Source: Isoetes taiwanensis
Taxonomy: Eukaryota; Streptophyta; Lycopodiopsida; Isoetales; Isoetaceae
DNA: 64,000 nt
NCBI GenBank assembly: GCA_021234155.1
Contig: JAJEKV010000010.1
Span: forward strand, 22,902,833-22,966,832
Direction of reading: 5' to 3'
Shown: positions 1 to 64,000 of the stretch, in pieces
Position numbering within the stretch: the first letter of the stretch is position 1
Layout of the letters: every line of letters starts with the position of its first letter
Notes under the pieces: model-generated
Databases searched by the model: none
Seen by the model: only the letters and a program-made list of their open reading frames with translations
What the model was told of the DNA's origin: nothing
Program-made: the position numbers and the translations under genes

Positions 1-320
1 CCAGATATAGGCCCACTCATGTTGTTACTAGATAAATCTAGAATTTCAAGGTTTAACAAGTCTCCTAATGCTTTTGGTACTTGTCCACTCAAGCTTTCGC
101 ATGTTAAATTTCTACAAAATTGATGAGTTAGTGAGGAACGCTAGCTTCCTTGCAGTTTTTAGGCCTTACAATTTGGTTACTGTGTTTCCTATACAGCTGT
201 GTTTCCTATACAGCTGACAACTACCCAGTCCAAACAAGAATCTTGCCCCTTGAATGTTGATAGATTAGAATTTGTTGGCCCCAATTTGCTTTTGATTGCA
301 AGCAATGCATCTGCTGAAAC
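1..320 (-). pseudogene. LRR receptor-like protein, N-terminal fragment (LRRNT plus first LRR)
   Basis: Minus-strand exons of a plant LRR receptor. Exon A (about 170-315) encodes an LRR N-terminal cap starting ADALLAIKSKLGPTNSN and containing the paired-Cys segment DSCLDWVVVSC. Exon B (1-111) encodes CESLSGQVPKALGDLLNLE followed by the LDLSSNNMSG repeat. A 58-nt intron with GTAAGG donor and TTTTGTAG acceptor (112-169) joins them in frame (VTKLNLTC). A 17-bp tandem duplication at 180-213 shifts the frame in exon A, so this copy is probably broken, or the duplication is an assembly error. The gene runs off the left edge, so kinase or other C-terminal domains are unknown. No signal-peptide exon could be confirmed upstream. 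The family would be an extracellular LRR receptor. Confidence 0.7.
180..213. repeat. 17-bp tandem duplication inside LRR exon
   Basis: The unit CTGTGTTTCCTATACAG occurs twice back to back (180-196 and 197-213). Removing one copy restores the LRR reading frame into the splice donor at 169. Confidence 0.85.
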
Positions 321-2210
321 AACACCAGAGAATGTTGGACTCCGTAGTTTATCTCAAGGATATGGAAGTCTGTCATGACTCAAGAAACGTTACTATGGCC
401 TTCTTCATTTCCTGAATAAGACAATAAGAAAGCAACTACAGTAAGGAAATATACCAATGCATTAAGCAGTTAACCCTTTCCCATAGACCTCATGACTGGT
501 ATACCATCCAACTGCTTTATGAGTTACTATTGCGGGTATAAATTCCCAATGCAAAAATTGATGAACCTTCTACAGTCAATACTCTAACTGCCTGCAGCCA
601 TAGGCCAAATCATATGCTCCGGATTGAAACCGCACAAAAAAACGATATTTATGAATACAAAGGCAAATTACTCCAGAAATTTGCCTAATGCCTCTGATCT
701 TAAATAGAGTCGACATATGTTTGAAGATCAATAAGATGCCTGTTGGGCAATGGCCATATCTTTGCATTGGTCCAGGACAGGTCCCCATCAAAAACCCACA
801 ACAACACGGAGAAGAATCAGAAGTGGGCAGTGGCAGGCACCCCTGGTTTTTCTAGAATTTGCCCAATTTCAGGAAAAAAGATTGGGTCGTGCATTTGTCG
901 TCGGAATTATGAATTGGATTTTAAGAGCCGAGCTTAGAAATGCAGGACTTGCTTTGCAACATTTATGCAAAAGCTCCAGTTTCATCCCTGGCAGAGCTTC
1001 TTCTGTTACCATATCTCCGATCAAACATAGCAAATAGTCAATCGATAAACACTTTAATCTTTCCCTAATTTATTCAATTTGGTCATAAAAATCCTCAGAT
1101 GTTGTGTCTGGAAGATAACCTTGAAGTTGCCAGCATTTCTCTACAGGTCTCAGAAAAGGCAAGATTGTGGATTGCGCCCAACCTTCCAAAGACTTAAATA
1201 TGTCAATCTTTTCTTGGGACAAGGAATGGGATTTCAGTTTCAGATTTCTGCAAAAACAAGGCTTGTTTAGACAACCCAGTTCGTGAAAAGGCCGGAAGAT
1301 TCATGCCTGCCTTGAATGAACTCTACCAAAGATAGATAGCATTCTTGGAATTGCTATCATAACTATGTTCAAAATGTGGAAACTTAGTAGATGCATGCAA
1401 ACAATTTTTCCAGGAGAAATGCATCATCATGGACATCCACTACATGTCCCTCAAATCTCATACAAAAGTGCTTTCAACCTATAATTCATACATTGTTATA
1501 ATATGTGGAGTCGAACATGATGTCATTGTATGGAGGCACAGTTTACGTGTTGCATGTAGATTCTATGAAGAGGTATCAAGAGGAAATCATCAAAAAATCA
1601 TGCAACAAAACATGTTATCATGGTGGATCAAGAAGATGTTGCAGCATATTTCAATTGTCAAGTGTTTTTCCTACAGATTGAATAGAATTGGCAATCGTAG
1701 TCCTTTTTCTGCTGCTAGGAGATAGATAAAAGAAAGTTATGTACAAGCTTGGAGGCACAATCTGAAAAACAAGATTTGGTATCTAGGATTCATATATTGA
1801 GCACAAATAGAACATCTACTGAGTAATAATAATCCAAAAGTACATGTTAAAATAATTTAAATCACATATAAGGACAATGCAATGCTCTGAACAATATCTA
1901 CTGCAAACCCAAATCAAGTAACAGCTTCAAATAAACTAACAAAATAAGGAAAGGAATTAGTGCACAGATTGCTCTTACCTCTCCTTTCCCTTATTTTCCA
2001 TTTGTAGTTTGTTTGGCCTTGAAGACGTGTTGGAATCATCCCCTACAATGTTTCACGATCCTTGTTTTCCAATTCGCTCATAAGAGCAGCCACGTCCAGG
2101 GGTACACTTGTAAGGAAGCTTTGTAGCCTCCAAAAGGATCCTCCGCTACCCTTTCTAGAAGCGTGGGTAGATACTCCCAGCAAACAAGACGGAACAACAG
2201 GGTCTTCTGG
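321..2210. other. No recognisable gene
   Basis: AT-rich sequence with only short ORFs lacking known motifs. It lies upstream of the left-edge LRR fragment, so its promoter and first exon could be here. A minus-strand ATG near 405 begins a short hydrophobic stretch (MKKAIVTFL) that could be a signal-peptide exon but has no supporting splice evidence. Confidence 0.4.
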
Positions 2211-2212
2211 AT

Positions 2213-2324
2213 AACGTCAAGGCAAGTGGGTCTGTGTTCTTGCCTGATACTCTGATCATTCTTGTCAAGAATGGAAAATGGGTCCCCAAAACCTGTAGAA
2301 TCCTGTTCTTCTTGCCTTGACGTT
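2213..2324. repeat. 14-bp inverted repeat pair
   Basis: AACGTCAAGGCAAG at 2213-2226 and its reverse complement at 2311-2324. It sits directly beside the larger hairpin at 2329-2459. Confidence 0.7.
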
Positions 2325-2328
2325 GTAC

Positions 2329-2459
2329 AATGGCATGGGGTCAGCCATTCTTGCTGCCCCCATGACCTGCAGAATCAGGTCGCCCCTACACGGGGCTCCA
2401 CGGGGCGACCTGATTCTGCAGGTCATGGGGGCAGCAAGAATGGCTTCCCCCATGCCATT
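2329..2459. repeat. Near-perfect long hairpin (58-bp arms, 15-nt loop)
   Basis: Arm 2329-2386 pairs with arm 2402-2459, with two mismatches in 58 positions. The loop is TACACGGGGCTCCAC. The ORF that crosses it is an artefact of the repeat. Such a structure can be a young MIRNA-type precursor, a fold-back element, or an inverted duplication. I recognise no known miRNA sequence in the arms. Confidence 0.8.
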
Positions 2460-2690
2460 CTACATAACAACTCCAACGAAGGAAAGGGAAACAAAAAGAG
2501 GAGGAAAAATTTAGCATCTCCGCAAGCCATTTTCTGTGGCTTTTCTAATTTTCATATCCGTAGATTCATAAAACTAAAGATCCGATGGCTTGGAATGTTG
2601 CCACATCATATTGTGATATGTGGAATAGACACGTAGATGGGCTAGAATTGCAGAAAGGGTTGTAGGCCCCGGTAGGGCTGGTGTGCTAAA

Positions 2691-3075
2691 AAAAAAACTC
2701 AAGCAATCATTGCATTCCCAAGCAGCGACTTACCCTTTCATGACTGAGCCGCAAAATCGGCTCTGACGTCAGAGATCGCCAAGCCGTAAGCAAGAAAAAT
2801 AAAACAGAGCAAAACCACCTAACCGAGCTTCAAAACACTTTGCTGTAGCAAAGCAGCTGCCTAGAATGATCCATTGTCGACACAAAGCAGTAAAAACTCG
2901 CCCTAAAATACAAAAACAGAGCAAACATTAAGATTAAGATAAAATAACAAAAAAAACTCAAGCAATCGCTACATTCTCAAGCATCGACTCACCTTTTGAT
3001 GGCTGAGCCGAACAATCGGCTCTGATGCCGGAGATCGCCAAGCCAGAAGCAAGAAAAAATAGAATAGAGATGCCG
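2691..3075. repeat. Pair of diverged ~125-bp direct repeats containing a GAGCCG/CGGCTC hairpin
   Basis: Copies at about 2691-2818 and 2948-3071 share 'actcaagcaatc', 'gagatcgccaagcc' and 'agcaagaaaaa' blocks. Each contains a six-base-pair stem, GAGCCG to CGGCTC, at 2747-2764 and 3005-3022. No coding capacity is seen. Confidence 0.7.
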
Positions 3076-3114
3076 AAAGAAAAAAGAAAAGATTGCCACG
3101 TCAAAAATTTTCTT

Positions 3115-3250
3115 AAAAACTCTCGCCACGTCAGCCGCCGAAATTTTTTCCGGTACGTAATCCCGGCTAGTGTTTATTACGTTTGTTAATTTTCGGCGGT
3201 CGTGGCCGCCTCAAAATTTTTTTCGGCGGAATTCCTCCCGTCCGGAAATT
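3115..3250. other. GC-rich palindromic segment (CCGCCGAAA / TTTCGGCGG)
   Basis: Several inverted copies of a CGGCGG-A/T core occur (3131-3145, 3194-3202, 3227-3235) next to CCACGTCAGC motifs. A similar GACG-rich composition precedes the recombinase gene near 60.0 kb. It could be a promoter-like or transposon-terminal sequence. No gene is seen. Confidence 0.4.
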
Positions 3251-4190
3251 ATCTAATACATAGGTTCCCTTCGCAATAGATAAAAGACCCACCTTAAATA
3301 TTTTGAACACGTGGAATTTGCAAACTCTATTTCCTTATTGCAATGTCACCGTTCTTGCTTTTTATTGGCCAGATCTCTATAAACGTGTCGATTGACATGA
3401 AATATATAAAAAGTGGCTCAATGAATAAGGTAAAATAAGGAACATTGAGTGGTGAAATTATCTTCTTTGTTGATGGAAAGGATACATTTGTATGTTTTTC
3501 CCACATGCATCTAGTGGATTTGACTTATTGTATTACTTTTTTGGCCTTTTTTCTGGATCCAACTATTTCTAGCGACAATTTCTCATCCCAATTCCGCGAG
3601 CATAAATTCTTAAAATCCCTTTTTTGTTCCAAAATTTATCTACTGGCTTTCGTTGATGGCATTGATACATGGCTTTCTGATGGCATTGATACATGTGTAT
3701 GTCTTATTCCCAAATGTATCTATACTGGGTTTGACTTACTGTTTTACTTGTTTGGCCTTTTTGCTGCACCAATAGTCGAGTGCAACTATAGCTTTCACTA
3801 GTTCCCAGTTCACTTCCGTTGTCAGCATTGCCTTCCAAACGGCATGGCATTTGACATGTTTGTGTAGGCTCAAATGTTGTTTGCATATCAGGCTGAGTAT
3901 GATTGTTTACCTTGACTCTCATTTGGTTTCCATTGTCAGCATTGACTCCCAAATCACATATCTCAAGGGTTTGTGTGGGTTCTGATCCTGGTTGCATTCC
4001 AGGCTGGGTCTGTCTGGGTGCATGCACAGATATGGGTTTCAAAAAATCTTCTCTATTCCAACCCATCTATAAAAAAAAATAGGTCGGTCTCAATATGGAC
4101 TGTCAGTTATCCATAAAACGTTAGAACTTGGTATACCAAACGACTTGGTCTTACCTGGAAATTTGCAAAATGCATGATATACCAAACGAC
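3251..4190. other. No recognisable gene
   Basis: Short ORFs on both strands lack family motifs. The segment contains small direct duplications, such as 'gatggcattgatacatg' at 3655-3671 and 3679-3695. Confidence 0.4.
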
Positions 4191-4197
4191 TATCGGC

Positions 4198-4290
4198 CAT
4201 AGTTACCCGGAACGGGAACTGGAACGGGAACTTGGACCCAAATTTGGGAACGGGAACGGGAACGGATGGGAAGGGGAACGCCCAACTTTC
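4198..4290. repeat. Degenerate GGGAAC/GGAACG tandem repeat
   Basis: GGAACGGGAACTGGAACGGG and further GGGAACGGGAAC copies form a hexamer-based low-complexity block. A related but fold-back block lies at 14,790-14,950. Confidence 0.7.
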
Positions 4291-4299
4291 GAATTTTCT

Positions 4300-6040
4300 A
4301 AAAGTGAAAACGGTTTTGGAGTTCCCTTTGCATATAGATTATCATAGAAAACTTAGAACAGAAAAATGTGAAATACATAGTGGTGGGTGAAAGTAATAGA
4401 TAAAACTATTCTTTAATGTTCATCAAAAGTTTGGTTCTCTTTCTCTTTGCTTCTGAATCTCAGATATGTTTACACATCATAATGGCCAACTTATGTGTAT
4501 TGATCCTCATAATGTTGTAGATTTGTGACTAAAATGAGAACCTGCTAGACTGTCACTATAAATACTTGTTATTGCAAAGGAGCATATCAATCTTGTCTTG
4601 TTAATTTGGAAATTTCAGGTTTGACCAAAAACTTTTTTGGAATTTATTTTAACTCCATTTCCTATGATTTTGTGGGTTTTGGCAGCCGGTAAAAAATACC
4701 GGCTATCCAAAAATCAAAAGAAGTTTTTTCTTGGTTTATTTTTCCCCTTTCCAAAAATTGGGAAGAAAATTTCTACGAAGAAAATGAGATTCGTGACGAA
4801 GAAAATGAGATTCGTGCAGTTGGCCGGCCGGAGGAAGTTTTTGTGCTGAGTCTGTGCGATTCGGCATGCACATGCCACGGTTGTGGGCAGTATCCGGCTT
4901 CATTTCCAAAGGTTGCCAACAAGAGAATTTGGCAGGAGTAGACTGCACCTATCTTTGAGATTCTTTGCTTTGCCGTCTTTTGTCTTGGTCAGGTCTTTCT
5001 CTGTTCTGATGCTTGGATTCGTGCCAAAATACGGATTTTGATTGACGAAGGCTTCAAAGCAAATGTTGTTGACTCTTCACATGATTAAACCAGGTTCGTT
5101 CCATTGATTATTTTTTGCAGAGAAGCTTATATGTTTTATTTAGATTAGAATGCAGGTAACTGGAACGACATGCACTATTTTCTCTATTTTTCTGTTTCGC
5201 AGATAACATACAGAATCACATTTTGTTTGATTTCGATTGTGTTCAATTTTGGATTTTGTTGTGGGTTCACAACCGTTATTGAAGATTGCAGTATGTTAGC
5301 TGGATTAAGACGGTCGGCCTAAGCTATTAGAATTTTTATGGACAACAAAACTCCACAGCATGGATGCACTATGGCTGTCTAACCTAAAAGAAGCATGGCA
5401 CAATGGCTGTCTAACCTAAAAGAAGCATGGCACAGTTCTTTAACTGGAGTCAGAGCAACTATTTTTGCCATATATTCTCGGTTCTTATCTTCTTCAATTG
5501 TTGCTAGATGTTTCTGTACTGGCGTGATCTTTAGGCAGCAGGTAGGTGTAACATGATTGTACAAATTTTCCCTTTCAGCTGGAGATTGTCTTATTTTCGT
5601 TTATCTCTATTGACTTATAACAAAAAGGACATGTTGGGCAGAAAATCACCTAACATATGATTACCTGCACAGTTTATAGAGCTCGCTACGAAAGGGTAAG
5701 GTGACATAAGCTTTGGTTTCTTAGTTCCAACTTTTATGCTATTGTATAGCTTTACTTGGCAGACACAGTAGATTTAGGATTGTCTCAGTTGTCATTGCAT
5801 GTCATGAAAGTTCCTGCTATTTTCAAGGTGTTCCAGGTTTTTGGCATCGAGATGCACTCCACCAACAGCTCATGCAATCCATTGGTGGTATGTAGATGTA
5901 AGGTCTGTGCCTTTGTGCACAAGTAGATTGCTTCGTTTTTGGCCAAATTCGATGTTTGAAGTTCCAGGTTGTCTCTGAGAGGACGAAGTTGGGAGCTTAG
6001 TGACCTGCATAGAGACCTCCATAATGGATACCATTTACAC
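4300..6040. other. No recognisable gene; local duplications
   Basis: No conserved domain is visible on either strand. A 21-bp tandem duplication (ACGAAGAAAATGAGATTCGTG) occurs at 4774-4817 and a ~35-bp duplication (ggctgtctaacctaaaagaagcatggcac) at 5370-5433. Confidence 0.4.
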
Positions 6041-6079
6041 AGGCAGATGCAATGATTTAGAGACCCATAGAAATTTGTG

Positions 6080-7376
6080 TTGTTAGGATTTCTTAGCTTG
6101 CCATGGCTTGAAATGCTCTGAAAACCCCTATTGTTGTGTGCAGGATCCTGTGCAAGATTAGCCGGATGATTTGGAACAGATAATAGATGTAACCATTCTA
6201 TAAAATGCATCTAGAGGCTCTTCGTAGCAACTTTGGATGACTTATAAATTTTCTCACATTCAGTATCGGTGATGGGTATGCATTTTACAGTTATTCCTTT
6301 ATGGTGGACATTATTGTGTTCTAACATTCTGAGTAATGGAATTTCTGATAGTAAAATGGATTCAATGATGACTCTACCTAGCTATGTGGATTGCAAGTTG
6401 TCAGCAGTTACGTGATTCCAAGTTACGGATTTTCTTCTTACCATTTCCTTTTATGTGTAATGAACTGTGCTTGAGAAAATGCAGATTAGGACTTTCCTTT
6501 TTTATTTTCTGCTTTTGCATATACTGTCGGCTCAATATTAATCTGTTGAATCATAGGTAGTAGACACATGGCATACGATGTCATAGAGGTGTTCATTCCA
6601 TTTTTGTCAGTGGGTTCTTATTCATAGCTATCTCTAGCACAGAGGTGGTCCTACATTAGGTTAACTGCATTGTGAGTTCTAAGATCTTTGAAAGACTGAG
6701 ATGCAAGACTACTTGATTATTCTTATGTTCCAGACGTGCCTTTACACAGTAGTATGTAGTTTTTCAGCTTATCTTCATGATCTACAATTCCTGGTTTATG
6801 TATTTGCTAACCCATTTCTAAAATGTGGAATATGGAATGCATGCAGAAAAAGCAAACAACGATTCTGAGGGTGCATGAAAAAATGATTCTCATCAAGATA
6901 TTTCCATTCGCTGCTAGCCAAGAATCTGCACGATATATGTGTTTAAGGTATTTTCTTTTCTTACTGCAGGTTTTACTTAAAGCAGTTGAATCCCAAGCAT
7001 GTTAGTACAGTTTCTAATTTTTGCAATCTGTAGCATTCTCTAGAACAATATTTTATGTCAGAAATAGAGGTGCTCGAGTTGGTTTTGTAATTTAAACCAT
7101 TGAACATGTGGTAGAGCATCTTTTGAAGGTTTTTTTAATTCCGCAGGGCTCAACAATGCGATGCTATCAAGGCAAAACAAGCTACAACGCTAAGGGCGTT
7201 TAGATTAACTTTATATGTGTAATGCATGTCAGAATATCCGAGTCTGCGTTGAAATGCTATAAAACTCCTTTTTGTATGCAGAATTGACCATCTAAATATA
7301 TAGATGGCCTGGAGCAGATCATAAATGATTCAATAGATGCATCTAGAGGTCTTAGCAAGGTCTCCCTACAATGATC
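6080..7376. repeat. Diverged duplicated segment (two copies)
   Basis: About 6100-6240 and 7245-7376 share a series of blocks in order: 'tgaaatgct', 'gcagga/gcagaa', 'tggaacagat/tggagcagat', 'atgcatctagagg' and 'tagcaa'. The second copy reads LEQIINDSIDASRGLSK on the plus strand, which could be an old exon. I cannot name a family. The rest of 6.3-7.2 kb shows nothing recognisable. Confidence 0.45.
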
Positions 7377-9005
7377 AAGTTTGTAAATTTAGGTGATAAT
7401 TGAAGCATTTTCTTTGTCGTTTGGCACTGCATTCCTTTTGCTCTCTGTCACTATAATATACATCTTATCGTTGCTAGCCAACATGAATGTTTCTATGGGA
7501 ACCTAATTCTGTTGGGAACCTAATTCTGCCAAGCTCAAAGGGGCTGCAAAAGAAAAGAAACTTCTTGCTCTGCTTTTGGCAATTGTCAGCTACTATAAAC
7601 TTGCCATTTATTGGAAATGCTTAAAGTTCCTATTCAAGAGCATGGTAGATGTTCTGAGTTGGTACGGATCTGCAAGAGTAGATGGGTTTTGACTAGATTT
7701 GTATAAGCCACTCCACAACTTGGTGGGTAGAAAGATACATTAGAATATTATTCTGTATGCTTCCTTTTAGATAAATTGCAAAAAGAATCCAGATTTATGC
7801 TGTGGAGGTTTCGCCAGAGTGATGCTCCATTCTATGCAGAATAGATGATGCTCATCTCTTTATACTTGCCTCTTTGCTATAAGGACAATTGTATCTATTT
7901 CCAGGTAAATGCCATTATGCCATTAGATGTATATTCTGAAGCATTTGTACTTCATATTCCACTTAATATTTGCTTCCATAGAAAAAAATTGCTGCAAATC
8001 TCTCTTTACAAATGTGTATGTGTGCAAGAGAGAGTTTTAGATATCTAGACTTTGTACTCAGCTTAACATTGGCTTCCAGTATCTAAATGCCCTTAGATGT
8101 ACACTCTGAAGCATATGTATTTTGTATTTAGCTTAGACTTTTGTGAGACAGTACCATTATTTAGATTGCTTGGCTTCAAAGCAATTGTTGAAGTACGTGC
8201 CGTTTATCTATCAGAAGGAAGGCTGTTAGTTATGATTGTATCATATAGTAATTGCCACACGGTTTGACACTAAAGACTACACCACTAATTGACCAGCATT
8301 TATATGGTTATTGATTAACGAATGATGGTTTTGCACATGTACTATCACAAAGGATGCACAGAAAAGGGAGAATATGAATTTGGGCAAACCAAAATCTATT
8401 TAGAAGCCTCAGCTAGCATAGGTTGCATGGCGATAACTTCTGCCGTGTAGGTAATTAAATGTGTTCCTCTCTAAGTGGCTGACATGGAACTTGATAATCT
8501 CATGCTGCTATGGTAAGCGTTTGCTCAATCCTATTGAGTATACTGAAACTGACTAGCAGCTCTTACAACATGCAGCATTGCTAACATGGTGCAGATTATT
8601 GTGTGTGCAGGCCAAAAATCCTCAAAGAAGCACAAACATGATGCATATAAGATTGGAATTTTAATTGTTTAGCTTTAGAGACTAGATGTACCTTGCTATC
8701 TTTTGTTTATATCACTTGAATATACAAACTCTACAGTCATCTTCTTTCTGATGCATATACAATTGGAATTGGAATTTTAATTGTGTACTTTTTTATAGAC
8801 TAAATGTGCCTTGCAATATCTCTTCCTATTCCAATGCTACAGAAGAGAATGGATGAACGAATGGAATAGAGATTGCTATTTCTGCTCACACTTGACATAT
8901 GAGAATGAGGATTTATGTACCTGCTTTGCACATTACTCAAAGTGCATAACATTTGTGTAGCAATTTTGTAACCTTTGTGGTAATGCAAAAGTTACTACGT
9001 AATCC
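7377..9005. other. No recognisable gene
   Basis: AT-rich sequence with only short ORFs. It contains a short duplicated block ('gatgcatataagattggaattttaattg' near 8641 and a related copy near 8751). Confidence 0.4.
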
Positions 9006-9012
9006 ACTATAT

Positions 9013-9545
9013 TACATTCCTTTCCTCTCTCTTGGACAAAAAATGTTGCATTTATATTTATTCAAATCTCTGTCATTCAAGTTGTTCTGAAGATACACGC
9101 CCATGTTGCTCCATGTCTACAAGTACCAAGTTGTTTTAAAGACACATGATTGCGACAAAAGATCCCACAATGTTGCTCCATATCTACAAGTACCAAAGTA
9201 AGCAGTGTCAGCCTATTAAGTTGCACTAGGAAATGTCACCACAATAAGTTGATGATGAGAGAATAAAGCTTTACGATCATCTAACATCCATTTCACATAA
9301 TGCAACACATTATAAACCTTTCCCCTCTCTCATGCCAAAATCATTGCATTTAATTCTATTCAAATATTCGTCATGTATTGTTGTTTTAAAGACATCCATG
9401 CACAAAAGGTTCCTCCCATGTTGCTCCATGTCTACAATTACCAAAGTAAGCGGTGTCACGATATTAAGTTGCAATAACCAATGTTGCCATAGTATGTTAT
9501 ATTTAACAATGAGAGAGAATACTTTCCTTAAAGACATCTACAAAG
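9013..9545. repeat. Diverged direct repeats (~290-bp spacing)
   Basis: 'cctctct...gacaaaa...gttgcattta...attcaaat...gtcat' followed by 'catgttgctccatgtctacaa' and 'accaaagtaagc' occurs at about 9013-9215 and again at 9325-9465. The 'gttgctccat[g/a]tctacaa' block occurs three times. Noncoding. Confidence 0.65.
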
Positions 9546-12500
9546 ATATAAACTGCAAGAATAAAAAGCTTGATTGCAATGTTCAGTCTAACATCTTAGC
9601 TAGAGAGAGCATTGTACCAAATGTTGTGGCTAAACTTACCATAAAATCATTAAGATAGAAGTACCAATACAATGGAAATATCCATACTTGAATGTCCATA
9701 ATGGAACATCTATCAAATATGCAACTTGCTATTCATAATCAATTAGAGATAGCAAGCTTGACAAATCAATAAACAATAGGCTAGCACAAATCTAACAAAT
9801 AAGAACAATGTAGTGTAAACGTATCTATGCTACGATCTCAAAGATCAAATTCATAATTTTAGAGATAGCGGTTTTGTATCTTTATCAATGAATTCTCAAA
9901 CCCCTTGCCCACCGGGGGATATTGTTTATTCTGACTGAAGATGAAACAACAAGCTCTTTAAGTTGTTATTAAAGCCCAGCAAATGCCAATTTCACTGTTA
10001 GATAGTAAAGCCTTCGGACTTTGGATCTGAGTGCACATTGCCAAAACAACAACCCCGAAATTTACACCGGCGTGTGTTCCTGGAATTTACATCGGGGTGT
10101 GTTCCTGTATTTGCAAATACTCAATTCGTTCTACTATTTCTCGCTTGCCAAGCTCATTTCTTAATAATGCACACTATAGTGATTTTGTTGAGGTATGTTG
10201 GTTGATTTTACTTAAAACTTCCCTCTTTCTTAATGCAGCTCCCACTTTAAGAATTGTATACGTATTCATATATCTATTACGAAAGGCTCAGGCATGGACG
10301 AGCTCATTAATATTCTTAACTCTGAAAGCCACCTTAGCACAGGTAGAAATAGGAGACGAACCAATGTGCATGGCAAAATGGACGGAATATAAGGGGGTTT
10401 ATAAAAGCATTTAATGGACGGATTCAAGTTCATTAGCATGTTATGGTCTGTCTTATTTTGATGCATTCCAATTTAGTCCACAACAAACATTATTGCAACC
10501 ATTAGTATGTTTGAATTACCACGTAAAATGTGAAGAATTCAAATTTGTGATTTGAAAATACGCCATTAAGCAAACAACCAATAAAAAGGTATGCTGATCA
10601 TGGTTTGATTCTAAAGAGGAGCCTACTATTACACCCCTAACACATATCCCAATACACTTAAAAGTCTAGAATATCAAGCATACACACACATTTAGAAAGC
10701 ATTACTAACATCATCAACAATTATTTCATAAAACAACATGGCAATTGGATGGCTGCTTCCACCTCTGGAATGGAAAACAGCTCAAACATTACGTAGGTAA
10801 GCATCAGGTCATCCACCCAGTTGCCGTATTGTGGCAGCCTGGAAGTGGGTCGCTGATTCCACACCCGCTCCCACTTTCCATGCCGCCATACATGTAAGTA
10901 AATGGTTATTCAATTTCATCTTTAAAATAAGGTAAATCACAAGCATTATCTAGGCAATGTCATCTTCTATTTTTTTTGAAATTTTATTTCATCTCAATTG
11001 TCTGCATGCTAGAGACGAAGGGTTTCTATACTACTTTCAGTGTTGGGATGTCACAAGTAGATGATGTTATGATTAATCTTTGTGCTTTCTCTTATCTTAT
11101 CTTATCCAATATAACATTATCAAGTAAGCCCCAAATACCACATATACAACATCTTTCATCATGAATTTTATGTACATCTTTATCCAGTAATCATTGATCT
11201 AGATTTATATTTCATTTTATTCTTTTGTAACAATTTTTGTTTTCGTTTTTGTTTTTGTGACGTTGCTACTCTTCCAATAAAAACTAACAACATTTCAGAC
11301 CAACACACTTGGCATACACAACTTCTTATGCTTGGGATTGTTGGATATTTATGTTCAACACCCTTACCCCTCACCAAAACATATTGTTGTTAAGCTCATC
11401 ACTGACAATTCTAAAATTTCTTTGTAAAACCCATGATACAAAATCGACTAGCCCGCAAAGGTACAAATCAAATGTCTCTATATAAATCACGAAATAAAAG
11501 CATTAGCCAATGCCTACAAGTCATCTCTAACATGGAAGATCTACAAAGTCACCCTCAGCCTAGCAACAATGATCATCGCTTCCACATAGGACCAACAAAC
11601 AGATTAAACAAATACATCTTTTGGTGCTTATACACCATCCCCTACATCACATCAGACTATAAGCCAACTGAAAATATAAAGAGACAAAGGATACCATCTG
11701 TTGGAGTGTTATAGAAAGGATTTGGTATCTGGAACATGACTGCATACTATTGTGATGTAGATTTTGGGCCAACTCCCTATGTGTACAGACAAAGGATATC
11801 ATCTATAAAAGATGAGGAAGAAAGATGCCTCAGTTTCCAAAGCAAGAATGATTCCAGAGGCAATCCTTATTGAAAAATGTGATGCTTGGAGAGGCCTGAA
11901 TATTCCACTCCTGCTTATAGGTGTTTGAGTTCCTCACCACAAATCCCACATTTTCAATTCATGATTTGCATGCCATGTTAAACGCAAATACTATACAGGC
12001 TTAGATTCTCATTCTTCCCTCAATGCAATAGAAATGGTTTGTCTATCCTGGGTGGCAGGGAACCACAGGCAATATTAATGTGTGTCATCAATGCTCGAGA
12101 CCGCCACATGCATAACAATTGTCCATACATCAAGATCGCTTATCCATATATTCTCAATAGCAAATGGACAAGTTACACAACGCAGTTACATATTCAATGA
12201 CTTTTTTTATTTCGCATTTTACAAGCAGTTGCTTCAGTAACCGTTAAGAAATATTTCACTTGAATAGATAAACACTTTACCCTTCTATACATTTAGAGCA
12301 GACTTCGATAAAACAAAACCCACAAGATTACCTAACTAACAACAAGTGCAATAAAGTAAAATCCACGTAATTATCTACCAAAAAAAAACTACCAACTTGA
12401 TCTCCAATATAATACGGAAGAGAAGGTACAAGGGTAATACAGAATTCTGAAGTGGCTATAGAGGTTACTCAAAGCTGGCAGTCTTATGTCGTTGAAGACA

Positions 12501-13930
12501 ATCTGTAGTACCTTGACTTTTAGCATATAGTGACATACATTAGAACTGACAGTTCATGGCTTTTAATTTCTCATGATAATTTGAGTTCAGGTAACATGGA
12601 TAGACTTGAGGTATATGGGCTTTACAATGCCTTTTAGCTGCCACCTACCTGAATTTCGCTCAAGATGACGTTATTTTCACATTTTCGACATACCCCGATC
12701 GAATATTGTTTATTATCTCGCAACATTATCCACATGTGGAATTGAATTGATATTCTTATTTAGTTCACTCAAATAGTGCCCATTGAGTTGGTTACAACAA
12801 TTAGTTTGAGCAGTGAATTTCTGTGTCCATATGTTTACCACATCTACAGTCCCATATCTCTGATTATCTGCTTGCTTCTTAACATCTCATGCTTTTTATT
12901 TCCTAACATGTGCAATTATACATAAGCAAATTATATTTCTTGAACATTTAGAAGGTTGATACGAAGATAAACGATGCATTCGTCATTTGTCGATGAACAA
13001 TTACATTTGAACACTACGTTTGTTCATGTCTGACCCATACGTCCCTTCATCTAGCTTTATGCTAGAATCGCTTGGGATGCAACTTTATGCCGCAGGTGCT
13101 GCAACTACATATAGCAAACACCATGTCAAAATTGGAACTCCCAGTTAGATGTAGTTAAAGCATACCTACGTTTGCTGAATTTTTATATCTGAATATGTAA
13201 ACCGCGGCTTTATTTCCACATTTTTATTATCTATTGCATTAGCATGTAATGTATGTGGTGGCATCAATCTATAAACTAATATCATCACAAATTTTATAAT
13301 CAATTAATATAAGGTGCAAGAGCAAGGAACGTAAGGAAAGAAAGATGATTATGCATATAAAGCACATGAAAGAGACTAACGCGTATAAGATGTCTATTAA
13401 GCATTCGATCCTTTATATCTTACGAGCATCTTCAGAACAAACTACATTCAATCTCATCAATGAACACCAATCCAATCTCGATTTGATAAATAATGAAAAA
13501 GTGTTGCTCCAATGCAATATTGAAGTTCGCGATTGACCTTTAAAAGTCCTATATATATAACATGATGGCATTTAGCAGACATGCTAGCTGGCACACTTCC
13601 AATGCCATCTAGCAAGTTTGAGTATACCATATTTCTCATGAGGTAGCACTTCCAATGCCACCTAGCAAGTTCGATATGTTATATTTTTCTTGAGGTTTCT
13701 TCAAATATCTCACTTTCCCTATGGTTACTATCATTCCCTTATACCTTGCATCTTTGTATGAGTAAGCTTACACAATATAATAAACTTGATAGGCATGCAA
13801 TGGTATTGGCATACATGAGATCGGATGCTTCACATTCCTTTCGCGCTGCATTTTCGAATTTCCCTAATGACATTTCCTTGGATCAACTCTCTTACTTTTA
13901 AATACCTAGGAAAAGAAATTCGAATTGAAC
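9546..13930. other. No recognisable gene
   Basis: Low-coding AT-rich sequence. A local duplicated block ('acttccaatgcca[t/c]ctagcaagtt[t/c]g') lies at 13,597 and 13,649. Part of this interval probably belongs to the Helitron whose 3' end is at 13,945-13,972, but I could not fix its 5' end. Confidence 0.4.
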
Positions 13931-13944
13931 TTGAAAACTTCAAA

Positions 13945-13972
13945 GCCCGGCAACGCCGGGCACCATAACTAG
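13945..13972 (+). mobile_element. Helitron 3' terminus (plus orientation)
   Basis: A 6-bp stem GCCCGG-CAACG-CCGGGC (13,945-13,961) is followed after seven bases (ACCATAA) by CTAG and then T. This is the standard Helitron 3' end: a terminal hairpin upstream of CTRR, inserted before T. The body lies to the left. A close relative in inverse orientation is at 16,968-16,995. Confidence 0.8.
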
Positions 13973-14289
13973 TAGTTTTAGTATGAGCTTTCAAAGGGCA
14001 TTCAGAAGCTTTCTCAGTTCTCTCAATATTTAGCATATATCTTTAAGCATCAATCGTCCTAAAAAAAAATTCCCTTTATTGTAAAATCATTCTGTTGATT
14101 CTTTCATGCCATACCTTGGCATCATTTTAGAATTCTTGATCCTGTGAACATCCAAACATTCAGATAAAACGGACAGAAAAGACATGATTGCCTTGTATTG
14201 TTCCCTTAATCTGGTTATCATGTATTTGATCTACATATCAATATGATCATGGTATTTCTCCGAGTAGGATAAAAGCAAACAAAAGGATG

Positions 14290-14780
14290 AAATGACATGA
14301 CCAGAAAGGTTTACATATCACTTACTTACAAATCTATGCTTACAAGTTTGCATCAAAAAGCTTACAAGTTTTATGCTCTCCTTTCAAAGATTTTGACGGC
14401 ACAGAGGGCATGCTCTAGTAGTCTCCACTGCTCCAGCCAGATAACAGAGCCAGAAGGCAGCTCCTACAGTAGAGGTCAGGGCAGAGCTCCTACAAAAGGT
14501 GTTTCATTCGAGAATTGAGACATAAGAGAATGAGGAGTACTCTCTAGATTGCTAAAATGAATTTACCTTCCGAGTTCAGAGTTCGATAGCAGGGCAGCAG
14601 GCTCCTCTAGTCCAAAAGATATAGTAGACTCCTTCAACACTTTAGCAGCAGTAGTCCCGATCCAACATCAGGCCACACATCCGACACTAAGCCGCCAAAA
14701 GCGGCGAACAAGGGGAAAAAATAGCTCTTTTTGTGGTATTTCGACATTTTCTTTGTTGTTTCTTTGTAAATTTAATGCTA
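14290..14780. other. No recognisable gene
   Basis: Only short ORFs without known motifs. It includes a small 'cttacaag' repeat (14,339, 14,361) and a near repeat 'ggcagctcctacag/ggcagagctcctaca'. Confidence 0.35.
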
Positions 14781-14789
14781 AACAAAATT

Positions 14790-14950
14790 TGCTACCGGGA
14801 ACTCAAGTTCCATTTATGGGAACTTCGTCCGGAACTTAGTTCCCGGTAGCACATGTCGTGGGAACTTGGCTAGAAGTTCCCGGAACTCTGGACCCTCGGG
14901 AACGGAGTTGGGAACGGGAACCAAGTTCGGAACTTGGTTCCCGGTAGCTA
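14790..14950. repeat. Fold-back GGGAAC/GTTCCC repeat block
   Basis: GCTACCGGGAAC near 14,792 faces GTTCCCGGTAGC near 14,842 and again near 14,938. GGGAACTT/AAGTTCCC copies fill the interval. It is related in composition to the GGGAAC block at 4.2 kb. Confidence 0.65.
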
Positions 14951-14954
14951 TGCT

Positions 14955-15470
14955 ATCGGCTGATAATTCTTCTTGGAAATTCGCCTTTGCATTAGTTGCA
15001 CCATTTTCAGCAATTTCGATCCCCAAAGTCAATATAATATGTTCTACCATGAAATGGACATCAGCTTGAGAATAGTGACATGTCTTTGGTCATGCATAGC
15101 CATGGTTTATTCTCACCAGCAATGGTATCAAGAAAATCCAAAAGTAAGTGTGCCAGCCTGAAAACCAACCTTATTATTTAGAAAGTGTTTGATATGAAGA
15201 TTGTCCTGTCTTTTTTAATCATATGCACCATGGATATTTAAAAGAAGAAAGACAATCACAAATGCCCATAAATAAGCACTGCAAAAAATTAGCAACAAAC
15301 AGCATATAACAAACATTTATCCAAACAACTCCGATGACGACAAATAAGTTCTAAAGGTTTTCTGTACCTACCTGACACCAACAATCTTCTTGAAATCATC
15401 TTCAAGCAGTTCCATCACATGATGATGGAAATTAAAGTGACAATTTGGCGTGTGGATCTGGTTGCAAAGA
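14955..15470 (-). pseudogene. MLO-family membrane protein, exon fragments
   Basis: A minus-strand exon at about 15,372-15,458 encodes CHFNFHHHVMELLEDDFKKI. This matches the conserved cytoplasmic-loop motif of plant MLO seven-transmembrane proteins (FNFH-x-Y-x(4)-LEDDFK-x-VVGIS). It is bounded by a GTAGGT donor and a CAACCAG acceptor. A second block, about 15,030-14,970, reads VEHIILTLGIEIAENGA and fits the following MLO segment (K-L-E-x-I-I-x-x-x-A-L-E-I). Between them lies LLDFLDTIAGENKPW, a decayed match. The usual intervening transmembrane segment is disrupted and no N-terminal MLO exons are seen. The fragment lies just downstream of the broken receptor kinase exon (15,540-15,645) on the same strand. 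Confidence 0.6.
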
Positions 15471-17150
15471 ATGCAGAATAATTAGACAAAAGATACATCT
15501 ATAAACAGCGATCCTAATGGCTGGAAATGCATACCTTATTCTTGTGGTGCACATGGGATAGCAACTCTACTTCTGTTTTGAATTCTGGTGGGCCCTGTAG
15601 ACTCCCTGCTTCAGGTTTCTTGATTGCAACCTTCCTTTATACACCTGCAAGAAAACAAATTAAAGACATCCAATAGAAGATAACTCATGAGAACTAATCT
15701 AGCATTTCTGCCTTTCCGTAGCCTCCATGACCTATTTCCTTGCTCCACTAAATTTGTCTGTTGAGCAGATGTGAAGAATCTGGCCCCTTTTAACTGTGGA
15801 CTGCTACCACTTGTTTTACTACCTGCTCCCCACGAAGCTGAAACATCATAAAATGAAAAGTTTTGAGGCTAGTGCTATAGTATCTCCATAAAGCTTTTCA
15901 ATATTTAATGTGCCAAGCCATTCAATCCTCATAAAATGCATAAGGGCATTGCAGTTCTTTGACCTGAGGTGTTTAGACAGATAAAGAAATAGGCAAAATC
16001 GAAAAGGATTAAGGCGACACTTTAAGTAAGATGGGATTTCCTTCTTGTGATAATGATGTGTTGAAGATAATATTAGTTTCTACACAATAAGACAACTGAA
16101 GCAGTTCTTGACCTAAGCGGAGATGCTACATCAAACAAGATTATTTACATTATTATGCATTCAAACAGGACCAAGATTTACCAAATTGTTTTGAGAGATT
16201 CGTTGCCTCAGTAGCTAAATTCCGATGCTTTAAGGCATAAATGCCGATAGCTAAGTATGAGAGATTCGTTGCCTCAGTAGCTAAATTCCGATACTAAGTA
16301 TGATAGCAATTGCGGCTACCAGGCCTACAACAATCCCAATCAAAGCTGCTCCATGTATTCATTGGCTCTGCCTACCTCCACCTGTGGGCTTATGCATTAA
16401 ACAGCGAAAGTGGCAGAAAAAAATACAAAGACCATATCTGAGTAAAACTTACCACGTGGTGGTGTTTTGTAATTTGGTCAAACTCATCATCAGTTAATGA
16501 ATTCTCAGTTGTATTTGAAAACAAATACACTGTTGCTATTATCCTTGAATTTGATGTTACTCTTCCATAATGCACCCATACTTGGCCATTAGTGAGATTA
16601 GGCGCTTTTTGCAGCACATTTGTAAGTTTTTTCATTCTCTCCTCGTTGAGGTCAGCACAAGGGGGAGAAGTCAGCAGTATTTCAATGATATATGGATATT
16701 GGCATGTACAAGTGACTGGATTCTGAATTTCCTGTAAACAGTCAATAACTTTGCAAGATGAACTAGGAGAAGATACAGATGTGTTAGTGGAAGTGTTTGG
16801 ATGCATTGCATACTTTGGCAGAGAGGCTATAGTAAGTACTGTTACACACAGGATTTCCAAAGAGCCTGCAGAATGAGTGAGAAAGCTAGGAACCAGTTTC
16901 CAAACACTCGCATAACAATAACCGTACTCCCTCCAAAGGCGACATCTGTAATATCGTTATAATCAAACTAGTTATGGTGCCCAGCGTTGCTGGGCATAAT
17001 TTGGAACCTGCAAATGTTGGGGTGCCTATAATATTAAGTGATATTGCTTCTTGGTGGTATTAGACATGTTATTGTTGATTCTTCTATATACTCATTTGCA
17101 ATTGGTTTTGATCTTTTCAATTTCTCTTCTGAATAGTCTAAAGAGTTTGG

Positions 17151-17185
17151 AGGAGGAGGAGGAGGAGGAGGAGGAGGAGGAGAAG
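17151..17185. repeat. (GGA)n microsatellite
   Basis: About ten GGA triplets at 17,151-17,182. The proline-rich minus-strand ORF over it is a repeat artefact. Confidence 0.9.
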
Positions 17186-18959
17186 GCTTTCTTTGTTTTG
17201 TATTATTTCCTTTGATCAAATGTCTTAATATTTTCTACGCATAGGTTGAATGTTTAGAAACATGTAGAAATTAGAAATACATTTAGCATATAGATAAACC
17301 AATTTTGATATTGTTGTAACGTCCATAAAAGAGTTATTATCTCTTTTCAACTTACAATCTGCAGTGGATTGCCATTTTCTGTTAAGTGCCAGCATTACTA
17401 CGTCCAAACCCCGTATTAGTCAGATGATGAATCAAGCCTACATTAGCGATTGCTCAGGAGCACTATTTTGGAGCAAAGAAAATGAACCTTTTATTAGAGT
17501 TACAGAATATTGGCAAAGTGCACACATACTATATAGCGAACTCTTCCCAACCGCAGAATGCTAAAATATAATTATATAAGTTGATTAATGATGGCAAGAA
17601 CATCATGGACATTGTGCTTGATTACCTCTATCTGCACCATATCTATTAATGTAGAGTGGTATGGTATTTCTTAATGTAGAGTGGTATTTTTGAATGAAGT
17701 TTGAACCATCTGAATGTCTTAATACTTGAAGATGTAGAGAGATGCATGGTCATATTGAGGCATGACACAAAGAATGATTATGGTGTGATGATGTTAGGTA
17801 CTAACAAATGTTTACCACACATATCCTTGTAAACAATATGCTTGCTTCCACATCGCGTGAAAGCACCTGGGTCCTTTTTTCTTTGTAGCAAAGTGTTGAG
17901 ATTTTCCTTGAACCCACCCTAGTGTCTTTTCCAGTATACTCTTTCTTACCTCTTTTCGGAGGAATGAAGAGCAAGAGCCAAGCCAGACCCAATAAATACA
18001 GCACATAAGCCCTCGATCCAGGTGCCTTCCTAGCCATGGCCCTGTGAAAAACTGCTGCAACATAATAATGTAGCACAATGCTCCACTGCATCAAAGCTCC
18101 CACTTTAGCTCGAATTTTATTCCCTGAACAAACTGTATAGCAGCAAACATACAAAATAATTTCCACTGAAGCGGTGCGGGAATATGAAAATCGAAGGCGC
18201 TCTTTTGCACTAATGCCATGATAACTTGCCCGCATGGATAGGTTTATTATCGAGGTCTGTATTATTTGGGCTATAAAATGTGACATGCATACCCAAGTGT
18301 TAGAAGAGACTTGTTGATGTTGGTCTGCCTCTTTAAGAGGATCACCTTCTGCACCGGATGACCTTTGCCTTCCAACGAGAAAATGACAAAGAGGCCACTT
18401 CATTAGCATGCATTATCTGTACAATAAAAGAAACGAAAGATTAGGCATTATGAGACCTCTCAACCCACAACAAAACAAACAGAAAAAACAAACAGAGAGC
18501 TAGATAAGGCTAGACTTGCTTGCAGGCTATGGCGCTTGCAAGTCCAATTCTCGCCGCCATATATTTAGGTTGGTCCAGTCTAGCTCCATGTAAGTATGAC
18601 ATGCTTAAGCGAGAGATATACTTCGCCAAGATGGATTAAGGTTATAAATCATGGCCCCGATACTATGCACAATACGAATGCTAGCAAGTGGATGCCCATC
18701 TGAATGCCAAATGCTATTCAGAAGCAACCAACAAAGCTCAGAATTGTTTATATTTGGAGCAAGAAGAAAAGCTTCCTTATACAAAACATAGCCAACAACC
18801 CAACTCTTCTAGCAAAGCCATGAAGAGCCAAAGAGAATTTAACTTTTGTATTCATCTTTTATACAAACGAAAGTAGCAGTATGGTGTATACCTCCACTGC
18901 AGTATGCATGGTCGGCAATGAAGTTTCCGTAGATAGGAAAAAATTATCTCACTTCAAGA

Positions 18960-19150
18960 GATACTAAATGAGACCATCGATCTTGCCGGAATCGAAAACC
19001 TAGAGAAGAGAAGCCCGAACATGAGCTTGTGATCCTGATGTGGGCTCAATGTGGAGAAGGGTGTCTATCCCATACATGGTAATGCAGGCACACACCATTA
19101 CGATTGTAAATGTATAGGCATCTCATTCTGTTGGGCGCCGGAGGAGCCAT
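18960..19150 (-). pseudogene. TRAPPC1/BET5 5' gene fragment
   Basis: From ATG at 19,150 the minus strand reads MAPPAPNRMRCLYIYNRNGV then CLHYHVWDR. After a two-base insertion (or one-base loss) it continues in another frame as TLSPHQDHKLMFGLLFS. This is the N-terminus of the longin-fold TRAPP subunit TRAPPC1 (yeast Bet5): a Y-x-F/Y-NRNG-x-CL strand followed by DHKLMFGLLFSL. TRAPP tethers vesicles in ER-Golgi traffic. Only the first third is present. The CCCTAAAA-rich sequence upstream looks like a native 5' UTR. A second copy lies in the duplicated block (ATG at 23,500). It is probably a captured fragment inside the Helitron and not functional. Confidence 0.65.
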
Positions 19151-19703
19151 GCCAAATCCCCGCGCTTCTCTCCGTTTTTGCAAGCCCTAAAAATCGCCCT
19201 AAAAATCCTGACCATCGAAATTACTAAGATGGATCTCAGCCAACCAATCTAAGGCTGGATCCAAATCCAGGAATTACAACAAAACATTATAATATAAGAT
19301 GTCCTGACAACATGCAAAAAAACATGAAAATTAGTAATAACCAAATCGCAAGGACAAACAGAGGAGTTTCAATATTAATAAAAACTTATAAGTGCACAAG
19401 TTCAGGCAAAGAGCAAATTTCTTTTGGAATTTTGTCTGATAGGGAATTGTTGTTGAAATGGCTGAGACATGATTTCCAGCATATCATTATTTTATCAAGA
19501 ATTAGTTATAATATTGTATGCACAGAATACTCAAGTGACCTGCCGCTGTAAGATTGTCGAGGCCGAGTGCATATTGACTTGAGATTGGCAACTCACCCTG
19601 AAGAAGGTTCTCAGATATGTCAAATCATGAAAGGTTTGCTAGGTTGCCTAAGGTGGGAGGTATGCTTCCTGTCAAATTATTTTTGTTCAACCAATAAAAA
19701 TGT

Positions 19704-19708
19704 ACCGT
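19704..19708. repeat. Gypsy target-site duplication ACCGT (left)
   Basis: ACCGT precedes the LTR start at 19,709 and is identical to the five bases after the right LTR (37,111-37,115). The copy-B equivalent at 24,054-24,058 is ACCGC. Confidence 0.8.
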
Positions 19709-21350
19709 TGTGACGCTCCCTGCTAAACATACGGCGCCCGGCCGTACACTCGGCAGGAAATCCCCCGTCCGGCTCAACAACCGCACAGGCCCTCCGTCTA
19801 TCCCGCACTCTGGAACTCCCGAGGTGCGGGAAGGGGACACGAAGGTGTCTTGCGCGCCCTTCCCCTATGGGCTCCTATCACAGCGGAAGCATAAACACGT
19901 CAGAACTAGCAATACAATACCATATGCTACCTCGAGGGTAGCTCAACCGCATATCCAGAGATGCAAAGAACATAATCATATACCGTAAAACATGAGAGCT
20001 CCTACCCGTGGCTCCGACACATAGGGTAGTCGACTGACTGGATAGGCCTCAAGATAGAGCAGACCGAGTCATAACAATGGCGGGGCTGGCATAAGACAAT
20101 GGCTAGGGTTGACCACTCCATCCGCCCCTCCTGTGCATACTTTGCAGATGGGCTAGACCAAGCTGTGGCATGACTCTAACCTTCCGGATACGCAATCCCA
20201 TGGCATCACCCATCGGGACTACTCCAGGTTGCATCTCCCTGGTCCGATGAGGTAGGAAGGGTTGCATCTCCCCTTCCCGGGGTCTAGAGGCTCCACGGGC
20301 GGCTAGAGAATCGTGGCGACACCACGATTAAATACCCATCGAACCCCCAAAACAAGAGCCAAGCCGACACTTGCAACTCTTGAGAGGCGGGCGACACCAT
20401 TGCCCCCAGAGGTGTCGGACCCATGCTCGCCCACACGGTGACCGACCATAAGCCTAGCCCACTATGGGATCCCCCGAAGCCCCCACTCGGCAGGGATCCA
20501 CCCTCCATCTTGCCTCCAGCCCCGTTATGTGGTGCTGAGTCACATCATAGCCTCCATAGCCCGGTGGGTTCCTATGCACAGCCGCATATAATAGGAACTA
20601 AAGGATCTACACTAGGAGCATACTACATATGGCCCTAGGTCTCTACCCCCCTTCCCCACACAAGAGGAGCAACATGATCAACCAATATCACATGCATCAC
20701 ATCATGATCAATATCAATCATATGAACATCTTAACCTAAACATACATAGCTAACTAACAGTTAGGGTTCCTTGATTAGGGTTCAAGATGTTCAACAAAGG
20801 ATCTAGGGTGGCTCTACTCTAGACACGAATCACTAACCCATCTGGAGTGCTAACTTCCAGATGAACTAACATGAACTCTACTCAACCTACCTCCTCCGTA
20901 AGGCGCTTCCTCCCATTCCCCGGCATCTCCATGCTCCTAGGCGTGGTCCAAGGCCTGCTCCCTCTACGATCATACACACCTTCCGTGGGCTGCTGCCCCC
21001 CTGGCTAGGCTATGCCGAATCGGTGCTCAAACGGAGTTTGGGCACGCGGATGAGAGTTCAGGTGCTAGGTCAGGAAAAAGGATCTAGGGTTAGGGTTAGG
21101 GCTCATATAGGTGTGGGTCCACATGGGATGCTACGTGGCACCACTAAGATGGGGCCGTGTGGCGGTTGCCCACTAGGATAAGGCCATGTGGAAATGGGCC
21201 TTATCCTAAGGTTATCTAAGTTAAACAATTAACTTAGATGTGCACCCCTTGCCACTTATCCAAGGCATACAAGGCTACCTGGGTAGGCTTTGTATGGTGA
21301 TTCGAGGAGAATATAATGTATTTATGGCGTATATTCCCTTGAACGTCACA
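19709..21350 (-). mobile_element. Extra gypsy LTR in tandem copy A
   Basis: 1,642-bp LTR bounded by TGTGACG...CGTCACA, followed by the PPT (TTCTCCCCCTTAGG on the plus strand). It is highly similar to the LTRs at 24,059-25,700 and 35,465-37,110. It exists because the segmental duplication copied the 3' LTR. Confidence 0.85.
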
Positions 21351-23339
21351 TTCTCCCCCTTAGGACAATCTTTGTCCTCGAAGATTGCGCCTTCTGATGA
21401 CGAGCCTATCTATCCCGCAAAACAACATAAGATCATACACTTAAGTTTAATTTAAACGATCAGCTTCCTATTAAAGTTAAATGTCAAAATTTAGGCTATA
21501 TTTGTACTTATACAAAATTATATAGCCTTAACAAGGTTACTTCTTACAATAATTCAAAACATTATTATAAGAGTTATTAGGGTTCATAATTTAAATTATG
21601 GTTCCCCCCATCTTCTCGTAATGCGCCCCACCTCGAAGCTCCTTCTCACTTGCCTGCACATGGAGCACATTACGTTAGTTTAATTAATAAATTTGTGGTT
21701 TTAGGGGACCACCCCCCTTACCATACCTTGCACTCGATCATGGCCCTTTCGGATTTGAGCTTAAGGACCATTTAAGATGATCCCATCATCGCCCATGATC
21801 AAGTGCTACCTTGTACTCGGTTACCCGGTGCCGAGTACCCCGATTACCTCTATCTGCACCATATCTATTAATGTAGAGTGGTATGGTATTTCTTAATGTA
21901 GAGTGGTATTTTTGAATGAAGTTTGAACCATCTGAATGTCTTAATACTTGAAGATGTAGAGAGATGCATGGTCATATTGAGGCATGACACAAAGAATGAT
22001 TATGGTGTGATGATGTTAGGTACTAACAAATGTTTACCACACATATCCTTGTAAACAATATGCTTGCTTCCACATCGCGTGAAAGCACCTGGGTCCTTTT
22101 TTCTTTGTAGCAAAGTGTTGAGATTTTCCTTGAACCCACCCTAGTGTCTTTTCCAAAGATACTCTTTCTTACCTCTTTTCGGAGGAATGAAGAGCAAGAG
22201 CCAAGCCGGACCCAATAAATACTGACACACATAAGCCCTCGATCCGGTGCCTTCCTAGCCATGGCCCCAATGAAAAAACTGCTTTTAACATAATAATGTA
22301 GCACAATGCTCCAATCGCATCAAAGCTCCCACTTTAGCTCGAATTTTATTCCACTGAACAAACTGTGATCAATTTGAAACTGTATAGCAGCAAACATACA
22401 AAATAATTTCCACAGGCAAACAGTAGTGCGGGAATATGAAAATCGGCGCACTCTTTTTTGCACTAATGCCATGATAACTTGCCTGCATGGATAGGTTTAT
22501 TATCGAGGTCTCAGTTATTTGGGCTATAAAATGTGACATGCATACCCAAGTGTTAGAAGAGACTTGTTGATGTTGGCTGCCTCTTTAAGAGGATCACCTT
22601 ACACGCACCGGATGACCTTTGCTGTTCCAACGAAAAATGACAAAGAGGCCACTTCATTAGCATGCATTATCGTACAATAAAAGAAACGAAAAGATTAGGC
22701 ATTATGAGACCTCTCAACCCACAACAAAACAAACGGAAAAACAAACAGAGAGCTAGATAAGGCTAGACTTGCTGCGGTATGGCGTTTGCAAGTCCAATTC
22801 TCGCCCATATATTTAGGTTGGTCCAGTCTAGCTCCATGTAAGTATGACATGCTTAAGCGAGAGATATACTTCGCCAAGATGGATTAAGGTTATAAATCAT
22901 GGCCCCGATACTATGCACCTGAGAATGCTAGCAAGTGGATGCCCATCCCAATGCCAAATGCTATTCGTAGCAACCAACAAAGCTCAAATTGTTTATATTT
23001 GGAGCAAGAAGAAAAGCTTCCTTATACAAAATATAGCCAACAACCCAACTCTTCTAGCAAAGCCATGAAGAGCCAAAGAGAATTTAACTTTTGTATTCAT
23101 CTTTTATACAAACGAAAGTAGCAAAGATGGTGTATACCTCCACTGCAAAGATGCATGGTCGGCAATGAAAGTTTCCGTAGATAGGAAAAAATTATCTCAC
23201 TTCAAGAGATACTAAATGAGACCATCGATCTTGCCGGAATCGAAAACCTAGAGAAGAGAAGCCCGAACATGAGCTTGTGATCCTGATGTGGGCTCAATGT
23301 GGAGAAGGGTGTCTATCCCATACATGGTAATGGTGCCGG

Positions 23340-23500
23340 AATCGAAAACCTAGAGAAGAGAAGCCCGAACATGAGCTTGTGATCCTGATGCGGGCTCAAT
23401 GTGGAGAAGGGTGTCTATCCCATACATGGTAATGCAGGCACACACCATTACGATTGTAAATGTATAGGCATCTCATTCTGTTGGGCGCCGGAGGAGCCAT
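23340..23500 (-). pseudogene. TRAPPC1 fragment, second copy
   Basis: This is the copy-B equivalent of the fragment at 18,960-19,150, with its ATG at 23,500 and the same frame break. A 102-bp tandem duplication here repeats the DHKLMFG-coding stretch. Confidence 0.6.
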
Positions 23501-24058
23501 GCCAAATCCCCGCGCTTCTCTCCGTTTTTGCAAGCCCTAAAAATCGCCCTAAAAATCCTGACCATCGAAATTACTAAGATGGATCTCAGCCAACCAATCT
23601 AGGGCTGGATCCAAATCCAGGAATTACAACAAAACATTATAATATAAGATGTCCTGACAACATGCAAAAAAACATGAAAATTAGTAATAACCAAATCGCA
23701 AGGACAAACAGAGGAGTTTCAATATTAATAAAAACTTATAAGTGCACAAGTTCAGGCAAAGAGCAAATTTCTTTTGGAATTTTGTCTGATAGGGAATTGT
23801 TGTTGAAATGGCTGAGACATGATTTCCAGCATATCATTATTTTATCAAGAATTAGTTATAATATTGTATGCACAGAATACTCAAGTGACCTGCCGCTGTA
23901 AGATTGTCGAGGCCGAGTGCATATTGACTTGAGATTGGCAACTCACCCTGAAGAAGGTTCTCAGATATGTCAAATCATGAAAGGTTTGCTAGGTTGCCTA
24001 AGGTGGGAGGTATGCTTCCTGTCAAATTATTTTTGTTCAACCAATAAAAATGTACCGC

Positions 24059-25700
24059 TGTGACGCTCCCTAAACATACGGCCTACCGCCGTACACTCGG
24101 CAGGAAATCCCCCGTCCGGCTCAACAACCGCACAGGCCCTCCGTCTATCCCGCACTCTGGAACTCCCGAGGTGCGGGAAGGGGACACGAAGGTGTCTTGC
24201 GCGCCCTTCCCCTATGGGCTCCTATCACAGCGGAAGCATAAACACGTCAGAACTAGCAATACAATACCATATGCTACCTCGAGGGTAGCTCAACCGCATA
24301 TCCAGAGATGCAAAGAACATAATCATATACCGTAAAACATGAGAGCTCCTACCCGTGGCTCCGACACATAGGGTAGTCGACTGACTGGATAGGCCTCAAG
24401 ATAGAGCAGACCGAGTCATAACAATGGCGGGGCTGGCATAAGACAATGGCTAGGGTTGACCACTCCATCCGCCCCTCCTGTGCATACTTTGCAGATGGGC
24501 TAGACCAAGCTGTGGCATGACTCTAACCTTCCGGATACGCAATCCCATGGCATCACCCATCGGGACTACTCCAGGTTGCATCTCCCTGGTCCGATGAGGT
24601 AGGAAGGGTTGCATCTCCCCTTCCCGGGGTCTAGAGGCTCCACGGGCGGCTAGAGAATCGTGGCGACACACGATTCGTAACCGACTGAACCCCCCAAAAC
24701 AAGAGCCAAGCTGACACTTGCAACTCTTGAGAGGCAGGGCGACACCATTGCCCCAGGAGGTGTCGGACCCATGCTCGGCCCACACGAAGTGACCGACCAT
24801 AAGCCTAGCCCACTATGGGATCCCCCGAAGCCCCCACTCGGCAGGGATCCACCCTCCATCTTGCCTCCAGCCCCGTTATGTGGTGCTGAGTCACATCATA
24901 GCCTCCATAGCCCGGTGGGTTCCTATGCACAGGCTGCATATAATAGGAACTAAAGGATCTACACTAGGAGCATACTACATATGGCCCTAGGTCTCTACCC
25001 CCCTTCCCCACACAAGAGGAGCAACATGATCAACCAATATCACATGCATCACATCATGATCAATATCAATCATATGAACATCTTAACCTAAACATACATA
25101 GCTAACTAACAGTTAGGGTTCCTTGATTAGGGTTCAAGATGTTCAACAAAGGATCTAGGGTGGCTCTACTCTAGACACGAATCACTAACCCATCTGGAGT
25201 GCTAACTTCCAGATGAACTAACATGAACTCTACTCAACCTACCTCCTCCAGAAGCGCTTCCTCCCATTCCTGGCATCTCCATGCTCCTAGACGTGGTCCG
25301 AAGGCCTGCTCCCTCTACGATCATACACACCTTCCAGGGGCTGCTGCCCCAGGCTAGGCTATGCCGAACGGTGCTCGAAACGGAGTTTCGGGCACGTGGA
25401 TGAGAGTTCAGGTGCTAGGTCAGGAAAAAGGATCTAGGGTTAGGGTTAGGGCTCATATAGGTGTGGGTCCACATGGGATGCTACGTGGCACCACTAAGAT
25501 GGGGCCGTGTGGCGGTTGCCCACTAGGATAAGGCCATGTGGAAATGGGCCTTATCCTAAGGTTATCTAAGTTAAACAATTAACTTAGATGTGCACCCCTT
25601 GCCACTTATCCAAGGCATACAAGGCTACCTGGGTAGGCTTGTATGGTGACGGGTCCAGGAATATACGTATTTATGGCGTATATTCCCTTGGAACGTCACA
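24059..25700 (-). mobile_element. Gypsy 3' LTR
   Basis: 1,642 bp, ends TGTGACG and CGTCACA. The element's PPT abuts it on the internal side (25,701). On the minus strand CTATATGAG followed by CCCTAACCCTAACCC near 25,435-25,462 looks like a TATA box with a CCCTAA-type start region. Confidence 0.9.
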
Positions 25701-25716
25701 TTCTCCCCCCCTTAGG
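25701..25716 (-). promoter_or_regulatory. Polypurine tract of the gypsy element
   Basis: Minus strand CCTAAGGGGGGGAGAA directly upstream of the 3' LTR, as needed for plus-strand DNA priming. Confidence 0.85.
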
Positions 25717-26505
25717 ACAATGCTGTCCTCAGCATTGCGCTACGGTGACGAGCCTATCTATCCTGCAAAACAACATAAGATCATACACTTAAGTTTAATT
25801 TAAACGATCAGCTTCCTATTAAAGTTAAATGTCAAAATTTAGGCTATATTTGTACTTATACAAAATTATATAGCCTTAACAAGGTTACTTCTTACAATAA
25901 TTCAAAACATTATTATAAGAGTTATTAGGGTTCATAATTTAAATTATGGTTCCCCCCATCTTCTCGTAATGCGCCCCACCTCGAAGCTCCTTCTCACTTG
26001 CCTGCACATGGAGCACATTACGTTAGTTTAATTAATAAATTTGTGGTTTTAGGGGACCACCCCCCTTACCATACCTTGCACTCGATCATGGCCCTTTCGG
26101 ATTTGAGCTTAAGGACCATTTAAGATGATCCCATCATCGCCCATGATCAAGTGCTACCTTGTACTCGGTTACCCGGTGCCGAGTACCCCTAGTGCATCAT
26201 GCCCCAAGGGTTTTAAGCTAGGGAACGTCTCACGATCCCATCATCGCGCATGATCACTTTGACCTTCACCATGACCCCCCTATGGCCAGGTGTGCGACCC
26301 CCACATCGTGGCATAGAGAGCATCCGACCGATGTCCCATCATCGCGCACCATGCCTTTCCTCTCTCTCTCGCATGACCCTATTGGTCATGCGCACCTCTT
26401 GGTGCATGTTGGCCTAGAGAATGCCTTAAAGGCTTATCTCATCATCGCCCACATGTTCCAAGATTCTGGCATATGTATTCCACTAGCTAGAATACATCTG
26501 CCAGC
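25717..26505 (-). other. Gypsy 3' untranslated region with repeated CATCATCGC motif
   Basis: No ORF is seen. A motif CCCATCATCGC(C/G)CATGATCA or a shorter form occurs at about 26,130, 26,238, 26,336 and 26,438, each preceded by purine/T-rich spacers. The first copy is also in the duplicated segment near 21,782. Confidence 0.6.
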
Positions 26506-26509
26506 TAAG

Positions 26510-27300
26510 CTAACCTCCTGGCAAGTCGGGGTCGACCAAGTCAGAGACGACTCGCCCATCAAACTCCTTCATAAACTCTGGGTATTGCTTCTCCAAATCT
26601 TGCTTCAATACCCAAGTTGCGTCTTCCACGGGTAAGTGCTTCCACTTGACCAAATATTGGAGGAACTGAGACCTCCTGGTCTTCTTGAATGACTTATCAA
26701 GAAGTAACTCAGGCACAATTTCCACTTGCTCTTCCATCATTTCCAACAAAGTTGGAGTATCCAAAACCTCCTCAGGGTTAGGATTGTGCCTTTTTAATAA
26801 ACTTACGTGAAAAACCTTGTGAACTTTAAGATGGGCCGGAAGATCCAACTTGTAGGCTTGGGAGCCCACTCTCTCCAAAATCTTGAACGGACCAGCCCAC
26901 CTAGGGGCAAGCTTCTTGCAACTCCCAATCCGAAGCTTAGCTTGCTTGACCTTGATCTTCAACCACACGCTATCGCCTACCTTGAACTCTCTTACGGTCC
27001 TGTGCTTGTCGGCTACACTCTTCTGCCGACTTCTTGCTGCTAGGAGGTAACCCCTCACTTCTTCCACCAACTGCTGCATATCTCCTAGCATCTGCTGGGA
27101 CACTTCAGCCTTTGACACGGGATTGTGCCAAGTGTCCGGGGTTAAGCACTGGTACCCGTAATTTACCATGAAAGGAGACATCTGAGATGACTCCTGTTTG
27201 GCGCTATTGTAGGCGAATTCCACCAAGTGGATATACTCATCCCACTTGGACTGCTTATTCCACACAAAACTTCTAAGCATATGGAGAGCTTCGTCTGAAT
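26510..27300 (-). pseudogene. Gypsy integrase C-terminal region with chromodomain
   Basis: From about 27,300 the minus strand encodes the region after the integrase catalytic core: [30 protein letters not shown], the GPFKILERVG / LPAHLKVHKVFHVSLLKRH SH3-like stretch, and a C-terminal chromodomain (PELLLDKSFKKT, QYLVKWKHLPVEDATWV, then a C-terminal helix LEKQYPEFMKEF). Chromodomains of chromoviruses bind modified histone tails and direct integration. The three aromatic-cage positions look only partly conserved (Tyr and Trp present). It is separated from the core by a deletion near 27,290. Confidence 0.85.
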
Positions 27301-28800
27301 GGTGCTGAAGAGGTCCTGCCAAAAAGCACTCATGAACTTGGAATCTCTATCAGATATTATCTCCCAAGGCATGCCATGGAGCCTAAAAATCTCCTTCACA
27401 AATAGCTTGGCAGTATCTAATGCTGTGTCGGTAGTTCTACAAGGCACAAAATGTGCCATCTTAGATAATTTGTCTACTACGACCATCAATGCATCCTTGC
27501 CTCGAAGAGTCTTGGGAAGTCCCGTGATAAAATCCATACTTACCACTTCCCACTTCGCATTCGGCACTGCTAGAGGTTCCAAAGCTCCTGGAATTCGAAG
27601 CTGCTCCGCTTTGGTTTGCTGACACAACTGGCACTCACGAATATATCTTGCTATCTGCTTCTCCATTCCCGGCCAGAAGTAGCTACTTTGGATCTTGAAG
27701 TAGGTCTTCATAAAACCTGCATGCCCTGCTATTGGGCTGTTGTGTGTGTCATGAAGGATTAGCTTCCTTATACCTGACGATTTGGGCACACACAACTTAT
27801 GCTTATGATACAACAAGTTGCCTTCCTTCTTATAATGCTTGAAGGCTTCTCGTTCCTTATCTGTTCTAGCCTCCCTAGAGAGGCTTTCCCATACCTCCTT
27901 GAAATCACCATCGGATGGTAATGTCTCCTCAATTTTCTTGCCATACCCACTCGAAAGAGTTGATATAGCATTACAATGCGTTCTTGTTTCAAGAGGTCTT
28001 CTAGAAAGAGCGTCGGCGACCACATTCAACTTACCTGGCTTATAAGCAATCTCGAAGTCATACTCTTCTAGGAATTCCATCCACCTCCTTTGCCTTAGAT
28101 TAAGGAGTGGTTGGGTAAAGATGTATTGGAGGCTCTGGTGATCAGTATCTAACTGAAACTTCCTTCCAAGCAAATAGTGCCTCCAAATACGAAGAGCTCT
28201 TACAATAGCTAGAAGCTCCTGATCATGGGTTGGATAGCGCTGTTCGGTGTCGTTCAACTTCTTGGAATCATAAGCTATTACTCTTCCCTCTTGCATAAGG
28301 ACTCCTCCTGTCGCTATCTTACTTGCATCTGTTGCTACTATCTTATCCTTGTCTGGATCTGGCAGAACTAGCACTGGTGCTGTTGTTAAGGCCTCCTTAA
28401 GCTTTTCAAATGAAGCTTGGACATTCTCTAACCAATATGCTCTCCAGTCTTTCACCTTAACACTCTTAGTGAGGTCCGTCAAAGGGGACGCCCACTTAGC
28501 GAAGTCCTTCACGAACTTTCTGTAATAACCTGCCAGACCTAGAAAGCTTCTTACCTCCGCCACATTCTTTGGAGCTGGCCAATCCACTACTGCTTCAATC
28601 TTTGTAGGGTCGGTGGATATTCCTTCTGCCGATATGACATGGCCCAAGTACTCCACTCTTTCAGTAGCAAAGTGGCATTTGGAGAGCTTTCCATACAAAC
28701 GATGCCGCCTCAACTTTTCTAACACCCTTCTCAAATGCTGACTGTGATCTTCAATAGACTTGCTGTAGACTAGAATGTCGTCGAAGAAGACAATGACAAA
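27290..28800 (-). pseudogene. Gypsy pol: end of RT, RNase H, integrase zinc finger and core
   Basis: It begins just after the RT frameshift with the FFDDILVYS catalytic box. It continues through the RT thumb, RNase H ([45 protein letters not shown]), the integrase HHCC zinc finger ([19 protein letters not shown]) and core, with first Asp in [13 protein letters not shown] and second Asp in [14 protein letters not shown]. The reading then jumps from STIQTKLS to sequence of the following block, missing about 20-25 residues that normally contain the catalytic Glu, and the frame changes. This copy is therefore integration-dead. Confidence 0.9.
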
Positions 28801-28801
28801 C

Positions 28802-29450
28802 TCATTCTAGAAAATCCCTGAAGATGTCGTTCATGAGACGCATAAAAGTTGCTGGAGCATTCGACAGTCCAAAGGGCATTACTGTAAACTCAAAGTGACC
28901 ATACCGCGTTCTGAAGGCGGTCTTATGGATATCCTCTTCCTTTATCCTTATTTGGTGGTATCCTGACCTTAAGTCGATTTTAGAGAATACCCTTGCTCCT
29001 TGGAGCTGGTCCATCAAATCATCTGCCCTTGGCAATGCATACTTATTCTTTATCGTCTGCTTATTGAGCTGGCGATAGTCTATGCACATTCTTAAACTGC
29101 CGTCTTTCTTCTTCACGAAGAGTATGGGCGCTCCAAAAGGAGACACACTTGCTCTAATAAAACCAAGCTCGAGCAATTCCTGGAGTTGCTTCTTGAGCTC
29201 AATCAACTCCGGGGTGCTCATCCTGTATGGCGCCTTACTGGTAGGCTTAGCATCTGGTGCTAATGTGATCTCACACTCCACACCCCTATAAGGTGGTAGC
29301 TGCCGGATTTCATCCGGAAATACATCCTTAAATTCCGAAATAAGCCTTGCTACTGGCTTGGGCAACTGCTTCCCCTTTTGGTCGTTTCCATCCTGTTTAT
29401 TAGGCTCAATTGCCTCTAATCTCAAAATGTAATCCACCTTCTATACTCTT
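28802..29450 (-). pseudogene. Gypsy reverse transcriptase, N-terminal part
   Basis: Contains the RT palm motifs [34 protein letters not shown] and [16 protein letters not shown], and ends at RDFLE followed by a stop. One extra base at about 28,802-28,806 puts the FFDD box in the next frame. The RT frame is +1 relative to gag-protease and overlaps its end by about 30-40 nt. Either the family uses frameshifting or this is another mutation. Confidence 0.9.
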
Positions 29451-31172
29451 CCTTAGCTGCTTCAAAGAAATGCACTGCATAGAAGAAGCTGCCTTCTTAC
29501 CTTTCACTATAAATTTGGTGCCGTCCGGTGCTGTCATGGCGACTTCATTGCGGTCGCAGTCGATCATTGCTTTCGCTGGCTTTAGGAACTCCATTCCTAC
29601 TATAAGGTCATGCCTTCCAATTTCCATGACCTCTGCCCCCATCGACCACTTACTTCCACTAAGGTCTATGTCGAATGTGATCCTCCTCCCTTTAGTGTGG
29701 CGAATGGCGCCGTTTGCCATAGCAACTGGCCTTGGCTTAGACTTCAATACCTTGTTCTTCATTAGGGCAGCCAGCCTAGGAGAGGCGAAATTGTGAGAGC
29801 TACCTGTGTCTATCAATACTAGATATGGACTGCTATCTATGATCCCCTCAGCCGCAATGACTGTTGACTGATTTTCAATGTCATCTGACTCAATGTTTGC
29901 ACATATGTGACACTCACCATCTATAAAGTCCTGGGCCTCATGCTGATCGTCGTCCTCATCCGCTTCTGTTGGTGAATCCCAATCCATAAGCTCTGCCAAG
30001 GCTGCATGCATGACGAATGGGCAATCATGTGTTCGGTGCCCTGGTTGGAAGCACCTGAAACATAACTTCTTCTCGATGCACTCCTGTCTCTTCTCCTTCG
30101 TCAGACTGTCTAGGATACGCTTTAGTATACTGCCTCCTGATGCATTCTGCGGCTTATGGTCCCCAAAGGTTTTACCCTGAGCTCTTCCCTGCTGTTGGCC
30201 TCCTGATGGCGTAGCTGCTGATTGCTTACTCTGGTATTGCCCTTGGTACTGCCCTGAAGTTTTTTCCTTGAATGCCGACTGTTTCTCTGCTGGAGTTGAT
30301 GGTGCTTCCTCTAAACTTATAGCTTTGTCTTCGGCCTCTGCGACTGACTTTGGGTTTATTGCTCTAACAAGCCTCTTGATATTGTTGTTCAACCCTTCAA
30401 TGTAAGTTTCGACTGCTTGCCTTTCCGACACTCCGGGAACATGGAGTCTAAGTCGCATAAATTCTTCTGTATACTTCGCTACTGACAATGTACCCTGGTT
30501 CAACCTATAGAACTGCTGGATCTGCCTACTAGTATGTGACCTAGGCACATAATGTCTGCGGAAGGCCTTGCTGAAGGTTTTGAATCTGCAACTGTTCCTT
30601 TTGAGCTTGTTGGACTTGGCATAGCCTTTCCACCAGATTCTCGCTGCTCCTATCAAGTTTGCTGTAGCAACTTTCCCTATATCCTTATCCTTCATGCCAT
30701 AAGAGTTGCCGAACTCTTCCATCTCATCAAGCCAGGCTTCTGCCTCCATACCTGACCTGTCCTTCCCTGAGAACTGACCCAACTTCCTAGTCTTCCACAC
30801 ATTGCTCATAGCACTGTCAACTTTCTTTTGATAATCATCTTCCTTCCTTGCCCTGGCTCTTACCTGTGGAGTATCAGACTCACTTTCTGAGCTAGAACTG
30901 TCTTGACTGTCTGAAGTGTCTGATGAACTGGAGCTAGGTGGTGTTGGACTCCTTCTGTTTCTCCTTTTCCTCTTCCTGTCTCTGGCATTCCCCTGATTGT
31001 CCTGCCCTTCCGGCTGTGGAGCTTCCTCGATGCCTTGCTGAGGTAGCGGTGGAGGTGGTGGTGGAGCAGGTGCATATTCTTGGGCATTCATCAATGGGGT
31101 GGCCCAGTGGATCAGCTGATGCATCTGGGTCCTCATCTGGACGAGCCTTGCATTGATTGCTTCCGGCGTCAT
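29406..31172 (-). CDS. gag: Gypsy Gag-protease polyprotein (588 aa)
   Basis: The start is ATG at 31,172. Residues 1-110 are Pro- and Ser-rich with basic and acidic runs. A Retrotrans_gag-type capsid domain follows (about 120-290: [56 protein letters not shown]). A CCHC zinc knuckle [14 protein letters not shown] is near residue 370, and a retropepsin-type protease has its active site in [13 protein letters not shown] strong splice acceptor (TTAATCCTTGCAG at 31,265) lies 92 nt upstream, so gag may be translated from a spliced RNA. The ORF is open throughout, unlike pol. Confidence 0.9.
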
Positions 31173-31264
31173 ATCGTCGTTGTTGTCATCCTGATCACGT
31201 CCGAAAAGGTTCCTGGGTACCCACTGGTGATGTCGGACTTGAGAACCTGAACCTGTGTTCCTTG

Positions 31265-31280
31265 CTGCAAGGATTAATCA
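31265..31280 (-). promoter_or_regulatory. Candidate 3' splice site upstream of gag
   Basis: Minus strand ATTAATCCTTGCAG|CAAGGAAC. A similar CCCCAG|CAAGAACC lies upstream of ORF1 at 34,891. This is consistent with alternative splicing from one leader, not proven. Confidence 0.4.
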
Positions 31281-31492
31281 TCAATGCTTGTTATTAAGTT
31301 ACACAATAGTCATTTTTGCCTACAATTAAATTGTTGTTAGGTACAAAAGAAATCATATGAAAATTCCATTTGTAAGTCAAGATCATGGTAATACATTAAT
31401 TAGTATATAGGGATACATTTAATGAACTACATGATAATACTTAAGAGAGAGTTACAATGTACTTTAATTAAGTTAACAAAACAAATCTTCCA

Positions 31493-33007
31493 TCAACGAT
31501 GTCGCTTGAAGAAGTTCTTGATTTTCTTGAATCTTGTGCCCTTGCCCATGTTCTGCAGGATTCTGGCCGCCGATCCTCCCTCCAATGCTCTTGCCACCTG
31601 TGGTGCTGGTAGTTCTGGTGCAGTTGCTGCCACCACTGACAAGTGCGCATCCCTGAGGTGGCCCCTTGCGAAGTCGAGGGCATGAAGGTCTACGGATCTT
31701 TTGAAGAGAATCACATGGTCCATCCCGAAATCTATCCTGGCGTGGTGTCCAAAGCCTGAGAGTGCTATGAGGAGCGCCATGGATTCTTCACCCCTTGGGC
31801 TGAACTCCTTGTGGAAGACTATCATCTGTCCTTGGCTAAGGGCCGGAAGATAGTACCTGAGTGATTTACCCCTGTGCGGCCCCGTGCCTCCCGTACTCCT
31901 CCTTTGAGCTGCCTCGCCGAACACATCTATTGCGGTAAGATCTTCGTGGTCTCTCCACATGGTTGTTGCGTTCTCCAAATTGATGCTGCTAGATGATTCC
32001 CGCATACTCCTGGAGCGCACTGGTCGGCTGGAGCTTGGGCCTCTTCCCGGCTTGTACAACCTGCTTTGGATTTCCTGAAACTCTTCTTCTGGAATGATGG
32101 GTTCCTGCTGCTGAAACATGTACCTAATCTGTTGATACGCCTGGATGTCCGACATAGTTTCCCCTGCATAGGAGTGTCGCTCGGCTACCTCCCGTGGAAT
32201 CTCTTGGTAGGAGTAGTCGATGAAGTCACTACCCTGCTCTTGTGCCATAAGGCTTAGGAGCTCATCCATCCTGAGGCCCTCCTCTCGACAATAGGGAAGA
32301 CTGAGGATATCGGTGGCGAATATGTACTCCTCGCCGTCGATGATTACCGGGGTGAGGGCCGTGATACCCACGGGTGGCTCGAAATCCCGCCTTAGTGCTT
32401 CCTGTTGTCGAGCTAGACGCCTCTCCATCCTTCTTGCCTCCCTCATCTCCCAACTTGGGTTCTCTTCCTCCTCCTCTTCGTAATCCTGCTCAATCTGCAG
32501 CATAGGTGCTTCTGATGTGGAGCCGTAATGTTCGTATGCCGCAGTCTCGATCTCGTGGATGCTTATCTGTGCTGCCCGAGTGTCGAGAGGTGCCAAATCC
32601 AAAGGTTGAATTGACGGCTCCCCTGGTTGGTTAACTGCCCTATACTGCATGAACAATGCTAAGGCTGCTTGGCTTGAGAGGTACCTATGCCTATGATGCT
32701 TACAGGTCATGTAGTCTGGCATGTTTCTGGTTCTATCCCACAGCTTGTTCTTGCCCCTGGATCCCCCACCTATGGCTTGAGCAAGAGAGTCTAGAGAAAC
32801 CCATTTCCCTCCCCTAGGTGGCAAGCTAACTTCCGAGGGCAGAATTTGCTGATCATATTGGCAAATGATGTCAGTGTAATAGGGAGTTCTGGTCAAGGTG
32901 GCATGAAGATCAAAGAGATGATCGAAGACATGAAAGGCTTGCTCAGCAGGGAGTTCACGGATGTGATTAGAGTCATTGTACCATCTAACAAAGCTTGATG
33001 GCGCCAT
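31493..33007 (-). CDS. Extra ORF2 of the gypsy element, unknown 504-aa protein
   Basis: A full-length ORF from ATG at 33,007 to a stop at 31,493, open despite decay in pol. I recognise no family. Visible parts: an N-terminal segment with WVSLDSLAQAIGGGS and a His-rich CKHHRHRYLSS; an acidic run EEEEEE near residue 180; a basic charged helix (REARRMERRLARQQEALRRD); a Ser/Arg-rich stretch near 330-345; the motif QRRSTGGTGPHRGKS near residue 385, which resembles the histone H3 tail around K9-S10-T11; and a strongly basic C-terminus (GTRFKKIKNFFKRHR). No signal peptide or TM is seen, so it is not an obvious envelope protein. A TATA box lies about 110 bp upstream. It sits between the H3-like ORF and gag on the same strand. 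Confidence 0.75.
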   Translation of the reverse strand: MAPSSFVRWYNDSNHIRELPAEQAFHVFDHLFDLHATLTRTPYYTDIICQYDQQILPSEVSLPPRGGKWVSLDSLAQAIGGGSRGKNKLWDRTRNMPDYMTCKHHRHRYLSSQAALALFMQYRAVNQPGEPSIQPLDLAPLDTRAAQISIHEIETAAYEHYGSTSEAPMLQIEQDYEEEEEENPSWEMREARRMERRLARQQEALRRDFEPPVGITALTPVIIDGEEYIFATDILSLPYCREEGLRMDELLSLMAQEQGSDFIDYSYQEIPREVAERHSYAGETMSDIQAYQQIRYMFQQQEPIIPEEEFQEIQSRLYKPGRGPSSSRPVRSRSMRESSSSINLENATTMWRDHEDLTAIDVFGEAAQRRSTGGTGPHRGKSLRYYLPALSQGQMIVFHKEFSPRGEESMALLIALSGFGHHARIDFGMDHVILFKRSVDLHALDFARGHLRDAHLSVVAATAPELPAPQVARALEGGSAARILQNMGKGTRFKKIKNFFKRHR

Positions 33008-33115
33008 TGAGCAGAAGTGGCTATGAAAAATGGCTAATGGAGATAAGCAAAGGCCTAGGAAATCGCCAAAGGGGCTGAGAGCAACTCTGATGGGGAGAAA
33101 ATGACAAATGAGGGC

Positions 33116-33127
33116 CCTTTTTATAGA
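33116..33127 (-). promoter_or_regulatory. TATA box upstream of gypsy ORF2
   Basis: Minus strand CTATAAAAAGGG at about 33,127-33,116, some 110 bp before the ORF2 ATG. It fits a plant core promoter and suggests a separate internal transcript. Confidence 0.55.
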
Positions 33128-33298
33128 CTAAGGGTGCCTCGGGTTCCGTGCACAAAGGTTCTTGATGGGGAAGACTTCAAATCTATGGCCCTGGGTGTCC
33201 AAATGAGCTACCATGAAGTGCAATTCTAAACAACTCAAAGCAAGAAATACTACATGGCAGTTTGTTGGGTCAAAATTGGTCAATTGGGACAAAATTTG

Positions 33299-33583
33299 GG
33301 CGAAATCGGATGGCGTTGCGATAATTTGCTCTACGTGGTCGGTAGGGAGGCGTGTTTTTCATAACGCCCAATCTCGGTCAATTTAATTTCTATGAGGGGT
33401 TTTTGGGAATTTAAACATCCTAACATGACTTTTCAGCATGATTCTAACCTAACTAGCAACTTTTCTTACTTAAATTGGACACCTATTAATATCAAAATGC
33501 CGAAATCGGGTGGCGTTGCGAGAAATAGCCCTGCGTCGAGGGCGCAGACAGGTTTTTCGCAACGCGACCCGGTTTCGCCAGTT
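33299..33583. repeat. Two diverged hairpin repeats between gypsy ORF1 and ORF2
   Basis: Copies at about 33,302-33,384 and 33,499-33,583 share 'cgaaatcgg[a/g]tggcgttgcga', a variable middle, 'tttttc[a/g]' and 'aacgc'. In the second copy GGCGTTGCGA pairs with TCGCAACGCG to form a stem. The rest of 33,130-33,786 is noncoding. Confidence 0.65.
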
Positions 33584-33786
33584 TGGCGATTTTTTTGACT
33601 AATTAAGCTAGGGTGTCTAACTAATTAATTTTTCTTTCAACATTCCAATTTTAATGGTCAAAACTAAAGTAAAATTTGAGCTACTTGAACACATTTTCAT
33701 ACAAAAATTAAGGTCAGCTTACAACAAAATTTTGTATTTATGGGGAAAAGCTTAATAATTACATTAATTTTAAACAAAACTGCATC

Positions 33787-34841
33787 TCAAGGGTATTCCT
33801 TGCGGATGCGACGCGCCAAGTGTATATCCTTGGGCATCAAGGTCACCCTCTTCGCGTGGATCGCGCAGAGGTTCCCTTCCTCGAACAACTGGGTGAGCTC
33901 GGCCTCAGCGGCTACTTGCAACACCCGAGTTGTGAGCGACGTCACCCTATAGTCGGTGACGAACTCCTGCATCACCTCCCGCATGAGCCGCTCGAACGGT
34001 GCCTTCCTAATCAGGAGATTAGTGCACTGTTGAAAGTGCTTAATCTCCCGGAAGACACTGGAGCGTATCGAATTAGGCCCGTGATGGACCTTCTTCGACT
34101 TCTCCGGTGGTGGCGGTGGCGGCTTGGGCTGGTTCTTGGCTGGACGCCCCCCCTCCACGTATTGGTCGACGTTCTGCCGGCAATACCAGTCATTATACCT
34201 CTTCCACCGACGGAGGTATTCCTGGTATGCTTTGAGGCGGCGTCTGAACAGGCGCTCCTCCTTCAGGGCGAACGAACGCTCGCCCGCCTTCTGCTTCTTG
34301 ACCACCTTAGGTGGCTTGGGCCACTTTGGGTAAGGTGGTCTAGCGTCGGGGTTTGAGGGTTCCCCGGCGCGCTCGTCCTCCTCGTCTTCTTCCTCTTCGA
34401 CCTCCTCTTCTACCTCCTCCTGCTGCGGTTCTTCAATAACGACGGTCTTGCGAGGCCGGTCGTTCCTTCTCTTCGTTCTTCTCTCTTGCTGCCGCAACTC
34501 CCGCTCCCGTTCCCTCTTCTTCCTAGTGGCCCTCTCTTCTGGCCACTCAGTAACCTTCTCCTTGCCCTTCTTCTTCGGCACTGAGGGCCCGCCTCTTCTA
34601 CCTGTTCTTCGGCCTGCTCTTCTACCTGCTCTTCCACTTCGGTGTCTGAGGCCCCGAAGTGGCGGGATTCGTCGGTTCTCTGCGTGCCCGCCGATGAAGA
34701 GCTGCTACTGCTAGGCGCCCCCTCCTCAGCGTCGTGGTAGGTTTCGTCGCTGCTGCTGGAGGGAAGCTCCTTTTCCCCCTTCTTTGGTCGAAGGTGCTCC
34801 GGGATCTTCTTCGTATGTCGACCTGCTGCTGCTTGGGCCAT
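33787..34841 (-). CDS. Extra ORF1 of the gypsy element: charged protein with C-terminal histone H3 fold
   Basis: ATG at 34,841 opens a Ser/acidic region ([38 protein letters not shown]). A -1 frame change somewhere between about 34,700 and 34,580 enters a frame running to the stop at 33,787. That frame encodes a Lys/Arg-rich stretch, an acidic run ([16 protein letters not shown]), a basic coiled segment and a Pro run. Its last ~100 residues (34,095-33,790) align along their whole length with histone H3: [26 protein letters not shown] (alphaN), [15 protein letters not shown] (alpha1), [19 protein letters not shown] (alpha2), [14 protein letters not shown] (L2) and HLARRIRKE (alpha3). Loop 1 has the canonical H3 length, not the longer CENH3 form. 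The modifiable H3 tail is absent. It lies between the PBS and gag on the sense strand of the element. Confidence 0.85.
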
Positions 34842-34891
34842 CGAGAGCGTGGGTCGCTCGTTGTATTTCCTAGCTATTTGCTTGGTTCTTG

Positions 34892-35450
34892 CTGGGGAAA
34901 ACAGATGACGTAAGGCTGATCAAGAGGGATAAGGTGGAGGAAAGTTTAGAGGGAAAAATGAGGTGTCAGGGATATTCAAAAAGGAAGGGTCCCTGGGAAT
35001 ATTCTCCTACCATTAATAGGCCTACTTATTAGCCCCCCCTTAATAATTACACCATAGTACCCTTCTTATTAATATATGTTTAATTTCTAATACATATACT
35101 AAAATTCGTATTATACCTTTAGAATTTCAAATTTCCTAATAGTTTGAAGTATTAATTATGGATTTGCGCCATTTTTCACCCAGGTCTCCGATTGGCCTGA
35201 TTCTTCGACCCATTTTAGGTGAAATTTGATGCAGATGCATAATTTTTACTCCAATTTTACTAGATGGTAAATTTGACTCATTTATTCCTTCGTCTAACAC
35301 TTAACCTACTCCTGACCCACTACCTAGGAGAAAAAATTTTCCCCTATTTTCGCGGTTCATTGGTGGAAATGTTTATTTCACACCCCTATAGGCCTGTTAG
35401 ACTACTTTCATGGTTATGGTCAGTGCTAGTTCTGGGTCAACCAAGAACAT
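34892..35450 (-). other. Gypsy 5' leader
   Basis: Noncoding region between PBS and ORF1. A candidate splice acceptor TTTTCCCCAG|CAAGAACC lies at 34,891-34,892, 50 nt upstream of the ORF1 ATG. No further motif is recognised. Confidence 0.5.
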
Positions 35451-35463
35451 AGCTCTGATACCA
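35451..35463 (-). promoter_or_regulatory. Primer-binding site (initiator tRNA-Met)
   Basis: Minus strand TGGTATCAGAGCT, one base inside the 5' LTR. This is the common plant retrotransposon PBS complementary to the 3' end of tRNA-iMet. Confidence 0.9.
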
Positions 35464-35464
35464 T

Positions 35465-37110
35465 TGTGACGCTCCCTGCTAAACATACGGCGCCCGGCCG
35501 TACACTCGGCAGGAAATCCCCCGTCCGGCTCAACAACCGCACAGGCCCTCCGTCTATCCCGCACTCTGGAACTCCCGAGGTGCGGGAAGGGGACACGAAG
35601 GTGTCTTGCGCGCCCTTACCCTATGGGCTCCTATCACAGCGGAAGCATAAACACGTCAGAACTAGCAATACAATACCATATGCTACCTCAAGGGTAGCTC
35701 AACTGCATATCCAGAGATGCAAAGAACATAATCATATACCGTAAAACATGAGAGCTCCTACCCGTGGCTCCGACACATAGGGTAATCGACTGACTGGATA
35801 GGCCTCAAGATAGAGCAGACCGAGTCATAACAATGGCGGGGCTGGCATAAGACAATGGCTAGGGTTGACCACTCCATCCGCCCCTCCTGTGCATACTTTG
35901 CAGATGGGCTAGACCAAGCTGTGGCATGACTCTAACCTTCTGGATACGCAATCCCATGGCATCACCCATCGGGACTACTCCAGGTTGCATCTCCCTGGTC
36001 CGATGAGGTAGGAAGGGTTGCATCTCCCCTTCCCGGGGGTCTAGAGGCTCCACGGGGCTAGAGAAATCGTGGCGACACCGCGATTAAATAACCCATGAAC
36101 CCCCAAAACAAGAGCCAAGCCGACACTTGCAACTCTTGAGAGGCGGGCGACACCATTGCCTCAGGAGGTGTCGGACCCATGCTCGGCCCACACGAAGTGA
36201 CCGACCATAAGCCTAGCCCACTATGGGATCCCCCGAAGCCCCCACTCGGCAGGGATCCACCCTCCATCTTGCCTCCAGCCCCGTTATGTGGTGCTGAGTC
36301 ACATCATAGCCTCCATAGCCCGGTGGGTTCCTATGCACAGGCCGCATATAATAGGAACTAAAGGATCTACACTAGGAGCATACTACATATGGCCCTAGGT
36401 CTCTACCCCCCTTCCCCACACAAGAGGAGCAACATGATCAACCAATATCACATGCATCACATCATGATCAATATCAATATCATATGAACATCTTAACCTA
36501 AACATACATATCTAACTAACAGTTAGGGTTCCTTGATTAGGGTTCAAGATGTTCAACAAAGGATCTAGGGTGGCTCTACTCTAGACACGAATCACTAACC
36601 CATCTGGAGTGCTAACTTCCAGATGAACTAACATGAACTCTACTCAACCTACCTCCTCCAGAAGCGCTTCCTCCCATTCCTGGCGTCTCCATGCTCCTAG
36701 ACGTGGTCCGAAGGCCTGCTCCCTCTACGATCATACACACCTTCTAGGGGCTGCTGCCCCAGGCTAGGCTATGCCGAATGGTGCTCGAAACGGAGTTTCG
36801 GGCACGTGGATGAGAGTTCAGGTGCTAGGTCAGGAAAAAGGATCTAGGGTTAGGGTTAGGGCTCATATAGGTGTGGGTCCACATGGGATGCTACGTGGCA
36901 CCACTAAGATGGGGCCGTGTGGCGGTTGCCCACTAGGATAAGGCCATGTGGAAATGGGCCTTATCCTAAGGTTATCTAAGTTAAACAATTAACTTAGATG
37001 TGCACCCCTTGCCACTTATCCAAGGCATACAAGGCTACCTGGGTAGGCTTGTATGGTGACGGGTCCAGGAATATACGTATTTATAACGTATATTCCCTTG
37101 GAACGTCACA
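35465..37110 (-). mobile_element. Gypsy 5' LTR
   Basis: 1,646 bp with TGTGACG/CGTCACA ends. It is followed on the plus strand by the target duplicate ACCGT (37,111-37,115). It contains the same TATA-like CTATATGAG and CCCTAACCC block (minus strand, near 36,840-36,870) as the other LTR copies. Confidence 0.9.
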
Positions 37111-37745
37111 ACCGTCAACCAGGAAATAAGATCAACAAACGTTTTGCCATGAGAAGGAGATGGCTTACAAAAACTGCAATGCCTTCAGATTACCAATTTC
37201 TCTAGGAATTGGACTAGTAAAGCTACAAGCCTGTAGGTTACTGTATGCAAACACAAAGAATTGGACCATTGGATATTAAAAGCCACAGGTCTAGAAACTC
37301 ACATGTTTTCCAACTTCATAAGGTTACCAATTTGTGAAGGTAAACCTCCTGTAACGTTTGGATTGAATGACAGATCCCTGTAATATTTATGTTAGCGTGT
37401 GGCTTGCAAATAGTGATCACAAGATGAAAGGGAATTTCTTGCATACAAAGTAGTAAGACTTGCCAGTCCTCCAATAGCCTGCGATAGTGTTCCCTGGAGA
37501 CCAGAGCTGAACAAATTCCTGAAAGAGAAAGTGGCACCCCAAGGCTGACAAATCCCAAAGGATGAAGTAAAAAGCGGAATTCCATATTAAGGGCGTAGCT
37601 CTTGACTTATAGCTTCACAACATTGATGTGAGTAGAATCACATGTAACACCTTTCCATTTTGATCCGCAGCGGCCGTTGCCATTCCATTCAAAGTGATCT
37701 GCATTTTTCCAGAGTTTGGCCATTGTTTGTAGTGCAGTCACTGCA
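37111..37745 (-). pseudogene. LRR-VIII-1 type receptor kinase, 5' exons
   Basis: Minus-strand exons, each with plausible splice sites. LRRNT exon near 37,740-37,645: VTALQTMAKLWKNADHFEWN followed by CGSKWKGVTCDS. LRR exon near 37,517-37,444: FSSGLQGTLSQAIGGLASLT. LRR exon 37,378-37,311: DLSFNPNVTGGLPSQIGNLM. LRR exon near 37,215-37,143: LQACSFTSPIPREIGNLKAL. The one-LRR-per-exon layout and DLSFNPN-x-TG wording fit LRR-VIII-1 kinases. The next exon is on the far side of the gypsy element (19.55-19.70 and 23.90-24.05 kb). These ectodomains sense extracellular signals. In this copy the gene cannot make a full product. Confidence 0.75.
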
Positions 37746-39050
37746 ATGGATATATCACTATCATGGATCAGAAAAAAAATTGTACCGATATTTTACGGAA
37801 GGAATTTTGTCTTAGCTCTCACCATCAGATTCCAAAGTTGATGCTGCTGCAGCTGGCTTCCAATACCAGATTAGCAGCATAATGACTACTAAGGGACGGA
37901 TTTTCACCAAGATCTTCCCCATTAATGCTGATGCCTGTTACTCAATTTGAAAAGATAAAAGCATGCTCTTTGTTATATGCTCAATGCCAGCATCATAAGC
38001 AAGCTGCCAATGAGTAAAGAACGTAAGCTAATATATCAATTTAACTGTGATTAATGTTTTCAAACTCAGACCATGTAATTTCTATACTGTATCAACGTAT
38101 TCTAAATGAGCGCATCTGCTCTGAAATATAGAACCTATACTGCCACATGCACTCATGATATTAGAGAATATGAATTGTCTGACTGAATGCCTTCCTGCTG
38201 CATGCTTTCGTAGTATCCCATGGCAAGAGCTCCCGCCATGGCAGTTGCATCCTTCTTTCCCCATGAGTATGTTCTGCCATAGAAGGAGAAGGGGGTCACT
38301 GCAACCTGAGAAAAGAAGCCACTCTGTCCCCATGCACCGGTCAGCCGGTTTCTAAATCGATGCCCAAGGATGCCCAAGAACAGCGGCCGCCGCCAATTTA
38401 CACCCGATAGCAAGTTTGGAGCAGTCATTGGCATATTCTTGGCATATACTAGCATATACCTGAAATATGCCATAAACCCACATCAACAAGGGCTTGCCCC
38501 CTAGGGGCAACCCAAAAATGTTGCATGCATGCTTAGAGTTGATATTAATGAAATGAGAATATAAGCTCACAATGAATATCAATAGATCTGCTCAGTGTGT
38601 AAGGAAAAGTAAAATGCATTTGCAGGGTAAAGTTTAAAATGCTTAAAGAACAAATATCCAAATCTGGAAAGCTGGCCTTTAGACTTGATATTTTTGCATT
38701 TAATAGAACAGGAAAAGGTGACATGAAGCATGGTAGCATTAAATTATCAGTTGATTTTTGAAAGATGTCTTGCTCTAAGCTACATGCATAACAAGCTAAA
38801 GAAATATGTGCAGTAAGGCTTTAGTGACAGTTCGAGTTTTCCATGATTACATTAATTTTAATTTAAGGGTGAAGTTAAGAACTACTTCAAAAGAGGTGGA
38901 ATTATCCAGTGGTAAGGCATGGTTTAGTAGATTAAGCTTGTTGTTACACTATAGTTCTGTGGCTTTGTTAAACTAAGGTAAGCTAGATATTAAGCAGGTT
39001 GCCTTGAATATTAATTATAGCAAAATGCAAAGTGAAGGGGATAATCCAAG
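37746..39050. other. Upstream region of the receptor gene; no confident gene
   Basis: The signal-peptide exon of the receptor was not found. A minus-strand ORF at 38,473-38,153 (including FYGRTYSWGKKDATAMAGAL) is open for 106 residues, but I recognise no family. Confidence 0.35.
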
Positions 39051-39059
39051 GAATTTATA

Positions 39060-39750
39060 GCTTACCTGTTAGTGACTTAGGCTTTTACCCTTCTTAGGCC
39101 AACGCCACATAAAACCCATGCTGGAGCGGGGCTCGCAATGCTACCTGCGCACTCAACTACCCATGAAAAAGCGTAGATCCATTGCCTATATCCGCACAAG
39201 TGCACATCATCTTCGGATTGAGACGAGGAGATTGATTAGGGAGTCGCGCCAGCAGAGGCCTTATCAACGCTGCCAAGTTGGAGCTGTGGAAGACGAATGC
39301 CACACCCTTCAGAGCTGCCCGGCATATGATGACATTTGGACACGTTATGCTGTGCTGGTCCATCCTGGCCAGCCCCTGCATGAGATGTTACACACGGCCT
39401 CGGTATGAGTGTTGGGATCGTACCTTCAAAAGGTCATGGATCGTCGGGATCAGCTCGGTCCAAGGCCACTTGCCTGATATGTGTATATATCTTTTTTTCC
39501 CTCATGATAGATGTCTGTACAGTTTGATCGCAATCTTATTCTTGTCATGGTTTTTCCCCCGAAAACCCTTCGGGTGGGTTTTTTAACCCGGACAGTAATA
39601 CGTTTGCTGCGCCTCTTTTTTGGGTCCCATAGGCCGATTGGTCGCCATGGACGATAAAAACTCGATTCTATTCTATTCTATTCTATTCTATTCTATTCTA
39701 TTCTATTCTATTCTATTCTATTCTATTCTATTCTATTCTATTCTATTCTT
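39060..39750 (+). mobile_element. LINE 3' fragment with (TTCTA)n tail
   Basis: Plus-strand C-terminal LINE ORF2 sequence: a RTSAHHLRIETRRLIRESRQ helix followed by a CCHC-like CQVGAVEDECHTLQSCPAYD, equivalent to the C-terminal knuckle of the LINEs at 42-48 kb. The 3' UTR contains the hairpin CCCTTCGGGTGGG, ends GATAAAAACTCGA and is followed by about seventeen TTCTA units (39,666-39,750). The 5' part is missing. Confidence 0.75.
39666..39750. repeat. (TTCTA)n microsatellite
   Basis: Pentanucleotide array directly at the LINE 3' end. Confidence 0.95.
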
Positions 39751-40302
39751 TGATGAATGCTAGTTTCATATTTTATTGAGGTTTCAGGCTATGATTGAAA
39801 TCAAAAGAAATCTTTCCATGTTGAAGAATTGCGAAAACGAAATATATTTTGCTGTTTCTTATTGACATAGTGTTGTCCTAGTCTTGATATTCTTACCTTT
39901 GAGCATTTGTAAGTTTAATTATGGAAGGATATAATGGAAAAAAAATTTACCTGATGAGCTATTCTTACTGTGTAATTGTTAAAGTGCTTATCATATAACT
40001 GTTTCATGGCCTGAAAAATGATGCATGGTCTGGAAAATGGTGATTGTTAAAGTGCATGTAACTGTTTTGTGGCCTGGAAAATCATGACTTGTTATTTACT
40101 GGGACTGCAAATTGTACTCTTAGATGATCTTAATGGAATATTAGGGTAAAAGGTCGATAATCGATCTAAAAGGTTTTTTTTTTCCTTTTTTTCTTTTTTT
40201 TTTTTAAATACTGGCCCCAAAAAATGCGGGCGCTCAATATAGGAGTAATCTTTCTCTCTCCCTCCATCTCTCCCTCCCCCCCTTCCCCCCCAAAAAAAAA
40301 AA

Positions 40303-42370
<2,068 letters not shown>

Positions 42371-43135
42371 GAGATAATATTCCACATGAATTACGCCTTT
42401 GCCAGCTCTGTGGAAGTGCTAAGCTTGAAGATGAATTGCATGTCCTGTTGGACTGCCCCGCATATATAAATATCAGAGAGAAACATCAGTTCTCTGCGCA
42501 TACACTTACAAAGTTTTTTAGCCTTCCAGGCACAACCATGGGACGATATATAGGCGATGTAATGGATTGCAGAGAGAAAAAACTTAAGATATTGAATATA
42601 GCTAAACTGGGAGAGTTGAATATAAGCCTATCAGCTTGCATAAGGAATCTCAACCTACAGGTATTATATACACATGGACAACCTAGTTCACATTAAAGCA
42701 TACGTAAACCGAGTAAAATGCATGGTGCATAACACAAGGAAAATTATGAGAAGCACCACCTGCAAGCTAGTAAATGAGACAAGCAAAAAAAATGTTGCAA
42801 AAAAAACAGAGCTTACTACCTACTGGAAAAGTTAAAGCAATTAACTAAGAAGAAAACATAAAATATTATGAACAAGAAAGAGTAATAGAGAAAGCAACAA
42901 AGCTCCAAATGGAGATTCATAAGGAAAGGAAGATTGGAATAAAATAGAAAACAAAAATTATGGGCACAAAAGCAAAACGAAAGATGAAAAGAACCTACCC
43001 TGTCACATCACAAAAATAGTGCCGGGTATTTCCATCTGAGGATGCATTAGACGAATGGTTGTATGGATGATGTGCTTGCGGGATGTCTTATAGACCTGGC
43101 AGTCTCACAAACATAATAAATAAAATTTCATTTCT
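42371..43135 (+). mobile_element. LINE copy 2, 3' fragment with a 400-bp interruption
   Basis: C-terminal knuckle CQLCGSAKLEDELHVLLDC (42,400-42,470), broken at about 42,634 by ~400 bp of unrelated AT-rich sequence. It resumes at 43,033 with SEDALDEW and the 3' stem-loop AGACCTGGCAGTCT plus CATAATAA, then a CT/CCTC tail (43,136-43,189). Confidence 0.7.
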
Positions 43136-43189
43136 TTCTCTCTCCCTCCCTCCCTCCCTCTCTCCCTCCCTCCCTCTCTCTCTCTCTGG
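43136..43189. repeat. CT/CCTC microsatellite at the LINE copy 2 3' end
   Basis: Alternating CT and CCCT units, immediately followed by the next LINE fragment. Confidence 0.9.
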
Positions 43190-44265
43190 ATTTGATGCCT
43201 CCTTTGACTATTTCGAGCCTGCTGTAGATCCGACCTGCAGCAAATCAACTTGCACCAAGCTGTTTTTGAACTGGTCTTGTGTGATCTGGTCGGAGCAAAA
43301 ATGTTTTATAGATCTGGCAGACGTAATCAATTAACTCAACGGCGCTGGAGGTTAGCAGGAATCTTGACAGTTGCGGCATGGTATGATTCTGGCCAGTTAG
43401 CAACATGGCAAATCTTTCAAACAAAATTCTCATTGTCTCGATGGGACAGACCTATTTGGCAAAAGGTTGCTAGTACTCTGCCATTGGTTGCTCCAGAGGC
43501 TATTGAAATGTGCATGTGGGTTTCCCACCAGAGTATTCATGAGCATAGGCTTGTGAATTCTATGTATAGGCTGCTTGTCAATAGTGATATCCTTCCGCCA
43601 TCCACTAGGTGGTCCCTTCAGCTTTCATCTCCTAATTGGAGGCGTATGTGGACTTGGGCTTGGGATAAACTACTCCATCCTAAGGTGGTTGTGCTTTGGT
43701 GGCAGATTCTTCACAGATGTCCTCGTGTGAACGTGCTTGTCCACAGATTTGATCCTCGAGTGTCAGCACTCTGCCCACTGTGCAAGCAAAGAGACGAGAC
43801 CATTGAGCATTGTTTCTTTTTATGTGTTCATCTCCAGCCTGTTTGGTCTTGGCTGCTTTCTCTTTTTCATGTGACATTGACAAGTCAGCAAGTGCTTCTG
43901 GCTGTCTATCCGGATACTTGGAATAAGTTGTGGAGCCAAGCATTTCATTTAGCATCAGGATGGTTGTTATTGTCCATCTGGAAGCGCAGAAGACTGTCTA
44001 TCTTTCAGGGTTTGGATATTCCTCTTGCAGTTGTCCTCCAAGACGCACAAGCTAGAATTGTTAAGGCTTACCATTGCTCTTCGCTTGCTCCTGCCAAGCG
44101 ACAGTTGATATTTGAGTCCTATTTGAGTGTGTTGTCTTATGCATAGGCTGGTGGTTCTACTCAGTGGATCATGATTATCCTCTGAGACATTATTCCCACC
44201 TCTGCATTTGTATTTTGCTTTTTGGCTTGGAGTTTCAATAAAGTTTGTCGTCCTTCAAAAAAGGA
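43190..44265 (+). mobile_element. L1-type LINE 3' end with zf-RVT domain
   Basis: The ORF at 43,250-44,146 carries the plant LINE C-terminal zinc-binding reverse-transcriptase domain: WTWAWDKLLHPKVVVLWWQI, LHRCPRVNVLVHR, then CPLCKQRDETIEHCFFLC. It ends with AATAAA (44,237) and a short A run. This is a different LINE family from its (CT)n-tailed neighbours. The 5' part is absent. Confidence 0.8.
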
Positions 44266-44267
44266 TT

Positions 44268-48368
<4,101 letters not shown>

Positions 48369-48438
<70 letters not shown>
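48369..48438. repeat. (CT)n microsatellite
   Basis: Pure CT array at the 3' end of LINE copy 4; a SINE starts immediately after it. Confidence 0.95.
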
Positions 48439-48441
<3 letters not shown>

Positions 48442-48645
48442 CGTTTGGTCTAGTGGTAATACACTAGTTCCTTAGCAATGTGCTCTCGAGTTCGAGACCG
48501 CCCAGAATCGCACTCGGTACTGCTGGGGGTCAAATCCCAACAGACGCAATGTAAGGTGGTTGGGGGCAGGGCCCAACCAAGCAATGTAGTGTGGTGTGTG
48601 GTCACATGTCCAGTTGGATGCTGCCTAGTGGCGTGACATTAAAAA
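48439..48645 (+). mobile_element. tRNA-derived SINE
   Basis: Starts GGCGTTTGGTCTAGTGGTAA, containing a Pol III A box (TGGTCTAGTGG). A B-box-like GAGTTCGAGACC lies about 40 bases on. A ~120-bp unrelated body follows, ending GACATTAAAAACTC, with an (ATCT)n tail. Acceptor ends do not pair as in a real tRNA and no anticodon arm folds well, so it is not called a tRNA gene. Confidence 0.7.
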
Positions 48646-48662
48646 CTCTATCTATCTATCTA

Positions 48663-48740
<78 letters not shown>
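48646..48740. repeat. (ATCT)n-(CT)n-(CA)n compound microsatellite
   Basis: SINE tail ATCT units grade into CT and then CA dinucleotides. Confidence 0.95.
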
Positions 48741-48819
48741 TGGCCACATGTTCATCAAAATACACATCTCTCGTGCTATACGACTCCTTCCAAAAATGTA
48801 CATTTTTTTTGGGACGAGA

Positions 48820-48863
48820 CGAGAGACAATTGTCTCTCGAGGCCTAACAGCGTAAGTTAGGCC
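48820..48863. repeat. Two adjacent perfect palindromes
   Basis: A perfect 20-bp palindrome (CGAGAGACAA/TTGTCTCTCG, 48,820-48,839) is followed by an 8-bp-arm hairpin GGCCTAAC-AGCGTAA-GTTAGGCC (48,841-48,863). They could be a transposon end or a transcription stop/processing site upstream of the Harbinger ORF. Confidence 0.6.
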
Positions 48864-49068
48864 TCCAACATTGGTTGCTCGCCGGAGAACAAAGTCGTGG
48901 ATCCTCTCCGATAGGTTAGATTTTTGTGGGATAATTCGCGTTCGAATTTGAATCGACCTCCCAAAATGTGAGATATTTCTTTCCCTGTTCTTTGCTGGTA
49001 GGTAGGCTTTACGGGATATTTCGATTGCCATGATTCTTGCTTAGAGTTGCATTTTCGGGTGTTCTATC

Positions 49069-50352
49069 ATGGATTCACTCATTCTAGGCATGATTGCCAT
49101 GCTCCTGCGAGCTCTAACACTCGGATTTGTCTTCCAAAGATTTTATTTACAGCTTATTGAGCTCAATGAGCTTGAAGATCCTATGAATGTGTACGATGGC
49201 GATGATTGGCAAGATAATAATGGTATGTTCTTTTGTGCTTCTTTGGCTTTGATTTTAGCTGGCTCATGTAGAGTTAGAAGACCACATAGAAGATTTTGGA
49301 TTGCTTCAAGGTAAAGAACACAGTGGGATAATATAGATAATCATGCATGGAATTGTCTACTCTCATTTGAAGATGACATGTGGCATCAATTTTACAGAAT
49401 GAAAAGGGCCAGCTTTGAGAGACTTGTAGGATTAGTTGTGCCCTACTTGATTAGGCCAAGAGTTAAGGCCAGGGCCCCTATTGATCCTAGGAATGCTGTT
49501 CCCGTAGTCCTTTACTTTCTTGCACACGGTGACATGCCATTGCATGTGGGGCAGAGATTCTATGTTAGCAAATCTACAATGCAGAAATACACCAAGAAAA
49601 TAATGCTAGTGTTGGCCTCAAAGATAATGCCATGTAAAAGATTTGTGGCCATGCCTATTGCAAGATTAAATCAATGTATAAGAGAATTTCATGATGCAAC
49701 AGGGCTGCCAAATGTATATGGTGCAGTAGATGGTTCCCATATATTTTTATGGAGGAAACCAATGACAAAGGTGATGACTATTATAGTCGACATAGAAGGC
49801 ACTCATGTCTGCTACAAGGTATTGTTATATATAGCAGGATGTTTATAAATGTTTGTGTGATAAGAATTGGTTCCGTCCATGGCTCAAATCAGTTCAAGAA
49901 GAGCTTCATTTACATTAAAATTGCCGCCAAACAAATTCTACAACAACCAATAGTAACATTTGAGTGGCAAAAAATTAAAAAAAAAAAAGCCAGCCTACTG
50001 ATCAAGAAATTCAGGTAAATATCCCTCCACTTCTATTAGGTGATTCTGCATATTCTAGCAGGCCATTCCTTCTCAAAGTATTTCCACAAACTCATGGTCT
50101 TTATGATAAGTTCAACAAGAGGATTTGCAGGGGTAGAGTTTGTGTGAAAAATGGATTTGAAATTGTGAAAGAGAAACTCAGAATACTCAAGCACTTGCCC
50201 ATCCATGTTGGAAAGGCCTCGAAGATTATACATGCAGCCTGTGTTCTTTGGAACTTTTGCATTACGGAAGACATGGGATAGGACATGTCGCCAATTGAAG
50301 ACGACCCTGAACCTGTGTACTACTATGAAGCCGAAGCTATGAACAGGCTCTA
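49069..50352 (+). pseudogene. PIF/Harbinger (HARBI1-type) transposase pseudogene
   Basis: Plus strand. The N-terminal helix-turn-helix region FYRMKRASFERLVGLVVPYL, FYVSKSTMQKYTKKIM and the first catalytic Asp in GAVDGSHIFLWR are in one ORF (49,378-49,848). After a frameshift near 49,770 come the DYYSRHRRHSCLLQGI and GSVHGSN blocks (second Asp region, D-S replaced by G-S), then GDSAYSSRPFLLKVFPQT and a C-terminal stretch. The third acidic position is Lys in VCVKNGFEIVKEKL, where the family has Glu. An in-frame stop lies at 49,312. Multiple lesions and lost catalytic residues show it is dead. No clear terminal inverted repeats or TSD were found. Confidence 0.85.
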
Positions 50353-51010
50353 AAAAAGCAAGGAGATCAGATGAGGTATGTCTTGTTTGAGAACTTGGAT
50401 GGCCATGTCCTATTGTAGAAGAATTGTCTCAATTTGAAATATTTTTTATTGAATCAACTTTGAAGGTTATGTAGAGGAATTGTAGTTTCAAATGTGAATT
50501 ATAAGGCTTTTCCTGGAAAAAACAAATAGTTATTACAAGAACATACTAAAATAACTTGTAATCTATGGTGTTGTTTTTTGTGGGTAATACAATTACCTTA
50601 GTGGCAGTGCCATACTAGACCTTATTGAAGCTAATGCACCGGATATTACTTCAAATTAGGATTACTTGAAATACAATGACCAAAAAAGAATCAATTTTTG
50701 AATCTGTTCAGAGACAACTGAAGTAAGAATCATGGACATGAACTAGAGTAGTTGAAGAAAAAAAACTTTTATTCATACTTGTAATGTAATTATATTACAT
50801 TAAATCAGACTGGCCTACTTTCACGGCCAGCTGTAGAAAAAACAAGAAACATACTTCAAATGGAATAAACTCGAAGCAACTATCTGATTAGTGAACCAAA
50901 TTATGATCTGCATTTACAAAAGTACACATGCTTAGAAATGTAAAAACCTATTAAGATGAAACAAAAACCAATCTGAAACATAATAAAACCACTTGATGAT
51001 AAAAAGCTAT
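50353..51010. other. No recognisable gene
   Basis: AT-rich sequence between the Harbinger pseudogene and retroelement fragments. No motif is found. Confidence 0.4.
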
Positions 51011-51059
51011 TCCATTTCTTAAAAACTGATGCAAAGATGACAATAAAAGATCATTTCAC

Positions 51060-51290
51060 AGCAAAATACCGGCATGCATGCCATTTTCTTTCGTATAAAG
51101 CTTAGAGGCAAGGCAAGGGGTTCTTCTTTGAACTCGCACAGAATGGGCTGCTGGTTCACCATTAGGAACATACAAAAGTCCATCGCAGAATGCAAGTCCA
51201 TTTTGAATCTTAAAATTATCATAGTCCGACCGCATTTGCTGAGAAGATGATGATGAGTCAAATCTAAAAATACATCTTGGGTATGTATCC
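51060..51290 (-). pseudogene. Gypsy integrase zinc-finger fragment
   Basis: Minus strand reads DNFKIQNGLAFCDGLLYVPN, which resembles the leader of gypsy integrase (F-x(3)-G-L-x-Y-x-G-R-L-x-V-P). It is a short remnant abutting copia sequence. Confidence 0.5.
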
Positions 51291-51339
51291 GAGGAAAGAT
51301 ATGTGCAAATAGATTCTAACAAGGATGTATCATGAGGCC

Positions 51340-52844
51340 TCTCGAACAATCAGGTCCTTTTCATTTTCAACTTCCAACTCCCACTTACAAAATCCTTCAA
51401 AACATGAGATTTCTTTTTTAAGAATGATATCCAAGTTTTCCTTATCATGTCATCAACAATCAAGAAGAAATACTTATTGCCTCCAAGAGAAAGAACTCTG
51501 GTTGGACACACCACAGATCCATAAGCACTAACCCAAGTGGTTTAGATGCTCTCACTAACCTAAGTGGTTTAGATGCTCTCACTGCTACACCGTTTGGAAG
51601 AGGTATCTAGCTTTGCTTTACCTTTGCACATCCTTCACACAAATGTCTTGCTTTTCCTTTAAAATGTGGCAGATTTGTAACCATCCTATTTATAGATAAT
51701 GGTCCCAATGCTCTCATTCTCATTCTAAAATTCGAATGCCTTTAACCTTTCATGCCACACCTGAAGGATGTTGGTGGGTTGGTGCATCACAAATGATGCA
51801 TTTGCCATCTCCAAATTCAAGCCTCAAATCTGCATCATCCATGACACTGAAAGGAAATTTACAGGGAGGCCAGGAACATAGAATACATCATGGATTTCTT
51901 TTTCTTCTTCCTCAAGTTGATCTTGATAGTCCCTGTCCATTGTAGCTTGAGTAGCCCCCTTCCTATTTGCACAATCCTTCTTTTTGTTATCTCCTCCAGC
52001 TTGCAAAAAAGATCTATGGCACCAGAGTCCAGGTACTACATGTCTTCTTTATGTGTTATCATAGCACATATATCAATTTTGATATTATGGCTTCCCTTTA
52101 TCCAAGACTTGCACCAATCCATTGCATATCCAAGCTTTTCTATATCATATCTTTCCAACTAATTTTTTAGTATATTGTAGCCATAAAACTCCATCATTTG
52201 CCTGTCATCCTCCTCATTATTCTCTTAATCAGTTTGAATTACATGAGCACTTGACTTTCTTGCCGTCCTTTTGTTTTCATACTTCCTTTTCTTGTTTTCA
52301 TCATCTTTCTTTGAACCTTCCCCCTTGGACTCATTACAATTCCTTGCAATGTGGCCAACTTTGTTACATTTGTAACAAGTTCTTGTCTCAATTCTCTCTC
52401 TTCCTGCATACAAGGCAGAGAAATTTCTGCTTGCCCCTCCTTGCTCAGGTCTCCTACTAGTTCTTATAGCTTTCTCTTGCAAGATCTATGTGGAGGCCCA
52501 GTCAAGACTCACTTCCTTTGCTCCGCCTATGACCAGTCAAGACTCACTTCCTTTGCTCCGCCTATGACCGTTCTTACTCCGTCAAATGTTGGTGGCAGCC
52601 CAACAACCAAGTTTCTTACAATGGCATCATCAGGCAAAGGCTTTCCCATTCCTTGCAATTTTTTTGTTGCAGTGTTCTCACATTTTCGATGTAGGTTGAT
52701 GCATCCTCACCATCCTAAAAGTTTGAGTGTATAGCATCACTTGCTGAGAGATCTGATCTTTTCTGAATGGATTAACCAGATAATCCTATGCTTCTTTAGT
52801 TGTGGCACCTCTTCAATGCATGGAATTTTTCCATCGTTCACATA
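51340..52844 (-). pseudogene. Outer copia element: gag 3' part, protease, start of integrase
   Basis: Minus-strand remnants in correct copia order, frames broken. The gag UBN2-like segment is at 52,830-52,600 and a zinc knuckle CYKCNKVGHIARNC near 52,370. The protease-region end HDVFYVPGLPVNFLSVS is near 51,865. A GAG-pre-integrase block follows (MVTNLPHFKGKARHLCEGC, 51,700-51,610). The integrase start is GLVLMDL, then GGNKYFLLIVDDMIRKTW (51,590-51,400). It is truncated before the catalytic core end. Its gag start lies on the other side of the inner copia element (58,773-58,995). A 34-bp duplication is at 52,499-52,568 and a 28-bp one at 51,530-51,585. Confidence 0.75.
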
Positions 52845-53084
52845 AATAACAAACAGAAAAACCAGTACCAAAGAAGCTTATGTATCACTAAGGAAATCCT
52901 GATCTTATACAAGACAAGCATGGCTCGATTTAGCACTTCTACCCTTTTGGGATCTCCAGAATTATCTCCTACCGACTAGGAACACACGTAAACTCTACAA
53001 TGACAGCAATGAACTACTAAAATAGAATGTCTTTTTGGCCAGTATACTCCTGCGACAATGTCAGCCTTGTTTCGATATCCAACA
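52845..53084 (-). mobile_element. Inner copia 3' LTR
   Basis: 240 bp, sense-strand start TGTTGGATATCG, directly preceded (minus strand) by the PPT TTGAGGGGGAG (53,085-53,095). Confidence 0.85.
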
Positions 53085-53095
53085 CTCCCCCTCAA
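53085..53095 (-). promoter_or_regulatory. Inner copia polypurine tract
   Basis: Minus strand TTGAGGGGGAG adjoining the 3' LTR. Confidence 0.8.
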
Positions 53096-53443
53096 GGTTG
53101 ACCTTGTGACAAATACTCAGAAATAACCATAACCAGTGGCCTTGGGCTGTTAGATCTGCCCAACTAATCAGATTCTACTCCCTTCTCACCTTTTTTAAAA
53201 TTTTTATTTTTTTTCCTTTTTTTTGCTTTTTTCTTTGAACAAAGTTAACATACCTCCTAAAAATTGAAACTTTTATCTACCAACCAAAAGAGGCCTCTGC
53301 CACCAAGTCTCTTTCAGCTTCACACATCTAAAACTAAGATGACAAACTCCCCCTTAAATTGCACGCCTTCCCTATCAGCCAAGAGAAAACCTCTGCCACC
53401 AAGTCTCCTCCAGCCATTAATATTCAACCACTAGTTCTGCATA

Positions 53444-54811
53444 CTACATGCTCTGAACAGTAACCATACCCATTTCGTCTAAGCACTCAGAGAAGCGCTT
53501 TCTTGCCAGTGGTTTCGTCAATGCATCTGCTGTCATATACTGTGTGCCTAGATGTTCAATGCTCACTTTCCCTTCTTTCACCTTCTCTCTTGTAAAATGG
53601 TATTGCGTTTCAATGTGCTTGGCCTTTGTAAAGTTGTTGGGATTCTTCACAAGAGATACAGTAGCTCGGTTATCATTTAATATGAGTGTTGGCCTTCTTT
53701 GCTCACTTCCGAGATCTTTCAACAATCGTCTGAGCCAAATGGCTTCTTTTGAAGCTGCACAAATTGCCATATACTCTGACTCACATGTACTAACAGCAGT
53801 AGCCTTCTGCTTTTTGCTGGCCCAACTGACCACTCCCCCTTGCAGCTTAAAAATGAAGCCAGTACGAGATCTTCTATCAGCCAGATCCCCTGTATAATCA
53901 GCATCAACTAGGCCTTGAAGACATATGGATTTGGTCTCATCACCAACATAACGAATGCCGAGCTGAGGAGTTTGCTTAAGATACCACAATATGCACTTAA
54001 GAGCTTGCCAATGCTCTCTTCCAGGACATTCCATAAACTGACTTATAGTGATGACGCTTTCTGAAATATTGGGCCTGCTGCAAACCATAAAGTGCATCAA
54101 CGAGCCAACGATGCTTTTGTAGGGAATATCAATCATGCTGTCTTCAACATCACCCGGCGGAGAGCACATAGTGTAAGTAAGTGGAGTATTAATGGAAGGT
54201 GTACTAACAGGGCGAGATGTATGCATGTTGCACTTCACAAGAAGAGATTCAATTGCTTTTCCTTGATGGATAATAACGGACCTGTTATCAGGAGCACTGA
54301 CCACATGGATTCCTAAAAAATATTTGAGGGATCCAAGGTCTGTCATACGAAACCTGGCTACAAGGGCAGTCTTTGTTTTCTGCAGAAGTGGCTTGGAATT
54401 AGAAGCTAAAATCAAATCGTCTACATACATGACAATGATGATCAATTGAGGCCCAAGTTGTTTTACATATACATTCCAATCCCCATTACTTCTCATAAAG
54501 CCAAGCTAGGTAAAGAAGGCATGGATAGTCTTGTACCATAATCGCGGTGACTGCTTCAATCCATAAATAGCTTTCTTAAGCTTACAGACAAGATGGATTG
54601 CTCCCTGTTTGCAGAACCCTGGAGGCTGCTTCAAGTACACTTCCTCATCCAACCTACCATGTAGAAATGCAGACTTAACATCCATCTGCTGCAGTTCTAA
54701 ACCCAATTGGGCAGCCAAAGCGAGAACTACTCGAACAGATGTGAGACGTCTTACAGGGGCAAAAGTTTCATGATAATCCACTTCCGTTGTCTGGGAGCAG
54801 CCGCGTGCCAC
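53444..54811 (-). pseudogene. Inner copia RT and RNase H
   Basis: Two frames. 54,811-54,506 carries RT motifs FAPVRRLTSVRVVLALAAQ, MDVKSAFLHGRLDEEVYLKQ and YGLKQSPRLWY. 54,496-53,444 carries the YVDDLILAS catalytic box, GSLKYFLGI, YKSIVGSLMHFMVCSRPNIS and RNase H (VDADYTGDLADRRSRTGF, WASKKQKATAVSTCESEYMA, LTKPLARKRF). A stop near 54,505 interrupts between FFT and LGFMRS. It ends about 360 bp before the 3' LTR. Confidence 0.9.
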
Positions 54812-56029
54812 TAGTCTAGCTTTATATCTAGAGATAACATTGTCTCATCATACTTTAATTTATAAATCCACTTACATGATATGGCTTTCCTTCCTGGAGG
54901 CAGCTTGCATAAGATCCATATCTCGTTCTCCATCAAAGAATCGTACTCCTCCTGCATAGCCTGTCTCCACTTGTCATGGTCAAGTCCTTTAATAGCTTCA
55001 TCATAGGAACATGGTTCCTCAACTGAAGAATTACTATGCAATGCCAAATATGCTGAACCTCGAGGTTTCCTGCTGCGAAGGTAATCTTGCATCCGAGCAG
55101 TTTGTGTTCGAGCTCTACTAGATCTTCTAGGAGCAGTCTCTTGAAGATGCACTTCATCAACATCATTCTCACTGGTTTCTCCTCCAGATTCAGGCTCAGA
55201 AGGAATATCCTCTTCTTCTAGGGGCACATTACCAGCAATATCTTCAACCTCTGAATCAGAGTCGCTATTATCAAATGCACTAGGATCTGAGGATGTGGTG
55301 AAAGGATCAAAAGGTGCTGCTTCTTTATTCTGTCCAATACTGAAATCATGCTCATTGAAGACTACACTTCTACGAATGACCATTTTACACGTGGAGGGAA
55401 CATAAAGCTTGTAGCCTTTCATGGTTTCACTGTACCCAAAGAACATGCATACTACACTTCTATTTGACATCTTTCCAAACTTTTTTTCCTCTTTAGATAA
55501 ACAAAGGTATGCTGTGCATCCAAAAATCTTAAAGCCTTGCACATTAGGCTTCTTGTCAGTCCATATTTCTTCTGGTACACCAGATTTCAATGCCTTGGTA
55601 GGGGCCCTGTTTATGATGTATATGGCTGTATGAACAGCCTCAGCCCAAAATTTATGACTGATATCTCTTGACAGTATCATTGCCCTTGCGCACTCAAGAA
55701 CGGTCCTATTCTTCCTCTCCACTACGCCGTTCTGTTGATGCTCATGAGCAACCGAAGTCTCATGCTTAATTCCATAGCCTTATAAGAACTCTTCAAATTC
55801 ACCACTGGTGAATTCACCTCCCTGGTCAGTTCTCACTGTTTTCACATGCTTTTCTTTAAAATTTTCTGCCAATGCTTTCCATACTTTAAATTGCTCAAAG
55901 ACATCAGATTTATATTTGAGAAAGTATACCCAATTCTTGCGTGTGAAATCATCAATAATCAAAAGAAAGTATCTGGATCCACCTATAGACATCACCCTTG
56001 CTGGTCCCCATGCGTCCATATGGACTAAC
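54811..56029 (-). pseudogene. Inner copia integrase, downstream of the MITE
   Basis: It resumes after the MITE with [14 protein letters not shown] (first Asp) and [20 protein letters not shown]. The second Asp is in [20 protein letters not shown], followed by a stop. The third acidic residue, Glu, is in VVERKNRTVLECAR. The core is therefore intact apart from the nonsense codon. It continues through FGCTAYLCLSKEEKKFGKM to a Ser/acidic linker and the start of RT (WRQAMQEEYDSLMENEIW), where another stop lies at 54,811. Confidence 0.85.
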
Positions 56030-56037
56030 TCTAAAGG

Positions 56038-56693
56038 CAATGTTGTTAAATACTTTGCATACCATACGGGTAGCATACGTTTTTTAAGTTTTTTTTAAGT
56101 TTTTTATTTTTGGTTTTTAAAATCTTAGAATACGTTAACTTAATAATATAACAACTAACATAAAGGTTTAGCTTATTATCATACTAGAGGTAGATAGAAG
56201 AGAAATGAATATAGGTAAAAAAGAATTATTTGAAGCAGCTATACCTTTGGAACGGTTTTGGTTCACTTCCTGCTTCTATTTATCACTTATGGCAGTCAGA
56301 TCTTCAGAAGCAATATAGAAAAAAATGAATCGAAATAAAATTAGTTGTAAAAGAAGAAGAATGGAAAAGTTACCTTGGTCCTGGTTTTGGATTGGCGCGA
56401 GAACTGTTTCCTGGTTTGCATGGTGCAGTAAAAACCTTTCTTTCATTGAGCAAAAAACCAAAACCCTAGTTCTACATGCATTCCGCATGTTTCTACATGC
56501 ATGCGGCCGCTCATAGTTCCAAAATCTTGTTTGCTAGACTAGAAAATCTAAATGAAAGTCATTCGAGGCATTAGTAATGTTTTTTTTTTTTTTACATTTT
56601 TTGATAACCCCCGATGGTTGCAAACGTTTAGAAAACGTAGGGGTTTTTTAAGAAGTACTCTATGGTTAAAAACGGGGTTTTTTAACAACACTG
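56038..56693. mobile_element. hAT-type MITE inserted in copia integrase
   Basis: A 656-bp insert flanked by a perfect 8-bp duplication TCTAAAGG (56,030-56,037 and 56,694-56,701). Terminal inverted repeats are CAATGTTGTTAAA (left) and CAGTGTTGTTAAA (right, reversed), 12 of 13 identical. The 8-bp TSD and CA-G/A-TG termini point to the hAT superfamily. It has no coding capacity. It contains poly-T runs and interrupts integrase between SQPL and PLELVHMD. Confidence 0.85.
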
Positions 56694-56701
56694 TCTAAAG
56701 G

Positions 56702-57660
56702 TTGACTGGCTCGTTCTCCTTTATGCCTATAATAGGATTTCCTGCTCAATTTCCCTAAGGCGCAGCCTTCACATACCCCTGCGGGTGCCTTAAGAGATGG
56801 AAGCCCTGTCACGTATTCCTTTTCTTTCATAGTTTTTAAGAATTTGTAATTCACATGTCCCATGCGTTCGTGCCACACTTGGTTTATATTGGTGGATTCT
56901 GCACTGAGGGCCATTGGAGAACTACTGCACCAAATCAGCCTGTATACTCCTTCATCCTTATCTCCTTTGGCAATCACATTTTTTCCTTTGTCTCTTATGA
57001 GGCACTTGCCTCCTCCAAACTTGGCATGCAGCCCTGCATCATCCATTTGACCTATGGATATCAGATTTATCTCCAAGTCAGGCACATAAAGTGCACCTTT
57101 CAAGGCTATCCTTCCAGAAGGAAGCTCCAAACAAATGGTTCCATAACCTACAACTCCAAGAATTCCCTTTCCGATTTTCACTTTCTTATTTTTAGGAATC
57201 TCTACAAAGTCTGTGAATATGTCTCTCTGACCAATCATATGATCACTTGCTCCAGAGTCAAGATACCATATCCCAGATCCCATCTTAGCTACAACACTCA
57301 CTGCTTTGCCATGTCGATCTCCTTTACCTATAATCTCTGCTTCTTCTAAAACCATCTTGGAAATCACCATAAGCAGGACTTTATACAAGCTGAAAATCAT
57401 ATACTGGACATAACCATATATCCTTCGAAGATTACCTTGAGATTTGTATGCTTCATGAGTTGTAGATTGGACTGCAACAAATGCTTTAGTCACAGACACA
57501 AGGGAATCAGAGCTTGAGCTTTTATCGGACTCCTCGGTATCCATAGCTCTCGATGCTTTATGCCCATGGGCCTGAACAGTCTCCTTCTCCTTCTTTTTCT
57601 TAGAGTCATCCTTAGTCTGGGGTCTTTGCTTTCTCTTCCTTCTATCTGGCATATCACAAT
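56702..57660 (-). pseudogene. Inner copia protease and GAG-pre-integrase
   Basis: Minus strand from the zinc-knuckle tail (DCDMPDRRKRKQRPQ). The protease active site is SGIWYLDSGASDHMIGQRD and its C-terminal part ALYVPDLEINLISIGQMDDA. GAG-pre-integrase follows: VWHERMGHVNYKFLKTM and GVCEGCALGKLSRKSY. The frame is open from 57,652 to the MITE. Confidence 0.9.
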
Positions 57661-58420
57661 CTCATGCAAGATGCCCAAAACAATTGAAACACTTCCTGGT
57701 TTCTCCACCATCTTGCTTGCCAACAAAGGCTTGTCCCTCCTTATTGCTGCTTTTCTTGGCCCCAGCTTGATTAGTTTCTTCCATTAAGATTTGCTGAGAG
57801 GCCCATTCAATTTCAACATGCTCTGCAGAGCCAATCAAATTCTTAACATTATTGTAAGATGAAGGCAATCCAAGTAATAGGGCACCAACAATGAGATCAT
57901 AATCTAATCCTTTCTCCATGCCTTTCAATTGGAGAGCTGCTGCCTTAATTTTGGATATGTATTCCTCTGCAGACAAACATTCCTTCAGCTTGGTAGTGAA
58001 AATCACTGCATATAGATTAGCTTGCTGAGAGAAATGTTTTTTCTTGTAAATAGCAGCCAGCTGCTCCCAAGCCTCCTTGGCACTACTTGCAGCTTCAACC
58101 TGGGCAATCATCGTGTCATCCAGATATCTCATGAGGCGATTAGTGGCCTCCCAGTCTTTCTGTATCGCTTTGAGTAATGCAGTCTTTTCTCCTTCTTGTA
58201 ACCTTGCAGCTCCATCATCTTCCTCAAATGATTCTTCCTTAGTATCAGACGTTGAACTCTTTGACACTTGAGCTCCTTTTGATGCTTGTATCCTCTTAAC
58301 TGTAAGGATTGGTCTGGGCTCATCTCCTGAAACTATATTCCACAATCCTTTAGCAGATAGTTTCCCTCGTACTTTGATAAACCAATAAAAAGCATTCTCA
58401 TGCGTTAGCTTTCCAATCAT
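57660..58420 (-). pseudogene. Inner copia Gag
   Basis: From a start near 58,420 (MIGKLTHENAFYWFIKVRGK) the copia UBN2-type capsid follows (LMRYLDDTMIAQVEAASSAK, EAWEQLAAIYKKKHFSQQAN, LIVGALLLGLPSSYNNVKNL). The zinc knuckle CFNCFGHLA is followed by a TGA just before DC. The TGA looks like a CGA-to-TGA change, and the knuckle lacks the usual spacing between its second Cys and His. The gag start found in relatives would lie a little upstream, near the PBS. Confidence 0.85.
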
Positions 58421-58464
58421 TCCTATTTCTGTTGAGTATGGGCTGCTCTTTAACCACAGTGAAT

Positions 58465-58481
58465 CGACCGCTCTGATACCA
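58465..58481 (-). promoter_or_regulatory. Inner copia primer-binding site
   Basis: Minus strand TGGTATCAGAGCGGTCG next to the 5' LTR, complementary to initiator tRNA-Met. Confidence 0.85.
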
Positions 58482-58482
58482 T

Positions 58483-58772
58483 AATAACAAACAGAAAAAC
58501 CAGTACCAAAGAAGCTTATGTATTACTAAGGAAATCCTAATCTTATACAAGACGAGCATGGCTCGATTTAGCACTTCTACCCTTTTGGGATCTCCAGAAT
58601 TATCTCCTACCGACTAGGAACACACGTAAACTCTACAATGACAGCAATGAACTACTAAAATAGAATGTCTTTTTGGCCAACTCTACAATGACAGCAATGA
58701 ACTACTAAAATAGATTGTCTTTTTGGCCAGCATACTCCTGCGACAATGTCAGCCTTGTTTCGATATCCAACA
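58483..58772 (-). mobile_element. Inner copia 5' LTR
   Basis: 290 bp, 50 bp longer than the 3' LTR because a 50-bp block is tandemly repeated (58,631-58,730). Confidence 0.85.
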
Positions 58773-59073
58773 GTATATGTAGTATATGTCAATTCTTTGC
58801 TTTCCAACTCCTTCCACTTATCCATCTCTTCCTTGAACCCATTGTCTTCTTCTTGAAGACCGGAGCAGTTTTCTTCCCTGAGCATAGTCCCTTTTCCACT
58901 AGAATTCTCCTTTTTCCACTAGAATTCTCCTGGTTTTGATAAAATAGACATAAGAATTTGTGCCAGCCAGCTTTTAGATTGATCTTTTCTCGCATGGTGA
59001 ATAATGATCCTTTCTTCCCATAGCCTTATCTCTCTGACGTATTCTTTAATTCAGAGATCCCGCTCTAATACCA
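58773..59073 (-). pseudogene. Outer copia element: PBS and gag start
   Basis: PBS-like TGGTATTAGAGCGGG (59,073-59,059, minus) is followed at 58,995 by an ATG and MREKINLKAGWHKFLCLFYQ. The reading runs to the inner copia junction at 58,772. The remainder of this gag is at 52,844 and below. A 20-bp duplication (TTTTCCACTAGAATTCTCCT) lies near 58,893-58,931. An outer 5' LTR should lie to the right of 59,074, but its end is not defined. Confidence 0.6.
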
Positions 59074-59825
59074 TAAAGGAACAAGAAATATCAAAAGCAA
59101 GAAACATGCCAACGTTCACCACCAAAAGCTTGTAATCCACACTTCTAAGGTTAAAGGGCTACAATGGGATATTTGCCATGTCACTAATCCTGCTAACAGT
59201 CTAACTAACTAAATACTAACAGATCATATTTCCGTTTGTTACAATGATGTGCTCCATCAAGGTGCGGCTCACATTTTGTGGATTGCCAAGTTCTTCTTGT
59301 AGCGATCTTGTTTCGTAGTTGGACAGAGCTTGAAACTTCAAAAATAAACAGACGCAACAAGGTAGATTGAAAGGAACGACAGAGCAAAATAACGTTTAAG
59401 ATTTTTGGGCAGATGCTTCAAACATGTGAAGTGAAGTTAACATAACCCTAAAAATAGTGAAATCTAAAGATTTAATCCCTACAGAGCGAGAATATGAGAG
59501 TTTCTTCCTATTTTTCTTCGAAGAAAAATGGGAATAAAACCATCGGAATAGAATAGAACTAGTATATTGGTGGTGACAGGCTTCTTCTCAACCTCTTGCC
59601 CTTGCTTGCCTACAGTGGGAACAGGTCGCTTGCCTTCTGCTTGCCATTGCTGGATTGGGTGCTATAAAATAGAGCTTGTTTGCCACGGCTAGAACAACGA
59701 AATAGGCCTTTGCTTGCCATCGTCGGATTTGATTGCCATTGCTAAGCTCTCTGATATGCAAGAGAGACTAGAATCTCTGCACCTGCAAGAAAAAAGATAA
59801 ATGAAGGCGGTGCTATAGCGGCGCC
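59074..59825. other. Probable outer copia LTR remnant and unassigned sequence
   Basis: No coding region. The first few hundred bases follow the outer PBS and would be LTR. No matching second LTR was found at the left end (51 kb), consistent with truncation. Confidence 0.35.
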
Positions 59826-59830
59826 GCCTT

Positions 59831-59936
59831 AAAAGTAAAGCCCAAGATTACCAAAAAATAATTTACAGAATAAAAAGGAAGTTCCACCTAGCAATGAATT
59901 GCGTCTAGGGGATTTCTACCTAGCGATGGGTTAAGT
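59831..59936 (+). repeat. Left flanking direct repeat of the recombinase locus
   Basis: AAAAGTAAAGCCCAAGATTA-CCAAAAAATAATTTACA and CCACCTAG-x-GATGGGTTA blocks recur in the same order and orientation at 63,190-63,267. Copy 1 has an extra ~28 bp internal repeat of the CCACCTAGCAATG part. Confidence 0.75.
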
Positions 59937-60164
59937 CATGAGGAAAAGCGGCCTTTAATTCTTGCGGGGAAACTTTTGCCGACGCCGGAGGCAAAAGTTG
60001 ACCCCCGAGAATAAAAGGCGACGCCGCTTTCCCCGCAACGTGGTGTCCAAAACTTTCGGCGTGGCATCCGACGTGGTGCTGACGTGGAAAAGCCTTCACA
60101 GACAAGCAGAGTAAAAATTTTCTCTCTCTTTCTTCTTCGCGAGCACGGCTATGGCGTTCTGAAC

Positions 60165-60335
60165 GGCGTCAGGCCGTTCTGGCAAGGTTTTTGGTGGCGC
60201 TGCTTCTTCTTTGAAGGCGCCATTCTATTTTGGAGAGTTTTTTTGGTGGGCGCTCGTTGTTCTTTGAAGGCGCCAGGCCATTTTGGCGAGTTTTTCTGTG
60301 GCGCTCTTGCTTCTTTGAAGGCGCTAGGCTAGTTT
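60165..60335 (+). repeat. 51-53 bp leader repeat, three units plus a partial
   Basis: Units starting GGCG(T/C)CA at 60,165, 60,216 and 60,269, with a partial at 60,320. Each contains 'tttt.ggtggcgct.....tctttgaa'. They lie between the putative promoter and the 5' UTR intron of the recombinase gene. Confidence 0.7.
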
Positions 60336-60508
60336 CTTGTTGGTTCTTGAGTGTTTTTATGTTTTTAGTTTTATTTTAACAAATCTTGCTTACAGGTCGA
60401 GGATCTTGTTGTTTTGGAGTTCTGGCACCGGTTGGAGTCGTTTGATAGCCATTTCTTCTGATTTTTCAGCGTTCTTGCGACCTTTCGAGTGATCTTTCAT
60501 AAAATTTG

Positions 60509-60579
60509 TAAGCAAGATTTATATTCTTGTTTCTATAAACTATTTCCTATGCTAATGTTTCGTTTTTTGTTGCATGCAG
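60509..60579 (+). other. Probable 5' UTR intron of the recombinase gene
   Basis: GTAAGC donor at 60,509 and TTGCATGCAG acceptor ending 60,579. It is 71 nt long, AT-rich, and 28 nt upstream of the ATG. Confidence 0.5.
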
Positions 60580-60607
60580 GTGATCTTCAGTGGTCTGGAG
60601 GTGTGAG

Positions 60608-62651
60608 ATGGCTAAATGCCGAGGACTAGTTTTGTTTATTATTTTGTGTAGTTTCTTAAGTGATGCTTTTGTGCTTCAAGCACTGAGTTATGGTAAGGTG
60701 AGACTTATAGGAATGGATGCGCCTACGTTTAATATTCTGGAAGATCATAACATCCTTGAAGATATTACAAACACTGTGCATGTTGATTCTGAAGAAATAC
60801 CTGTTATTTCCATGATAACAGAGGAAGTGATGGACATGCATGCATACAAGGATGCAGAGAATGTAGATCCTGCTAGTGTTCTGCCTAATGTGCCTTCTTT
60901 TGGTAGTTTTGTTGCAGCTGAGTCTTCTAGCTTAGGTCTGTCCGAGTTTGAGTCAGAACTGGTCAATGAATTTGGAGAGGATGAGATCTTGAAATATATG
61001 AAAGAAGCTGAGTCTTTTGGCATGCTGAAGACAGTTGCAGTGCCTGTGAGAAATCCTACAGTGCTTTCTAATGGCTGTAGAGTGCCATTTGTTGAGCTTG
61101 ACGAGGAACTGCAAAGAGAGGTTAATGCTGGTGGCATTTCTAAGTCTGCAGCAAAGATACAGTGGGCTAGGAAGCGGTTCGATCTTTGGAGGGAGTTTTC
61201 TGGAATTAGTACTGAGGTGAGAATTGAGGACATGGATCTTGTAGAGTTTTCTAGGCTGCTGGAACGTTTCATATTGCAAGTTACAAAGAATAATGGTCAA
61301 TTTTATCCGCCTGGATCGTAAGTTTTATTTAAGAATTTTCTTTTTTTGTTATTCTGATTTTATAACTTTCTAACTCGTTGATTGATTTGCAGATTGCAGG
61401 ATATTTTCAGAAAGTTTGGCAGCATGATAAGAAGGCATCAAGAAATAAGGATAGCCCAAACTGGAATTCAGGAGGTTACCTTTGACATTAGGAAGAGTCC
61501 TATATTCGAGAGAGCACGATTAGCTTGTATAGCTAGCATGAGGAGATCTAGGAAAACTCCAGGTGTCTGTCAGAAAAGAAAAAAGGTAGATGAGATCACT
61601 TTTGCTAATGAAGTAGCATTGTTAGCAGACCTTGATCATCAGGTTACTCATGCTAGAGGCTTGCAGAGGAGATTCTTGTACTATTGTGTAGGTAGGTTTG
61701 CTATTCGAGGGCAGAATGAGTTGCATCAGCTGTTGATAACCGATTTTCTGGTTGGTGAAGAGAATGGGAAAGAGTTTCTCGAGTATAATGAGAGATTGAG
61801 TAAGAACTATGATGTGGATATGAATCACTATCAGGAAGAGCAGTTCAGAATGCCATGCAGGTGCTATGATTCTGATGTAGTCTTGACATATAAACAACTT
61901 GAGAGGCATTTGGCTGCAGACAAGCCTGATAAAGATGGAAAGATTGTGAGGTATTGCTTTATGCAGGTTATTCAGAATTACAAGTCTGTTCAGTGGTATA
62001 ATTCTACTAATAGAGTTAGCGCAAGAACACTTGCTTCTTGGGTCAAATACATGTTAGCTACTGTTGGAATTGAGGGTAAATTTTTTGGCAAATCTGGGCT
62101 GGAGTTCCACAGGCTGTTGGAATGAGAATTACAGGCAGCGAACTTCTGAAGCGTACCACAGGTAATTTAATTAGTCACATTTTTATTTGGCTTTCTTTTT
62201 TTGTTTCTGATGTGTTTTTTTCAGGTATGACAAGACAATTGATCTGCAAGCCAAGTGTGCAATGGATGTCGTTACGAAACCATTTGATGCGGATGGCAGG
62301 AGGCAAACTTTTGATGCTGTTTATAAGGAGGAATTGAAGCGAGTTGATGAGAGTGATCATTCCTCAGGTGGTAATGGTTCTGCTTTTATTGATTCTAGTA
62401 TTAATAGCAATTCCAGAGATGATCAGAAGTTGAATGATGATCAGAAGTTGAATGATCAGAGTATTCTGAACTCTAGTATTGTGGCACCTAGTACTGGAAT
62501 CCAGAATGTGTCTCCTGCTGTTGAATTGTCCCCTGTAGTTCAGGATGAATCAGAAGAACTGCTACAGTTTAATCGCGACATTGAGACTTTGGCAGCAACT
62601 TCTCCTGTTGTACGACATGCATTAGGTTTGCAGGATTTCGAATATTTCTAG
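60608..62651 (+). pseudogene. DUF3504/Crypton-type tyrosine recombinase gene, three exons, C-terminal catalytic region damaged
   Basis: Exons 60,608-61,317, 61,393-62,161 and 62,225-62,651, joined by 75- and 63-nt GT-AG introns. The start is ATG at 60,608. Residues 1-25 look like a signal peptide (KCRGLVLFIILCSFLSDAF) and an acidic linker follows. From FSRLLERFILQVTKNNGQFY the protein follows the DUF3504 tyrosine-recombinase layout: PPGSLQDIFRKFGSMIRRHQ (core-binding), SPIFERARLACIASMRRSR, LQRRFLYYCVGRFAIRGQNE (first catalytic Arg), FLEYNERLSKNYD, VQWYNS, and SARTLASWVKYMLATVGIEG. The segment for the second His/Lys-x-x-Arg box is shortened after GKSG and the frame shifts, then VPQAVGMRITG and, after another shift, RTSEAYHRYDKTIDLQAK with the probable nucleophilic Tyr. 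Exon 3 ends in a Ser/Asn-rich tail with an 18-bp duplication (DQKLND twice). Lesions fit a recently decayed or non-catalytic copy. Confidence 0.7.
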
Positions 62652-62879
62652 TGGAACGTTTCAGAATTGCAACATTGTGATGCCTCACATGACAGGGAAA
62701 GATCTGGGTGATTTCATACAAAACCTGATGAAGAAGAGTTAGATTTAAGTTGGAAGTGATCTATAAACTTCATATTTTGATGTTTTCTCATGTTTTCTGA
62801 TCTACTGTGATCTAGTGTGATCTGCACTATTGTACCTTTTGAGATCTAATGAAACTTTTTGACTGTATGAATTACAGTT

Positions 62880-63050
62880 TTTTTACTCTAAATTACATTG
62901 TATTTGACAATATCAGTTGAAATAGCTGAATGTAGGTTAAAAAAGTAAGAATGTAGGGTAAAACACAGAATGTAGAGTAAAAAATTAAGAATGTAGGGTA
63001 AAACTCAGAATGTAGAGTAAAAAATTAAGAATGTAAGGTAAAAATATAAA
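62880..63050. repeat. GAATGTAG(G/A)GTAAAA tandem array
   Basis: Five copies of a ~20-bp unit, alternating AGGG and AGAG forms to give a ~40-bp higher-order period, from about 62,928 to 63,045. It lies in the 3' flank of the recombinase gene. Confidence 0.8.
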
Positions 63051-63189
63051 AGATGAATCTAGCCCAACATTTTGTAAAAGAATGTGTGCCATGTGGCAAG
63101 ACACCATAGGCGTAGGGGTCAGAAAGTTTGCCAGCTGACATTTACGTCAAGGTAAAAATCCGATGAGTTCATATGTAACCTCAAACTGA

Positions 63190-63267
63190 AAAGTAAAGCC
63201 CAAGATTACCAAAAAAATAATTTACAAAGCTATTACTAGGAATTTCCACCTAGTGATGGGTTATCTC
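63190..63267 (+). repeat. Right flanking direct repeat of the recombinase locus
   Basis: Second copy of the block at 59,831-59,936: AAAAGTAAAGCCCAAGATTA, CCAAAAAAATAATTTACA, CCACCTAGTGATGGGTTA. Spacing between copies is about 3.36 kb. Confidence 0.75.
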
Positions 63268-64000
63268 AAGGTAAAAAGTCCGGGGGCAAGAGACTTCGCA
63301 AGATTTTTACCAAAACTCCCTTGCCTCTTCAATTTAGCAAATTGTAAATTTTATTTCATTTTTGAGATTTTAACTTAAATATTTTTCGCACGTTTGCACA
63401 AACGCAAGTGGACACTTTGAAGCAATTCTAGAGTGTCCACGTTGCTGCCAGGTGAGACTTTTGTGCAGGTGGCTGCTGTTTCCGTCGTTTGATTTCATCT
63501 ACGGCTTCAGAAATTCATGGAAATTCCAAGTTGGGGGCAGTTATGGGTGCGCCGGGATATCTTGCGGAAGAGTGTCCATTCTTGCATCCAATAGCAGTAA
63601 TAGCCGCTTCTTGGGAGGGAGCCACTGTCGACTAAAGCAAATAATATCCATCTAGGGTAAACTCCACTTACTGTATTGTATAGCTTGCCTTTTAATTTTC
63701 AGGCATTTTTTTAATCTGAAGGTTGCAAGTCCATCTGCGGTCGTGTTCTCTTCAGGGATTCTTAGCTTTTTTATTTGATTCACATATGCTAGTCTTTGTA
63801 AAATGGACCTATGTGCAAGCAAACATGCCCTTTCCTTGTGCTTATGTCATGCTGGAGATCCTGCAAGCCCATGCTTTTATGCATTCCCTTGTGCATAACC
63901 TATGCTATTTAGTAGTATAAAGACTCTCAATAGCTGCAATTTCTGAAATGCATGGCAACTCTGATTTGTTTTCTAAGCCCTTGATGTAATCTTCAAACTG
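63268..64000. other. No recognisable gene
   Basis: Short ORFs only. 63,440-63,660 is less AT-rich but matches no family I recognise. Confidence 0.35.

Follow-up and report, generated by a model that had tools for sequence, protein, structure and literature searches.

Results

Structure of the element

The window, a 64,000-nucleotide stretch of the Isoetes taiwanensis genome, contains on its minus strand a 13-kb LTR retrotransposon of the chromodomain Ty3 type (Table 1). As in chromoviruses, the LTRs, primer binding site (PBS), gag, protease, reverse transcriptase, RNase H and integrase are found in the Ty3 order, and the C-terminus of the integrase carries a chromodomain. We take the PBS to be of the initiator-Met type. 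The element is flanked by a near target site duplication (acggt/gcggt), in which four of five bases agree. The window copy is decayed, since pol is split over three ORFs.

The element differs from chromoviruses in two additional ORFs, located on the same strand between the leader and gag. One encodes a histone H3 and the other is referred to here as ORF2; to our knowledge, no H3 gene has been described in chromoviruses. Extra ORFs before gag characterize the Ogre/Tat class, whose members have a dual RNase H and lack a chromodomain, whereas a chromodomain is present here. Among the 17 ORFs of at least 80 aa that overlap 25000-37500, Pfam detected neither a second histone nor a transposase family such as that of hAT elements; LTRs are present instead. 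Read by eye and unaligned, the window chromodomain has only W45 among Y24, W45 and Y48, the cage aromatics of group I (HP1-like) retrotransposon chromodomains (cage positions and the definition of group II as given in the available text of PMC3350952).

Table 1 Features of the LTR retrotransposon in the window, listed from the 5' LTR.
Feature	Position	Strand	Basis and remarks
5' LTR (TG...CA)	35465-37110	minus	97.7% identity to 3' LTR; ends read in sequence
PBS TGGTATCAGAGC	35452-35463	minus	read in sequence, just after 5' LTR
H3 tail tip ARTKQIARK	34866-34892	minus	8 of 9 residues identical to ARTKQTARK; start codon lost in window copy
Upstream part of N-terminal arm	34410-34841	minus	different frame from H3 domain in window copy
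H3 ORF, 264 aa (rest of charged, partly helical arm and H3 domain)	33787-34581	minus	ORF list, Pfam
Histone H3 globular domain, 88 codons (H3 residues 46-133)	33796-34059	minus	Pfam, solved H3 chains, alignment
TATA-like TATAAAAA	33118-33125	minus	read in sequence, about 110 nt upstream of ORF2
ORF2, 504 aa	31493-33007	minus	ORF list; no family above Pfam cut-off
gag and protease	29406-31172	minus	Pfam Retrotrans_gag, RVP_2
Reverse transcriptase, first part	28802-29437	minus	Pfam RVT_1
RNase H and integrase	27163-28734	minus	Pfam RT_RNaseH, Integrase_H2C2, rve
Integrase C-terminus and chromodomain	26510-27322	minus	Pfam Chromo, E 2e-11, residues 204-255
Polypurine tract	25701-25713	minus	read in sequence, immediately before 3' LTR
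3' LTR	24059-25700	minus	pair alignment spans 24053-25700, 97.7% identical

The surroundings contain several further features. A 4.35-kb tandem duplication (17620-21841 and 21842-26189) takes in the 3' LTR and the end of the element interior, with identities of 97.6% (18984-21841 against 23334-26189) and 93.9% (17620-19084 against 21842-23332). Adjoining the 5' LTR, a stretch at 37120-37300 appears by eye to encode leucine-rich repeats, which suggests that the element may sit within a receptor-like gene. Ty1/copia remains with RVT_2 and Retrotran_gag_2 matches in Pfam occupy 53444-58420 on the minus strand, bracketed by 197-bp direct repeats (52845-53041 and 58483-58679; 98.5% alike). The region 42000-48500 contains ORFs of a LINE-like reverse transcriptase and zf-RVT, along with a simple-repeat tract. 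Two ORFs of 243 and 247 aa at 60590-62125 have no Pfam match above cut-off; the latter resembles by eye a relative of tyrosine recombinases.

The window copy contains a histone H3 domain

An H3-like protein had been placed by the initial annotation in an ORF on the gag-pol strand, between the PBS and gag. The domain is confirmed: PF00125 matches residues 151-260 of the 264-aa ORF (E 2.3e-30; 105.8 bits against a curated cut-off of 26.4), which rules out chance similarity, and solved H3 chains match the ORF with an E-value of 1.2e-29. The proposed extent of a single ORF from 33787 to 34841 has to be revised. The open H3 frame covers 305 codons, up to about 34704, the upstream part of the arm lies in another frame, and the gene begins further upstream, at the tail tip. 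The window copy of the H3 gene is thus broken: its start codon is gone, and the domain is in a different frame from the tip and the initial part of the arm.

Compared with 88 distinct public H3 domains, the window domain has the majority residue at 55 of 88 positions and differs at 33. Conservation is uneven, with 15 of 17 positions kept in loop 2 and alpha 3 and 18 of 30 in alpha 2. The GC3 of the domain is 0.78, and its two non-coding neighbours have a GC content of 0.38 and 0.39. The AlphaFold2 (AF2) model of the window protein is poor (mean pLDDT 68, loop 2 below 50); it predicts long helices in the arm, at residues 14-41 and 95-142 of the 264-aa ORF. The 50 matches listed by Foldseek for this model are all nucleosome entries (best E 8.7e-07), with bad superpositions on H3 (rmsd about 9-19 Å). 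A search of viral contigs with the window protein and a search of plasmids returned nothing useful.

The H3 gene is shared by copies across the genome

We searched the genome (1,658,258,908 bases in 1110 pieces) with the 264-aa window protein. At least 145 loci carry the H3 ORF, the window included, at E 3.5e-123 or better; these are the best 145 of 21338 candidates, and 121 of them are free of stops. Because only the best candidates were scored, this and the other genome-wide counts are lower bounds that favour intact copies. We examined the next 20 copies by score, with about 1.5 kb of flank on each side. The H3 ORF is accompanied by the leader in all 20 (one with only 61 nt of it), by an LTR end in 18 and by ORF2 in 19. 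The ORF therefore lies at the same place in other members of this family, family A, and the H3 segment is not a separate host pseudogene inserted in one copy. A single-copy host pseudogene is ruled out by both the number of loci and this constant position.

A search with gag returned at least 74 loci. H3 lies within 6.5 kb of gag at no fewer than 20 of them, and H3 or ORF2 at no fewer than 31; the other 43 have neither among the matches listed. Four of these 43, picked by hand, all contain H3-ORF sequence upstream, three as domain pieces in two frames and one as the start segment only in the stretch inspected.

An H3 tail tip and a long arm precede the domain

The protein was initially thought to have discarded the H3 tail, and we also read it at first as a tail-less H3. 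This was dropped after the tip ARTKQTARK was found at the true N-terminus. The 20 other family-A copies all begin with MAR(T/S)KQT; ARTKQTARK, with K4 and K9, is exact in 16 of them, and the remaining four share 6-8 of its nine residues. On the reverse strand of the 21 stretches, the best match to the nine-residue string is 4-6 of 9. Residues 5-9 are exactly QTARK in 17 of the 21 family-A copies including the window. Counts of the tail motif were 15 of 61 family-A stretches when stops were ignored, 10 of 61 within open frames and 2 of 12 for family B (described below); 40 of the 61 family-A stretches were too short to reach the N-terminus.

The distance from tip to domain is 271-293 codons in the 20 copies, and both are in one frame in 15. 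The family-A protein is therefore an H3 with an interrupted tail, consisting of the ARTKQTARK tip, an arm of ~260-280 residues, a KK.H stretch and the globular domain. The long charged region of the initial annotation is present, placed between tip and domain, with the tip retained N-terminally of it. An uninterrupted tail of ~40 residues with K14-K27 is not found, H3 residues from about 11 to 35 being missing.

The tip is conserved at the protein level, with a pS of 0.489 and a pN of 0.054 over its nine codons in the 21 copies. Position 10, a serine in H3, is variable (Y in 6, P in 5 and F in 5 of 21, others in the rest).

The H3 domain is under purifying selection

The H3 domain is free of indels in all 61 copies compared, the window included, and one copy contains a stop; as 40 copies were hand-picked from stop-free rows, the stop count is not representative. 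After removal of this copy for the domain and of two copies with short open frames for the arm, the NG86 method gave a dS of 0.99, a dN of 0.067 and a dN/dS of 0.068 for the domain (60 copies), and a dN/dS of 0.118 for part of the arm (58 copies). The maximum likelihood values are 0.064 for the domain and 0.144 for part of the arm. This agrees with the initial suggestion that the protein was under selection in the active family. The domain ratio depends on divergence: it is 0.034 for pairs with a whole-ORF dS above 1.2, and 0.088, 0.213 and 0.089 in the three bins with the least divergence. A higher ratio in closer pairs is the pattern expected of selection in the active lineage that is relaxed after insertion.

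In 17 of the 20 comparable copies, pN relative to the window is 0.02-0.07 and pS is 0.07-0.47. The window copy by itself does not convincingly indicate selection; in a neutral simulation of this copy, 4.9-6.8% of runs reach its substitution score and 1.0-1.2% its conservation of loop 2 and alpha 3.

A second family and a subfamily carry the H3 gene

Searching the genome with canonical H3 returned at least 139 loci. Fifteen are canonical host H3 genes (E <= 3.2e-77), and the remaining 124 or more are H3-like, with 49-86% identity, and in many the open frame is 300-567 aa long. Twelve of the 124 were examined with their flanks: sequence homologous to the window LTR is present in 11, a PBS in 9 and an ORF2 homologue in 11. 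These loci represent a second family, B, with the identical order LTR-PBS-H3-ORF2. In the one copy followed further, a gag-like match lies downstream, just under the curated cut-off (E 8.8e-05).

Family-B proteins retain KPHR(F/Y)(R/K)PGTVALREIRK(F/Y)Q, or a sequence near it, and a near-canonical globular part. One of them (L083) has 409 aa and an arm of 310 residues. The start is MA.TK(S/T) in 8 of the 10 sequences displayed, and the two others begin with MAITKR and MTNTKS; none of the displayed proteins has the K9 motif at its N-terminus. The arms of A and B have little similarity; when low-complexity filtering is switched off, matches to the window protein start within the arm, at residues 72-142, in 8 of 12 family-B loci.

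Subfamily A2 (L099-L105) has LTR homology at all seven loci and ORF2 at five; a family-B protein matches A2 loci in the domain only. Its tips are of the ARTKQTYRK type, with 7-8 of 9 residues at six of the seven loci. A7 is replaced by tyrosine at five of seven; a change at A7 should alter recognition by HP1-type readers. Canonical residues 11-30 are absent from the displayed stretch before the domain in 13 family-B and 7 A2 ORFs.

The domain dN/dS is 0.024 in family B (13 copies), 0.051 in A2 (7 copies) and 0.014 in the host H3 genes (12 copies). At least two LTR-retrotransposon families of one genome have H3 as a regular gene under selection. In all element groups, 35 of the 88 domain positions have the host residue, including L92, L100, L103, F104, N108-R116, T118, K122, D123, L126, I130 and the alpha 2 core, as well as K64 and R69. 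We assume that these positions take in the H3-H3' bundle and the contacts to H4 and to DNA, the latter presumably being K64, R69, K115, R116 and T118. R63 and R83 are outside the 35. Family A is variable in loop 1 and at F84 and, unlike family B, has lost K56 and K79.

ORF2 accompanies the H3 gene

ORF2 was found at 85 or more scored loci, the window included. The ORF2 proteins of A and B are just 23% identical (E 2e-14), which indicates that the H3-ORF2 arrangement is old. ORF2 is less constrained than the H3 domain, with a dN/dS of 0.238 for 23 of 26 copies, some of which contain stops. The TATA-like box upstream of ORF2 suggests a putative internal promoter.

No family was found above cut-off by Pfam for ORF2 of A and B or by NCBIfam for ORF2 of A, and a protein search in which the best 8000 candidates were scored returned no homologue outside this genome at E <= 0.01. 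The best PDB match (E 0.031) covers a charged stretch and was judged to be due to chance, and the single-sequence AF2 model has a pLDDT of 34.8. The C-terminus of ORF2 is basic.

Related proteins in a fern

Five public proteins of Adiantum nelumboides, encoded on different contigs, combine an H3 end with a long, unlike N-terminus. They share H53, M75 and Y82 with the window; these residues occur in 6, 1 and 1 of the 88 public domains. At position 99, the Adiantum proteins have Q and the window E, in place of the Y of 87 of the 88. The Adiantum proteins do not start with the tip ARTKQTARK. Their number suggests that their genes are located in elements.

The window and Adiantum proteins form a clade with a support of 99/88, or 98/94 when more copies are included. 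Family B forms its own clade (100/100). In the AU test, neither a single clade of A, A2, B and Adiantum (p-AU 0.602) nor the placement of B with host H3 (p-AU 0.66) is rejected. Both constrained trees scored slightly above the free tree, indicating that the tree search was incomplete. The tree covers 10 of the 60 family-A copies, with distinct domains only, and has 88 columns and long branches; the grouping of the element H3s constitutes modest evidence. Kin of these elements are likely to exist in a fern.

We also considered an origin from centromeric H3. Like the element protein, CENH3/CENP-A is a divergent H3 whose N-terminal part is long and unusual. In contrast, loop 1 of the element H3 has canonical length and no insertion, and the element sequences are separate from the CENH3 group, represented by two sequences, so this origin was rejected.

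Five proteins from ENA contigs (P0004, P0016, P0053, P0057 and P0094) each combine an H3 at the C-terminus with a long, charged N-terminal region, and form their own clade (99/93). They are possibly another element-borne H3. A search of viral contigs with P0057 found no encoded relative.

Discussion

Histone H3 is a regular component of a chromodomain Ty3 lineage, located between the leader and gag and followed by ORF2, and it is under strong purifying selection. That the gene is borne by the element and selected there is, in our judgement, close to certain. In our literature search, mostly of open-access text, we found no LTR retrotransposon described as carrying a core histone gene. The accessible part of a review of viral histones mentions neither retrotransposons nor retroviruses (PMC9145170), and the word histone does not occur in the main text of a review on extra ORFs of plant LTR elements (PMC7264820) or of two papers on fern genomes (PMC9477723, PMC12868710).

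For histones in mobile elements, the closest precedent is the H3-like H3L ORF of a hAT DNA transposon family in Pyrenophora tritici-repentis, with 26 very similar genes (PMC3538342). That case concerns a DNA transposon of a fungus, with no long-term selection reported in the text available to us (PMC3538342), whereas the genes described here belong to LTR elements, with many diverged copies and a domain dN/dS of 0.02-0.07. Among plant LTR elements, the closest case of a retained host-type domain is the AlkB (m6A demethylase) ORF in Ty3/gypsy elements of one orchid genus; the same study screened 121 angiosperm genomes and describes 15 extra domains, among which the accessible text names no histone (PMC9289625). 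The AlkB ORF and the element H3 are each a host-type additional ORF retained in an LTR-retrotransposon family; AlkB is an enzyme acting on RNA (PMC9289625). The bracovirus histone CpBV-H4 is a virus-borne core histone that also has added N-terminal sequence; according to the text available, this tail-extended H4 is incorporated into host nucleosomes and changes expression (PMC5423620), a precedent for our preferred reading below. It differs in being an H4, with 38 added residues, from a DNA virus of wasps, and in its reported incorporation (PMC5423620).

Plant transposon silencing is written largely on histone H3 tails. LTR elements of plants in particular are described as silenced with H3K9me2 and H3K27me3 (PMC12786077). 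The H3-bearing elements may exploit histone chemistry to their own advantage. Our preferred reading, which we hold tentatively, is that the element H3 would pair with host H4 and enter nucleosomes or tetrasomes on or near element DNA. The arm would hold the K4/K9 tip far from the nucleosome core, with the K14-K27 part gone. The displaced tip could engage or titrate readers and writers of the H3 tail, away from their normal use, and chromatin containing the element H3 would become harder to silence. The 35 kept domain positions argue for pairing with H4 and for a place in nucleosomes or on chaperones. Selection on the tip suggests a role for readers or writers of the H3 end, and the free variation of position 10 suggests that the K9-S10 switch is unimportant. 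A single tip chemistry does not suit every group, since family B lacks the K9 motif, the A2 tips resemble ARTKQTYRK and the Adiantum proteins start differently. The kept K9 could equally be methylated and lead to silencing. The loss of K56 and K79 from family A, the exclusion of R63 and R83 from the 35 conserved positions and the poor AF2 model also count against this reading.

Next likeliest after this titration of tail readers and writers, though we regard it as doubtful, is that the element encodes both a reader, the integrase chromodomain, and its ligand, the QTARK-tipped H3, so that nucleosomes with element H3 would mark landing sites at which integrase or Gag docks. The presence of the chromodomain in the same element, the exact QTARK in most family-A copies and the long helices predicted in the arm are consistent with such a pair. 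Against it stand the reading by eye of just one of the three cage aromatics in the chromodomain, W45 (see PMC3350952, as far as accessible), and the absence of the K9 motif from family B. It is unlikely that the protein acts as a decoy, binding H4 or the H3-H4 chaperones and preventing normal nucleosomes from forming on new element DNA while not being stably incorporated itself: the core of alpha 2, loop 2 and alpha 3 is best kept, and loop 1 and F84 are variable in family A, as a decoy might allow, but the presumed DNA contacts are also kept, and a decoy has no need of a selected tail tip.

Still less probable is a role in packaging, in which the protein would condense element nucleic acid in particles. 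Histones do occur in some DNA viruses, as described in the accessible text of PMC9145170 and PMC11500106; H3, however, requires H4, and no second histone was detected by Pfam among the ORFs of the element region. We give almost no credence to an ordinary host H3 pseudogene, or to host H3 genes lying in or near elements by chance. The genome does contain 15 canonical host H3 loci, but the element gene is at the same place in 20 of 20 copies and has a domain dN/dS of 0.064, a second family has the same order, and H3-ORF sequence lies upstream at all four hand-picked gag loci.

A broader scenario, speculative and in our view rather improbable as a whole, would join the reader-ligand pair described above to the fern data. 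An old plant chromovirus lineage, present in both a lycophyte-like plant and a fern, whether inherited or spread horizontally, may have taken up H3 once and carried its own H3 variant along with ORF2. The chromodomain reader and its ligand, the K4/K9-tipped H3 with its long arm, would be used as a pair to mark, find or protect the chromatin of the element.

The presence of the H3 gene raises the questions of how it persists in an error-prone element and whether movement between lycophytes and ferns occurred. The element H3s constitute a ready natural set of H3 variants for nucleosome and reader tests. A long-kept element H3, with the K4/K9 tip selected and the remaining tail rebuilt, would be a move by the element at the level of chromatin.
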